DNA of 64,000 nt from Branchiostoma floridae (taxonomy: Eukaryota; Chordata; Leptocardii; Amphioxiformes; Branchiostomatidae): NCBI RefSeq assembly GCF_000003815.2, contig NC_049992.1, positions 10,152,090-10,216,089 of the forward strand, given 5' to 3'. The notes below the pieces were generated by a model. The model had not been told where the DNA came from. It made no database searches and saw only the letters and a list, made by a program, of their open reading frames with translations. This document shows, piece by piece, positions 1-64,000 of this stretch; the stretch's first letter is position 1, and every line of letters begins with the position of its first letter. A program made the position numbers and the translations under genes.

Positions 1-1
1 T

Positions 2-613
2 GGAGATGGCAACTGGGCCAACGTGCACACCTTCGGCTCCATGGGGTCGGCCACTACCGACGACTACAAGAACCCAGGCTACTTCAGCATCAGCGCCTCC
101 AACGTCATGCTGTGGCACGTACCGAACAACATGCCGGCAAAAGAGTACAAAACCGCCGCCTACCTACGGTACCGCACCTCCGACGGTTTCCTGGATAGCT
201 ACGGAGGCAGCCTGTATTCGCTGTTCAAAGATCACTTCCCCATTGGCTACAACTTGGGCACGTACACTCACGACAACGGTCCGGCCATCCCCATTGTGTA
301 CGACCTGGGTGACAATGCTTTTGTTGAGTCCCTGTTGCCTCCGGAAATTGTTTCACATAATGAAGCCGTCCCCGGGTTCGTGCAGTTTCGGGTGTTCACC
401 AACAGAGGAGCGTGCCTGTCTGTTTGTCCAGGAGTCAACTTCGTAGGTATCAACGCAGAGCACGTGTGTATCGGCGGTGGATATGACCCACACTCCGGCG
501 GTAGGCAATGTGGTGACTACGCGTCGAAAGACTGGGATGGCTACGGCACGGGCAACGGCATGAGTTCTACTCAGCTTGTCACGGAGTCCGTCATCATGTT
601 CTTCTACCGCTAA
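2..613 (+). CDS. Intelectin, 3' part (gene runs off the left edge)
   Basis: This is the C-terminal 203 residues of an intelectin, a secreted calcium-dependent lectin that binds exocyclic diols of microbial glycans. It is open in frame from base 2 (GDGNWANVHTFG) to TAA at 611-613. The family signatures are visible: GDGNWAN, DDYKNPGY, WHVPN, YRT, DNGPAIPIVYD, GFVQFRVF, NAEHVCIGGG, QCGD, DWDGYGT and the terminal MFFYR. Aligned with human ITLN1, the calcium/ligand residues Asn260, Glu262 and His263 and the box residue Trp288 are kept. The loop between the two cysteines is one residue short and lacks the Glu274 equivalent, and Tyr297 is Met. The signal peptide and N-terminal exons must lie left of the window. 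It faces the racA-like gene tail to tail. A polyadenylation signal AATAAA lies at 938-943. Confidence 0.93.
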   Translation, partial: GDGNWANVHTFGSMGSATTDDYKNPGYFSISASNVMLWHVPNNMPAKEYKTAAYLRYRTSDGFLDSYGGSLYSLFKDHFPIGYNLGTYTHDNGPAIPIVYDLGDNAFVESLLPPEIVSHNEAVPGFVQFRVFTNRGACLSVCPGVNFVGINAEHVCIGGGYDPHSGGRQCGDYASKDWDGYGTGNGMSSTQLVTESVIMFFYR

Positions 614-2513
614 GAACTGGTGGGTAATGTAGGGCAATATGAAGGGCAATATGTAGGGCATACCGGCAACAAGCACTTGCATCACACTGTTTTTAATTCC
701 CTAGTCATCGGTATACTAGTCTTCCTATGCAGTTTGTTGAACTGTTGAGCTTATCATTAGATTGTGAAGCTAAACATTTCTTTGTAAAGAAGCAGTCATT
801 GCTTCATCGACCATTCAAACAGGTTGATGGCTTAGTATACTTACAATCATGATTACCTGTTACACCATACATGGACATATATACATCAATAGTCCAAATA
901 ATGTTAAGATGATAACGAAAATGTTGTAACAACCTTCAATAAAACGACAATTCAGTTAAAATTCAATGCAGGAGTACCATGAATTTGTGCTCAAGGCTTT
1001 CTTTGATTACTGTAGTCAAATGACATTGTTGATGCCAACAGAACAATGTGATATGCTCTGTTTACAAAATTAGCAGGTCACCTCTTTGGCAAAGTTATCT
1101 ATTTACATGGGAATGTCATACATCACTAAGAGCTTGCTGATTGTGCTGTAGCAGCAGGGAGGTCATTTGTATCTCCCATCTAGTATATATGCACAGGTTT
1201 ATAAGCTTGTAAGTAGCACAATTTATGTTATGTGGCAATTAACACGGTGGTATGGACGGTTTCACATTGCACGGAATGACTATGGGCCATAATACAGTCT
1301 AGAGGTGGGTACCGGTACAGAAAATTCAGGTCCAGGTCCGGTTCAGGTCCAGGTCCGGTTCAGGTCCAAAGGATCAGGTCCAGGTTTGGACCTGAACCTG
1401 ATTCAGTATGTGAGAACAAGTGAATGGACGATACTCAAAACAATGGTCCATTTTGCAACAAAGAAATCTGTTTTGTGGGGTATTCGACTCCCACTGGCAT
1501 TTTAAAGGCTAACTGCCTTGGTAATGTTAACTGTAAAACTTGGTAGAAATGACTATAGACTCTACTCTACTTCCCTCTTATTTGCCTCGACCGGTAAGCC
1601 CCAAAATGTGTGAATGCCTGATCATATAATATGTTCATTTTCCGATCTGTACAACATCCGGTCCACCAAATTTTTTCAGGTCTGGTTTTTCTGGACCAGT
1701 CCAATAAGAAAAAAATGGTTTTGTACCGGTACACTGTACCGATACCCACCCCTAGTACAGTCAGTTCTATCAGGGTCATTAAACGTGCTTGTTTGTATAT
1801 TGCACACCAAGTAATAATTGATATTCACTCATTTCTATAATTGTATTTACCATTTAATGTTGCTAAGAAGGCTTTGGCTTGAGGGAAAGTGATACATCTT
1901 TGGCAAATATGGGTCCTGATGAGACCTTTTAAGACTTGTTGAATAAGGCAAGATAGAGTGATGTGCTAAGTTGGTAGACAATAATTGCATTCTCTGCATT
2001 AAACATCCCTTTTCTAGCTAAGGGCATTGCACACATATATATCTCCTGAAACAACTGGTCCTTCAAAAAGTTAAATTTTCTGTACCTACACATACAAGTT
2101 CTTACATTCTTAGATGATGGGAACAGCATAATGGAAACATAACACAAACAGAATATTACCAAAATCTGAAACATTACATTTCAAACATACAAGTATATTA
2201 CATTAATGTAAAAACAAACATGAAAAAAAATCCATTGGGACTTTTGAATTTCTGGCTGAAACAGAAGCAGTATTCTCCAAGCAGACATTAGGACAGCAGC
2301 TCCTGACATTCACTGGTTGCTCTGCTTTCTCAAACAAGTGAACCTGCATGATAACATTGCAGACATTGGTTGTTACAGAGAAACTGGTCAGTTAACTAAC
2401 AGTTATGACCTTCCTTGGCTTCCAACATCTGCTAGGAGATTATAAAGAAGCAGCAGTACTTGTGATGACTAGGTTACATTACAACACACTTGTCTGACTG
2501 TTGTTATGACTGG
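614..2513. other. Intergenic spacer with intelectin 3' UTR and one hAT-like insert
   Basis: This spacer lies between two convergent genes. It holds the intelectin 3' UTR (AATAAA at 938-943), AT-rich sequence that aligns with 17,115-18,599 of copy B, and the transposon at 1,300-1,754, which copy B lacks. Just right of the spacer's middle the sequence is low-complexity. I see no exon. Confidence 0.6.
1300..1754. mobile_element. hAT-like non-autonomous element (copy A only)
   Basis: Terminal inverted repeats of about 20 bp are visible: the left end reads TAGAGGTGGGTACCGGTAC and the right end, reversed, TAGGGGTGGGTATCGGTAC. Both start with the hAT consensus YARNG. The flanks atacagtc (1,292-1,299) and gtacagtc (1,755-1,762) look like an 8-bp target duplication with one mismatch, as expected for hAT. 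The matching place in copy B (near 17,755) is an empty site. The interior repeats the words caggtccaggt and has no transposase reading frame. Confidence 0.75.
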
Positions 2514-2927
2514 TTACATGACGACACACTTGTCTGTGTTGTGGCCTTTCTCCTTCAACATTGCCTCATATTCTTCCACCTGCTTCAGGTAACTCACAGG
2601 TGGCCACTGATGCTCCTCCACATGTTTCAGATTCTCACCTACATGAGGATGGAAACTTCATTAGGCAGGTGTAAGAATGAGGAAAACAACAAGACAAGAG
2701 TTTTTACAATGTATGTACAGGGAAATTAGGGAGCTTGACAAGAATATGTCATGTGATACAGGTGACATTAATCTCTAATCAGAAGGCAGAATCTAATGGC
2801 TCTCAAGCTCACCTGCAGAGCTTCGTTGAGGAATGTTATGATTTTGTCTTTAATTTCTCATTGGAGATAAGTTTACTAAAGTAAAGAGCTGAAAGGCAGC
2901 TACAAGCCACATTATTGACAATGGCAC

Positions 2928-3767
2928 TGGTTCTGTTAGTCTGTGTAACACAAACTCCGCTGTCCAGGGCTGTAACTGGCCCCTCCCCGCGGAGTTTGTG
3001 CTCCTCTACCCATAAGCTGGGGGAACTGTTGTAGAAAATAACAACACCAATGGCAGGCCAGGATTTTGGTCAAGCCCCCATTACCGTGGAAACCGGTTAA
3101 TTAGCATGTCTCCAAAGCCCAGACGGTGGGCGGGCAAGATGCCTCTCCATTGTCTGTGCAGGCTATGGTTCTGTGTGTGAAGGTCCCATGGGAGCAGAAG
3201 CATGGTTGTGTTGGAAAAACAACATCTTGTGTGTGCATGGGGGGGGGGGGGGGGGGGTCAAGAAACTTGAAGGAATCTTGAAGCGCAGACGCTGCTTCCT
3301 GGAACTATTATTTTGCCTGGTGGTGAGATTATTATATTGTCCCATCAAAAGTTCTGCCACAGGCACATTTATCTAAAAAAATGCCATTCCATGGAGAGCA
3401 ATTTTCACATTCCTTCTTCGGGGGAACGGGTAGTTAACAATCAGAAAGACAATAGAACTGGGGATACATAGTTGGCTGTTCCCACCATCAGCACTGGTGG
3501 CACAGAAGATCAAGGAGGTTAAAAAAGAGATCAACAACATGTGTACAGATAAGAGGTGTGATGCTGTCAATCACCACATAGCAACCCAACCCAGTCCCTA
3601 GCAGCCAAAAGCCAGGCTGTGGTGTGCTGTGATGACAATTACATACATTATCCATATATGGAAAACCCAGTTCCCCTGGCTTGTGGCCATTCTCCATCAA
3701 GCGTTAGTTGGCCGGCGGATGTTGGGCGGGCTGCTATAAGCGAGATTTAATCAGGCTATGGTTCTGT
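2928..3767. mobile_element. MITE-like element with 9-bp target duplication (copy A only)
   Basis: The element spans 2,937-3,758 between two copies of tggttctgt (2,928-2,936 and 3,759-3,767). Copy B has a single tgttctgt at the same place, so insertion is well supported. Its ends form an imperfect inverted repeat (TAGTCTGTGTAA against TAGCCTGATTAA). The same two ends recur as a 95-bp version at 31,531-31,625. Inside are a run of about 19 G at 3,239-3,257 and no convincing coding frame. A 9-bp duplication fits Mutator-like elements, but that class is inference. Confidence 0.75.
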
Positions 3768-4573
3768 AACTTGTTGAAGTATGAATGTAACTTGACTTGA
3801 CTCAAAATGCAACAGGGTATTATAAATTATGATGCAGATGCGTGGTATCTATCTTACCTTGCAGCAGACTGAACTCTGGCCTCTTGCTGATAGCTGTGTA
3901 GTTGGTAGAAATAAAGTGAAGACACCAGGAGGACAGCTGGGGAGCATTGTGCATCTGTAGGTGTAAAATATATCAATCATTGGTGTTTCTTCACTGTATG
4001 CATTTGTGTCTATGACATTGCTAAAATTCTAAAATCAACTTCATGACTGTCATAGTCTGTAAGACAAATTTGATTTCCACTGCTGGCATAACAAATCATT
4101 CACTCTGTATTTAGCTGTATTTCTCACACCAGATGACAGAAAGAATCAATGACTACAACTAAGAAAAAAGTAAAAAAGCAAGCAGCCTGATGTCCCAACC
4201 TGTGCCATGACTAGTAGACCAATTACATCAGTCGAAGATTTCTCTATGCTCTCTCCTGTGTCACGGTCCACGTCTTTAGTCATGTAGAGTTCACACATGC
4301 TGATGAGGCGCGTCTGTCCGTACTGGTCAGCCAGTGGCAGGATGTCCAGCGGTCCCACATCCTCGATTGGTGCATTGTCAGTGTAGAGGTACTCCAGGAG
4401 TGCCAGGAATACATCTGTAGTTGGGCCTGTCACTGGAACCTGTGGTGAGAGAAGTGTGCTGTTTCAGTTTATCTAATTCCCCTTTTACCTCTATATATAC
4501 CTTCAAAGATATTTCACGAAGGCACACACAGCTTTACGTGTAAATGAGAACTACCACTGTCACAGTTAACGTC

Positions 4574-4788
4574 AGTTCACCTTTATCCGTGGGTTAACCT
4601 ATATCCATTGTTGTTAAAGACAGGGAATTTGGGGACATCAAGTCGACAGATATTGGTTTTAAACTACATTTGTATAACGTTTTACTAATATTGACATTTG
4701 AAAACCTCATCTGTCATCTTAACTTCCCTAAATACCCGGATTTAAAAAAAACAACGGATATAGGCTAACCCCCAGATAAAGGTGAACT
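4574..4788. mobile_element. Inverted-repeat MITE in an intron of racA-like copy A
   Basis: The ends are inverted copies over about 33 bp: left AGTTCACCTTTATCCGTGGG and, reversed from the right, AGTTCACCTTTATCTGGGGG, continuing with TTAACCTATATCC. Copy B lacks the segment. No clear target duplication is visible and there is no coding frame. Confidence 0.65.
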
Positions 4789-5209
4789 AGTGTTATATAG
4801 TGCTGTGAAAACACTCTGTAAAACTATTCATAAGATAGTGAAACTGTTGTGCAAAGTGTACCTTAGAACTGGAGCTCTCAGAAAAGCTGCCACCAAACAT
4901 GACCCCCATGACTTCTGACCTAGAGGTCAAGATTGCCTTGTGTGCATGGACTGTGGTACCTGTGAATGCAATACAAACAATTACATCTTAGTCAACACTT
5001 TATTTTGTAACTTAATGGAATAAAAGTTTTAGTACATGTAGTAGTTCACTCCTGCTGTGCTGCTGCATTGATCTTAGATACACTGTAGTCTTTCTTCAAT
5101 TCTATCTCCTGCATATCTTTTTCTCCACATGCCTCCATTAATAGCTCCCTTTGTTTTCTTTCTGACTACAACAGTTGAAATCCTCCACCCTTAAAGCACA
5201 ATTATATAT

Positions 5210-6312
5210 TTAACCCTCTCAGCACGAAAAGCCATTTTCGTGGCTTTCCCGTAGACCGCGAGAAGCCACGTACGGGGCTTCGTACGTCACGTTTTGGATT
5301 TTGAACTCCCTGCCCACCATCATGATGAATCCCACAACTAGAACGCTGGTAATTGTAAGAGAACCAATCAATCAGAAAACATACAGCATTTTGACTTCAT
5401 TCAAACCTTATTTGAACGTAATCCAGACGCTAGATAATCATGAGTGCTTCAGGGGCCTCATCGGCCGATAATGAAGATTTAGTGGAGGCTCCCACCAGCG
5501 GGGAAAGAGACGAACAACAAGGTAAACAACGGGGTTTTCTTGTTGAATATTAGCTGCTGTCTGTTCATGCCAGGTTTGCGGTTTCGTACTGCTAATATCT
5601 AGCTGCATTTTACAGGTTTGCGATAGCAAAACCTGTTCTGTTTTACATGCAGGCTTGCGATAGCAAACCTTTTTTTTTCAATTTTTTTTTTTTTTTTTAG
5701 ATATTGTCAGAGCTTGTAGTTATACTTATGTGAACATATAAATGAAAGTGGTTGGAAGTTGTACTATTTTTTAAATAATATTACTACAATTTTTCCTCAA
5801 CAAAACAACAATTTCACATGATAATACAACAATACAATTGTTCAACAACAAAACATGTGATTATTATAAACTATATTTTGGTTTTCTCCCCAGCATCCAG
5901 CAGTGACAACATCGATGAAGATGATGAGCAGTGTGAAGATGTTTGATGCCCATCACATAATTCCAGCATTGCTCTTGTATTATAATGTATTTCTGTGTAG
6001 TTTCAGGATAAGTAAAGTATGTTTTTGCCCCTGAATGGACTTTTTATTTTGTGAGACATGTTTTTGTTTTGTTTTGCATATTGTGTTTTTGTTTATTGTT
6101 ATTACTATTACTACTATCAGATTGATGGTATGATGTTTATTTTGCTTTTATTGGAAAGGCCAGTCTGTGAGCTTTCCAGAAATATATAGTTTTCTTACAT
6201 AGCAGCTGTAATAATAATTAACAAAAAGTACTAATTGACACCTGTATAGACTGAAATTATATGTCGTATATGGTATACAGGAAAAAATTTTATGACGTGC
6301 TGAGAGGGTTAA
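5210..6312. mobile_element. piggyBac-like element carrying a short spliced reading frame
   Basis: The element lies between two TTAA target sites (5,210-5,213 and 6,309-6,312), the hallmark of piggyBac. Its termini are identical 13-bp inverted repeats, CCCTCTCAGCACG. It sits in an intron of the racA-like gene, copy A, and copy B has no counterpart. At 1,095 bp it is too short for a transposase gene, and no DDE transposase frame is present, so it must be non-autonomous. It does contain a small two-exon reading frame (5,440-5,946, described separately). Confidence 0.8.
5440..5946 (+). CDS. Candidate 44-residue acidic peptide inside the piggyBac-like element
   Basis: A start codon at 5,440 opens MSASGASSADNEDLVEAPTS and seven further residues, up to a donor at 5,521|5,522 (CAAG|GTAAAC). 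The acceptor follows a good pyrimidine tract (CTCCCCAG, ending 5,893), and the second exon (5,894-5,946) adds ASSSDNIDEDDEQCEDV and a stop. The two exons join in phase. Serine and acidic residues dominate, like the acidic N-terminus typical of piggyBac transposases. The likeliest reading is the transposase's first exon, left after loss of the catalytic part. I see no known domain, and expression is unproven. Confidence 0.35.
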
Positions 6313-8626
6313 GTTAATATGAAATAGCATTCTCTGTTATCAGAGCAACAACAACAGCATCCAATATTCTTGCTCCTTCAAACCACCTTGGCTGTTGGAT
6401 TGCCAGAAGGCAATATTGTTTTACCCTTTACTTATGATATGTCACTTAAGATTTTCATCCTTTTATGACAGCCATGAGACATGAACAGTCAGAAAACTCA
6501 TCAAAACTCACCTTGCACAATAAAGCTGATATCAGAAAGCTCTGACTTGTTGAAGAACAACTCTTTGATCTTCTGTCCGGTAGTATCGTTCAGGTACGTG
6601 CCAATACTGGGGTTCAGGAACTCCTCTTTACGGATGATATTGTCACACACCTGGCTGAGGTACGGCAGGTGGAACAGTTCTGCTGCAGCTGTAAGTCTGG
6701 TCAGTTTCTCTTCTGTGGGAGCTTCAGTCAGAACTGGAAGACCTAGGGGCACAGGACAATCAAAAAACTTAATACTATTAGACTTAAATGCTAACCCCAA
6801 GCTACAACAAGATGGCTAAATGTCATCTTGATACATTGCATGGGGAACATTGTTCTAGGACCTATACACATAGTTTTGTATTTAAAATTTTCACATTGTG
6901 TATTCTTAGAATTTAGAGTTTTTAAAACTTTATTGCTCGACAATTGTGCAGCAATTGTAATTGCTATTAATAGGTAAGACACACTGATTGTTTAACCTAT
7001 GTGTCAACAAGCTACATGCCCCCTTGCATTGATACTGATATTAGGTTAAGTTCACACCTGAGTACAGAAACTCCAGGACATGTGTGAAGACCTCCAGACT
7101 GATGTCATCTCGCAGCGTTACCACAGTTCCTGATGTCCCCTCTTCAATCCCAGCAACCCCTGCACAGCCAGCAGCAAAGTTTGGGGTACTCTTGGATGAT
7201 TTGTCTTTCTGAAAATATGTTTTCAACAATCAGGTAATCTTGGCTCATTCACATAACCATTTTTTGATATGGCATTTGGGATAGGAGCAAATTAAAGAAG
7301 AACACAACACCTATGTCTACATCTACATTACATAATACAAGTTACTGGGCAAAGACCCTTGTGGGGCATTACGTCCAGGGAGTGAGGTGCCCTAGCATAA
7401 CAGGTAGTGGTGGATTCAAACAAATGGTGAAATGAAACAAAATCGGTAATATACATTGTGGCTTGCTACGGTATAGCAAATTAAAAGAAGAAAACATAAG
7501 CAACAAGTCTCTTGCCAAACCTTATTTGATGATTGAACACCAAAGAGGTTCTGGAAGAATTCTGAAGCACTGCACAGGACCAGTTTGTGCGCTGGGACAT
7601 GGTGTGACCCCTCCACTACAAAGGTCACGTCACTGTAGTCACCTGACTTCAGCAGCTGGGTCATGTGATCAGCAATGGTGGACGTCTCAATCTCAATCCA
7701 TGGGGCCTGACCTTTCGAAACAGATAAAATAAGTATCTCAATTGTAAGATCTACTAATTCGTCAAAATTTGATGACATTATAATTTGTTCACATCTGCGT
7801 TGATTTTCATTGCGCAAAGCATAATCTAAAGAATGAGGACAATCAATTCATGGCTAATATAACCATATAAAGGAGTAACAAAACCATAAAGGGCATAACA
7901 AAAATATTGCAATGGTTAAGTCAACGAAACAAAGACACATACCAGCAGGGGGCATGACAGGAGGAGGTGGGAGAGAGTTGGACTTTTTCCCTTTCAACCA
8001 GGAAGGAACCCACTTGCCGATGGAGCCTCCTTTTTTCTGTCTTCTAACACTCTGGCTCCCAAGTTGTACCTGTGACATTAGGTGGCAGAACATACACAAA
8101 TCTGTTACCGAAACCAAGGTCGAATGTTTCCAGAACTTAGATCTTAAGATGAAGGTTTTAACTGCAGAGAAACCAAAGTTTAGAGTGCTACGGTTAATAG
8201 TTCTGCTTTTGTGTTTTTTCTTACTGACATTTAGAAGTAGGAAATAAAACAAATTCTACATTGTACAGTAGTTACTATATAGACTACAATTAAACTCTAT
8301 GACCTATAGTCCTAGATACTTACTGCATGGTTCATCAGCTCCTTCAGTCCTACTTGTTTCAGTGAGCTTGTCTCGTGGTACGGAAGATTCAAACTTGTTG
8401 CAACTTGCTGCCCCTCCTGCCAAGACACACATCTGACGCAGCAGCGGCAGACATCAGACGCAGAGCGCAGATCTGCAAAGGATAAAAATATGACATTTTT
8501 AATTGTGATCTTATTATGATTTCTGATACTCTTATGTTAGGTTTGCAAGAAGTTGTGTCACTATAAGTAGTAGGAATCAAGATATGAATCAATGAGCCAT
8601 CAACATGCAAAGATATAAACACCCCC

Positions 8627-9570
8627 AGGCTAAGCACGGTGGTCAAATACGGGCTCCAAATCTCCCATGTCTAGCCGAATTCGAACCTGCTTCCACAATG
8701 TTCCATCTGACGTAATTCGAACCGAACCCGTGTTCTATTTGGGGTCATCTGCGGTCGTTGCCGGTAAAACACTGCTGGCTAGCCTTTTTTTCCAAACCGC
8801 ATTGAATTAGCCAGAAAAGATAGTTTTTTACCAATATAAACAAATTTCTGGACAGCACATCCATGCTATCACTTTGTTTGGGACATGTAACATGTAACGA
8901 AGCTACTGACGTTTGTGTTGTTGACCTTGAATATCATAAGTGTTGTTTACACCGGTATCAATTACACCCTCCCGCTATCCGTGCGGCATGACATGCGTGC
9001 AAACATCGTTTAAGATCGCGGCCAAGAAGAGTCCAACTTAACTCATTGACGGCTCAAAATGACCGCAACGATTTTCCCGAGATTTCTGTTTTTGGGATTT
9101 TTAAAAAATGCCTTCGATTTTGAATTATTGGTAATTAAGTGCAAAAAATGTCATTTTTACGCATATTTTTGACTGTAACTTTGCTTAAGATTAAAAATTA
9201 AAAAATCCCAAAAACAAAAAGTTTTATTTACTTCTCAGATGACGACAAATATAAAAATCGAGAATTTGCCATGGCACTTGCGGACCATGTTATCAAGAGT
9301 ATGGTCAAATTGAAGGCCTTCCTTGAAACAGAAAATAATGGTATTTGGAAGCAAAATCGAAACAAAACAACTATTTCAATCAAAATGGGAAGATTCAAAC
9401 TATCTAAAATTGCGAATTTAATCTTATTTTGAATACATTTTTCTTGTCATAACACTTTGTTTATTTTGAAATATTTTACCGTAAGCAAATAGTAGGCCTC
9501 TTGTAACCCGATACTCTGTCGAACCCGCATAGCAACGGGAAAGAATACCCTAGCAACCGACCGCCGTGAA
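8627..9570. other. Copy A-specific intronic segment, unidentified
   Basis: About 0.95 kb between racA-like exons 2 and 3 of copy A has no counterpart in copy B, where the flanks (ending cccccaggctaa and starting with the cacagcacagatt region) are nearly adjacent. It contains a word resembling transposon ends (aactcattgacggctc near 9,040), but I found neither inverted ends nor a target duplication and no coding frame. The limits are approximate. Confidence 0.4.
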
Positions 9571-9705
9571 GTCACACAATTGTTAAAGACAGCACAGATT
9601 TGCTGTACTCTACTGCTTGGAGTTTGGAGCCATTCCAGTCTTTGCTGAGAACTTATAGTAATATAAGTTAAAGGAAGGAGGAAAATTTAATGATCATAAG
9701 GATGA

Positions 9706-9868
9706 TTACCAGTTTTTGTGCCCACTAGAATGATGGATGCAGTAGGACAGATATTATGGACTTATGGGTACCACTTTTCTCCAATATTTTTGAAAGAACT
9801 GCTGCAGTCTACAGCAAAGCAGACCAGGAAGATATCAGTACATCGTACGCTAGCAGGCAGAGACAATC
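9706..9868 (-). pseudogene. Decayed duplicate of racA-like exon 2 (copy A)
   Basis: On the minus strand this stretch reads like exon 2 (EDYD, then after a frameshift DIFLVCF, GEKWYP, a stop, then [14 protein letters not shown]). It lies just downstream of the real exon 2 (9,963-10,131) and ends in a GGTAAT donor-like sequence. A TAA replaces the Glu after KWYP. The corresponding relic in copy B is at about 22,214-22,320, so the exon duplicated before the unit did. Confidence 0.7.
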
Positions 9869-10251
9869 ATAGTCCTCCAACCTCCTCATAGTCATAGTTG
9901 AACAACTCATATACATGTACAAATTACTAACTATACAACAGCTAGCATGTATGTAACGTTACCATTTTTTGTGCCCACAAGAATGATGGGTGTGTCAGGA
10001 CAGAAGTGTCGAACTTCTGGGAACCACTTTTCTGAGATGTTCTCAAAAGAATCCCTGTTGCCAATGTCAAAGCACATCAGGAAGATGTCTGTCTGTGGAT
10101 AGGACAGTGGGCGCAGACGATCGTAGTCCTCCTAAAGAGTAAATAGCGTAATGTTATGCAAATAAGTTCTTTACAAAATTACATTGCCAAGCAGATGCTA
10201 TGAGGTACAGTATACTTCTTTATTGTTTTCCAAAATCTTTGTTTTCATTAT

Positions 10252-10370
10252 TACAGAACTGGTATTCAGATACAATTCAATCTCTACAACTGGATAAAAA
10301 TACATAGAGATTGGATTGTATCTGAATATTGTTTACCTGGATGTCTAACCTTCATAAACATACAGAACTG
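10252..10370. mobile_element. Hairpin-plus-tail element in racA-like intron 1 (copy A only)
   Basis: A 99-bp insert (10,262-10,360) lies between two copies of tacagaactg (10,252-10,261 and 10,361-10,370). Copy B has one copy, so the insertion is clear. The insert is an inverted repeat (22-bp arms at 10,264-10,285 and 10,306-10,327, one mismatch) followed by an unpaired tail starting TTACCTGGATGTCTAACCT (10,333-10,351). The same 19 bases follow an unrelated hairpin at 56,557-56,575. Confidence 0.65.
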
Positions 10371-10595
10371 TTAAGTGTGAAAGAAGCTTGGTATCCAAAC
10401 TTATCATTATATAGTTGTTGAGTTTCTTTTGATCTCAGCACAAATATTTGTGAAGAGGAACTAAGAGACCTGGCAGTTGTAATAGGTTTGGATATCAGTC
10501 TACTGTGATAGTCATGTTGCAATCCGTTGATTCATGAATTGTTTCAACATTAATATGATTACTTTCTCAACTTCCAAGCCCCTTTGACCCTTTGT

Positions 10596-10603
10596 TGACG
10601 TCA
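10596..10603. promoter_or_regulatory. CRE palindrome in racA-like intron 1 (copy A)
   Basis: A perfect TGACGTCA (cAMP-response element, CREB/ATF site) lies in intron 1 and is kept at the same place in copy B (23,155-23,162) although flanking bases differ. Function is inference from the motif only. Confidence 0.3.
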
Positions 10604-11028
10604 CACTTCCGGTCTGAATGTGTGACTTAGGCTTTGGGTCATTTCAACTTGATAAGGATCAGAGGACTGCTCGAAAGCTTGTTGGTAAGCACTTTATATT
10701 GTGGGCAGATAATATAGAGTTTTAGATTGTAACATAATCATTAGTTCAACTTGAAAACTAACATAAGTCCCTGAAAACACAGAATAAAGATGATGAATTC
10801 TAGCAGCTCACCTGCCCAGCAGTATCCCAGAAGGCCATGTTGTACGGTTTTCCATCTACCACGATGTTGGTACAATAGTTGGCACGGTGTGAAGTCATGC
10901 ATATGAACCTACCTACATGTTAGTATACATTACCATAGGTTAGTATACAAATGATTTATTTTTACTACTTTAGTCACTTTCACAACCACACAGACACTCT
11001 TATTTACTCTCAGTCATCCTACCTGTGT

Positions 11029-11290
11029 ATGATAGATCCTCATGCATCCCTGTGCATTCCCATTCATCCTACGCATCCTCATGCATCCCTGTGCATCCTT
11101 ATTCATCCGACGCATTCCCGTGCATCCTCATGCATCCTCATGCATCCCTGTGCATTCCCATTCATCCTACGCATCCTCATGCATCCCCGTGCATTCCCAT
11201 TCATCCTACGCATCCTCATGCATCCCTGTGCATTCCCATTCATCCTACGAATCCTTATGCATCCCCGTGCAACCCCATTCATCGTACGGT
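11029..11290. repeat. 39-bp minisatellite inside the exon 1 insert of racA-like copy A
   Basis: A degenerate tandem array is built from a 39-bp unit (catcctcatgcatccctgtg and then cattcccattcatcctacg), itself made of shorter catcc/cattc words. It keeps several frames open on both strands, which explains long His/Pro/Cys-rich spurious frames. It makes up most of the 448-bp insert (10,882-11,329), flanked by a 4-bp repeat gttg, and is absent from copy B. Confidence 0.8.
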
Positions 11291-11464
11291 TCATTTGCAT
11301 AAATGGGACTTTACCATGCTCCCGCTACCGTTGTCAAAGACAGTGGGGACGTACTCACCGGGGAATGACTCGGTTTTGTAGGTGATGAGGAGGCAGCTCT
11401 TCCCCACCCCTCCATCGCCCACGATCACCAGCTTTAAGTTTAGTGCAGCCATCGTTTCAATGCT

Positions 11465-12691
11465 GAAATTAAACAGAGGAATACTGGGTTAGGTTAGGGT
11501 CGCCAAAAGTTTTAATGAGCCATGTGTTATTAACTCAGGCTTAACGTTAGTGGCGGCCGTGATTTTTTTGTGTTTGCACTCTACTGCAAAAATCACAGAC
11601 TTTAACTTAACGTTACTAACATAAGTGGCATTGACGTATTATTGCCTTAACCAAGGAGGTTCCTTAATTATTTAACCTCGTTGCCTTAACTGATTCTCCT
11701 ACTTGAAGAACATCAATGCAGCATGTCAGTCTGTTTAGTACAAAATCTGGACCCTTCCATTCTGAGAATCACAGTGAGCATGAATGAATAGCCACCTGTT
11801 TCCCATCCCACCTGTGTGAAAAGTTAAGTTGACCAAGGTGGTTATATCTGATATAACCTCCTTGAGTTGAGAACACAACATAACAATTGCAATATAGGTA
11901 CCTAGTTCAGAATACCTGCATCTTGGGGTTATGTTTTAGACAATGCAGGCAATGATGATGTTCTCATGTAAAAACAAAATAACTTCAAATAAGTTTAATG
12001 GGGCTACCCACATGTCTGGAGATAAATAAATAAATAGATAAAATGAGGTGAAAGAACGGATGAAAATTAAATGAGGTGAAAATGCTGCATAAATGTCTTA
12101 CCCTTAAATAATCACCGTATCCCCACCTACTCTCTCAGAAAAGAGGTCCTTGCTGGAACATAACAACAGTCACTGACGTTTCAGCTCTAACTTCCAGGTT
12201 TTATAGCAGAGTCATAGGCTAAAAATAGCAACCAATCAGCAGCCAGGGCAGGGCGTAATGTCTAAATATGGTAACCGATCCACGTACCCCAGATCGGACA
12301 GTGACTAACGGCTCGTTTTTGGAAGGTATAAAAGAGTTTCATGCTGCTGTTGTTGTAGAAGAAGCAGTAGGTCTAAAAGTGTCCACTCGGCGACTTACTC
12401 CACATGTACACTGTCCGAAGACGATCCAGGTATCCAGGAAACAATCTAGAAATGGACTATTCCGATATTAGCAAGTATCACAAACAGTCAGTCAAACATT
12501 CACTGCTATATAGCAACCAGTTTTTAATGTCTCTAAAATGAATTTATACTATTGACATTGAACGCTAAGATTGATTTTCGCAAGGATATGTATGTTTGTA
12601 AAAATTACCAACCCCTCCCTTTTACTAATGGAAGAATCCAATGACCTCTCTTACGAAATTTGATGCAACACCCCCCATACGTCATCACAAG
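11465..12691. promoter_or_regulatory. Divergent intergenic region, racA-like / RIOK1 (copy A)
   Basis: This region lies between the head-to-head genes and aligns with 23,580-24,953. Elements kept in both copies are a MEF2-type word CTAAAAATAG next to AACCAATCAG (CCAAT box), and a TATA box (GGTATAAAAGAG, TATAAAAG at 12,327-12,334; 24,589-24,596 in B). A conserved donor-like GATCCAG|GTATCC lies about 100 bp downstream of the TATA box. Just before the racA-like ATG is a TTTCAG acceptor, implying a 5' UTR intron. Which transcript uses the TATA box is unclear: it is about 360 bp upstream of the RIOK1 start. Confidence 0.4.
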
Positions 12692-14391
12692 ATGGCCGCC
12701 ACCATGGACGATAGCACGCCGTTCCTGTTCCTGGCCAGTTTGATGATGCAGACGAACCCTCTCCTAACAGTTATACACCCGATACAAGCACTCCGATAAT
12801 GGAGACATTCCCAGCACGAGTGAGCGAGCTTTCAGTAGCAGAGGACCGTCAGCAAAATGGAGAATGGGATCCATGGGACGAAAGCGACGAGGATTATGCT
12901 GACTGGGACTGGGAAGACCACTCGGGGGATAATTTTCACAAAAAGGTACAACGCCGCCCAACACAACTCTGCACAGATGAATCCCAACAAACCCAACCCA
13001 GGTTAAGTGTCTTTTCAGCCAACAGACAAAACCATGACGAAATTCGCCAGCAAGATCACGGTTGAGAAATACTTCGGTCCCAAACTGCGCGGTGCCAGTG
13101 CTTTACTGGAGGGGGTGAGGAAGTCAGATTCGGACAGGTACAGGGTCAAAGATAGGCAAGACAGGGCAACAGTCGAGCAGGTCTTAGATCCACGTACAAG
13201 GATGATCCTGTTCAAGATGTTGAACAGAGGAATCATCCAACAAATCAATGGCTGTATCAGTACTGGTAAGGAGGCGAATGTCTACCATGCCACCTGCAAG
13301 GATGGGACTGACAAGGCCATAAAAGTGTACAAGACGTCTATTCTAGTCTTCAAGGACAGAGACAGGTATGTCACAGGCGAGTTCCGCTTCCGGCACGGTT
13401 ACTGTAAGCACAACCCTCGCAAGATGGTGAAGACGTGGGCGGAGAAGGAGATGAGGAATCTTACGAGGATGTACCAGGCAGACATCCCCTGCCCAGAACC
13501 CGTGATCCTCAGGAGCCATGTGCTCGTCATGGAGTTCATAGGGAAGGACGGGTGGCCCGCTCCACTGCTGAAGGACGTTCAGCTGTCGGTGAGCAAGGCG
13601 CGAGAGCTGTACCTCCAGGTCATCCAGCTCATGAGGACCATGTTCCACGACTGTCGTCTTGTCCACGCCGATCTCAGCGAGTTCAACATGCTCTACCTTG
13701 ACGGACAGGTGTACATCATCGACATGTCCCAGTCTGTGGAACACGACCACCCTCATGCGCTGGAGTTCCTCAGGAAGGACTGCACCAATATCAATGACTA
13801 CTTCGTGAAGAACGACGTAGCCGTGATGACGGTTAAAGAGCTGTTCAACTTCGTGACAGACATCAACATTAACAAGGACAACATAGATAGGACTATGTTG
13901 ACAAGGCCATGGAGGTCGCCTCCAGCCGTTCTATTCAAGAGGTCAAGGAACAGGACAAGGTTGACGAGGAGGTCTTTAAGAAGGTCTTCATCCCACGAAC
14001 CTTGGAGGAGGTACCAGACTTCGAGAGGGACATCAATTCAAAGCAGCATGGGAATGAGCTAGAAATCCACTACCAAGCAGTGACTGGACTGAAGGATGAC
14101 CTGACAGGACCCCTGACAAAACCATCCCTTCTGGAGGAAGAGGAAGCCCAGAATGATGAGGAAGAGGCCAGGGAAGACTCAGAAAACAGTAGTGGGTCAG
14201 AGTCGGACAGTGAGAAGGACAGATCAGAGCACACACAGTACACCAGACAGAGGGGAGAGTCTGCAGATAGCAGGAGGGCACGGAAGAAGCTGGTGAAGGA
14301 GGAAAATAGAGAAAAGAGGAAACAGAAGATGCCCAAGCACATTAAGAAGCGCAAAGAGAAAATTGCCAAGCAAAAGCATGGCAGGAACTGA
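12692..14391 (+). pseudogene. RIOK1: RIO kinase 1, copy A, broken by frameshifts and a stop
   Basis: This is the counterpart of the intact single-exon gene at 24,954-26,645, about 95% identical in nucleotides by eye. Relative to it, copy A lacks one base near 12,722 (giving TAA at 12,796), gains four near 12,930-12,945, has TAA at 13,004-13,006 where B has AAA, and gains two near 13,890. The kinase core between the last two lesions is uninterrupted (13,007 to about 13,890) and keeps [11 protein letters not shown], the AIKVYK lysine, HADLSEFN and YIIDMSQ (Val to Met beside the metal-binding Asp). The C-terminal part, with the Lys-rich tail KHIKKRKEKIAKQKHGRN, is open to 14,391. Most differences look synonymous, so the breaks are recent. 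It could also be a low-quality allele. Confidence 0.85.
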
Positions 14392-15866
14392 ATGTGATGC
14401 CCTAAATAATTATAGTTACATTGAGCATGTTGAAACCAAGATGACACTGATCATGGTTAAATGTTTATACTGTACTTGTTTGTTTTAAAAAAGTGTTTTA
14501 ATTTGAGTTGATATCCATGATTAACAATTTTACAGTACATCCTCTGCTTAAAGTTTATTAGAGTACATATACATGATATGTACAGTGTTAATCAATTACC
14601 AAAAATTGTTCTTTAGAAACATTTAGCAAAAACATGGAAAAGGTCACTCACAGGTCACTTTTTTTCAATGAAACCAGTCACAAGATACAAACCTATTGCA
14701 AAAGAGAAGCTATCAATGTCTGCTTAGGCTGTGGTTGGTGAACATTTGTTTTATCATTATGCATTGTGTACATTGTTGATTGGAGAGAAACAATTTTCAA
14801 TTGTTCAACTTTTGTACAGTATACTGTACAGTAGATACCCTAGCATACTTGGAAAATAAAGTACCCTTCCTCACCGACACAGTCTTGTACAGTGAGTACT
14901 ATACACCAAGGCCGGTCATGGTGGCAGAGTAGAGCCAAATGCAGCTTGGAATTGCATAATAATTGCTGTATATAGAAATTTTTATTTCCATCACTCATGT
15001 GACATTGTCAGTAGCATTAGACATAGACCTGGTGTTTCTGGCTTCATGTACTGAAAATATCTGAAAGCATTTTACAACACTGGCCTATACCAGGCTCCAT
15101 ATGCCGCTGGAAAGTTAAAGAATTTAATTAGCCAAATAAATAACACTCCAGAAGACAGCAACTATACATTTTGGCTGGCTTTTCCATCGACATGGCTTGC
15201 CTGGTATAGGCTAATGCATTTGGGACCTTTATCGGTCTGTAGAGTATGCTGCCCAACCACCCAATGCAGGGCTACTAGCTGGTTGACAAAATTCTTGCAA
15301 ACGTCTTGTAAGTAGGTCAGCAAAAAGTAAACCAATCTAATGCGTTTGTTATATGTTTTTATCTTGCAGGTAAAGTAAACACCTTACATAATCTTGACTC
15401 AGTGGTAAGACGGACCAAAGGTCGTCCGAAGGCTGACAGTTCTGAGGCACACGGGTTGATTGGAAAGATTAGCTATCGGTTTTGGCGACGCCTCAGGGGC
15501 GGGTGCATTTCTATTACATACAATATTTGTATTGAATCAATATGCAACCTGTTGCATTTGGGACAATGAATGAGCCTTGGCTACGACATGTCATATATCA
15601 GATTTGAAAGATTTAAAAAAACTTTTTCTATAGTATGGCATAGTGATGTCTGCCATTATGCAGATGCACACATAGCAATTGTATAACAGTTGATCCTACA
15701 AAAAGAACAAAATCCACACGGACAAAAGAAATAGAAACTAACTCCCGAGGTGATTCTTGCACTCATTTATTTCTAAAACAAATCTAGATTAAAGATACAG
15801 TTGGGAGTTTGCATCTTACAGAGATATCCTTCTCCTGTATATAAGTCCGTCAGAGATTCACGGACC
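14392..15866. other. Spacer between RIOK1-A and the truncated intelectin
   Basis: It holds the RIOK1 3' UTR, with a possible polyadenylation signal at about 14,855 (ggaaaataaagtaccc, also in copy B), and the inverted-repeat element at 15,083-15,213. The rest is AT-rich and aligns with 26,646-28,037. No exon is seen. Confidence 0.6.
15083..15213. mobile_element. TAGCCTCTACCAGGC-type MITE (copy A)
   Basis: Inverted ends (gcctataccaggctcc at the left, gcctggtataggcta at the right) frame a short non-coding element. The same element, at the same place, is in copy B (27,335-27,478), so the insertion predates the unit duplication or haplotype split. Confidence 0.55.
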
Positions 15867-16346
15867 TCAGCGGTAAAAGAACATGATGACGGACTCCGTG
15901 ACAAGCCGGGTCGAGTTCCAGCCTTGCCCGGTGCCATAGCCGTCCCAGTCCTTGGAGACGTAGTCACCGCACTGGCTTGATCCCCTTTCCACCCAGTATC
16001 CACCTCCACCGATACACACGTGCTCGGAGTTCCCACCGACGAAGTTGACGCCTGGACAAACCGCATGACAGGCACTCTCGTAGTTGAAGACCCGAAACTG
16101 CACGTATCCGGGGATGGCTTCATGTTGCTGCAAGATGTTCGGAGGCAACAGCGACTCGACAAGAGTATTATTGCCCTGGTCGTACACAATGGGGATGGCC
16201 GGACCGTTGTCGTGGGTGTACGTACCCAAGTTGTGGCCGATGAGGAAGTGATCTTTGAAGAGGGAGTACAGGCTGCCTCCAAAGTCCTCGAGGAAACCGT
16301 TGGAGGTGCGGTACCGTAGGTAGGCGGCGGTTTTGTACTCTTTTTT
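15867..16346 (-). pseudogene. Intelectin, 3' half only, truncated at the junction of the two units
   Basis: Reading leftward, this encodes the C-terminal 159 or so residues of an intelectin (from KEYKTAAYLRYRT to MFFYR and TGA at 15,867-15,869), nearly identical to the complete gene at 28,038-29,521. Calcium/ligand residues are kept (NSEHVCIGGGG, Glu in the WVERG loop, DWDGYGT), with Trp at the position of human Tyr297. Upstream of about 16,346 homology stops abruptly; the next bases belong to an intelectin on the other strand. The signal peptide, N-terminal segment and the first half of the fibrinogen-like domain are missing. The open frame continues to 16,619, but that part is only antisense of the neighbour. 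Confidence 0.88.
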
Positions 16347-16358
16347 GGTATTTTTTGC

Positions 16359-17114
16359 ATCTACCAGACCTACTGCGACATGACCACGGCCGGAGGTGGC
16401 TGGACGCTGGTCTCCAGTGTGCATGAGGACGACATGTACGGCAAATGTACGGCCGGGGATCGCTGGTCCAGCACCCGCGGGAACAACAACAACTACCCCG
16501 GCGGAGATGGCAACTGGGCCAACGTGCACACTTTCGGCTCCATGGGGTCGGCCACTACCGACGACTACAAGAACCCAGGCTACTTCAGTATCAGCGCCTC
16601 CAACGTCATGCTGTGGCACGTGCCGAACAACGTGCCGCCAAAAGAGTACAAAACTACCGCCTACCTACGGTACCGCACCTCCGACGGTTTCCTGGACAGC
16701 TACGGAGGCAACCTGTACTCGCTGTTCAAAGATCCCTTCCCCATTGGTTACAACTTGGGCACGTACACTCACGACAACGGTCCTGCCATCCCCATTGTGT
16801 ACGACCAGGGTAACGACACTCTAGTGGAGTCACTGTTGCCTCCGGAAATTGTTTCACATAATGAAGCAATCCCCGGGTTCGTGCAGTTTCGGGTGTTCAC
16901 CAACCAAGGAGCGTGCCTGGCGGTTTGTCCAGGAGTCAACTTCGTAGGTATCAACGCAGAGCACGTGTGCGTCGGCGGTGGATATGATCCACGCTATAAT
17001 GGTAGGCAATGCGGTGACTACGCGTCCAAGGACTGGGATGGCTACGGCACGGGCGTCGGCATGAGTTCTACTCAGCTTGTCACGGAGTCCGTCATCATGT
17101 TCTTTTACCGCTAA
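16359..17114 (+). pseudogene. Intelectin, 5'-truncated at the junction of the two units
   Basis: Coding sequence starts abruptly in mid-domain (YQTYCDMTTAGGGWTLVSS) at 16,359 and runs open to TAA at 17,112-17,114. It matches the partial gene at 2-613 and is its copy B counterpart. FReD-type cysteines and the CVGGG, QCGD and DWDGYGT blocks are kept. As in copy A, the loop between the cysteines is one residue short without the Glu274 equivalent, and Met replaces Tyr297. There is no start codon, signal peptide or N-terminal exon: the sequence to the left is the opposite-strand intelectin. AATAAA lies at 17,414-17,419. It is non-functional as assembled, and possibly complete in the real genome if the junction is an artefact. 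Confidence 0.88.
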
Positions 17115-18599
17115 GAACTGGCGCGCGATTGTAGGACATACTGGCAACATGCACTATACTGATTGTATCACATTGTTTTAATTCCCTATTCATCGGTATA
17201 CTTCCTATGCATTTTGTTGAATTGTGAGCTCATCATAAGATTGTGAAGCTAACCATCTCTTTTTAAAGATGCAGTCACTGCTTCATCGACCATTCAAACA
17301 TGTTGATGACTTACTTTACACATAATCATGATTACCTGTTACACCAAATATGGACTATACATCAATAGTCTAAATAATGTTAAGATGATAACGAAAATGT
17401 TGTAACAACCTTCAATAAAACAACGATTCAGTTAATTCAATGCGAGAGCACAGTCAATTTGTGGTCAGTGCTTTCATTTACTGCAGTCAAATGACATTGT
17501 TGATGCCAACAGAGCAATGTGACATGCTCTGTTTACAAATTTAGCAGGTCACCTCTTCGGCAAAGTTATCTATTTACATGGGAATGTTATACATCAGTAA
17601 GAGCTTGCTGGTTGTGCAGTAGCAGCAGGGAGGTCATTTGTATCTCTATTCTAGTAATATACACAGATTTATAAGCTTGTAATTATCACAATTTATTTTG
17701 CAATTTACTCGGTGGTATGGATGGTTCTACATTGCACAAAATGACTATGAACCATAGTCAGTTGTATCAAGGTTAAATGTCTTGTTTGTACATTTCACAG
17801 CAAGTAATAATTCAAATCCATTCATTTCATACCTGTACAGGCATGCAGGGAATAACATTGACAGATGAATTATATGGTGATGCTGTCCTAGATATCTTTA
17901 GTTTGATGGTTAATGCTTTTGTCAGCAGTTGTTGGTTGGTTAGTTGATCCATATCTTCTTTGTGAACCAAACAACTTAAAGAATCTGTAACTTTATTTAC
18001 CATTTAATGATGTTTATAAGGCTTTGTCTTGAGGAAAAGTGATATATCTATTTTTGGCAATATGGGTCCTGACATGGTTTAAGAATTGTTAACTAAGGCA
18101 AGATAGGGCAATATGCAGTGTTGGTAGACATTTGCACTCTTTGCATCGAACATCCCTTTTACTAGATAAGGGCATTGCACACATATATATCTCCTTAAAC
18201 TACAAGTGGTCCTTCAAAACCTTATATTTTCTGTACATGTAAATTCTTAAATTCTTAGATGGTAGGAACAGAATATAAGAAACATAACACAAAAAGAATA
18301 GTAAAAAATCTCAAACATGACATTTCAAACATAAAAGTATATTACATAGATGTAAAAACAAGCATAAAGAAAATAATTGAGTAATATTGAGTACCTCACT
18401 GTTATCTACAAGCAGGTATTACAATTAGGACAGAAAGTTCTTGTTGCTCTGCTTTATCAAACATATGAACCTGCATGCTAACATTGCAGACATTGGTTGT
18501 TACAGAGAAACTGGGCAGTTAACTAACAGTTATGACCTTCCCTGGCTTCCAACATCTGCTTGGAGATTATAAAGAAGCAGCAGTACTTGTGATGACTGG
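17115..18599. other. Intergenic spacer (copy B)
   Basis: It aligns with 614-2,513 apart from the hAT-like insert, which is absent here. AT-rich 3' UTR and spacer; no exon, no RNA gene and no further repeat seen. Confidence 0.6.
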
Positions 18600-21500
18600 T
18601 TACATGACTACACACTTGTCTGTGTTGTGGCCTTTCTCCTTCAGCATTGCCTCATACTCTTCCACCTGCTTCAGGTAACTCACAGGTGGCCACTGATGCT
18701 CCTCCACATGTTTCAGATTCTCACCTACATGAGGATGGAAACTTCATTTAGCAGGTGTGAGAAGGACAACAGTCAGATTTGTATGACCTTGTTAAAAGAC
18801 TGTTCAGTCTGCACAGGAGAGTTAGTGTGCTTGACAAGAAAATGTCATGTGATACTGGTGACAGTAATCTTCAATCAGAATGCAGAATCTAATGGTTCTC
18901 AATCTCCCAGTCCTGCAGAGCTTCATTGGGGAATGTTATGATTTTGACTTTAATTTGTTTACCTCATTGGAGATAAGTTTACTAAAGTAAAGAGCTGAAG
19001 GGCAGGCACAAGCCACACTTTTGACAAGGGGTACTTGTTCTGTAACCTGTTGAAGTATGGTCATAGTTTATTGCACAAAAAAGCAACTTGACTTGACTCA
19101 AAATCTGATAAAACATGAATATTATTTGGTATCTATCTTACCTTGCAGCAGACTGAACTCTGCCCTCTTGCTGATAGCTGTGTAGTTGGTAGAAATAAAG
19201 TGAAGACACCAGGAGGACAGCTGGGGAGCATTGTGCATCTGTCAATGTAAGATATATCATTAGCGTTTCTTCAATCACTGTGTGCATTTGAAATGCATGG
19301 TCATGTTTGTGTCTATGATATTGCTAGAATTCTAAAATCAACTTCATGACTGTCATAGTCTCTAAGAAAAATTTGATTTCCACTGCTGGCAATACCAACC
19401 ATAACAAACGTGGCTCTGTATTTAACTGTATTTCTCACACCAGATGACAAAAGAATTGACAGAGAAAGAATCAATGACTACAACTAAAAAGAAGTAGTTT
19501 AACAAGCAGCCTGTTGTCCCAACCTGTGCCATGACTAGTAGACCAATCACATCAGTCGAAGATTTCTCTATGCTCTCTCTTGTGTCACGGTCCACGTCTT
19601 TAGTCATGTACAGTTCACACATGCTGATGAGGCGCGTCTGTCCGTACTGGTCAGCCAGTGGCAAGATGTCCAGTGGTCCCACATCCTCGATTGGTGCGTG
19701 GTCAGTGTAGAGGTACTCCAGGAGTGCCAGGAATACATCTGTAGATGGGCCTGTCACTGGAACCTGTGGTGAGAGAAGTGCGCTGTTTCAATATCTTCTC
19801 CCTTTTATCTTTATACCCTCAAAGACATTTCACAAAGGCAAACGCAGCTTTACATATAAGTAAGAACTACCACTGTTACTGTTTTACAGCTTTGTGAAAG
19901 TATTCTGTTAAGATTTCATAAGAAAGGTTAACTATTGTGCAAAGTTTACCTTTGAACTTGAGCTCTCAGAAAAGCTGCCACCAAACATGACCCCCATGAC
20001 TTCTGACCTAGAGGTCAAGATTGCCTTATGTGCATGGACTGTTGTACCTGTGAATGCAATGTAAACAATCACATCATAGTCAACATTTAAGTTTGTACAA
20101 AAAAATAAGCAGAAGGCAAATGTTTTACCCTTTCATTTTGATACACAACACTAGATTTTCATCCTTTTAAAGATATAAACAGTCAGAAAACTCACCTTGT
20201 ACAATAAAGCTGATATCAGAAAGCTCTGACTTGTTTAAGAACAACTCTTTGATCTTCTGTCCCGTAGTATCGTTCAGGTATGTGCCAATACTGGGGTTCA
20301 GGAACTCCTCTTTGCGGATGATGTTGTCACACACCTGGCTGAGGTACGGCAGGTGGAACAGTTCAGCTGCAGCTGTAAGTCTGGTCAGTTTCTCCTCTGT
20401 GGGAGCTTCCGTCAGAACTGGAAGACCTAGGGGAACAGGACAATCAAAAAACTTAATACTATTAGACTTAACATTTACTACAAGATAGAGCAAGATGGTT
20501 AAATGTCAGTTTGATGCAAACCGTTTGCTAGGGGAAAATTGTTCTAGGACCTACACATCTATGTAAGATTTTCTAGAAAAAATAAAAATGTTTTAGGTAA
20601 AGCAGACTGATTGTTATCAAGATTTTAAAAAGTCTTTATGTTTATAGTCTTTAGTCTTTATTACATTGAGCTGTCCTTCTTACTTGTATTGATATGGATA
20701 ATAGGTTAAGTTCATACCTGAGTACAGAAACTCCAGGACATGTGTGAAGACCTCCAGACTGATGTCATCTCTCAGTGTTACCACAGTTCCTGATGTCCCC
20801 TCCTCAATCCCAGCAACCCCTGCACAGCCAGAGGCAAAGTTTGGGGTGCTCTTGGATGATTTGCTTTTCTGAAAATATGTTTTTCAACAATCAGGTACGT
20901 TTGGCTTATTACCATTACCATTTATTGATGTGGCATTTGAGATAGGAGCAACAACAAAAACTTAAGCAGAAAACATAAGCCTTTTGCCAACCTTATTGGA
21001 TGATTGAACACCGAAGAGGTTCTGGAAGAATTCTGAAGCACTGCACAGAACAAGTTTGTGTGCTGGGACATGGTGTGACCCCTCCACCACAAAGGTCACG
21101 TCACTGTAGTCACCTGACTTCAGCAGCTGGGTCATGTGATCAGCAATGGTGGATGTCTCAATCTCAATCCACGGGGCCTGACCTTTTGAAACGGATAAAA
21201 GAAGTATCTTAATTGTAAGACCCACTACTTCATCAAAATCTGATGAAAATTATAATTTGTCATGCATTAAGCATAATCTGAGACAATGGGGACAATCAAA
21301 TCATGTCTAAAGAAGTAACAAACCATATAAAGGGCATAACAAAGATATTGCAATGATCATGTCAAAGACACATACCAGCAGGGGGCATGATAGGAGGAGG
21401 TGGGAGAGAGTTGGACTTTTTCCCTTTCAACCAGGAGGGAACCCACTTGCCGATGGAGCCTCCTTTTTTCTGTCTTTTATGACTCTGGCTCCCAAGTTGT

Positions 21501-23571
21501 ACCTGTGACAATCAGCAGGACATACACAAATCCGTTACCTAAACCAAGGTCAATTGATTCCAGAACTTCAGGCTCTTAAAAAGATGCCTGTCATTACCAT
21601 AGTAGAGAAATCAAACTTAAAACTGTAACAGTTGAAGTCTTGGTCACTCTGAATTCCAATTCTTAAAGCAAACTTTGTGTTTTTTCTTACTGACATTTAG
21701 AAGTAGGTAATGAAACAAATTCTACAATGTAGTAGTTACTATATAGAATGCAAACTCCATGACCCAGATACTTACTGCATGGTTCATCAGCTCCTTCAGT
21801 CCTACTTGTTTCAGTGAGCTTGTCTCGTGGTACGGAAGATTCAAACTGGTCGCAACTTGCTGCCCCTCCTGCCAGGACACACACCTAGATGCTGCTACGT
21901 CAGTACGAAGATCTGCAAAGGATAAAAATATAATACACATGTATTTTTAATTGTAATCTAATTATCATCTCTGATACTTTTATGTTGGGTTTGCAAGAAA
22001 TATTGTCACTACAAGTCAAGTGGGAATCAACATATAAATTTCTCAGCCTGAACATGCAAAGATGAAAACACCCCCAGGCTAATAAGTCAAACAATTTTTC
22101 AACACAGCACAGATTTTCTGTACTACTGCTTGGAGTTTGGAGCCTTTCCAGTCTTTGCTGAGAACTTGTAGTAATGTAAGTTCAGGGAAGGAGGAAAATT
22201 TAATGATCATATTAAAGGATGATTACCAGCTTTTGTGCCCACTAGAATGATGGATGCATTAGGACAGAAATTATGGACTTCTGGGTACCACTTTTCTCGA
22301 ATATTTTTTAAGGAACATGATATTTGAATATTTTTGAATGCACATATTACTTATGATGCAATAGCTACTAGTAGCATATTATGTAATGTTACCATTTTTT
22401 GTGCCCACAAGAATGATGGGTGTGTCAGGACAGAAGTGCCGAACTTCTGGGAACCACTTTTCTGAGATGTTCTCAAAAGAAGCCCTGTTGCTAATGTCAA
22501 AGCACATCAGGAAGATGTCTGTTTGTGGATAGGACAGCGGTCGCAGACGATCGTAGTCCTCCTAAAGAGTAAATAGTGTAATGTTATGCATATATAAGTT
22601 CCTCACAAAATTACATTGCCAAGCAGATGTTATGAAGTATACATGCACTTTTTTTGTTACAACCTGAATAAAGTCAATACTTTTTTCCCTCGCACAGTTG
22701 TCGAGTGGAACGGACTGCCGGGGCACACTGCCCAGGCCCCGTCAGTCGAGGCCTTTAAGGCCAGTTTGGCTGCCTTGCCCTAATCCGCAAGCCGCCACAC
22801 CCATCCCCCCCCCCTCCCCTCAGCGACACCCCAGTGGGGTTTTGGAGGGTAAAGAAGATGAAGAATACATGTACTTATTTATTGTTTCCCAACATCTTTG
22901 GTTTCATTATTACAGAACTGGTGGTAGTGTGAGAGTAGCCTGGTATCCAAACCTATCATAGTTGTCGAGTTTCTTTTTACCTCAGCAGAATTATTTGTGG
23001 AGAGGAGCTATAAAGAGACCTGGCAGCTATAATAGCTTTGGATATCAGTCTACTACTGTGCAGGTCATGTTGCAATCCACTGATTCACGAATTGTTATCT
23101 TTCAACATTAGTATTATTACTTTCTCAACTTTCAAGCACCTTTGACCCTTTGCTGACGTCATATTTCAGGTCTGAATGTGATTGACTTACTAAGTAGGCT
23201 TTGAGTCATTTCAACTTGATAAGGATCAGAGGACTGATGGAAAGCTTGTTGGTAAGCGCTTTATATTGCATATTGTGGGCAGATATAGAGTTTTAGATTG
23301 TAACATAATTATTAGTTCAACTTGAAAACCAACATAAGTCCCTGAAAACATAGAATAAAGATGATGAATTCTAGCAGCTCACCTGTCCAGCAGTATCCCA
23401 GAATGCCATGTTGCATGGTGTTCCATCTACCGTGATGGATCTACAGTAGTTATCGAAGACGGTGGGAACGTACTCACTGGGGAATGACTCTGTGTTGTAG
23501 GTGATGAGGAGGCAGCTCTTCCCCACCCCTCCATCGCCCACAATCACCAGCTTTAAGTTTAGTGCAGCCAT
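18600..23571 (-). CDS. racA-like Rho GTPase with two BTB domains, copy B (intact)
   Basis: Eleven exons in translation order are 23571-23383, 22561-22393, 21912-21776, 21502-21376, 21182-20992, 20868-20718, 20426-20196, 20047-19950, 19763-19524, 19238-19142 and 18724-18600. All have GT-AG borders and compatible phases, giving 584 residues. Residues 1-165 are a canonical Rac-type GTPase: P-loop [15 protein letters not shown] switch I, DTAGQ switch II, GTKND and an ETSS motif. Residues 166-207 are a basic/proline-rich linker. Residues 208-325 are a BTB domain ([23 protein letters not shown]) and about 390-545 a second ([27 protein letters not shown]). The C-terminus is CVVM, a CaaX-type prenylation motif. 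The layout matches Dictyostelium RacA and RhoBTB proteins, which link GTPases to cullin-3 ubiquitin ligases. That role is family knowledge. Confidence 0.9.
22214..22320 (-). pseudogene. Relic of a duplicated racA-like exon 2 (copy B)
   Basis: The minus strand reads [22 protein letters not shown] and then a splice-donor-like GGTAAT, clearly related to the real exon 2 ([23 protein letters not shown]) at 22,393-22,561. The 5' half of the exon ([15 protein letters not shown]) is missing. The corresponding relic in copy A (about 9,706-9,868) is longer but has a stop and a frameshift. Confidence 0.7.
22683..22863 (+). mobile_element. 3' fragment of a CR1/L2-type LINE (copy B only)
   Basis: Bases 22,691-22,783 read [20 protein letters not shown] and then [10 protein letters not shown]-stop. 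This is the characteristic C-terminal end of CR1/L2-clade reverse transcriptases (WN-LP, PSV-FK). A short C-rich 3' tail follows, ending aagaagatgaagaata. Copy A lacks it. It is 5'-truncated as usual for LINE insertions and non-functional. Confidence 0.7.
23155..23162. promoter_or_regulatory. CRE palindrome in racA-like intron 1 (copy B)
   Basis: TGACGTCA occurs at the same place as in copy A (10,596-10,603), with differing flanks. A candidate CREB/ATF site by motif only. Confidence 0.3.
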
Positions 23572-23735
23572 CGTTGCTGAAATTGAACAGAGGAACAGGG
23601 TTAGGGTTTGCAAAAGTTTTGGGCCATGTGCTACTAGTATTAACTCAGGCTTAGTGGCGGCTGTGATTTTATTCAAATTATTGTGTTTGAATTCTGCCTC
23701 AAAAATCACAGCCATGACCAGCTACTCGTAAGTCC

Positions 23736-23951
23736 TATAGGAGGGTCTGCAGGGGGGGGGGGTCCCAACAACGATTTACACTGAATTCAGAAGAACCCCC
23801 TACGTGTTACACTATATCAAGGGAGGCAATTACACTAAATTTGGTCGCTACGCTACGAATTACGTAGATAAGATGGTTTTCCCTACGAGTTACGGGAAAT
23901 AATAATAGGCTGCCTATGACTTACGGAAAAGAGCATGCAGACCCTCCTATA
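23736..23951. mobile_element. Inverted-repeat MITE upstream of racA-like copy B
   Basis: Ends TATAGGAGGGTCTGCA and TGCAGACCCTCCTATA are perfect inverted repeats. The interior (with a short G run and repeated gtagcgta/ctacgta words) has no coding frame. Copy A has no counterpart. TATA at both ends may be a TA-type target site. Confidence 0.65.
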
Positions 23952-23959
23952 TAATTGGC

Positions 23960-24953
23960 CGCACTGATTCCTCTGATTGGAAAATAACAACATGCAACAA
24001 ATCCAACAGTTTGGCACAAATTTATACTATTGTGACAATGACAGCTAGATATAGTTATATGTTGTTTGCTATCAGAATAAAGTCCTTGAGGGACAATAGC
24101 CACCTTTTTACCATACCACCTGTGTGAATGTTAAAGTTAACAGGTCCATTATATATTCTTTCACCACGACATATCACAAGATGATCCAACTTCACACAAT
24201 TACATCACCTAGTTCTTTAATAATACCTGCATCTTGAGGTTATCTATTAGACCAAGGATCCTTGATTAGACTGTAGCTTGATGCATGTAAATGATGAACT
24301 CAGAGTTCTGAGGGAAAAACCAAAGGAGGTAAAAAGATATTCTGTGGCATATACTAGAATGTCTTACCCTTAGATGACCACCGTATCCCCTCCTACTCTC
24401 TCAGACAAGAGCTCCTTGCTGGACAATAACAACAGACACTAACGTTTCAACTCAAACTTCCAGGTTTTATAGCAGACTCATAGGCTAAAAATAGCAACCA
24501 ATCAGCAGCCAGGGCGTAATGTCTTAATATGGTAAACCGATCCATGTACCCCAGATCGGACAATGACTAACGGCTCGTTTTGGGAAGGTATAAAAGAGTT
24601 TCATGTTGATGTTTTTGTAGAAGAAGTAGTAGGTCTAAAAGTGTCCACTCGGCGACTTGTTTACACTGTCCGAAGACGATCCAGGTATCCAGGAAACAAC
24701 CCAGAGAAATGGACTATTCCGATAGGTGGATATTAGAAAGTATCACAAACAATCGGTCAACAATTCACTGCTATGTAGCAACCAGTTTTCAAGGTCTCTA
24801 ATGATTTTATGCTGTTGATATATAACATTATAAGGATTGATTTTCGCAAGGATATGTATGTTTCTAAAAATAACTAACCCCTCACTTTTGCTAATGGGAG
24901 AGCCCAATGACCTCTCTTGCGAAATTTGATGCAACCCCATACGTCATCACAAG
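23960..24953. promoter_or_regulatory. Divergent intergenic region, racA-like / RIOK1 (copy B)
   Basis: The counterpart of 11,465-12,691. The MEF2-type word CTAAAAATAG, the CCAAT box and the TATA box (TATAAAAG at 24,589-24,596) are all kept. Sequence downstream of the TATA box (aagtgtccactcggcgactt and tgtccgaagacgatccag) is better conserved between copies than its surroundings, which suggests a transcribed first exon. Confidence 0.4.
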
Positions 24954-24967
24954 ATGGCCGCCACCAT
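24950..24967 (+). promoter_or_regulatory. TISU/YY1-like translation start of RIOK1
   Basis: CAAGATGGCCGC differs from the TISU consensus SAASATGGCGGC by one base and overlaps a YY1-type core. TISU start sites work with very short 5' leaders, so transcription probably starts close by rather than at the TATA box 360 bp upstream. The element is also present in the broken copy A (12,688-12,705). Confidence 0.45.
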
Positions 24968-26645
24968 GGACGATAGCACGCCGGGTCCTGTTCCTGGGCA
25001 GTTTGACGACGTAGACGAACCCTCTCTTAACAGTTATCCAGCCGAGACAAGCTCTCCCGTAATGGAGACATTTCCAGCACGAGTGAGCGAGCTTTCCGTA
25101 ACAGAGGACAGTCAGCAACCCGACGTATGGGACGAAAGCGACGAGGATTATGCTGACTGGGACTGGGAAGACCACTCCGGGGATTTCACAAAAAGGTACA
25201 ACGCCGCCCAACACAACTCTGCACAGATGAATCCCAACAAACCCAAGCCAGGTAAAGTGTCTTTTCAGCCAACAGACAAAACCATGACGAAATTCGCCAG
25301 CAAGATCACAGTGGAGAAATACTTCGGTCCCAAACTACGCGGAGCAGCTGCTAGTGCTCTACTGGAGGGGGTTAGGAAGTCAGATTCGGACAGGTACAGG
25401 GTCAAAGACAGGCAAGACAGGGCAACAGTCGAGCAGGTCTTAGACCCTCGTACCAGAATGATCCTGTTTAAAATGTTGAACAGAGGTATCATCCAACAAA
25501 TCAATGGCTGTATCAGTACTGGTAAGGAGGCGAATGTCTATCATGCCACCTGCAAGGATGGGACTGACAAGGCCATAAAAGTGTACAAAACGTCTATTCT
25601 AGTCTTCAAGGACAGAGACAGGTACGTCACAGGCGAGTTCCGCTTCCGGCACGGTTACTGTAAACACAACCCTCGCAAGATGGTGAAGACGTGGGCGGAG
25701 AAGGAGATGAGGAATCTTACGAGGATGTACCAGGCAGAGATTCCCTGCCCAGAACCTGTCATCCTTAGGAGCCATGTGCTCGTCATGGAGTTCATAGGGA
25801 AGGATGGGTGGCCTGCTCCACTGCTGAAGGATGTCCAGCTGTCGGTGAGTAAGGCACGCGAGCTGTACCTCCAGGTCATCCAGCTCATGAGGACCATGTT
25901 CCACGACTGTCGTCTCGTCCACGCCGATCTCAGCGAGTTCAACATGCTCTACCTTGACGGACAGGTGTACATCATCGACGTGTCCCAGTCTGTTGAACAC
26001 GACCACCCGCATGCGCTGGAGTTCCTCAGGAAGGACTGCACCAATATCAACGACTACTTCGTGAAGAACGGCGTAGCCGTGATGACGGTCAAAGAGCTGT
26101 TCAACTTCGTGACAGACATCAACATCAACACGGACAACATAGATGAATATGTTGACAAGGCCATGGAGGTCGCCTCCAGCCGTTCTATCCAAGAAGTCAA
26201 GGAACAGGACAAGGTTGACGAGGAGGTCTTCAAGAAGGTCTTCATCCCACGAACCTTGGAGGAAGTACCAGACTTCGAGAGGGACATCAATTCAAAGCAG
26301 CATGGAAGTGAGTTAGAAATCCACTACCAGGCAGTGACAGGACTGAAGGATGACCTGACAGGACCCCTGACAAAACCATCCCTTCTGGAGGAAGAGGAAG
26401 CCCAAAATGATGAGGAAGAGGCCAGAGAGGACTCAGACAACAGTAGTGGGTCAGAGTCGGACAGTGAGAAGGACAGATCAGAGCACACACAGTACACCAG
26501 ACAGAGGGGAGAGTCTGCAGATAGCAGGAGGGCACGGAAAAAGCTAGTGAAGGAGGAAAATCGAGAAAAGAGGAAACAAAAGATGCCCAAGCACATTAAG
26601 AAACGCAAAGAGAAAATTGCCAAGCAAAAGCACGGCAGGAACTGA
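24954..26645 (+). CDS. RIOK1: RIO kinase 1 (atypical Ser/Thr kinase of 40S ribosome maturation), single exon
   Basis: This is an uninterrupted 563-residue frame, the same length as vertebrate RIOK1 (about 568). The N-terminus is acidic (DESDEDYADWDWEDH, about 59-73). The RIO domain follows: [11 protein letters not shown] nucleotide loop at 188-198, catalytic Lys209 (AIKVYK), Glu in KTWAEKEM about 249, catalytic HADLSEFN at 323-330 with Asp325 and Asn330, and metal-binding Asp342 in [20 protein letters not shown]. The tail is acidic then Lys/Arg-rich. By family knowledge RIOK1 acts in the last cytoplasmic steps of small-subunit maturation and as a PRMT5 partner. The start lies in cAAGATGGCCGCCACCATGG: the first ATG matches the TISU initiator (11 of 12), and a second in-frame ATG four codons on has a perfect Kozak context. 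No introns, unlike vertebrate RIOK1. Confidence 0.96.
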   Translation: MAATMDDSTPGPVPGQFDDVDEPSLNSYPAETSSPVMETFPARVSELSVTEDSQQPDVWDESDEDYADWDWEDHSGDFTKRYNAAQHNSAQMNPNKPKPGKVSFQPTDKTMTKFASKITVEKYFGPKLRGAAASALLEGVRKSDSDRYRVKDRQDRATVEQVLDPRTRMILFKMLNRGIIQQINGCISTGKEANVYHATCKDGTDKAIKVYKTSILVFKDRDRYVTGEFRFRHGYCKHNPRKMVKTWAEKEMRNLTRMYQAEIPCPEPVILRSHVLVMEFIGKDGWPAPLLKDVQLSVSKARELYLQVIQLMRTMFHDCRLVHADLSEFNMLYLDGQVYIIDVSQSVEHDHPHALEFLRKDCTNINDYFVKNGVAVMTVKELFNFVTDININTDNIDEYVDKAMEVASSRSIQEVKEQDKVDEEVFKKVFIPRTLEEVPDFERDINSKQHGSELEIHYQAVTGLKDDLTGPLTKPSLLEEEEAQNDEEEAREDSDNSSGSESDSEKDRSEHTQYTRQRGESADSRRARKKLVKEENREKRKQKMPKHIKKRKEKIAKQKHGRN

Positions 26646-28037
26646 ATGTGATGCCCTAAATAATTATAGTTACATTGAGAATGTTGAAACTGAAATGACA
26701 CTGATCATGGTTTAATGTTTATACTGTACTTGTTTATTTTTAAATTATATGTCTATGATTAACAATTTTACAGTACATCCTCTTATTGGAGCTTATAATA
26801 GTACATATACATGATTTGTACAGTGTTAATCAATTACCAGCAATTATGCATTGTACCTAAGGTTTAACAGAGAAAAAGGAAGAGGTCAGAGGTCACTTAT
26901 TTCAATGAAACCAACCACGAGATGCAAACCTACTGCAAAATAGAAGCTATCGATGTCTGCATAGGATATGGTTGGTGACTGTTTTATCATGAATTCATGA
27001 TGGATTGCACACATTGATAATTGGAGAACAACACTTTTCAACTGTTCAACATATGTACTGTACTGTATGCTACATACAATAGATACACATGCATGCTTGG
27101 AAAATAAAGTACCCTTCCTCACCGACACAGTGTTGTACAATGAATTGTGTACATCAAGGCTGGTCATGGTAGCAGAGTAGAGCCAAATGCAGCTGGGATT
27201 TGTGTAATAATCGCTGTCTAAAGAAATTGTTATCATTTTCCTCACTCATATGCCAATATGACCTGGTGCATGGTGTTGCTGGCTTCATGTACTGAAAAAT
27301 GTGAAAGCATTTACAAGACTGGCAACGCATCTGGTAGCCTCTACCAGGCTCCACATGCCGCTATGATAATAGCGGAAATTACCAAATACATCTTGATAAC
27401 ACTCCAGAAGAGCTAGACAACATCAACTGTAAATTTTGGCTGGCATTTCCATCGAAATGTCTTGTCTAGTAGAGGCTAATGCATTTGTGACCTTTATCTG
27501 CCTTTGGAGCATGCTAACGCTACTAGTTGGTTGACAAAATCATCAAAAAGTAAACCAATCTAATGCGTTTGTTATACAGTGTATGTTTTTGGCTGGCAGG
27601 TAGGGTAAACACCTTACATAATCTTGACTCAGTAGTATCACGGACCAAAGGTTAACAGTTGTGAGGCACGCAGGTTGATTGGAATGATTAGCTATTGGTT
27701 TTGACGACGCCTCTGGGGCGGGTGTACTGAATCCATAAGCAACCTATTGCATTTCGGACAATACAGGAGACATATATCAGACATGAAATATAAAAAAAGA
27801 ATTGTAGTATGGCATAGTGATGTCTGTCATTATGCACATGTATAGTAAACAGTAGTATTACAGCTGATCCCTCAAAAAGAACAAAACGCACACGGACTTC
27901 AAAATAAATAGAAACTAACTCATGAGGTAATTTTTTGCATTCATTTATTTCTAAAACAGATCTAAATCAAAGATACAGTTGTGAGTTTGCATCTTACAGA
28001 GACATCCTCCTGTAAGTCGGTCGGAGATTCACGGACC
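26646..28037. other. Spacer between RIOK1-B and intelectin
   Basis: It holds the RIOK1 3' UTR with ggaaaataaagtaccc near 27,100 and the MITE at 27,335-27,478. The remainder is AT-rich and aligns with copy A. No exon is seen. Confidence 0.6.
27335..27478. mobile_element. TAGCCTCTACCAGGC-type MITE (copy B)
   Basis: Inverted ends tagcctctaccaggctcc and ctagtagaggcta surround a non-coding 144-bp element. Flanks acgcatctg and atgcatttg may be a 9-bp target duplication with two mismatches. Same site as 15,083-15,213. Confidence 0.6.
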
Positions 28038-29521
28038 TCAGCGGTAAAAGAACATGATGACGGACTCAGTGACCAGCCGGTTCGCGCTCCAGCCATGTCC
28101 GGTACCGTAGCCATCCCAGTCCTTGGAGACGTAGTCACCGCACTGGCTTGATCCACCTTCCACCCAGTATCCACCTCCACCGATACACACGTGCTCGGAG
28201 TTGCCACCGACGAAGTTGACGCCTGGACAAACTGCATGGCAGGCACTCTCGTAGTTGAAGACCCGAAACTGCACGAACCCGGGGACGGCTTCATGTTGTT
28301 GCAGGATGTTCGGAGGCAACAGTGACTCGACAAGAGTATTATTGCCCTGATCGTACACAATGGGGATGGCCGGACCGTTGTCGTGGGTGTACGTGCCCAA
28401 GTTGTGGCCGATGAGGAAGTGATCTTTGAAGAGCGAGTAAAGGCTGCCTCCAAAGTCCTCGAGGAAACCGGTGGATGTGCGGTACCGTAGGTAGGCGGCG
28501 GTTTTGTACTCTTTTGGTGGTACGTTGTTCGGTACGTGCCACAGCATGACGTTGGAGGCGTGGATGCTGAAGTAGCCTGGGTTCTTGTAGTCGTCTGTAG
28601 TGGCCGACCCCATGGAGCCGAAGGTGTGCACGTTGGCCCAGTTGCCATCTCCTCCGGGGTAGTTGTGGTTGTTCCCTCGGGTGCTGGTCCAGCGATCCCC
28701 GGCTGTACACTTGCCGTACATGTCGTCCTCGTGCACGCTGGAGACCAGCGTCCAGCCGCCTCCGGCCGTGGTCATGTCGCAGTAGGTCTGGTAGATGGTT
28801 CCGTCCTTCCCGATAAGGAAGTAGGCACCGTCCTGGCTGGAGGGGTTGTTCTGTTTGATGTGAAGACAGGAGGAGGCGGGGTTGAGCTCGGTACCGAGAG
28901 CGTGGTCCAGGCTAGCCAGGGTTTGAGTGGCCACGACGGTGGTCTCCATCTGGGACAGTCGGTCTGCTAGCGTGTTCACGGTGTTGGCGAGGTCGTTGAT
29001 CACGAGCTTTGTAAGAATAGAGAAAAAATATAAGACAACATGAACGTTATCTCTATACAGAGACGTTATATACCTGAGAAAAATGATGATAATATGGCTA
29101 TATATAGGTTTCAAACGTCAGGGGTAAAGCGGCCTGTGATCACAAAGCTCAGGCATTTTAAACATGCAGGCAGGTTAACAGCATCGTCATCCCGAATAAC
29201 CCTCTTCGCTTTCCCCGGCTCTCCTGATATGATGTAGCGTTCGTTGCTAAAAAGTTTCCTCATGATGTCTCACTATTATTTCTACATTAGGAAAAGAGGC
29301 TATGTTCAACAATTAGGCGTCAACTATGTTGGCGTCTACTAAATTTAGTATTATGTAAATGCAGTCTGAGAACGTCCCAGTTAGTCGGCACATACCTGTT
29401 GATTTGCTAGCTCCTCCAGACAGGAACAGTTGGACGTTCCTGTGCGCCACGGGGTGTCGTTTGAGACTGAGCCGCAAGCGATAGCGACTAAGGACCAAAC
29501 GAGCAAGATGATTCTCGTCAT
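28038..29521 (-). CDS. Intelectin (secreted calcium-dependent lectin), complete two-exon gene
   Basis: Exon 1 (29,521-29,396) encodes a signal peptide (MTRIILLVWSLVAIACGS) and a CSCLEE segment. It splices in phase 0 to exon 2 (29,006-28,038), giving 364 residues. Exon 2 begins with a short heptad-like stretch (LVINDLANTVNTLADRLSQM) that could oligomerise, then the fibrinogen-like intelectin domain (YQTYCDMTTAGGGWTLVSS to MFFYR). Aligned to human ITLN1, the calcium/glycan residues are all present: N-x-E-H before CIGGGG, Glu in WVEGG, QCGD, and the ligand box Trp of DWDGYGT. The second box residue is Trp where human has Tyr297. A TATA box TATAAAAG (29,609-29,616, minus strand) lies about 90 bp upstream of the ATG. 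Family role: binding microbial surface glycans in mucus or plasma. Confidence 0.95.
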
Positions 29522-29608
29522 GCTTGCAACTGTGCAGACCACAGCCTCTCAGACGTGCAAGTATGGGAACCCCTGTCCGTACTGTACCCACACAGTGTCA
29601 GGTATACT

Positions 29609-29616
29609 CTTTTATA
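29609..29616 (-). promoter_or_regulatory. TATA box of the complete intelectin
   Basis: GTATAAAAGAGT on the minus strand lies 88 bp upstream of the start codon, a good distance for a leader of about 55-60 bases. Confidence 0.6.
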
Positions 29617-29621
29617 CTCTA

Positions 29622-30520
29622 TTCCTTGTTATTTAACTATGTTATTAAACTGGAGATAGAAAATACGTAAACGTATGGCCGCGTTTTGATGTTAGATCAT
29701 TACAACCTTTTAAAATACTTTGCTGGCCACAACAAGCTTCGGAAATACTCTGATGTGCGGTGACTTTGTGGACAGTTTGAAATCTCTGATGTATACATCC
29801 ACTGTGTGTTGCACTTGTTTTATGATTAAATTGTATCTGTGACAACACTTGTAAATGGAAAAGGCGTAAACAGAGCCCACTATCGGTCTTATTCTTATCT
29901 TTAGTCACGAAACACTATGAGATCAGCGACCCTGTTACAAAACGAGTGTCCCAAAATTTGTGACAGTTTGAAACACTGCAATTTGCCTGTTGTGCATCAT
30001 AGCAACAATCTGTAAACGGCAGTGTGGATTAGATTAAGTATAGAATACCCACATTATCTCACACACTTTTGTTCACTCGTTCCGTATGTATTAGAGAAGT
30101 GCAAATATTACGTAGGTCCACTAAAGGACGTACAGGGCAAATGCAACTTAAAAACGTCAAAAGGACGGACTGAGTGGAATTCGACTGTACTAGCTACTCT
30201 GTTTATCATGTTTATGCTATGGCAAGTCGCTTCAACTTTATGTATGCAATGACCATCCCACTCACTGTATTCCTGTGCAACGGGACCCTAGCCTGTATAA
30301 CGCTATTACAAATCTTGACAAAATTTAAAGAAAAAGGTCACACAGACAAAAGCATACACTGACACAGTTGTTTATTTCTACCATCGTTTGCGTTTATTAG
30401 TTAGTAAAACATTCAAACTTCTATCATGTTTGCCATTTTCTCTCTAGATGACTAAGGAACTAGAAATGTGACCTTCCTTCTCTTGGCCTTCCTTAATCTT
30501 GTCGTCAGTTGTTTCTTTAC
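29622..30520. other. Intergenic region between two intelectins
   Basis: This is unique-looking, AT-rich sequence upstream of one intelectin and downstream of the next. I see no exon, RNA gene or repeat. Confidence 0.5.
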
Positions 30521-31792
30521 CTAGCGGTAAAAGAACATGATGACGGACTCGGTGACTAGCTGGTTCGCGCTCCAGGCGATGCCGGTACCATAGCCACTAT
30601 AGGCCTTCCACAAGTAGTCGCCGCATTGAGACAGACCTTCTGCCCAGTATCCACCTCCACCGATACACACTTGCTCTGCATTGGGGCCGACGTAGTTGAC
30701 ACCTGGGCAGACCGCAGTGCAAGAACGAGTGTTGGTGAACACCCGAAACTGCACGAACCCGGGGACGGCTTCGCCGTAAGTAACGACGTTCGGGGGCAAC
30801 AGTGACTCCATTACAGTATTGTTACCCAGGTCGTACACAATCGGGATGGCCGGACCGTTATCGTGGGTGTACGTGCCCAGTCCGTAAGCAATGGGGAAGT
30901 GATCTTTGAACAGGGAGTACAGATTACCTCCAAAGTCCCCAAGGAAACCGGTGGCGGTTCGGTACCGTAGGTAGGCGGCGGTTTTATACTCTTTTGGCGG
31001 CACGTTGTTCGGTACGTGCCACAGCATGACGTTGGAGGCGCTGATGCTGAAGTAGCCTGGGTTCTTGTAGTCGTCGGTAGTGGCTGACCCCATGGAGCCG
31101 AAGGTGTGCACGTTGGCCCAGTTGCCATCTCCTCCGGGGTAGTTGATGTTGTTCCCTCGGGTACTGGTCCAGCGATCCCCGGCCGTACACTTCCCATACA
31201 GGTCGTCCTCGTGCACGCTGGAGACCAGCGTCCAGCCGCCTCCGGCCGTGGTCATGTCGCAGTAGGTCTGGTAGATGGTCCCGTCCTTCCCGATAAGGAA
31301 GTAGGCACCGTCCTGGCTGGAGGGGTTGTTCTGTTTGATGAGAAGACAGGACAAGGCGGGGTTGAGCTCGGTACCGAGAGCGTGGTCCAGGCTAGCCAGG
31401 GTTTGAGTGGTCATGACGGTGGTCTCCATCTGCGACAGACGAGCCTCGAGGTCGGTGACTGCTGCCTGGGAAGAATAAAGGCAAATGATATTTCATTTCG
31501 CACAAAACATTTCGCACAAAACGTCTACAGTAGCCTGATTTAATCTCGCTTATAGCAGCCCGCCCAACATCCACCGGCCTCCTATTTACATCCCCCGGAC
31601 AGCAGAGTTTGTGTTACATAGACTAAGGTTCTAGGTACTGTTAGGAATTTGCTTTTCATCAGACACGCGACATGTACATACCTGCAGATTTTCGCAGGTG
31701 CATTTGACCTTTCCTGTATCCCGCAGGATGTCATTCGGTAAGCCATACGCGAGGGTCGTAGCGAACCAAACGAGTAGGATTGCCCTCATCAT
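30521..31792 (-). CDS. Intelectin-like gene with altered ligand pocket, two exons
   Basis: Exon 1 (31,792-31,682) gives a signal peptide (MMRAILLVWFATTLAYG) and CTCENLQ. Exon 2 (31,465-30,521) gives a heptad-like AAVTDLEARLSQM and the intelectin domain, 351 residues in all, phase 0, stop TAG at 30,521-30,523. It resembles its neighbours until the pocket. The calcium-ligating His263 of human ITLN1 is Gln (NAEQVCIGGGG), the ligand-box Trp288 is Tyr (KAYSGYGT), Tyr297 is Trp, and the loop before QCGD is one residue shorter. Glu274 is kept. Cysteine spacing is otherwise conserved, so folding should be normal while glycan binding may be lost or changed. The intron contains a 95-bp MITE (31,531-31,625). 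Confidence 0.93.
31531..31625. mobile_element. Short deletion derivative of the 2,937-3,758 element
   Basis: It starts TAGCCTGATTTAATCTCGCT and ends gtgttacatagacta. Reversed, these are the two ends of the 822-bp element at 2,937-3,758, with nearly all the interior missing. It lies in the intron of the intelectin at 30,521-31,792. No clear target duplication. Confidence 0.65.
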
Positions 31793-33914
31793 GCTGTCAA
31801 CTGTGCAGAACACAACTTCGAGACGTGAAGTAGGAAAACCTCTGTCCGTACTGTAGCTGAGCAGTGCCGGGCGCTCCTTAAGTAGTTGACATTCTATAAC
31901 AATGGTAGATTGAAGCCAAGAACCTAAACTGTTATTGGCCATCGTGTGATCGTAAGCCACAACAACCTTTTAACGTGACTTTTAGGGCACAACATGCTTT
32001 TAAGGTGTTTTGATATTATGACCTCCAGGGGCGGATCCCGGATCTTGCAGGGGGGGGGGGGGGCATATGCTGTTGTAGCTCAGTTCGTGGGCGAAGGGGG
32101 CAGAGCACGAGAGGGGGTCAACCCCGGAAACTTTTTAAAATATAGAGGCTCTCTGGTGCATTTTAGAGCCATTTCTGTGCAAAAAATGACCAACGAATCA
32201 ACACTGATTTTTAGGGCGGAACAAATAGTATAAACGGACGAACACATTCTTATAGTTAGCAATCTCACATTTAACAATCATATGGTCTTAAGATCCATTC
32301 TCGTTTTTTTATTGTACATTCTCGGAGTTAAGTTGTCTACATTTAGCGGAGGTATATCGTAAATTTGACACAGTCTGACATTGAATTTTTACTCCTGACA
32401 TTTACCGTCACAGTATGAATGGATGAATGTTTGATATTGTATCTTGCGTCGCTCAGCCCACATGGGCTAATAGGGCACCAAAACAACAAATATAATAACA
32501 TAGAGCAGCGTTCCCGCCAGGCATTCGTCAATGCATTTTTGGACGCATTTTTTGGGGAAAGACGCACTCAGCCGACTGCGTCCCCCAAAAAAAATTAAAG
32601 GGCGGCTGATATGTGACCGAAATGATAGGAAACAACGCAAGATAAGGGTCAAATATGACCCGTAGATAGTGTATTACGTATATGTGAAACCGACACAATC
32701 GACTCAACTTTCTACCTTCTGTAACACTCTGAAGTGCGACTGATTTGGTATACTAGCATTAAATTTAACAATCGGTAATTATATATGAACAAGCATGACA
32801 AGAGTACTAGTATTTATTTGCTAACATTCACTTTTATTCAAGATTATATTTTGCAATGCTCTCCGATCGGAATCACCCAGACCTTGTACGATTTAAAATG
32901 CTTTTTGACGGGAAATTGTTATTACATACGAACTTGACACGGTATTTCTGACCTTTTCCTTTCTCGGCAATTGTGTGTGTGTATCGGAGGCTTCGTGAAC
33001 TGTCACACTGGTAATTTTTATACTTTTAAACCATCGGCAAAGGGTGTGCGAACTGTAAACAGACGCCGCACACCATGTTCTCATCATCTTCTTCCCCGAT
33101 GTGACGAAGCCACGGCTGATTTTTGCGCCAATTTTCCCGAAAAGCATAGTTATAGACACGTCTGCGCTTGGGTTTGAGAGGCACGAGCCCCCCAGCGGCC
33201 CTGATGTTATTTCCTTGCGATCGATGGCGGTGTTGACTTCACCGCTAGCCCTTGTCCTTGTATCTCAACACTTGGACTAGTTGGAGTGGGAGTAACAGTT
33301 TCCACGTCGTCGTCATTCTTCTTGGTTGGTGCCTTGGCGAAATACTTGAATCTCCAGTTCGGAGATTTCCGTTTATTGTACACAACCAATCACGGCCATA
33401 TTTGGAGCCCTCTGAAAACATCGCCTTTTCCAGTGATAACTAGCGTAACTGCCTTTGTTGGCGCCGTTGTTGGCTGTAATTGGTGGTAAGTTTAATTGCA
33501 TGTTCTGCATAACCGGGCACGCCCCGTCCTAGCGCTACATCTAAGGGCCGCTGCCATGGTAACAGTAGCCTCCATAGCAGGCTCTCTATGGCCCTTTTTG
33601 GCACTTTTGCTGGCCATTTCTTTTTGTACTGGGTCGCTGATTCGGCTGGCCTTTTCTGACAGCCGGCTATTTGGGTAACGTTTCTGCTTGGATTGGTATT
33701 ACCGTGATATAATATTAGTGACAGTCAAAAAATTCTTCCGGTCGATTTTTTATTTTTTTTTGTCCAGCCGAAGGGGGGCGCGCGCCGGATGCGTCCCCTC
33801 TAAATCTGTATCAGCCCGACAAATGTGGCCTCTGACATAACAACCTGTCGAAGTATGAACTGTTCTTATCTTGTAATCTGCCTGTTATGTAACATTGAAT
33901 ATCCATTGCACTTC

Positions 33915-34051
33915 GCGTATAGGTATTCTCCAAGCAGAGGTTGAGTCACGGAGATGCAGTCGGGATTTTTACCGGCGCGCGTGAAAGAAGGTAAAAATCC
34001 CGACTACTATATCTCCGTGACTCAACCTCTGCTTGGAAAATAGCGTATAGG
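33915..34051. mobile_element. Near-perfect palindromic MITE with 9-bp target duplication
   Basis: The element 33,924-34,042 is flanked by identical 9-mers gcgtatagg (33,915-33,923 and 34,043-34,051). Its arms pair almost throughout, starting TATTCTCCAAGCAGAGGTTG (the right end reversed differs by one base). It is too short to encode anything. A relative lies at 34,897-35,020. Confidence 0.85.
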
Positions 34052-34887
34052 TACAGTCGTAGTAATCACATCCTTCTTCCGCATATTATGTAAAAGTACA
34101 TTCTTAACTAGGTTTGATTACCAGGACATAGGTTCATTGACCGGCCACCGTTCCTGTCACTTTATGGTGAATGTGAATAGCATATGGAACTATCAAGTGC
34201 CAAAGTACAAACAGACCAAAACTAAACTACTTGAAAATCTTCCATTGATGGCATGACCTGGACTATCAAAGTAATTCTCGTATAAGGAATATTCCTTACA
34301 TCTTGGACATTGCGTTTTATTATGAATTTTGTGCCATTACTGCAAATAATTGCTAAAGCTGACGGGAGTTGGACCTGTCCATGAAACGGGATCTGTAAGA
34401 CAGATGGAAGCACAAAAGGTCGTCTTTTAAGTACAACTAGCGTCTGTACATCTTGATCCAATTTCAAGTACATGTATTTAGTTCCATCTCGACATGAAGC
34501 TTGTTTTACCGAAACGTCATCGCCGCTTGACTCTGCGGGGGTGGTGAGGTGCGGTGAGGGTCAATGACCTCTCTTCGGTCATTGACCCTTCCACAAAGGT
34601 GACGCCGGCAATGTTCGCAAAGTGCACAAAAGTAAGTTTTATTGTGAGAGTATTGAACTGATAAGTGCACTCTTTACCCTGTCCCTAGCTAGATCTCGGA
34701 TTAAACTACTGACTATGACTCCTAGCCCTGCCGGACCAGGCGCTAGCATCAACACTGTTCTGCAAAATTGATACGACTGATTCAGGTCAAAAGAGAAGCC
34801 AAAAGTTGCAAATCTTATCTATCTATTCATTCATGTTTTTTTTGTTCATGGGTCTCTATGATAACCCCGGCTCCAGTTACCAATGAC

Positions 34888-35029
34888 AGCTCGGAATATT
34901 CTGCAGGCAGAGGTTGGGTTGAGCGGGAAGTATAGATCATAATGTAGTAGCTGGGAAGAGACATAGCGGATACAAATCCCGGCACTACCATCCCCCGACC
35001 CAACCTCTGCTTGGAGAATAAGCTCGGGC
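34888..35029. mobile_element. Second CTCCAAGCAGAGGTT-family MITE
   Basis: The element 34,897-35,020 has ends TATTCTGCAGGCAGAGGTTG and, reversed, TATTCTCCAAGCAGAGGTTG. Flanks agctcggaa and agctcgggc match in seven of nine bases. The interior differs from the 33,924 copy, so only the ends are shared. A lone end of the same family (taacctctgcttggagag) lies at about 54,660-54,678 in an NADK intron. Confidence 0.75.
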
Positions 35030-35325
35030 AAGGATCTGACTTTGTGTGGGACCACGCCCCCTAGTGAATGCAGACATACTGCTACCATAGCAATGTCCTC
35101 ATTATACATTCACATCACGTCCTATAGTGTCCTGCGGGTAGACTTGCCTTGCTTTGGAGGACACCACCCTATTTGATTGACATTTGTACACAGGACGCTA
35201 GGGCTGGCGTAGCGTCGGGGGCGGTGGTCAGCAGACCTCGAGCAGACAGACGCGTCGCTTTGGACTCAGCTACGGTCGGGTCTGGAAGCGTCGTCTGTCG
35301 AACTCCTACAAATCCAGCTTAGGTT

Positions 35326-35573
35326 NNNNNNNNNNNNNNNNNNNNNNNNNNNNNNNNNNNNNNNNNNNNNNNNNNNNNNNNNNNNNNNNNNNNNNNNNNN
35401 NNNNNNNNNNNNNNNNNNNNNNNNNNNNNNNNNNNNNNNNNNNNNNNNNNNNNNNNNNNNNNNNNNNNNNNNNNNNNNNNNNNNNNNNNNNNNNNNNNNN
35501 NNNNNNNNNNNNNNNNNNNNNNNNNNNNNNNNNNNNNNNNNNNNNNNNNNNNNNNNNNNNNNNNNNNNNNNNN
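35326..35573. other. Assembly gap (248 N)
   Basis: A run of unknown bases. Gene order across it should be treated with caution. Confidence 1.
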
Positions 35574-37318
35574 CTTGCACATTTATGGGTTGTGGTCACG
35601 TCACTATATATGGGAATGCTGTGTCTTCGGTATGAACAGAAATGAAGGGAGGGCTATACTTGTTTGGTCCCCTTGGGCAATATTCTGTGGCACTTCACTT
35701 TGTTGATTAGCGTCTGTTGTCTTCGATCCAACTTAAGGTTTTGTAACGATAGAGGTTCAAAGCTATTGATAACCATGGTCGTTTAACAGTGAACGCCTAA
35801 CGATAAATAATGAATGTGAGGCAATGATCTGTCAGCTATATTGAAGTTGTCGTGAATAGATACCTTTGGACTGAACCCGTTCCATAAGATGTCAACCGCG
35901 TCCAAGACGCACCCACAGAGGTGACAGGACATGATTGACAGCATGAGCAAGCGTTGTTTACCTGTGGCCAACTCCACAGTAGTACTCTGTCCTTGATCCA
36001 AGTGTTTATCTCATGATACTGGTGTCATTTCGTGTGTAGATTTTGTTGACTATGGCAGGCCGTTGTTTTGGTTGTTCTTGCGAGGTAGTCCATCTTCGCT
36101 TACTGTAGTTAAAGAAAATTGCAGTCACGAAATGTTTCAAAGCGAACATATTTCAGGATATCATTATATAGCAGTTATTATATTAGGCACGGGAGGTGCT
36201 AAGGCAAGGTAATTATACTGTATATCACTTCTTTATAAGCATTTGACAACATCGCTGTTAACATATGTGAGAGTCTGCTTTGTTTTTTCTTCACAACGCC
36301 AGTGGGTAAATACCGATGCAGCCTGTAGTACTCGCCATAGTTTGTCTGTAATCCCATTGGCAGATGCGGACAGGAAAGCAAATCGGTCTGACCTACTTCT
36401 CCGCGTGTCTGCTTCCAGAGGACATTGCCCCCTGCTCGATTGTAAACACAGTCACGTCAAAACATGGCGGTGACCTAGAAACGCTGTAGTTCGCCATACA
36501 TATCTCCCGTCATGTTCAATTTACGGCGAGGGAAAGTTATGACGTTGTTTTGTGGATTTGTTTTCCACTTTTACCACATTGTGTATACGATGATGGTTGA
36601 TACGGTGGATGAATTTGTGGTTGATACGCTTTGTGGAGTTTAAAGGGGCGTTGTCCACTGGGGGTGTATTTTGCAAAGACTGGTGGGCTATATATAGTGG
36701 TGTTTTGTAAACTGATACTTTTGGATAGTACTGAACAGGTATCTTGTCTTGTAACCTGTGGGAATGCGCGGCAATGGGGAGAGATTATGCTGAATAACAT
36801 TTAGAACTTGACATATCATGTACTATTCATCCGATGATTGTGATGTCGATTATACTTGTGTTCTCAGGTTGAACTCTAAATTGAATAACTGCAGGCTTGT
36901 TTGTACTATTAATGTCAACTGGTAACTGGGGCATAACCAGGGAGCATATCTGGGGTATGGATACAGTTTTTGTCACGCTTGTCTGCTTTGTGCACGTGCG
37001 CGGTTTCTTTTGAAACGTTACTTCTTTTTATATTTACCGGATACCCTCTAACATATATCTATTAGTCAAGATATCGAAATGTTCGCAAATGCAAAACTTT
37101 GCATAGTAATTTGAAATGAATGGATCCATTGCTTCTGTAACAAACTTTTTTTTCAGTATAATTCACAAATGTATCTAGTGTCTTAGAGTGACGAAACGAA
37201 AAAGATGATCATCATGGTTAGTCAACTTATACTTCTGATATTCTTATCGGGACGCTCGTCGTTCAGTTATCATAAGGAAATATCATAGGAGCTCATGAGC
37301 TTTTGTTTTCTAATTTCA

Positions 37319-40300
37319 GAGGGCTTTTTCTTCGTGAGGCCCTCGGCAAGACGGTCGATTCACCGCAAGGGGTTTTCGCAGTCAACCTCGTACTCATCCT
37401 CGGTGTCAACTTCAAAGTCATCATTTTCATCCTTCTCCTCCTCTTCATCTTCAGCTACGAAGTACCAACCGAGTTTGGTCAGGACTACATCAACAAGTAA
37501 GACACAAATCACAAAATCTGTTTAACCGTAAAACAATAATCAGTATAGCATGGCGATGATGCATTCAATTTCATTCTTTGCAGCAAGGAGGTAGTAGCAT
37601 TTAGGGTTTGCGTTTTCCTTTTAGGTTCGAGTACATACTCCAGTGATGAAAGTCCGGCCAGCTCTCCAGCACCGGAGACTGCAACTGCCGAGTTCCTTTC
37701 TCCTACAAGCTGGTTCCAAACATCGCTGAAGACATCCGAGTCCGACCATCAGATGGCAACACTGACCGCCACTGAAGAGTCAGGCTCCACTCGTCAGTCA
37801 TCGGCGATGGGAACAGAGGGGTCCTCCAACAGCAGGAGAGACTTTTCACCAGTGCGCGGCTGGACGGAAGGATGGATGAAGGTTCAGACAGCGAGTGGCC
37901 AGTCTACAGCTACTACTCGCACGGGAGAAGGTACTCGTGGTCCGGGATGGGTGGTGGAGGACTACTGTCTATTATGAGCAACTGGAGGGTGTGGGGGAAG
38001 AAGGATGAAGCTCCCAACGGTGGCATGACTGATGCAACTTCGATGCACACAGGTACTATTTCACAATTCCTAACATTTTCAATATATTCTGGAAAAGTTA
38101 AACTGTAATTTCCAACACGAAAATTGGACTTACCCCAATTTTCAACTTGATTGCGCTTTTGTTTCTTCAGAACAGAAGTCCATGAAACGTCCATGAGATG
38201 TGTTTACTTGAAGTCTTTATCCAAACATTGAGAAATGCGTGAAATCCTACTTTCAGATGGGTGATGTTTACGACAAATTGTTTGATACACGCAATGCGTA
38301 ATTGAAACGGGAGAAGGGAGAAGAAGTTGACATTCAAACCAACCCCTGCCATTTCTTTTTATACAAAAAGCGTCATCCAAGGCCTCAACAAAGTTCAGGG
38401 GTTCAGCTCGACATGAAGGTATTCACAGCTGGTCAGAAGGGTGGATGAAACGCCACCGTGTAGGAAACAAGCATATTTCCGCATCGACAGGTACATTTTG
38501 GACAACAAATCAATTGGTGATGCATGGTTGCGGTGATGAAGTCAGTTACACTGGCTGTCGTTCGTACTACGAAAGTTGTCACAACATTACGTCACCGTGA
38601 AACCAAACTGTGTTAATGGAGGGAATATAGGTTCTCTTGGAAAGAATGTAGCGGGTTCGCTTCTTTAAGGCTGTGGTCAAACGGATTTAGGAAAAAAATC
38701 TAAATAACGTATCCCCTCGGTCTCTCCGTTAATATGGTGTCTTGTAGTCTCAGAGGTGCCTCCTGCACTGCGCTTCGACAGGACGCCTTCTCAGCTGTAG
38801 ATGCCGCTGATAGGGATAAAGGCTTGATCCAAGACAATACCTCATTTCTTGCTACTCACTCGCCATTGTCTGTTTTAGTTGTTTTATCAATTGAATACTA
38901 ATATTTATTATCATAGGTGTACATAAAAGATAAACTATATTTTGTATATGGAGAAAGAAAAAAAAACAGGAAAAACAAATGAATGCAAGGAACTTTTGAA
39001 GGAAAAGGTGGGTTGATAGGTCTAAGTATTTCCATTTTCCCGAAATTCTAACTGTCAAATCACACAGTGGTCTCCTTTGCAGATAAAGACGCACAGTTGG
39101 AGACATCCAGTGAGACAGTGGCGAGGACAGAGCACGCAACTGTGTGCCAAACATCATCTTCGACTGTCATCACATCACAAAGTACAGTAGTCGGACAGGA
39201 AGCAGGATTGCGCGCCGACAGTGCCACGTCTGGAGACCAGTATGGCGACCTATCCTCGGGGAAAGGTTTTGGAGATTCAGCAGATCATCTCCAGGTATGT
39301 GCATGTTCGTCCAACACAAAAATACTGGATATCATTCTGCAAAAAAAACTACAGTAGATATGTAAGCCAGTATCCTTTGCCCGTGCCTGTGACCCACTCT
39401 CCGTTGTCTATGTATACATGTTGGTCTTATATGAAGCTACCTGTGTCCGAGAGGATTTGTAAATATTGCCCCTCAAATGCTGTGGAAGACGAGAGTCATT
39501 TTATCACTAATTGTTCTTTTTATGATGATATAAGAAACCAACTATTTATGAGTGTATCCAAAATACACGCTTACTTTCCAACTATTCCTGACAATGAAAA
39601 ATCAATCCCACTATTAAAATCAAAGAACCCACACATTATAAAAGAAGTGGGTAAATTCGTCTTCCACTGCCTAAAGAGGAGAAGTCTAACCCAACAAAAC
39701 CAGTATAATGTACACTAGCATAGCATATAGTCATAGAATGTAGTTCCTAGCACCTTTGTATTTTCCTTATTTTACATGTTGTTTGTACCTGCAATTAGCC
39801 CTCGGGCAAGAACTTGCAATAAACATATCATATATAAAGGAAGGCCATGGCCACCAAAGGGCACCATAACCAATCTACCTTTCTTTACATTACATTCAAG
39901 AAGTTTTTTACATCACGAACTTTGTGAGTTGGCAGGCGTGTACGACCTCCGTGTTTGACAAATTCAAAGTGTTAAAAGTGAAATATTTTGCCTTTTTAAA
40001 AAGTTTTACCATTACGTACATTCTTGGTACGGTAAGTTTAACAACGCTCGAAATTGAATCGTATGTTCTAAGCAGGACGAAGAAGACGAAGTCAAAGTAA
40101 ATGGCGCAACTGTCCAAACCTGGAATCAGAACATCGACGCAATGGAACAAGAGGTGTCGCAAGTTAGGGACGTCCAACAGTCGATAACACAGCATAGTGA
40201 GATGAATGGAAATGTGACGGTGGCAGCCTCAGGCAACGATACAACAACTACCGAGATGACGGTGGTGACGGAAGATTTCCTCAAGCAAACCGATACACAG

Positions 40301-43300
40301 GGAACGGGAGAAGACCTGGAGGAAGACCACAAAGAAGGAGTAAAGAGTCAGGTGGCAATGGTAGTTAGGCAAGAAGAAACGGAAGCTATGGAGCTCACAG
40401 AAACCTCTCAGACCTCCTTCAGCGAGAGCATGGTCCACAGTGAGCAAGACAAAGTCGTGATTGTTGAAGAGAAAGTAACTAGGGAAACTGGAGAAGATGT
40501 AGAGTCGAAGGAAGATCACAAAGAAGAGGAGACGATTAGGGACGTGGCTGGCCTAGAGCAAGAAGAGACAGCGCAAGATGAAGTGTTGATGGCAGTGATA
40601 ACTACTGAAGGCACCACCACCGTTACAACGGAGAATGATGCTTCGCAAGAGGTTACAGTATCTGTGGTCTCCTCGATGGGTGAGATTCGAGACAAACAGC
40701 AGAGTTCATACGAAGATCAACACAGTGGTGAGGTGGCAATGGCGGTGAGGCAGGAAGAAAAGGAATTTGTGGAGCTCACGAAGTCCCAGACCTCCATCAG
40801 TGAGAGCATGGCCTACAGCGAGCAAGACAAAGTCGTGATTGTTGAAGAAAAAGAAACTAGGTCAACTGGACAGTCGGAGGAAGATCACAGTGAAGAGGAG
40901 ATGATTCAGAAAGTGGTTGGCGTAGAGCAAGAAGAGACAATGCAGGATGGAGAGATGACGACAGTGATAACTACTGAAAGCTACACTACCGTCATAACGG
41001 AGAGTGAAGCTTCACAAGAGGTTACAGAATCCGTGGTCTCCTCTATGGGTGAGATGAGAGACAAAGAGGAAAGAGGAATGCAGAGTACACCCGGAGAACA
41101 TCACAGTGTTGAGATGAACGTAGAGGAAGATAACATCATACAAGAAGTATCCTTTGAAGAGACAGAAGAAGTATCAACGAGGCCGCGAGAAAGAGGAGGA
41201 GGAGCTACAGCGGGGGCCTCATGTCGTACATCCTTCCTGATGAGGAGGACGAGGAAGAAGAAATGGAGAGAGATACTAGTAGCGAAGAAGTGTCCATGGA
41301 GGTTACTGAGGAGTCATACATGGAGACCAGCAGTGATCAAAGCGAAACAGTCATCGCTGGGGTGCAAGAGTCAGAGAGTACAGAAGTGAAAATTACGACT
41401 CAGGGCAACGCCGAATCGTCCCAGCAGGAGTCATGCATGGAGACCGGCACTGATCATACCGAAACAGTCAACTCTGGGGTGCAAGAGTCGCAGAGTATGG
41501 AGGTGGACATATCGATTCGGGGCGACGCCGAATCATCCCAGACAGTGACCACTGAGATTATGACAATAACTAGCACACAGCAAGAAGAGGGGCAAGGTGT
41601 GTCTACAACGTCCTCTGATATGACGATGGTGGTTGAGACTAATGAAGTCGTGGGTGTAGAGAAAACATCTCACGCAGCTACAAGTACCGATACAACAGTG
41701 GAAGAGTCTGCCCAGTCAACAATGACTTCAGAGGATGTTATTGTTGAACCGCAAGAGCCCCGAAGTACCGAAACCATTAAGACCAAAAGAGGCAGACCAA
41801 CAAATGAAGATAGGCGGGCGAGTGCCACCACTAGACGTAAGTCATACTTTCTCCGCAATAAGATGAGTCCTAGAGTTGCTAAATTGCGCGCGGGCAAGGC
41901 ACTTGAACCTGCAAAAGCTGGACAAGGACGAAAGAAAGCTGAGGAAACTGAAACTCGAAAGAGGAAGGGAGTACATGTTGAATCAAATAGCACAGCGGTA
42001 ACACTGAATAAGAAACAGAAAACCGCGATCAAGAAGACAACAAGTGCGACAGTAGAACAAGGCATTTCATTGGTTCTCAGTAGGGTGGATGAACAGCAAC
42101 ATTCTGACGAAGGAGATGTCTTGGATGAAGATGAAGATACTAAGGTAGCAGAAACAATGGAGGAGACTATGACAGTATCTGAAACAGGCCCACGAGATGA
42201 GCAAGACGAAGAAGAGAAAGACGAAAGTGCGATAGCAGAGGGAGAACCGGCTCTCGGTGAACAGGCGGAGGCTCAAGAGGAAGGGACGGAAGAGTCCATT
42301 ACAGATGAAAGCAACATTACTGAAGTGACGGACAACGCCGTGAAGACGATCCATGCTGACGAGATTGAGGAATCACATGACCAGGAAGACTTCATTGAGG
42401 AGCTGCCCGAACGGTCTGCTGACCAAGAAAAAGTCGAAGAAGAGCATCAATATTCGACTTTGACAAACGTTCAGACAGTCACAGAGACCTCGGCTATTAC
42501 AAATGAGACAGAGGAGCACATAAAAGAAATAACGCAGGGTGATGAGGGTGAGGTAGTCAGAGATAAAAGCATCACTATCGTGTCTGCACGAGTAGTTGCT
42601 GAAACACCCAGCAAAGGCGATTACTGGTTTAGGTCTCGTCGTAAGAGGCGTTTGTTCGACACAGATGATGGCTACACAGTCGGTCACAAGTCAACAAGCC
42701 GAAAGTACCCCGTCCAGGATGAACATAAGAAACCCTCGGGGTCTGTAGAAGAATCAAATCAAGTCAGTGTCATTGAAAAGCGCAAGAAGGAACGGAAGGA
42801 ACGCCAACCATCGGTCAATGAGGACAAACAAGAGGAAGTTCTTGCACTAGGTGAGGCATCAACAATCGAAACAGCTATTGCCACGAAAAGCAAAGCGCAG
42901 GATGAACAGACGACTAAGTCTGTCAGTAAATCAAACCAGAAAAAGGTCATCACGGTTAAGACTGCCACGAAAAGGACCGAGAGGGCAAGCAAAGATGTCG
43001 ATGGGCGAAAGAGATCTTACTGGTTGAGGGGACGGAAAGCTGTCCGCGGCCCCGACACGGAACCAAAGGTTAGGACTTCGCCTGCAGCCAAGGCCAACAG
43101 CACGAAAACTGTCACCGAGACACGGCAAAGCAACGTTGAAGGTTCACTGAAGAAGAAAAGCTTCTTTATACTGGCATCAACTAAGCCTCCTGCCTCTGCG
43201 GCGTCTATCAAAGGGACAGTCTTGAATAATACTAGTAAAGAACCGGGTGATCAGATGGAAGCTTCTGTAGAAGAGGTTTCTATCGTTGATGCCGAAGCTA

Positions 43301-46300
43301 AAGATCCAAAAGCTAATGAAGAGGTGACCGGTGAGGGCACAGAAGACGAGGAAAAGATTGAGGAAAATGATAAGGAAATACATTCCCAAGGCAAGCAAAC
43401 AACAATGGCAAAGCTAGAGGTAGTGCAAGAAGAACATGAAGAACTTCTAGGAGAGGAGGCGGAAGAGGAGGCGGAAGAGGAGGCGGAAGAGGAGGCGGAA
43501 GAGGAGGCGAAAGGGGAGGCGGAAGAGGAGGCGGAAGAGGAGGCGGAAGAGGAGGCGAAAGGGGAGGCGGAAGAGGAGGCAGAAGAGGAGGCGGAAGATA
43601 AAGCAGAAATAGCAGAACAAGATGGGGTAAGGGAGGAAGAAGAAGAAGCAGAAGGGGAAAGTGAGAAGGTAATAGAAGACGAGGAGGAGAATGAAGAAGA
43701 AGAAGAGGAGGGGGAACCAGAAGAGGAGGAAGCTGAACAAACGCGAGCCAAAACAAGTAGCCAAGGACGCCGAGGAAATTATTGGCTGCGGTCGAAAACG
43801 GTCTACTATGGCAGTGGGCCCAGTGCGCGAAGTGGCTTCCTTGCTGCCATTGCTACAACTACAATGTCTAGTGGTGCAAAACACATTGGCAACAAAACCA
43901 CTATGAAATCGACTGAGGAAACGACAACTACTGAAAGTGACGTGGATGACGAATCAGAAAAGTTAGATAAAGAAGGAATGGAACAAGAAAAACACGAAAG
44001 ACAGGAAGACAAACTAGAAGATGAAGTTGAAGTTGAAAAGAAGGAGGAAGAATCAGTAACAGTCGATGAAGAAGTCAAGGAACAAGAACAGTACGAAATA
44101 CATGAAGAAGACGCAGTAGACGAGGAAAAGAAGGAGGAAGAACGGGAAGAAATACAACTTGGAGAAGAGCAAACATCAACAGTACAAGACGAGGCAGCAG
44201 AACAAGATCAAGACGGAACGGTCGATGATGGAGAAGTAATGGAACAAGAACAAAATGAAGAAGAGGAAGAAACTCTAGAAGACGTAGATAAGGAAAATGA
44301 GGAAAGTGAGGAACCAGAAAAGGCTGTTGAAGGAGAAGTAATGGAACAAGAATTTGATGAACATCAGGAAGAAGAAATTGAAGATGAGGAAAAGACGGAG
44401 GATGAGCAGGAGGAAATACAAGAAGAGCAAACAACAGAAGTAGAGGAAGAAAAAGCAGAACAAGCGGAACAAGAACAAGATGAATTAAGACAGGAACAGG
44501 AACAAGAAGAAACAGAAGTGGTAGACGAGGAGACAATAGAAGAGGAGGAGGAGGATGAAGAACAGGAGGAAGCAGAACAAACGCGAGTTAAAACAAGAAG
44601 TCACGGACGCCGAGGAAATTATTGGCTGCGGTCGAAAACGGTCTACTATGGCAGTGGGCCCAGCGCGCGAAGTGGCTTCCTTTCTGTCATTGCTACAACT
44701 ACCATGTCTAGTGGTGCAAAGGGTATTGACAACAGCACCACTATGAAATCGGCTGAGGAAACGATAACTACTGAAAGTGACGTGGATGACGAATCAGAAA
44801 AGTTAGAAGTAATAGAAAAATACGAAAGACAGGAAGACAACTCAGAAGATGTTGAAAAGAAGGAGGAAGAATCAGTAACAGTCGATGAAGATGTCAAGGA
44901 ACAAGAACAATACGAAATACATGAAGAAGACACAGTAGACGAGGAAAAGAAGGAGGAAGAACGGGAAGAAATACAACTTGGAGAAGAGCAAACACCAGCA
45001 GTACAAGACGAAGAAGCAGAACAAGATCAAGACGGAAAGGTCGATGGCGGAGAAGTAATGGAACAAGAACAAAATGAAGAAGAGGAAAACAATCTAGAAG
45101 ACGTAGAAGACAAAGATGAGGAAAATGAGGAAAGCGAGGAAGCAGGAAAGGTTGTTGAAGGAGAAGTAATGGAACAAGAATTTGATGAACATCAGGAAGA
45201 AGAAATGGCAGATGGGGAAAAGACGGAGGATGAGCAGGAGGAAATACAAGAAGAGCAAACAGAACTAGAGGAAGAAGAGGCAGAAATAGTGGAACAAGAA
45301 CAAGATCAATTAAGACAGGAACAAGAAAAAACAGAAGGGGTAGACGAGAAGGCAATAGAAGAGGAGGATGAAGAAGAGGAGGAAGCAGAACAAACGCGAG
45401 TTAAAACAAGAAGTCACGGACGCCGAGGAAATTATTGGCTGCGGTCGAAAACGGTCTACTATGGCAGTGGGCCCAGCGCGCGAAGTGGCTTCCTTGCTGC
45501 CATTGCTACAACTACCATGTCTAGTGGTGGAAAGGGTATTGACAACAGCACCACTATGGCATCGACCGAGGAAACAACAACAACTTTTGTTTCTAAGAAT
45601 AGCTTTGTTGACGAATCAGAGAAGTTAGATGAAGAAGGAATGGAACAAGGTCAATACGAAAATAAGGAAGAAGATACACAGGAGGAAAGGGAGAAGGAAA
45701 TACAAATCGAAGTGCAAGTGCCAGCTGAAGACGAAACAGCAGAGGTAGTGGGACAGGGTCAAGAGGAAAGACAGGAAGATGAAACACCGATGGAGGAGGA
45801 GGAGGGACCAGTAGAGCAAGTAGCAGATGCAGAAGAAGCAGACGAAGACGAAAGAGAGGAAAGAGAATTAGATAGGGAAGAGGCAGAACGTGTAGAAGAG
45901 GAGGGGGAAGATGAGGAAGAAAAGGAGATAGAAGAAAGACAGGATGAGCACAAGGATATACAATTTGAAGTAGAGCAAGGACCAGATGAAGAAAAAGAAG
46001 AGGTAGTGGAAATAGAAGTGGAAGACCAAGATGAAAGAGAGGAAGGAGAATCAGATAAGGAAGAGACAGAAGCTGTAGAGGAGGAGGGGGAAGGTGAGGA
46101 ACAAAAGTACAAAGAACGAAAACAAGTTACAAGTGCAGTCGGACGCCGAGGGAACTATAGCTTGCGATCAAGGACAGTCTACTACGGTAGCGGACCAAGT
46201 GCACGCAGTAGTTTTCTTGCTGCCATCGCGACTACTTCTATGTCTAGTGGTCAAAAAGGAAAATTCAAACCAAGGCACACGACGCAGAATCAAAAGAGGG

Positions 46301-49300
46301 AGCACGGGGCCACTCAAGGGTCACAAGCAAAATAACAGCAATGACATCACAAGGCGAAACGCCCGAAGCGACGGTTATTGAGGAGGCTGATTTGGAAGAA
46401 GAGTCGGAAAAGGTAGATCATAATGGTGAAGTTCAAAACATCACCGTATTATCAGAGAAAGGTGAACTGTCTGGCTCTGAACTTCAAGCAACGACTACAT
46501 ATTTCATCACGAAAGTAACTGAAGAAGGGACTAGAGGAGATGAGCTGGCGGTGGATGTGGATACTATGTCACAAAGGACAACAGTTTCAACAGTGACCAC
46601 AACTAGTCGAGCTTCTACAGATAACACGCATATGGAAGATGCCGTGTCCACAGCAGGAGAGCAGACCATCACTGAAGTATATGAAGAGCAGGCTGACTCC
46701 GAAGCTGCGGTTATCGCTGATGACAATGATGAAAGTGATGGGGATGGCAGCGGCATTGAAGAGATTTCAGATGCCGCTGCTGAGGATTCGTCCCATAAGT
46801 CCAAGGTTGAGGAGAATCTGATTACCATGGCTATCCAGGAAGATCGTATTGAGAGAGAATCTGCAGCTAAGAAAGGAAAGGCGACAGTAGAAAGCTACAC
46901 AGAGCAAGAAGCTGGTAAAGTAACTGAATTTGAGGAAGGCACGGGAGAGGACGCAGAAACAGTGACCAGGGGGAGAAAGGGTGGCACAAGGGGAAACTAT
47001 TATCTGCGTTCTAAGACGGTGTACTACGGGAGTGGGCCAAGTGCAAGAGGCGGTTTCAGAGCTGCCATGGCTGCCGCGGCCATGCGAGGGGCTGTCGCTG
47101 ACCGGACCAAAGCGTCGAGCGCAAAGGCAGTACTTTCAAGGAAGGCCAAGAAAACAGATGTTCATCAAGCATCGAGTGAGAATCCAGAGGAATTAAATGT
47201 TGTAGAACAAGAAGCAGTCGTAATGGCTACTAGCAGTTACGAAGAAGAAAGTTCTGAAGAAATTCAAGAGTCGTCGACGGATGAAACCGTGACTGTTGAG
47301 AGCCTTGAACAACACACAAGTGAAAGTTCAGGGGACACGACTGAAGACCAAGATGCGTCAAATGCAGAATCTGAAGACAAGGCGAATGAACAGCAAGACT
47401 CTGAGGACAGAGAAGCACACACCTCAGATACTCAGGCAGATACGGAAGTATGCGCGACAGTTGAGAGCCCTGATGACCTTGCTGTCGGACAAGAGACAGA
47501 CCAAACTTCAGAAGAGAGTATGGACGACCCGGAAAGCCCCCAAACGCAGGAGGTTGCTGACGTTGAACAGACAAATAAAATGGAAATGCCTCCGGTCCCC
47601 AAAAACGTATCTAAGAAACGCAAGCATGATGAATCATCGATTGGAGAACGTTCCACTAAAGGAGAGGGAAGCCAGAAAGGTTCAAGAGGTAACCACAACT
47701 TGCGGTCAAGGACAGTCTACTACGGCAGTGGACCAAGTGCGCGTAGCGGCTTTCTTGCTACTATCGCGGCCGCCACAATGAGCAACAGACAAGGACAATC
47801 TGTGACATCACGATCAGCAAAGAAGTCATCAAGATTTGTTATGTCATGTGGCAATACAAGTGAAAAAGAGCAGACGGAAGAAGCAAATGCCGTTACCATC
47901 CAAGATGACGAGAACGGCCCGTCAGAAGAAATCTCAAAATCAACTGAAGTTCAAGGAGAAGGAGCTGAAACAGTTTCCACCACGATTGTAGAGGGCATCA
48001 CAGATGAGGATATTGAGGGCGTCTTGGAGGAGCTGTCAGAAAGTGCTGCCAGCGGGCAGATGTCTCTTGAGGACGCTATGGCGGAGGCTGCGTCTCCCAA
48101 AGATATTCTGACAGAAAACCAGGAAGAGAGCGGGAACGAAATTCAGGCTGAACATAGCACGGCAGATGCTATAGAGACTTTGGACGACGCCTCTTCTATC
48201 GACGACGACCCCTCTACAACAGTGCAAAGTTTTCAGACCAGTGACAAACAGCAAGAGGTACAAAACATCGTGTCATCGTCTACATCAAAAGTGGGTAGGA
48301 AGAAGAGAAAGGTCGACTACACCGAGACAGTTGGACAGAGCGAAGAAAAAGCAGATTCAATGGATGTAGCATCGTTGAGGCACAGACAGAAAGTATGACA
48401 GATGGAGAAGGATCTGAAGAGATGGTGGTAAGGACAAACACACAGAAGGAAAGTGCTGTGGAGTCCAGCGAATCGCCTGGCCGTTCATATTGGCTAAGAA
48501 AACGGACGATCGCGTATTATTACTCAACGGGACTTGAATCTCCCCTGGCAGTGGTCACAAAGTCATCAACCGTGTACGAGACAGACAGCAAGAAACGCAA
48601 CAAGAGCTCAGAGGCAAGTACCAAGGCGACTAAACGAGCAATAACCACCAGCAAGGAGGTGGCATCCAAGAAATCTAGAAAGGAAACCACCGTAGTTCAG
48701 ACAGAAGGAGAGATCAGTTCACCGTCTGAAACGCTGGAAGAATCCTCCGCATCTGAAGCTCAGAGTACAACGGAACAGGAGGTATCGTCGACAGGGTCGA
48801 TGGAAGTGGAGACAACTTCTGTTAAGGTGACTTCATCTGACGACAGCCAGAGTGAGAAAACCGAGACCATTGTGATGGAGGATGGAGAAACATCCAGCAA
48901 AACGATTCTATTCGCCGACCCAGGAACAGCCTCTACGTCGACTGAAACAACAACGATCATAACTAACGTCGAGGTAGGCTCAAAGGGACTCGGTGCCGAC
49001 ACAGAGACGCACGAAGAAGTGATGACTACCACATCAAAAACTAGGATGAGAGGCAGTCGAAAAGTGGGACCAAAAACGGTGACAAAGATATCCACACTGG
49101 AAAGTGTGGAGGAGCTTCCAGAGGACCAACATGTAAGTACATGTAACCTGTTCTACTATAGGTAACGTTACTAGGTCAACGTTAATGAAGAAAATTGAAA
49201 CATTTGCTTGAAAGAGAATTAGCGCTAAGTTTGAATCTCCATCATCATTCCATACACTTTGCTTAGTATGAGTGATGACTAACTTCGCCTCCTTATTAAT

Positions 49301-49866
49301 TCCCAAGGACGAGAAGGAAGGCGAAGCCATTTCAGCAGTCGAGACTGAAGAGGTCATGACAGCAAGAAGCGAAGAACAAGGGTGTGTTCACTTATTTGTT
49401 ACTGAATATTCAGATTAACATTAGCACACATAAAACCTTTATGCTCAGGGGTATCGGTCGCACATTCTATTGGTCACAAACTTTTTTCACATTGTGTAGG
49501 CATTCTTATTGCTATAGTCAAGGCAGATGTCATAGCATATATATTCAGTGTTGTTAAAGTATGGTCCGTTGTTTTTGGTATTCATTGCATTACGTCATCC
49601 CTCCCTCTAGAACAACATCTGAATCTCTCCTGTCAACTGGCAAGAAATCGACCAACAAGTCCAAAACAGTGAAAACTACTACAGTGAAGACTTCAAAGAT
49701 GAAGACGACTTCATCGAATGTTTCAATGTCACACACAACCGTCGTGACCAAGTCTTCCTCTTCAACGAGGAACATCAACAGCGAGGGATCTTTGGGCCAG
49801 GTATACTCCATGTCCCTTAGACGGATGGGAGACGGAAAGAGACGTGTGTACACCTGGAACACTTAA
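37319..49866 (+). CDS. Large acidic repeat protein of unknown family, probable multi-exon gene (5' end not found)
   Basis: Exons that join with matching phases and GT-AG borders are 37319-37496, 37625-37930, 38371-38490, 39083-39294, 40076-49132, 49308-49381 and 49611-49866. The first three are phase 1 at both ends and the fourth starts in phase 1. Early exons are Ser/Thr-rich (SQSTSYSSSVSTSKSSFSSF). The third has a basic/aromatic HSWSEGWMKRHR. The giant exon encodes some 3,000 very Glu-rich residues with repeated LRSKTVYYGSGPSARSGF blocks. The last exon is Ser/Thr/Lys-rich and ends SLRRMGDGKRRVYTWNT. I recognise no catalytic domain, signal peptide or membrane segment. Charge, an AT-hook (KRGRP) and basic patches suggest a nuclear or chromatin/lamina-associated protein, which is inference. 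The second exon could instead extend to 38,052 with a frameshift. Confidence 0.55.
39300..39870 (+). mobile_element. 3' fragment of a non-LTR retrotransposon (reverse transcriptase tail)
   Basis: A reading frame ending at 39,718 contains RICKYCPSNAVEDESHFITNC, the zinc-binding C-terminal motif (R-C-C-ED-H-C) seen after many LINE reverse transcriptases. The sequence runs into a 3' end with ttgcaataaacatatcat near 39,815-39,835. Only the last 130 or so residues remain. It sits in the intron (39,295-40,075) of the acidic repeat gene, in the same orientation. Its left limit is unclear. Confidence 0.7.
40076..49132 (+). CDS. Giant ~9-kb exon of the acidic repeat gene, with three frame breaks
   Basis: The acceptor is TTCTAAGCAG|GAC and the donor CAACAT|GTAAGT. 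Four long frames follow one another: 40,076 to about 41,200; about 41,200 to 46,335; about 46,260 to 48,398; and about 48,370 to 49,132. They overlap briefly, and the encoded composition and repeat motifs continue across each break, so this was one reading frame. Each break is a -1 change (one base missing, or two extra); two lie at A5 runs near 46,253 and 48,347. Domains in order: a tandem 127-residue acidic repeat (40,352-41,113), Glu/Ser/Thr-rich sequence, an AT-hook KRGRP (41,785-41,799), three diverged basic motifs, a Glu-Ala array, three acidic plus motif units, then further motifs at 46,980, 47,679 and 48,475. The breaks may be sequencing errors or true decay. Confidence 0.7.
40352..41113 (+). 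repeat. Two tandem 127-residue coding repeats
   Basis: The unit begins VAMVVRQEE (40,352) and VAMAVRQEE (40,733), 381 bp apart. Both contain SESM, SEQDKVVIVEEK, EQEET, VITTE, ASQEVT and VSSMGE in the same order. The period is a whole number of codons, so the array arose by in-frame duplication. Confidence 0.85.
43453..43599 (+). repeat. 12-bp coding minisatellite (Glu-Glu-Ala-Glu)
   Basis: About twelve copies of gaggcggaagag encode EEAE units, with two variants reading EEAKGEAE. This is a young, nearly perfect in-frame array in the giant exon. Confidence 0.9.
43765..46251 (+). repeat. Tandem acidic-plus-motif units, about 0.7-0.8 kb each
   Basis: The block GRRGNYWLRSKTVYYGSGPS, then ARSGFLAAIATTTMSSG, occurs at 43,765-43,875, 44,605-44,715, 45,418-45,528 and 46,141-46,251. 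Between the blocks lie acidic spacers of 729, 702 and 612 bp. The first two are clearly homologous (EEESVTVDE, KEQEQYEIHEED, EEIQLGEEQT, EVMEQEFDEHQEEE). The third is more diverged. The motif block is far better conserved than the spacers. Confidence 0.9.
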
Positions 49867-52800
49867 GACGAACACTGCTACTCCTAAGGACCAGTTTGTT
49901 CAGGTTTATTCAAATTGACCCAATAATTGTTGTGGGACCAATAGTTGTTGATTTCTTTGTGTTACAAACGGCTACCTCCTTTAATGTGTGTTACAAGAGT
50001 GGTTAGTTCTAGTCACTACAGTGAAATTTATTAGACGTTATACAGTCCAACATGGCTACGGTGTGGTATAACATGTATTGGTGTTTGTTTGCTTAATAGC
50101 CTACTAGATGATTAAGATAATGTGTATGCTAGTGGAGGTAGTGGCATATATATTCATAGATGTAGGTCCAAGGAATTGGATATATTTTGGGAACTTGTCA
50201 TCAAACTAGAGGTTGAATCTTTACTGACTTTTCACGTTTTGTACTTTGAAATTTGTAGCGGGAGTAAATGATAGGGGTGTGCGATAGCTAGATGCAAAGT
50301 ACATGGATATTTCTGAGTTAACATCAACTGTCATATTTCCAACGGATGCCATGATACTGCCACTTGCGAAAAATACATGGATTTAAAGAGACGTACGAAT
50401 GCATCAGTAATCCTGAGGTATATACACTTCAGATATCTAGGTGTCCAAAACAATCTTGACAATGCTTTTTTTATGTAGTGACATTATGACAACTGGTGAA
50501 ATTATGAGAGTTGATGTTACAATGTTATGATAGTGTGAGATCTGTAATGTTAGAATTAGCTTCAGTGTGTGGACAAGAGTTGCACTATGCTCCTTACTAA
50601 TGAATCAAGTACCAATTTCAGTAAAAGAAAGACAAAAATACATGGAACAGTCTATTACATACTTTGCTTTAATCTGAAGTGGTACAAAAGTCTGTGTGAC
50701 ATCTATGAAAAAAGACAACAATCATGAAGTGTTACAAATGTAACAGCAGCAGTTTACAAAAATATCTCCTTCAACGTGGAGATCCTCTCAATATGTGGGA
50801 TGCAAAAGGCTCTTATATTACAAGTTGATGGTTGGATTGTTGGATGAAGAAAAGGGAAATGTAACGTTTATGAAAATCTATAATCAAAAGTTGATGGTTG
50901 GATTGATCCTTGGATATATGAATAAAAGGGAAATTAATGTAACACGTATAATATGGACTCCTTTGGTTACCTTTCCATTGTATCAATGCCTACAATGTAG
51001 CTTGCACCACTTTTATACATCTATAAGCAATACAATGTAGATACATACAAGGATAATTGTAACATATCCCTCAAGCAAACCTTGCTGGTTTTGACTCTGG
51101 CTTCCCATAGATACAACAGTGTTATATATAAAAGGTTTCAAAGAAATATAAGGGGAGGGGGACATACATAATACGGTTGGCTCCCTACTTGACATGTATC
51201 GGCATACCACACTGACACAGAAAATAGTGAAGCTGCAACTTGTTTGGTCCAGTCTTAATCAGATGTAAAATGTAGGCGCTTGTGACACTCAGAAATATAC
51301 TCGTGTATCATAAAGCTGAATCCAGCAGTATGAATAACAACGTTGCAAGATAAAGGTCTTGTATCATGTATTTTCTTTCTTTCCTGAGCCCACTGTGATG
51401 GTTCAGGCCCCTTAAATTAATCACTTAACACGTTACTGTCTTAAGCATATAGAAGGAAAAATACATAAATGATCACCTCATCTCTAAGTTAAAATCAAGC
51501 CAGAACTCAATTTTTCCCAGTGGACATACAAGAGTCACCAGCACCAGTTTTCTAAGGAACATCCCCACCCAAATACAAAATGATTAATGTAACCTTTACT
51601 GCAACTGATTTCTACTTCATAAAATATTTCTAAACATACCAAAAAACAGTCTTTGCTGTTCCCTATAACTATTGTACAAATTCATTTCATTTTTCATGAC
51701 AAAATAAGACAAGTAAAAAAGTGACAAGGTTTTGTTTAGAAAAAAATTGTAAATGACAATCATTGAAAGTCATACAAAAGTGAAGTTTAGGCAGAGTGTA
51801 TCTTACCATGCTATGAAGAAAGAGACTTGTGCTAAGTTTGTTCACACTTCAATATTTTATGGTGGGATGATTTTGACAAAAAGAAAACTTCCAAATCTAT
51901 CCTGCATGCACATCCTGCATGTAGGTTACATTTTCACTCATTAATTGTGCCCTGTACAGTACATTTACACTTTGCCATTCTTAATGAATTTAAGAACCTT
52001 CTTTGATATACAAAATAAATCATTAATCAGTTACACTTATATACCACTGCACTGCCCATATACGGTAGTTTTTGGGTAGTTGTTGTTCAAGTACATTTTA
52101 CTTTTTGACACTATCCCAATACCTTAAAATGCAAATACACGCAATTTGCTGTCTATATAATACTGCCTCTGATGGTGCATAGCATAAAACTCGTCAAAAT
52201 AAAACATGAATGTAACCCATTCTATGCTGAATTCAGTCAAAATGTCACTGATTCAAGAAAACAAGTGCTACATTCTGTAAACATAAAAGCAGAAAAGTGC
52301 CGATTTGTACTGTCCCTGTCTGGCAAGCTGCAAGTATGCATCACTGATGATTTCTACTTTATCCAGACATACCTGGCCTTGATTTACAGCAATACCACTA
52401 TATCGCAAACAAACACTGTAGAGACATGTGATGTTACTTTTCAAAGCACCACAAAGTACTACAAATCTGTGTAGAATGATGTTCCCATGAATGGATATGG
52501 AATGAGATTTCTCTTTACTGGAATGAGCCTCCATCTTCGTCAATCATTTCCTACAATTAATCTCTATTCATAGGAATTAGTTAAAAACAAGTTCTGATAT
52601 CCTAACAAATATAATAAGAGTCATTGCACTAATGGTCAATACAAATATGGTTCGTCTAGTATCACTTAGTTTACATCAACAACCTTACTATTATACAGAT
52701 CAATTCTAGTAATCCTGTCAACTAGATTGTCAATCCTGTCAAATACATTGTCAATCCTGTCAACTAGACTGTCAATCCTGTCAACTAGATTGTCAATCCT

Positions 52801-53565
52801 GTCAACTAGATTGTCAATCCTGTCAACTAGATTGCTACATAGTTCATCTATTGCATGACAAATCCTCTAGAACAGAACTAAACACTTATCTTATTAATAG
52901 GAACAGATCATGATCAGGCAGGTTGAGAATGGGTGTGTTTGGAAAAAATTGGTCATCAGAAAATTTTGATATGTACAATTACATTTTGGCAAAAAAGTGC
53001 AGCATGTAGGGTTGACCTAGGGTTATGGAATGCATCCCACAACATCCTCTCCTACATAATCCTGGTTTCTACTGTCAAGAAAGCTGGACATTTTTCTGTA
53101 AAGCACCCTTAGGCCAGAATTGTGCAGGTCATAGCATTATGTTTTTATGATTCCCTGTATTAAAGTTTCTGTTATGTACATACACCTGTAAATATAAATC
53201 CTAAAATGGGTAACATTATATACATGTTGAAATACATGAAGGGCATTACTCAGTGACTCTTGTGAATTGCCATGCATCTATTGTACAACAAAATCAAAAT
53301 CTCTCTTGTGCATGTGGCCAAGCTGCTTTCATTAATATCTTGGAGAAGATAGATACTTATAACATCCTTCACCCTTTTTGTATTTGTCCCGCTAAGGATT
53401 CACAATGACAAGTGCAAAACTTTCAACCAAATCACAATCTTTCATTCTTTAACATACAATACAATCCCTGACATACGTAAAACAGTCTTCACATACATTT
53501 CTCCCATACCATATGCATCAGGCACCCTCATACCGAGTTCCCTGTTCATGCAACTGTCTGTACAA
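49867..53565. other. Gene-poor AT-rich region between the acidic gene and NADK
   Basis: This holds the 3' UTR of the acidic gene and then AT-rich spacer. Seen: a tandem duplication of period about 66 bp (50,823-50,945, repeating agttgatggttggattg) and a 21-bp minisatellite at 52,711-52,834. Since NADK is on the minus strand, its 3' UTR is at the right end. No exon is supported. Confidence 0.55.
52711..52834. repeat. 21-bp minisatellite, about six copies
   Basis: The unit aatcctgtcaactagattgt plus c repeats from 52,711 to 52,834 with single-base variants. Copies touch without spacers, so it is a plain tandem array and not a CRISPR. Confidence 0.9.
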
Positions 53566-56500
53566 CTAGGCCTCTATGCTGCAGTCACTGTCATCCTTCA
53601 CTCTCCCGTTTGCCCCCTCGTTGTTATTGAACGCTCGCTGCGGTCTCCTGACGTTCCAGTGGAGGCACTCTGCGAGACTGTCGAACCAGTCGCTGATCTG
53701 ATCAAGCTTGCAAATTGATGGAATCGGAAACTCAGAAGTGGTGATCCTTACACTGCAAGATCAAAAACAAAAACTGTTCAATGGGATGAAACAAAACAAT
53801 TTCAATTTCAGATCAAGATCAGTGTGTTCAAATACATGCAAGTTAACCACAATAACTTTTGAACCACCTACATTGGCTATAAGTAGCAGCAAGAAGTAGT
53901 TTCCAGTCATTCTACCCTGATGATGGTGTCTGATGGACATCGAAACGTTGGAAGTAAGTACTCCCTTGTGCCTAAATAACCTTACTATATGAACTTTTGA
54001 AGTTTTGTGATGACAAAGAAGTGGTTTCCACACACCTGTCTCCCACTTTAATCTCCTGTCTGTTTCTACCATCCAGGGAAACCCAGGCAGAGCCTCTGGA
54101 CTCAGGGGAAACCATGACCTGAAGATAGAAAATAATCTACATCAATGTATGATAATGTGTGATATAAAACCATGGACAGTTGACATGTTGTGTTAAATGA
54201 AGCATATGATGCGCACGCATGTATCTACCAATCTTTTCACATTGATAAAAGAAGTTGAATCAGTCTTTACTGCTAGGTACTAGAGTATTTATTTGGACAT
54301 CTTAGACAGCACCCACTGTCTTTTATCAGTGAAATGAAAGTAAAAGAATACAAGACTTTACGGAACAAAGAACACTTAACAAAACAAAGAACACTTCCAT
54401 ATATCAATAAGAAGTATTCTTTGTTCTGTAAAGTCTTGTATACTTTTATTTTCATTTCACTGATGAAAGACAGTGGATGCTGTCTGAAACATCTGAATAA
54501 ATATTGCAGTATCCAGAAATAAAGATTGATTCAACTTCTATTATTCAATTTCCTGGATGACACATCTGCACAAACATATCCACATTAATCTTTCTTTAAT
54601 TAATTTGTAGTCTTTCTTGACTAAAACGGCTAAAAAAATGTCAAAGAACAGCCGAAGCCTAACCTCTGCTTGGAGAGTAGGGGACTTGGCCCTCCTTACC
54701 TTAATCTCCACACCAGCGGGCACTACGATTGGTCTGAAGGACAGGGAATGTGGACAGATGGGGGTGACCATGATGGCGGGAACGTTGGGATGGACCATGG
54801 ACGCTCCTGCAGCAACAGCGTAGGCCGTGCTGCCAGTGGGGGTGGACACTATCAGACCTGCATGTATGGAAACCACATGTTGCATTTGCTTGTAACATTC
54901 ACCCTCGCAAAGCTCAGTTCAATAGTCAAAACTCAGGGGAAACACTGGAGAAACACATCCAGCAAAATAGAAGGTATCTCCTGTGTGTATCTTCCCTAGT
55001 CAAAGGGTTTCTAATGTTTGCTTTGGTAGGAGGATACTGTATTACATATCTGAAAGATTTTCTTATGTATGGAAACCACATTACATTTGCTTGTAACTTT
55101 TAACACGAAAGATTCACATCAATATAAAAGTTGTGATGGAAGAAAAGAAATCCCAATAGAGAAGAAGGCAGGTCCAGATAAAACATGAAGTAGTTACAAG
55201 GGTGTGACATTCAAAATGTTGCACACTGTTAGATTAGTACACCAGTGTAGATATTTTGTACAGCAAAAGTGGTCGCGTCGCATTGGTCAGGTGGACGTTT
55301 TGAAAAGGTCACTTAATGCTTACGTCAGTGGGAAAATTTTCGAGACCAAGAAAAAACGGTACACGAAGAGAAGGTCACTTGGGCAGGTTTGATTGTAGTT
55401 GTTAGTAATGCGTGTTATTTACCATACTTTGTACCTGGTGTAATTGATGTGCAAAAAAAATTCAAAATGTTACTTATTGCATGAAACAAAAAGGACTAAT
55501 GCTGGAATGTCTGAAGGGTTTGCTATGAGTCACTTACCGTCTCCCTGTACAGAGGTGACATGCCTGCCTTCCAGGTACAGGTCCAGGTGACACAGGTAGG
55601 GGGAGGGGCCTCTGTCGATCACAACTTCATTCAGCACCTGAATCTTCTTTGGTTTCTCTATACTGTTGATGTGACTGTCACATTCAGCGTCTGTTATCAC
55701 ACACTTCAACCTACTCCTTAGGGTTAGAGCTGCATGACCTGAAACAGACAGAGAAGAGTCATTAAAAATGACCATAATCCCAACATACCGGTAAAACACA
55801 ACACTTATTGCTTTAAGGTTGCCATTTTAATAATCACAAGGGTTGTTCAAGACTGTACATCAAAATTAACTGCCTTTGTCTGTTAGCTTCACCTGAATTA
55901 TCTTTTTGCAACTTTTATCTTGTCTTGAAATTTCTTAGGACTTTGCAGAGTCACATGGAAGCCAGTGTGAAAACTAGCTGACTGTTGCCAACCCCTGTGT
56001 CAGGGATCCCAGCAGCAGTATAATCAAATACTGGAAACTACTACTTTTGACATGAGCCTAATTTGAATCAATGTCCTTCAAATAAGTTTTCATTAAAAAG
56101 ATTGAAATATGACCTACCTTCTAGAACATGGTTGACCTGTGATTTAAAGTTGTCAAACTCAAAAGGTGTGAGAAATCCCAGGGAGCCCATGTGGAACGCC
56201 ATCACAGGGGGAACACTGCCCTGTTTAGAGAAAAAAAAACAATTATAACATGTCAAAATGTTTCTAAAACAAAAACAATCAAAACTGCAGAATACCTCAA
56301 GCCCATTAGTCTCACTTTATAAAAACTCATATCTGATTCAGAACAGGACAGTTTATCTTGATTTTACATTTACATGTAATGTCAATACTCATATACGTTT
56401 GCCTGGTGCCCAAAGACATTAAAATCATGTCACATATCAAACACGCCAAAAAGTAGTTACTCAAGCAACTGGATATGGTTCTGGAAATAGTCAGACATTT

Positions 56501-59500
56501 CAACTACTATCCAGTAGTTTTTGCCAGTGTCAGTTGCTTGAGTAACTACTATCTTATTACCTGGATGTCTAACCTACATCGACACATATTAAAACACATG
56601 AGAAATTCTTTAATGGGATTGTCTTGAACACCTGGATATTGAGAATGCACAGACCTCAGGGATTACTACTGATGCTGCTCTTTTAACCCACCCCTTCTTT
56701 ACATGTGGCGGTCCAAGGGCACGTTGCAGAATAAAAACAGAGTTGACGTAACTAACTAACCTGGAACAGTGAGGATGCCCACAGAAGTGTACCGTCTCCT
56801 CCCAGACAGATGATGAAGTCTATTCTGCCAGACAGGTCCTCCGTACCTGGAGTCAAGGGGGAGGGGGGCATTGGTAAGAAAATTTGTTTATTCCAAAATA
56901 TCATCTTACCAAAAATCGTTAAAAACGTTAATGGGACAAGAAAGATATTTATTTTGCAGTATAGCAGTCATGACTGTGACAGACTGTCCAATACATAATG
57001 CAATTTGTTTCAGTCCTTTTTCTAAAAGTAATGATGTGTACATTTCCATTCTGTAGTGCTTACCTTCTTTGAATGTGTTGAGTTTTTGTTTGATCGGTTG
57101 GAAACCAGAGTCATCTGCGATCATTTCATCCTCCAGTGTGGAGACTTCCACATAAACCACCATTCTTTTCTCCTGTAAGACCATTCATTCATTCAGTTAA
57201 TCAGTATCAAGATAATTCTTTATCAACGAAGTATTCAGCTAACAACACGGGATAACAAAGGTTTCCTTCATCTAAATTATAATGACCATATGAAGAATAT
57301 GCTGTCAAACATCAATTTCAAGATGTTATTTCTTAATCATCTAGTAGGAAGCTTTTTAACAATCTGAACCTAAGATAAATGAGTCCAGGCAATTAGTCAA
57401 CAATCAATAATAATATCTCTTGAATACTAGAAGAAAAAATCCTATTGTCCACTATTGTGGAAAAGCTCAATCAATCAATAAATAAATGGATAAATTCACA
57501 TCAATCCATACTTATTCCACAGAATTAAGTCCTATTCTTAGGAGAGACTAAGGGTATTCTCCAAGCTCTTTACAACCTCCCTCCCAGTTAACACCATCTA
57601 TGCATAGCCTCCTTCACAGACTTCAAGTGGGGCTGGCTTTTACTTCATGGTGACGGTTGCTGGTTGGCTAGTTTCAAAGTTGGCTAAGGTTGTCTTCTGG
57701 AAAAGGGAGTTTGCCTCCAGGTGGGACAAAACTCGTTCCACGGCAAACTACCTTCTACTGCAAACTCCCTTTCCCAGCAATAGACAACCTTGGCCAACTT
57801 TGAAACTAGCCAACAAGCACCCCCCCCCCCCATAAAATAAAGCCCAGACCCACTCAAAGTCTGCGAAGGAGGCTAATCCATGCAGTTCTTGGTAAAACCG
57901 CTGACCTGAACCAGCCAGGTGACCAGGTCCATGAAGGGCTGCACCACGGAGCACTCATGGATCTTCTTGATGATGAGAACACTGAGCGGGGGTTTGTTCC
58001 ATGTCAGCCGCTGAGACAGGGGGTCCTGCACGTGCCTAAAGAAGGGAAATATTTCATTTACATCAAATAAACCACTCTTTTAAAACAATCCTTATCCTTA
58101 TTTCATTTATCATCTACCACTACCACATTAAGCATATTACCTTACTTGTAAATTATTACTCATTGACTAATTAATTTAGTCTACTAGTATAAGGGAAGAG
58201 GGTTTAGTTTAAGCTACATATTACATTTTTCCTTCCTCCTGCACCTGGTTTTATGTATTGCTTTTGTATGATATTTATGTATTTTTACCAAATAAATAAA
58301 CAAACAAACAATCCAGGAATATAAAATGTTTTGTACATGTGTAAAGGCAAAGTTCCATCATCCTCAGAAGTTAGCTAGATAAGTATACTTTTTATATTTT
58401 TATATTTTAATCTTGAAAAATCAAAATCTCTATGCTGTGATAAAAAAAAAAGGTTGACAAGTCTTCAGACCTATTCTTATATAAGTGGTGTACTGTATAA
58501 GTAATGGCAACGAAACCTTTAAATGATCCGTCTCAGGAAAAACAGATGTGGTCCCAACTATTTGTTGCACTCAAATATAACTTGAAGACCCCTCCCTTAA
58601 CAAACTCTATAAGAGTAACACATTACTCTGATATGCATACAGTCGTTTTTTGACAGCTAAAACTTCCATATCCACATTTTCTTCTGTTGGAATGACAGAT
58701 TGACCAAAACTTATAAGTATTTGATATGTAAAACTGTATTTACTGCTGCTATGACAACAAACATACTATGTTGGTTGGTTGTCAAGCACAATGAATCTAA
58801 CTTGCATGTAAAACATCATATACACAACAATCAACAAAACAGTCTAAGATTGAAATACACATGACTTACGTAATACAAGATTTCTGTGGAAGTTTCATTC
58901 CCAGACAGTGTGGCATCTCTTATGTCACCTGTTGCACGTTGAACTTCTGACTAACTGAGTCCAAAAGGCCAGTAACATGGCATTCTCTATACACTCACAA
59001 TAAACAATGACACGACTAAAAAGTACAAACACAAAAAAAAGGCTATAACACTTCCTCCTCCGTTCAGCAGGTTCCCAGAAAAAAACATGACTTTTACCAA
59101 GAAAATTGCTAGTAGAAATTTAAGCTTAACACCGGGACAAAGTTGGCACAATGTAATGGTCCAAAGGGCACTCCTCACCTGACATAGGTCAAACCAAGTT
59201 TTGTTGACAAACTGAAAAATTTCATTTTAAATTTGTAGCTGAGGAACATTGTTTGGTCCTTAAAGTTTCTTCACTAGCTTAAGCTTTACTTGATTTTAGT
59301 ATGATCATTCTTATACTGAAAACACATGTAATCTGGAGTTAAACAAGTCATAAAATGTACCCCATTAGGTAAGTGGCATGTTCCATTGAACAAACATAAC
59401 ACTGACAAGTGGACTAGTCACCATTATGCAATGATGACTTTGTGCTAAAATAAGCCATACAAAAGAATATTGCTACACAGATACCTGCCCAGGAAACCCC

Positions 59501-61119
59501 ATACCTTACTGAATCAGATGATTTTGAAAAAAAGAAGCTTGTTTGCAAACAGAGTAATACAATTTTTTTGTATAACATATTTGACCTAGACTAGAGGACA
59601 TTGCCCCAAACTAAACACAAAGGCCTGGATTTTCCTTATCAGATTTTACTGAAATCAGTTATGGAACTGCTTTTAAACAACTGCTTTTTGAAATTTCATC
59701 CCCAGACAGTGTGTCATCTCTTATTTCACCTGTTGGAAGTTGAGCATCTGACTAACCAAGTTCAAAGTGCCAGTGACACGGCATTCTACACACTGACAAT
59801 ACACTACGATACAACTAACAACAAACAATGACACAACTGCAAAGTACAAGCACAGAGAAGGGCTACAACACTTCCTCCTCAGTTCAGCTGGTTCCAAGAA
59901 AAAAACACACAAGAAAAACAAGAAAATTGCTAAGTGGAATTTAAACTGAACACCGGGACAATGTTATGGTCCAAAGGGCACTTCTTATGTGACACAGGTC
60001 ATTCCAAATTTTTCCAACAACTGGAAAATGTCAAAACGTATAATGTTATAAAGCTGTAGACTATTGTTCAGATCCTACAATATTTAACACCAAACTTTAA
60101 CTTGTTTTCCATGATTATACTTCTTTTTAAAACATTATGTTAACTGGTATTAAATATGTTGCAAAAGACATACCCCCGTTAGGTAAGTGGCATGTCCCAT
60201 TGAACAAACCTAACAGGTGGATTGGTCACATCATTATGCAATGATAATTAAACGATAATAGTTTTGAAACAACCTCAAAGTAGCTCCAAACAGAGTACTG
60301 GTAATGCATGTTTTCATTCAAGCAATACACAATTGACCTAAAGAACATTGCCCCCAACCAGTTTATGGTTATGGAACTGCTTCAAAACAGCATTCAGTTG
60401 CTTCTCTACACAGCATCAAAAAAAGGGACCCAGAATTTTGGGCAGTTCTAACATCCATTAGTTTTGTTGTGCAAATGACAACAATACTGAGAAGATGGCA
60501 CTTTTCTAGTCAAGAACCGAATATGATGGGTCAAGTGTTAATTAATACCTTATACACGACCCATTATTGCCACTAGATTTGTCTTGTTGCTTGGGAAGGA
60601 GACTGTGAAAGTTATTCCAGGGTTCTATTTTTGAAGATTGACAAGCTGATAGATGGTTTTCTAATGGTACACAAACTGTACTTTGCATGTTGTAGAGAAA
60701 AAGGGGAAAGTTATTTACACTGATGATATACTTTCAGTTATCAACATCTGTCAGCACTGATTGATCTAGTATGAATATGCATGCAAATTAAATCAACATA
60801 AATTCTGCAATCTTCATCAGAAAAAATTGTCTTGGTGACAATACATTTGAAGATATCATAAAATGCTTTTTGGGTGGGATAAAAAATTTAATATGCGCAG
60901 TAGTTCTTGACAAAATCAGTTTATTTTTCGGAAACAGAATTGATGCAATATGTCAATTATCAAGGAAAGTTTGAACTACCTCGGATTATACATCAAACCT
61001 TAAGCACCACAAAGAAAATGGTTCACTTACCTAGTAGGAGACTCAAGAGGGACTCTTAAGGGTGCTTCATAAGGCTCTACCTGCATGCCGCAGCAAAAGC
61101 ATGCTTTCACAACCATCAT
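53566..61119 (-). CDS. NADK: NAD kinase (ATP:NAD+ 2'-phosphotransferase)
   Basis: Nine exons in translation order are 61119-61031, 58035-57906, 57172-57064, 56846-56761, 56220-56118, 55738-55538, 54857-54700, 54118-54036 and 53752-53566. All have GT-AG borders and consistent phases, giving 381 residues, somewhat shorter than human NADK (446). NAD kinase makes NADP+ in the cytosol. Family signatures are the catalytic GGDGTLL (exon 4, [14 protein letters not shown]), [51 protein letters not shown] (NAD-binding), [20 protein letters not shown] and [14 protein letters not shown]. The core exons are certain. The first exon ([20 protein letters not shown] and ten more residues) fits in phase and has a donor, but is not conserved with vertebrate N-termini I know; other 5' exons may exist beyond it. 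Confidence 0.93.
54250..54539. mobile_element. Long inverted-repeat element in an NADK intron
   Basis: The two halves are inverted copies over most of their length: agaagttgaatcagtcttta at the left and its inverse at the right, then cagtgaaatgaaa, caagacttta and aacaaagaa, each recurring in inverse order. It could fold into one large hairpin. No coding frame; no target duplication identified. Confidence 0.75.
56452..56575. repeat. Perfect 20-bp-arm hairpin with TTACCTGGATGTCTAACCT tail
   Basis: Arms AGTAGTTACTCAAGCAACTG (56,452-56,471) and its exact inverse (56,531-56,550) enclose 59 bases. The tail motif follows at 56,557-56,575, as in the insertion at 10,262-10,360, whose arms are unrelated. 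It lies in an NADK intron. Confidence 0.65.
57596..57884. mobile_element. TAGCCTCCTTC-type MITE in an NADK intron
   Basis: The element 57,605-57,875 has inverted ends of about 45 bp (TAGCCTCCTTCACAGACTTC against TAGCCTCCTTCGCAGACTTT), with a second inner inverted pair (gctagtttcaaagttggc). Flanks atctatgca and atccatgca match in eight of nine bases. It lies just 30 bases from NADK exon 2. Confidence 0.8.
58880..60400. repeat. Imperfect tandem duplication of 0.7-0.8 kb in NADK intron 1
   Basis: Sequence from about 58,880-59,690 recurs at about 59,690-60,400 in the same order. Anchors found in both are ccagacagtgtg-catctctta, aacacttcctcctc-gttcagc, gaacaccgggacaa or aacaccgggacaa, tggtccaaagggcact, ttaggtaagtggcatg and gttatggaactgctt. 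Indels separate the copies. Non-coding. Confidence 0.8.
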
Positions 61120-64000
61120 CTCAAAAAAAGTAGATTCGCTTTTGCGGTTTTGGGTGAAGTGGACAACTTTCCCACAAGGTATTTTTCTTGCAAAAAGACA
61201 ATTTAGGAAACTCAAAAGAAATTGCCAAAAAGGTTTGAGATAGCAGTGTTTCAGTCAGAAATATATATATTATTCAGCATCTACTATTTGATGTTCTAAG
61301 GTTCTAGCTGAAGAGCATGTTGTTCTTTGACATTAAACACAGGTGTTTTTGTCAGGTCTTTTTCAAGCCATATATGGTGTCACTAAATTTTGAATATGGG
61401 CCGTACCATTTCTAAAATTTTGGAGGAGTTTTTAACCTTTCTAAAAAATCTATTGCAAAAAAATAAACACATTTCTTATCCTTCCAAAACCTACTACTAG
61501 TAAGAAAATGGCTAACCAATTGCACTGTTATCTAATAAGAGTTATGGGCAAGTGGTAACTGAATCCATTTGTACCTTTCTTTGCCATCCTTTACAATAAT
61601 CAATGGACTAACAATTGCAGTTTGAAAGGAAACGAGTACTATGAAAATTCCATTTCCACACTTCATTAACTAAGATTTTCCAATAGACAAAAACATCTTG
61701 TGAGAAGGAAGGAAATAAATCTTAAAGGAAGACCGAAAGAATCAAACCATTTCTCACCTATGGTATTGCCTTGCCATACGCCTCCAAATCATGAAGATCT
61801 ATGAGGGGTGATCATAAGTTCTCGGCCTCACCCGGAAATAATAAGCACAACTCAAATTTTGAGGCACAACTTCATAGTATGAATCCTTTTATCAATATCA
61901 TCCAAATTTCAAATCATTGCAGTCATTACTTTCCAGGCATTCGTTTTTTGAAAATTAGAAGGTAAGTGGCGAGAAAAACAAGAGTGAAATGTGATCAGAC
62001 TTGTGTGGGTGGAGTTCCACATGCTGTAAATTCTTTGTCATTAACAAAAGACATTGTCAAAATGTTTGATAATGATTCTCTTCCTGCTTTCAAGCAGAAA
62101 AAAGTGGGTGTCTGACTTCCAGCAGCGCAAGTTGACCCGCACACCTCAGGTCGCAGCTCAATTGTCCACGTTTTTTCCTTCTCCCTTACCTAACGTTACT
62201 GGGTGTCGCCCGCAAAGTAATGATCATACTAATTTGAATTTTGGTACACATTCATAAAAGACTTTATACTTGACATCTATGCTTCAAAATCTGAGTTGTG
62301 CTTATCATCTTTGGGTGAGGCCGAGGACTTATTGATCACCCCTCGTAGACATTTTCTCAGTTATCATGTTGACAAACCAACAAACCATCACATCTATATG
62401 GAAACAGCCTTGAGCCTTTGCAGATAATCCATCAACCCATCAATTGTTGACATATGTCATGTATAAGTGTATGAATAATTTAGGATATTGATGTTTGCTC
62501 TTAGGAAAGATTTCTTGCCAAAAAGGTAAGTCAAAGTGGCAGATTATTGTCAAAGATTGATAGATTCCATATATATTATTTATTCTTAATATTTTGATTG
62601 TGTTAGTTTAGAATGTCATTAACCAAGACTGAAGTTTTTTGACAATTAGTGAAATTATATGAAACAATTTGATAATATGTTTCATTCCAAATATCCTTTC
62701 AAAAGTATGATGCTTATTCTTAAGTCTTGAAGGAGAATATAACATTTTCTTCGATGAAAAATTTCCGCTTTTCGCACTATGATGATCTAATATTTAAGAA
62801 AAGAAATCAAAACCACAACTGTTAAACAAATGTCTGTAGGATACAAGCCTCTGTGAGTTAATTATGGTTTATTTTGTGGGTTATTTGTTGCTGTTTGTAC
62901 ATTTGATGATGACATTTCTGACTTACATGACAGTGCGTTGTCTGGCGTACCATCATTCAGCACACCGGATGGGAGAAGTGGAAAATGCGCCTCACCATGT
63001 TTTTACCAACCTACCGGTAACTAATCGTGAGATCATATGGCCAGCAAAACAGGCAAACTAAACAAAATTCAACTAAATTGGGAAAGCTAATCATTAGTAT
63101 CAACTTTAACCCCTATTGGCCTGAACACAATTTTCACCAAAAACACTCAACCCTCTGACAATTTCAAAACCCTCCTTTCCGTAGAGGTAACAACAGTAAG
63201 AATATCAATATATTATACTTACATGTGAAAATCCTTGGCTATCCCAGGCATCCTATCTCCCCACTTCGAAACTCTAAAACCTCTTTCAATAAAGACCTTT
63301 CAATGACAATGTCTCTCTCCCGACACCAAATTCTGACAGCGATCTGGCAAGTTTGCTTCCATACAATGCCATGTTCCCCTCTAACCAATAGGTTTTATAT
63401 ACTAGTAATGGTTTGGGACTCTCCACTTTTGGTCAACAGTAAGGTTGGGCCAAGTGTGACATCATCAATTTCACCTCATGAATATTCATGACATCAAGGC
63501 CTTCCCTCCTATTGGTTTGCTCAACCAATCACAGAGATACAAATGGCTTCCTCATAGTGAGTCATGCCTTAGTTGATGACTGGGAGGTGATTCTCATTTG
63601 CAGAGTTGTATCACTTCTCAGAACAAGACTACAGACAGCACCCCAGTATGTCATGCTTATTACTGGGATGTCCCAAACATCCTGTCGATGCAATGATGGG
63701 ATACAATTTTTTATGTAACACTATTTCTGAGAAGGAAGCTAACCCCTATCACATCCACTACAACTTGGCTTTCTGCCAGTTCTTTGGATTTCAGCTTCCT
63801 AACTGTTGGCAGCCCCTACTACATACAGACAAGGACGTTACGTCCTTGATACAGACTGGTTCTTACATACAGACTGGTTCTGGTGAAGAAGAGGATTTCT
63901 CCATTTCTAACCCTACTTTTATCATATATCCTTCCTGTATAAGCCCAGAGAGATTTCTATCAAAATGAAAAGCACCCTTCCCCAAGCCTGAGCCAAGGTA
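61120..64000. other. Region upstream of the NADK first exon
   Basis: This AT-rich region contains the mariner-type element at 61,802-62,345. Around 63,476-63,530 there is a perfect 16-bp palindrome (TCATGAATATTCATGA, 63,476-63,491) followed by ATTGG and CCAATCA words about 20 bases apart, a possible promoter patch for NADK or a gene beyond the edge. No exon is supported. Confidence 0.4.
61800..62347. mobile_element. Tc1/mariner-type non-autonomous element
   Basis: The element 61,802-62,345 is flanked by TA on both sides. Its inverted repeats run about 55 bp, starting TGAGGGGTGATCATAAGT at the left and, reversed, CGAGGGGTGATCAATAAGT at the right, and ending in AATAAGCACAACTCA or GATAAGCACAACTCA. 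GGGGTGATC ends and the TA target are typical of mariner. At 544 bp there is no transposase. Confidence 0.8.

Follow-up and report, generated by a model that had tools for sequence, protein, structure and literature searches.

The window analyzed here, 64,000 nucleotides of the Branchiostoma floridae genome (assembly GCF_000003815.2, NC_049992.1:10,152,090-10,216,089, forward strand; coordinates below are positions within this stretch, and all features are on its plus strand), by its sequence encodes a real, selected protein that belongs to no known family in Pfam, the PDB sequences or the viral contigs. Its main region specifies an acidic stretch of about 3,020 residues in which a short basic/aromatic motif recurs ten times. 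The core of this motif has the same residues, at the same spacing, as those with which a foamy-virus Gag protein contacts the nucleosome, and the protein may therefore act at the H2A-H2B acidic patch.

Gene structure and reading frames

Upstream of the main region there are a Ser-rich exon at 37320-37496 (AG/GT borders and phases chosen by eye, phase 1 in and phase 1 out, open within the ORF 37289-37525) and exons at 37625-37930 (phase 1-1, weak donor of 3/6), 38371-38490 (phase 1-1, weak donor of 4/6) and 39083-39294 (phase 1-0). The second of these has an alternative, another frame that is open to a donor at 38052 and is also phase-compatible. The main acidic region of 9 kb (40076-49132) contains all ten motif copies, and is followed by a short exon at 49308-49381 (phase 0-1) and by the last exon at 49611-49866, which carries the stop codon and encodes a basic C-terminus. 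The first and last exons are rich in Ser and Thr. The 5' end of the gene was not found and lies further upstream than 37320; a gap of 248 bases is present at 35326-35573, upstream of the gene model.

The 9-kb region is not a single reading frame, and the original prediction missed three frame jumps in it. The region spans four open pieces, in frames 2, 1, 0 and 2, which are open for 264-1,691 codons between jumps; the jumps are all in the same direction and fall in the zones 41158-41389 (frame 2 to frame 1), 46248-46335 (frame 1 to frame 0) and 48299-48398 (frame 0 to frame 2). Introns were rejected as their cause: when in-frame GT..AG candidates of 50-400 bp were required to have a donor of at least 5/6 and at least 9/15 pyrimidines, 0/319, 2/208 and 0/243 passed at jumps 1, 2 and 3, respectively, by criteria that are strict (4/6 accepted introns pass them and 2/6 fail on the donor). 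Both of the passing candidates, at jump 2, would delete motif copy 7. A search with the DNA of 46060-48460 found no second copy of the region by which the jumps could be resolved. The exact protein product is uncertain because of these three jumps.

The four pieces total 3,022 residues, in good agreement with the roughly 3,000 Glu-rich residues predicted; Glu makes up 14-25% of each piece and every piece is net acidic. They contain no transmembrane-like stretch (the top 19-residue hydropathy is 0.78). The predicted AT-hook is represented by its core RGRP, which occurs once, in the AT-hook-like KRGRP at 41785-41799 ahead of motif copy 1. NLS-like sequences are present at 47613-47630 (KKRKHD) and 48300-48317 (KKRKVD), and runs of the form K[KR][KR][KR] number four against 0.23 expected, one of them adjoining frame jump 1.

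A ten-copy motif held by selection

Each of the ten predicted copies of the basic/aromatic motif was located, no more than about 10 bases from its predicted position. Copies 1 to 3 are diverged and lie at 41833-41862 (RRKSYFLRNK), 42616-42651 (GDYWFRSRRKRR) and 43006-43038 (RKRSYWLRGRK). The six close copies are copy 4 at 43768-43872 (RRGNYWLRSKTVYYGSGPSARSGFLAAIATTTMSS), copy 5 at 44608-44712, copy 6 at 45421-45525 (identical in DNA to copy 5 over a 19-codon core), copy 7 at 46144-46248 (RRGNYSLRSRTVYYGSGPSARSSFL...), copy 8 at 46986-47090 (TRGNYYLRSKTVYYGSGPSARGGFR...) and copy 9 at 47682-47786 (SRGNHNLRSRTVYYGSGPSARSGFL...), and copy 10, again diverged, is at 48479-48526 (GRSYWLRKRTIAYYYS). 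An Arg that we number position 0 is kept in all ten copies (its codons start at 41854, 42631, 43027, 43789, 44629, 45442, 46165, 47007, 47703 and 48497). Position -3 is Tyr in nine copies and His in one, position -1 is Leu in nine and Phe in one, and position +2 is Lys or Arg in every copy, so that [YH]-x-[LF]-R-x-[KR] is common to all. The distance from one anchor Arg to the next is about 230-280 residues in eight of the nine gaps, and the motif houses six of the seven Trp residues of the four main pieces. The six close copies also share one invariant block, TVYYGSGPSAR, running from T(+3) to R(+13); copies 1-3 lack this block, and copy 10 has a changed form of it.

Recurrence of the motif was measured over the 3,022 residues by 2,000 shuffles within each piece. 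There are 10 occurrences of [YFH]-x-[LF]-R, where the shuffles average 0.16 and none of the 2,000 reaches 10, and 8 of Y-x-L-R-[SNGK]-[KR], where 0.0025 are expected.

The predicted pattern, a motif strongly kept while the spacers drift, is in part an effect of duplication: copies 4-6 have only 0-1 silent-site differences in the 19-codon core, and three of the six near-identical copies owe their identity to recent duplication. Copies 7-9 differ from copies 4-6 and from one another at 44-92% of silent sites and yet keep nearly all of their amino acids; therefore selection holds them. Among the silently diverged copies the core pN/pS is 0.08-0.18, and so little change in the amino acids, when silent sites are close to saturation, supports the proposal that the motif is the functional unit.

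Searches for relatives

No Pfam family matched the pieces or the separate exons above the cut-off (the best, GMP_PDE_delta, had an E of 0.031 in the last exon's piece), and among PDB sequences one motif stretch had as its sole match a microtubule-associated protein at E 1.5, which is chance level, while a profile of the ten copies had no real match. Megablast of 43700-46250 against phage records gave no match, and a scan of viral contigs with a 54-residue query turned up 146 stretches that fit the pattern, none of them confirmed as a relative. The prediction that the protein belongs to no known family is therefore borne out for Pfam, the PDB sequences and the viral-contig scan. When 47 residues of copy 8 were used to search the 513-Mb genome of the animal itself, the six close copies in this window were the only matches; the same query missed the four diverged copies, and diverged relatives elsewhere could escape it likewise. 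A back-translated DNA pattern matched nowhere, the source locus included, and hence is uninformative. Among the matches listed from the open-licence literature, none dealt with this gene or with a repeat protein that binds the acidic patch through multiple copies.

Comparison with arginine-anchor proteins

Foamy-virus Gag is reported to contact the nucleosome through Y537, L539 and R540, a Y-x-L-R spacing (PMC9040877), with R542 at +2. Replacement R540Q is described as almost abolishing nucleosome binding and Y537Q as lowering it about 5-fold (PMC12125541); in another account neither Y537A nor R542A abolished binding to mitotic chromosomes, only R540 being indispensable, and R542 is found only in some foamy viruses (PMC6042332). 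The motif described here shares with Gag the core Y-x-L-R, a basic +2 residue and an invariant Arg, and its three contact residues match in both identity and spacing; Gag differs in having a single site, in a viral structural protein, rather than ten copies. When the whole 16-residue Gag peptide was compared, its best score was reached by 923/3,000 shuffled peptides and 583/3,000 shuffled proteins, and we rejected likeness over that length. A 9-residue Gag core, chosen post hoc, had a best score of 25 that was reached in 20/3,000 protein and 91/3,000 peptide shuffles. The best 7 of 2,983 windows with this core are motif copies; copy 3 ranks further down, and the 13 windows listed include neither copy 1 nor copy 2.

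KSHV LANA, as described, has hydrophobic M6 at -3 and L8 at -1 of its anchor R9 (PMC9040877), and thus resembles the motif in its Leu at -1 and hydrophobic -3 residue but has Met rather than Tyr at -3; a hydrophobic -3 residue and Leu at -1 are reportedly not required across the class (PMC10606924). The chromatin-binding domain of IL-33, which we compare by its description only, is reported to be very similar to LANA and to bind more weakly when R48A is introduced (PMC6092330). Neither is described in these sources as a repeated array with acidic spacers. HMGN and tardigrade Dsup are cellular proteins that reportedly bind nucleosomes with arginine anchors (PMC12487698), but their motif (RRSARLSA / PPRRSSRLT) is not above chance in this protein: the best scores of the HMGN core, the Dsup motif and, likewise, the H4 tail were reached by 1,867, 753 and 1,109 of 3,000 peptide shuffles, respectively. 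The surroundings of the anchor Arg are said to follow no strict sequence pattern, and similar sequences need not bind alike (PMC10606924).

The prospective target is intact in one H2A of this animal. The host H2A copy that was read has 10/10 of the acidic-patch residues checked (Y50, V54, E56, Y57, A60, E61, E64, D90, E91 and E92; the numbering is shifted by one because its tail is shorter), and the H2B adjoining it keeps the V-x-x-Q-V contact pattern. The original prediction offered DNA, histones or the lamina as partners; because Y, L and R match the Gag contact residues and their spacing, we lean to histones, and specifically to the H2A-H2B acidic patch. The lamina gained nothing: the four main pieces have no transmembrane-like stretch, and Pfam recognized neither LEM nor SUN nor lamin in the pieces or exons.

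Possible functions

A plausible mechanism, to which we give somewhat less than an even chance, is that the gene encodes a nuclear protein of giant size, for the most part disordered, which would tether nucleosomes by its many arms. Each copy of the motif would be a short arginine-anchor peptide, in which Tyr -3 and Leu -1 would pack on H2A/H2B, Arg 0 would insert into the H2A acidic pocket, and Lys/Arg +2 and the basic flank would contribute charge. The Glu-rich spacers would hold the arms apart and may occupy basic surfaces in competition with DNA or H4 tails, and the ten arms could bridge adjacent nucleosomes or oppose compaction driven by H4 tails. Several points stand against the tether. 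It does not account for TVYYGSGPSAR, the latter half of the motif in the six close copies, which is just as conserved; the basic motif could be shielded by the acidic spacers; over 37 codons the recently duplicated copies 5 and 6 have 3 replacement and 0 silent differences; beyond the core, likeness to Gag is no better than in shuffles; and, as noted, only R540 is reported to be indispensable in Gag (PMC6042332).

The first of these points also speaks for a different reading, which we consider unlikely though not greatly so, that the motif docks a non-histone partner (a phosphatase, lamina protein, importin or signalling domain), with the protein as a nuclear scaffold and TVYYGSGPSAR as the true site. 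Identity of that block among the close copies is more complete than that of Tyr at -3, the enriched NLS-like runs would suit a scaffold of this kind, and the full Gag peptide match is not significant. However, it is [YH]-x-[LF]-R-x-[KR] and not the block that all ten copies have, recent duplication accounts for three of the six close copies, and neither Pfam nor the PDB sequences point to such a partner.

The very high Glu content, the length and the Ser/Thr-rich terminal exons would also fit a cytoplasmic or structural filament-associated protein, similar to a neurofilament tail or trichohyalin, whose motif binds actin, microtubules or acidic filaments. The sole PDB match is to a microtubule-associated protein, but only at chance level, Pfam gave no filament domain, and both the NLS-like runs and the AT-hook-like RGRP point to the nucleus, so we regard this reading as improbable. 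It is more improbable still that the gene is a decaying pseudogene with real frame jumps, its motif similarity due only to recent duplication. Three same-direction jumps without convincing introns and the recent duplication of copies 4-6 would accord with decay, but the long open pieces, the few amino-acid changes in copies 7-9 and the intron borders with matching phases do not. Least probable of all is that a known nuclear gene, for example ELYS, has its chromatin-binding tail here and its N-terminal domains were missed upstream, where the 5' end and the gap lie: ELYS does have an AT-hook together with a basic C-terminal stretch that binds the acidic patch (PMC6499780), much as RGRP and a basic C-terminus occur here, but it is described as having one RRK stretch and not this different, ten-copy motif, and Pfam gave no ELYS match in the exons or in ten of the upstream plus-strand ORFs (33.5-36.8 kb; best DUF3515, E 0.01, below the cut-off).

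The tether reading can be taken further, and more tentatively, to a lineage-restricted animal chromatin protein, a "nucleosome comb", in which ten arginine-anchor peptides on a polyanionic chain would make many weak acidic-patch contacts and so bridge or space nucleosomes, the Y-x-L-R core being convergent with that of foamy-virus Gag; we think this doubtful. If true, the protein would bind the acidic patch in a strongly multivalent way and give HMGN, Dsup, IL-33 and the viral tethers a natural counterpart.

The repeated motif and its conservation

Our re-reading of the sequence between 37319 and 49866 finds all ten copies of the basic/aromatic motif named in the original prediction (numbered here in order, with 4–9 the six close copies and 1–3 and 10 diverged). 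The protein contains [YFH]-x-[LF]-R 10 times where 0.16 would be expected, and the stricter Y-x-L-R-[SNGK]-[KR] 8 times where 0.0025 would be; in 2,000 shuffles neither observed number is ever reached. Counted from an anchor Arg at position 0 that is present in all ten copies, Tyr at -3 and Leu at -1 are each kept in nine of ten and Lys/Arg at +2 in ten of ten, and six of the protein's seven Trp residues lie within the motif. A TVYYGSGPSAR block is invariant among the six close copies, missing in copies 1–3 and altered in copy 10. In eight of the nine gaps the anchors stand about 230–280 residues apart; the remaining gap is about 130 residues. The acidic spacer before copy 4 contains a 12-base GA-rich tandem array (43452–43598, about 12 copies) that encodes EAEE-type repeats.

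Copies 4–6 lie within recent tandem duplicates, and their 19-codon cores differ at 0–1 silent sites, copies 5 and 6 being identical there. Over the same core, pairwise comparison among copies 7, 8 and 9, and of each with copy 4, shows 44–86% of silent sites changed and only 5–12% of replacement sites (pN/pS 0.08–0.18). These and the other selection figures come from Nei-Gojobori counting over a small number of sites, and silent change is close to saturated in the distant pairs. The recent pair 5/6 has three replacement and no silent changes over 37 motif codons, and so gives no sign of constraint. Spacer dN/dS values between the duplicated blocks are 0.65, 0.32 and 0.38; the spacers therefore look less constrained.

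Structure of the gene

The gene is modelled on the + strand as exons at 37320–37496, 37625–37930, 38371–38490, 39083–39294, 40076–49132 (the big exon, with the acidic region), 49308–49381 and 49611–49866 (the last, ending in the stop codon). The borders were chosen by eye and then checked computationally; they follow GT-AG with matching phases. Of the six donors, two are weak, matching the consensus at 3 and 4 of 6 positions. The original prediction was correct in ending the gene at 49866, but at 37319 it starts on the final base of an acceptor site, not at the beginning of the gene. The first exon needs an upstream partner, which was not found; ten upstream ORFs at 33.5–36.8 kb have no Pfam match above cut-off. 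A run of 248 Ns at 35326–35573 lies upstream of the first recognised exon, and the missing 5' exon is possibly there. Another frame of that first exon (37276–37500) gives a Leu/Ile-rich hydrophobic run, and the Ser-rich frame was chosen because the hydrophobic one cannot be read through in phase into the exon that follows. The second exon has an alternative frame that is likewise compatible in phase and runs open as far as a donor at 38052; splicing may therefore vary here. The successive phase 1-1 exons 37625–37930 and 38371–38490 have in common W-[ST]-E-G-W-M-K (GWTEGWMK and SWSEGWMK), perhaps a further short repeat of this protein. The intron preceding the big exon contains an ORF (39191–39718) with no Pfam match, which we take to resemble a LINE-type reverse transcriptase tail.

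The big exon encodes about 3,020 residues as four open pieces of 264–1,691 codons, each net acidic (14–25% Glu), which occupy reading frames 2, 1, 0 and 2 in succession. The three frame jumps, located from ORF frames on the + strand at 41158–41389, 46248–46335 and 48299–48398, share one direction. They most likely reflect assembly errors in purine-rich tracts; real indels are possible, and a DNA search of the genome with 46060–48460 found a single occurrence, hence no second copy against which to compare the jumps. No convincing intron accounts for the jumps: in-frame GT..AG stretches of 50–400 bp had fair borders in 0 of 319, 2 of 208 and 0 of 243 cases at jumps 1, 2 and 3, respectively, and both jump 2 candidates would remove motif copy 7 (the border measure is strict, and two of the gene's six accepted introns fail it).

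Neighbouring features

The window occupies 10.15–10.22 Mb of contig 14 in an animal genome that, judged by its size and gene content, is probably a lancelet's (amphioxus). Judged by eye from ORF lists, positions 1–31613 hold a block of RIO kinase, Ras/Rho-type GTPase plus BTB exons and fibrinogen-like ORFs, twice in tandem. The fibrinogen-like ORFs (Fibrinogen_C E 0.0019, below cut-off) are presumably intelectin-like. The RIO kinase ORF near 13.0–14.4 kb is divided between frames, and its copy at 24930–26645 is open. Downstream are a 21-base tandem repeat of about six copies (52711–52834) and, on the opposite (-) strand, NAD kinase exons at 54544–56967 (NAD_kinase_C E 3.1e-23; NAD_kinase narrowly missing its cut-off at E 1.2e-4).

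Relatives and resemblance to nucleosome-binding peptides

Relatives were sought in Pfam, PDB sequences, viral contigs and the animal's own genome. No Pfam family scored above cut-off, no PDB sequence was a real match and no viral contig held a relative; a 47-residue query from copy 8 hit six places in the 513 Mb genome (E up to 10), every one inside the window, and missed diverged copies 1–3 and 10, so that it is informative for close relatives only. Among the literature matches listed, none deals with this protein or with any repeat protein that binds the acidic patch through multiple copies. The gene may already stand under an uninformative name in public annotation.

Four K[KR][KR][KR] runs (0.23 expected) and one AT-hook core, RGRP, suggest a nuclear location. 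Residues Y537, L539, R540 and R542 of foamy-virus Gag are spaced as in the motif core, Y-x-L-R-x-[KR]. According to a review (PMC9040877), R540 sits in a pocket of H2A E61, D90 and E92 in the nucleosome acidic patch, Y537 and L539 pack on H2A Y57 and A60 and H2B V41 and V45, and LANA has M6, L8 and R9 at the places of Y537, L539 and R540. Two further reports state that R540A, and not Y537A or R542A, abolishes mitotic-chromosome binding (PMC6042332), and that in vitro nucleosome binding is almost abolished by R540Q and lowered about 5-fold by Y537Q, the Gag peptide reportedly displacing the H4 tail from the patch (PMC12125541). The one host H2A copy read has all ten checked acidic-patch residues, and the V-x-x-Q-V pattern is intact in the neighbouring H2B. 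A histone-fold match at C12:15196965–15197195 of the same genome falls within an open frame with a stated length of 8,944 amino acids, unusual for a histone gene.

The published 16-residue Gag peptide is not significantly similar to the protein (best window score 19, reached by 923 of 3,000 shuffled peptides). When its 9-residue core is used instead, motif copies take the top seven places among 2,983 windows, copy 3 ranks lower, and copies 1 and 2 fall outside the 13 listed. Shuffling matched the best core score in 20 of 3,000 cases for the protein and in 91 of 3,000 for the peptide, the core having been picked after the alignment was seen. HMGN, Dsup and H4-tail peptides gave no score above shuffles. 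A survey of acidic-patch complexes reports no strict sequence pattern aside from the anchor Arg (PMC10606924). The Gag resemblance is specific, testable and situated in contact residues, without being proof of kinship, and we regard any relation to Gag as probable convergence.

We infer that the protein would be disordered and may bridge nucleosomes, with possible effects on their spacing and compaction. A chain of ten anchors could contact several nucleosomes simultaneously, and the acidic spacers between them might act as competitors of H4 tails or DNA for basic surfaces.
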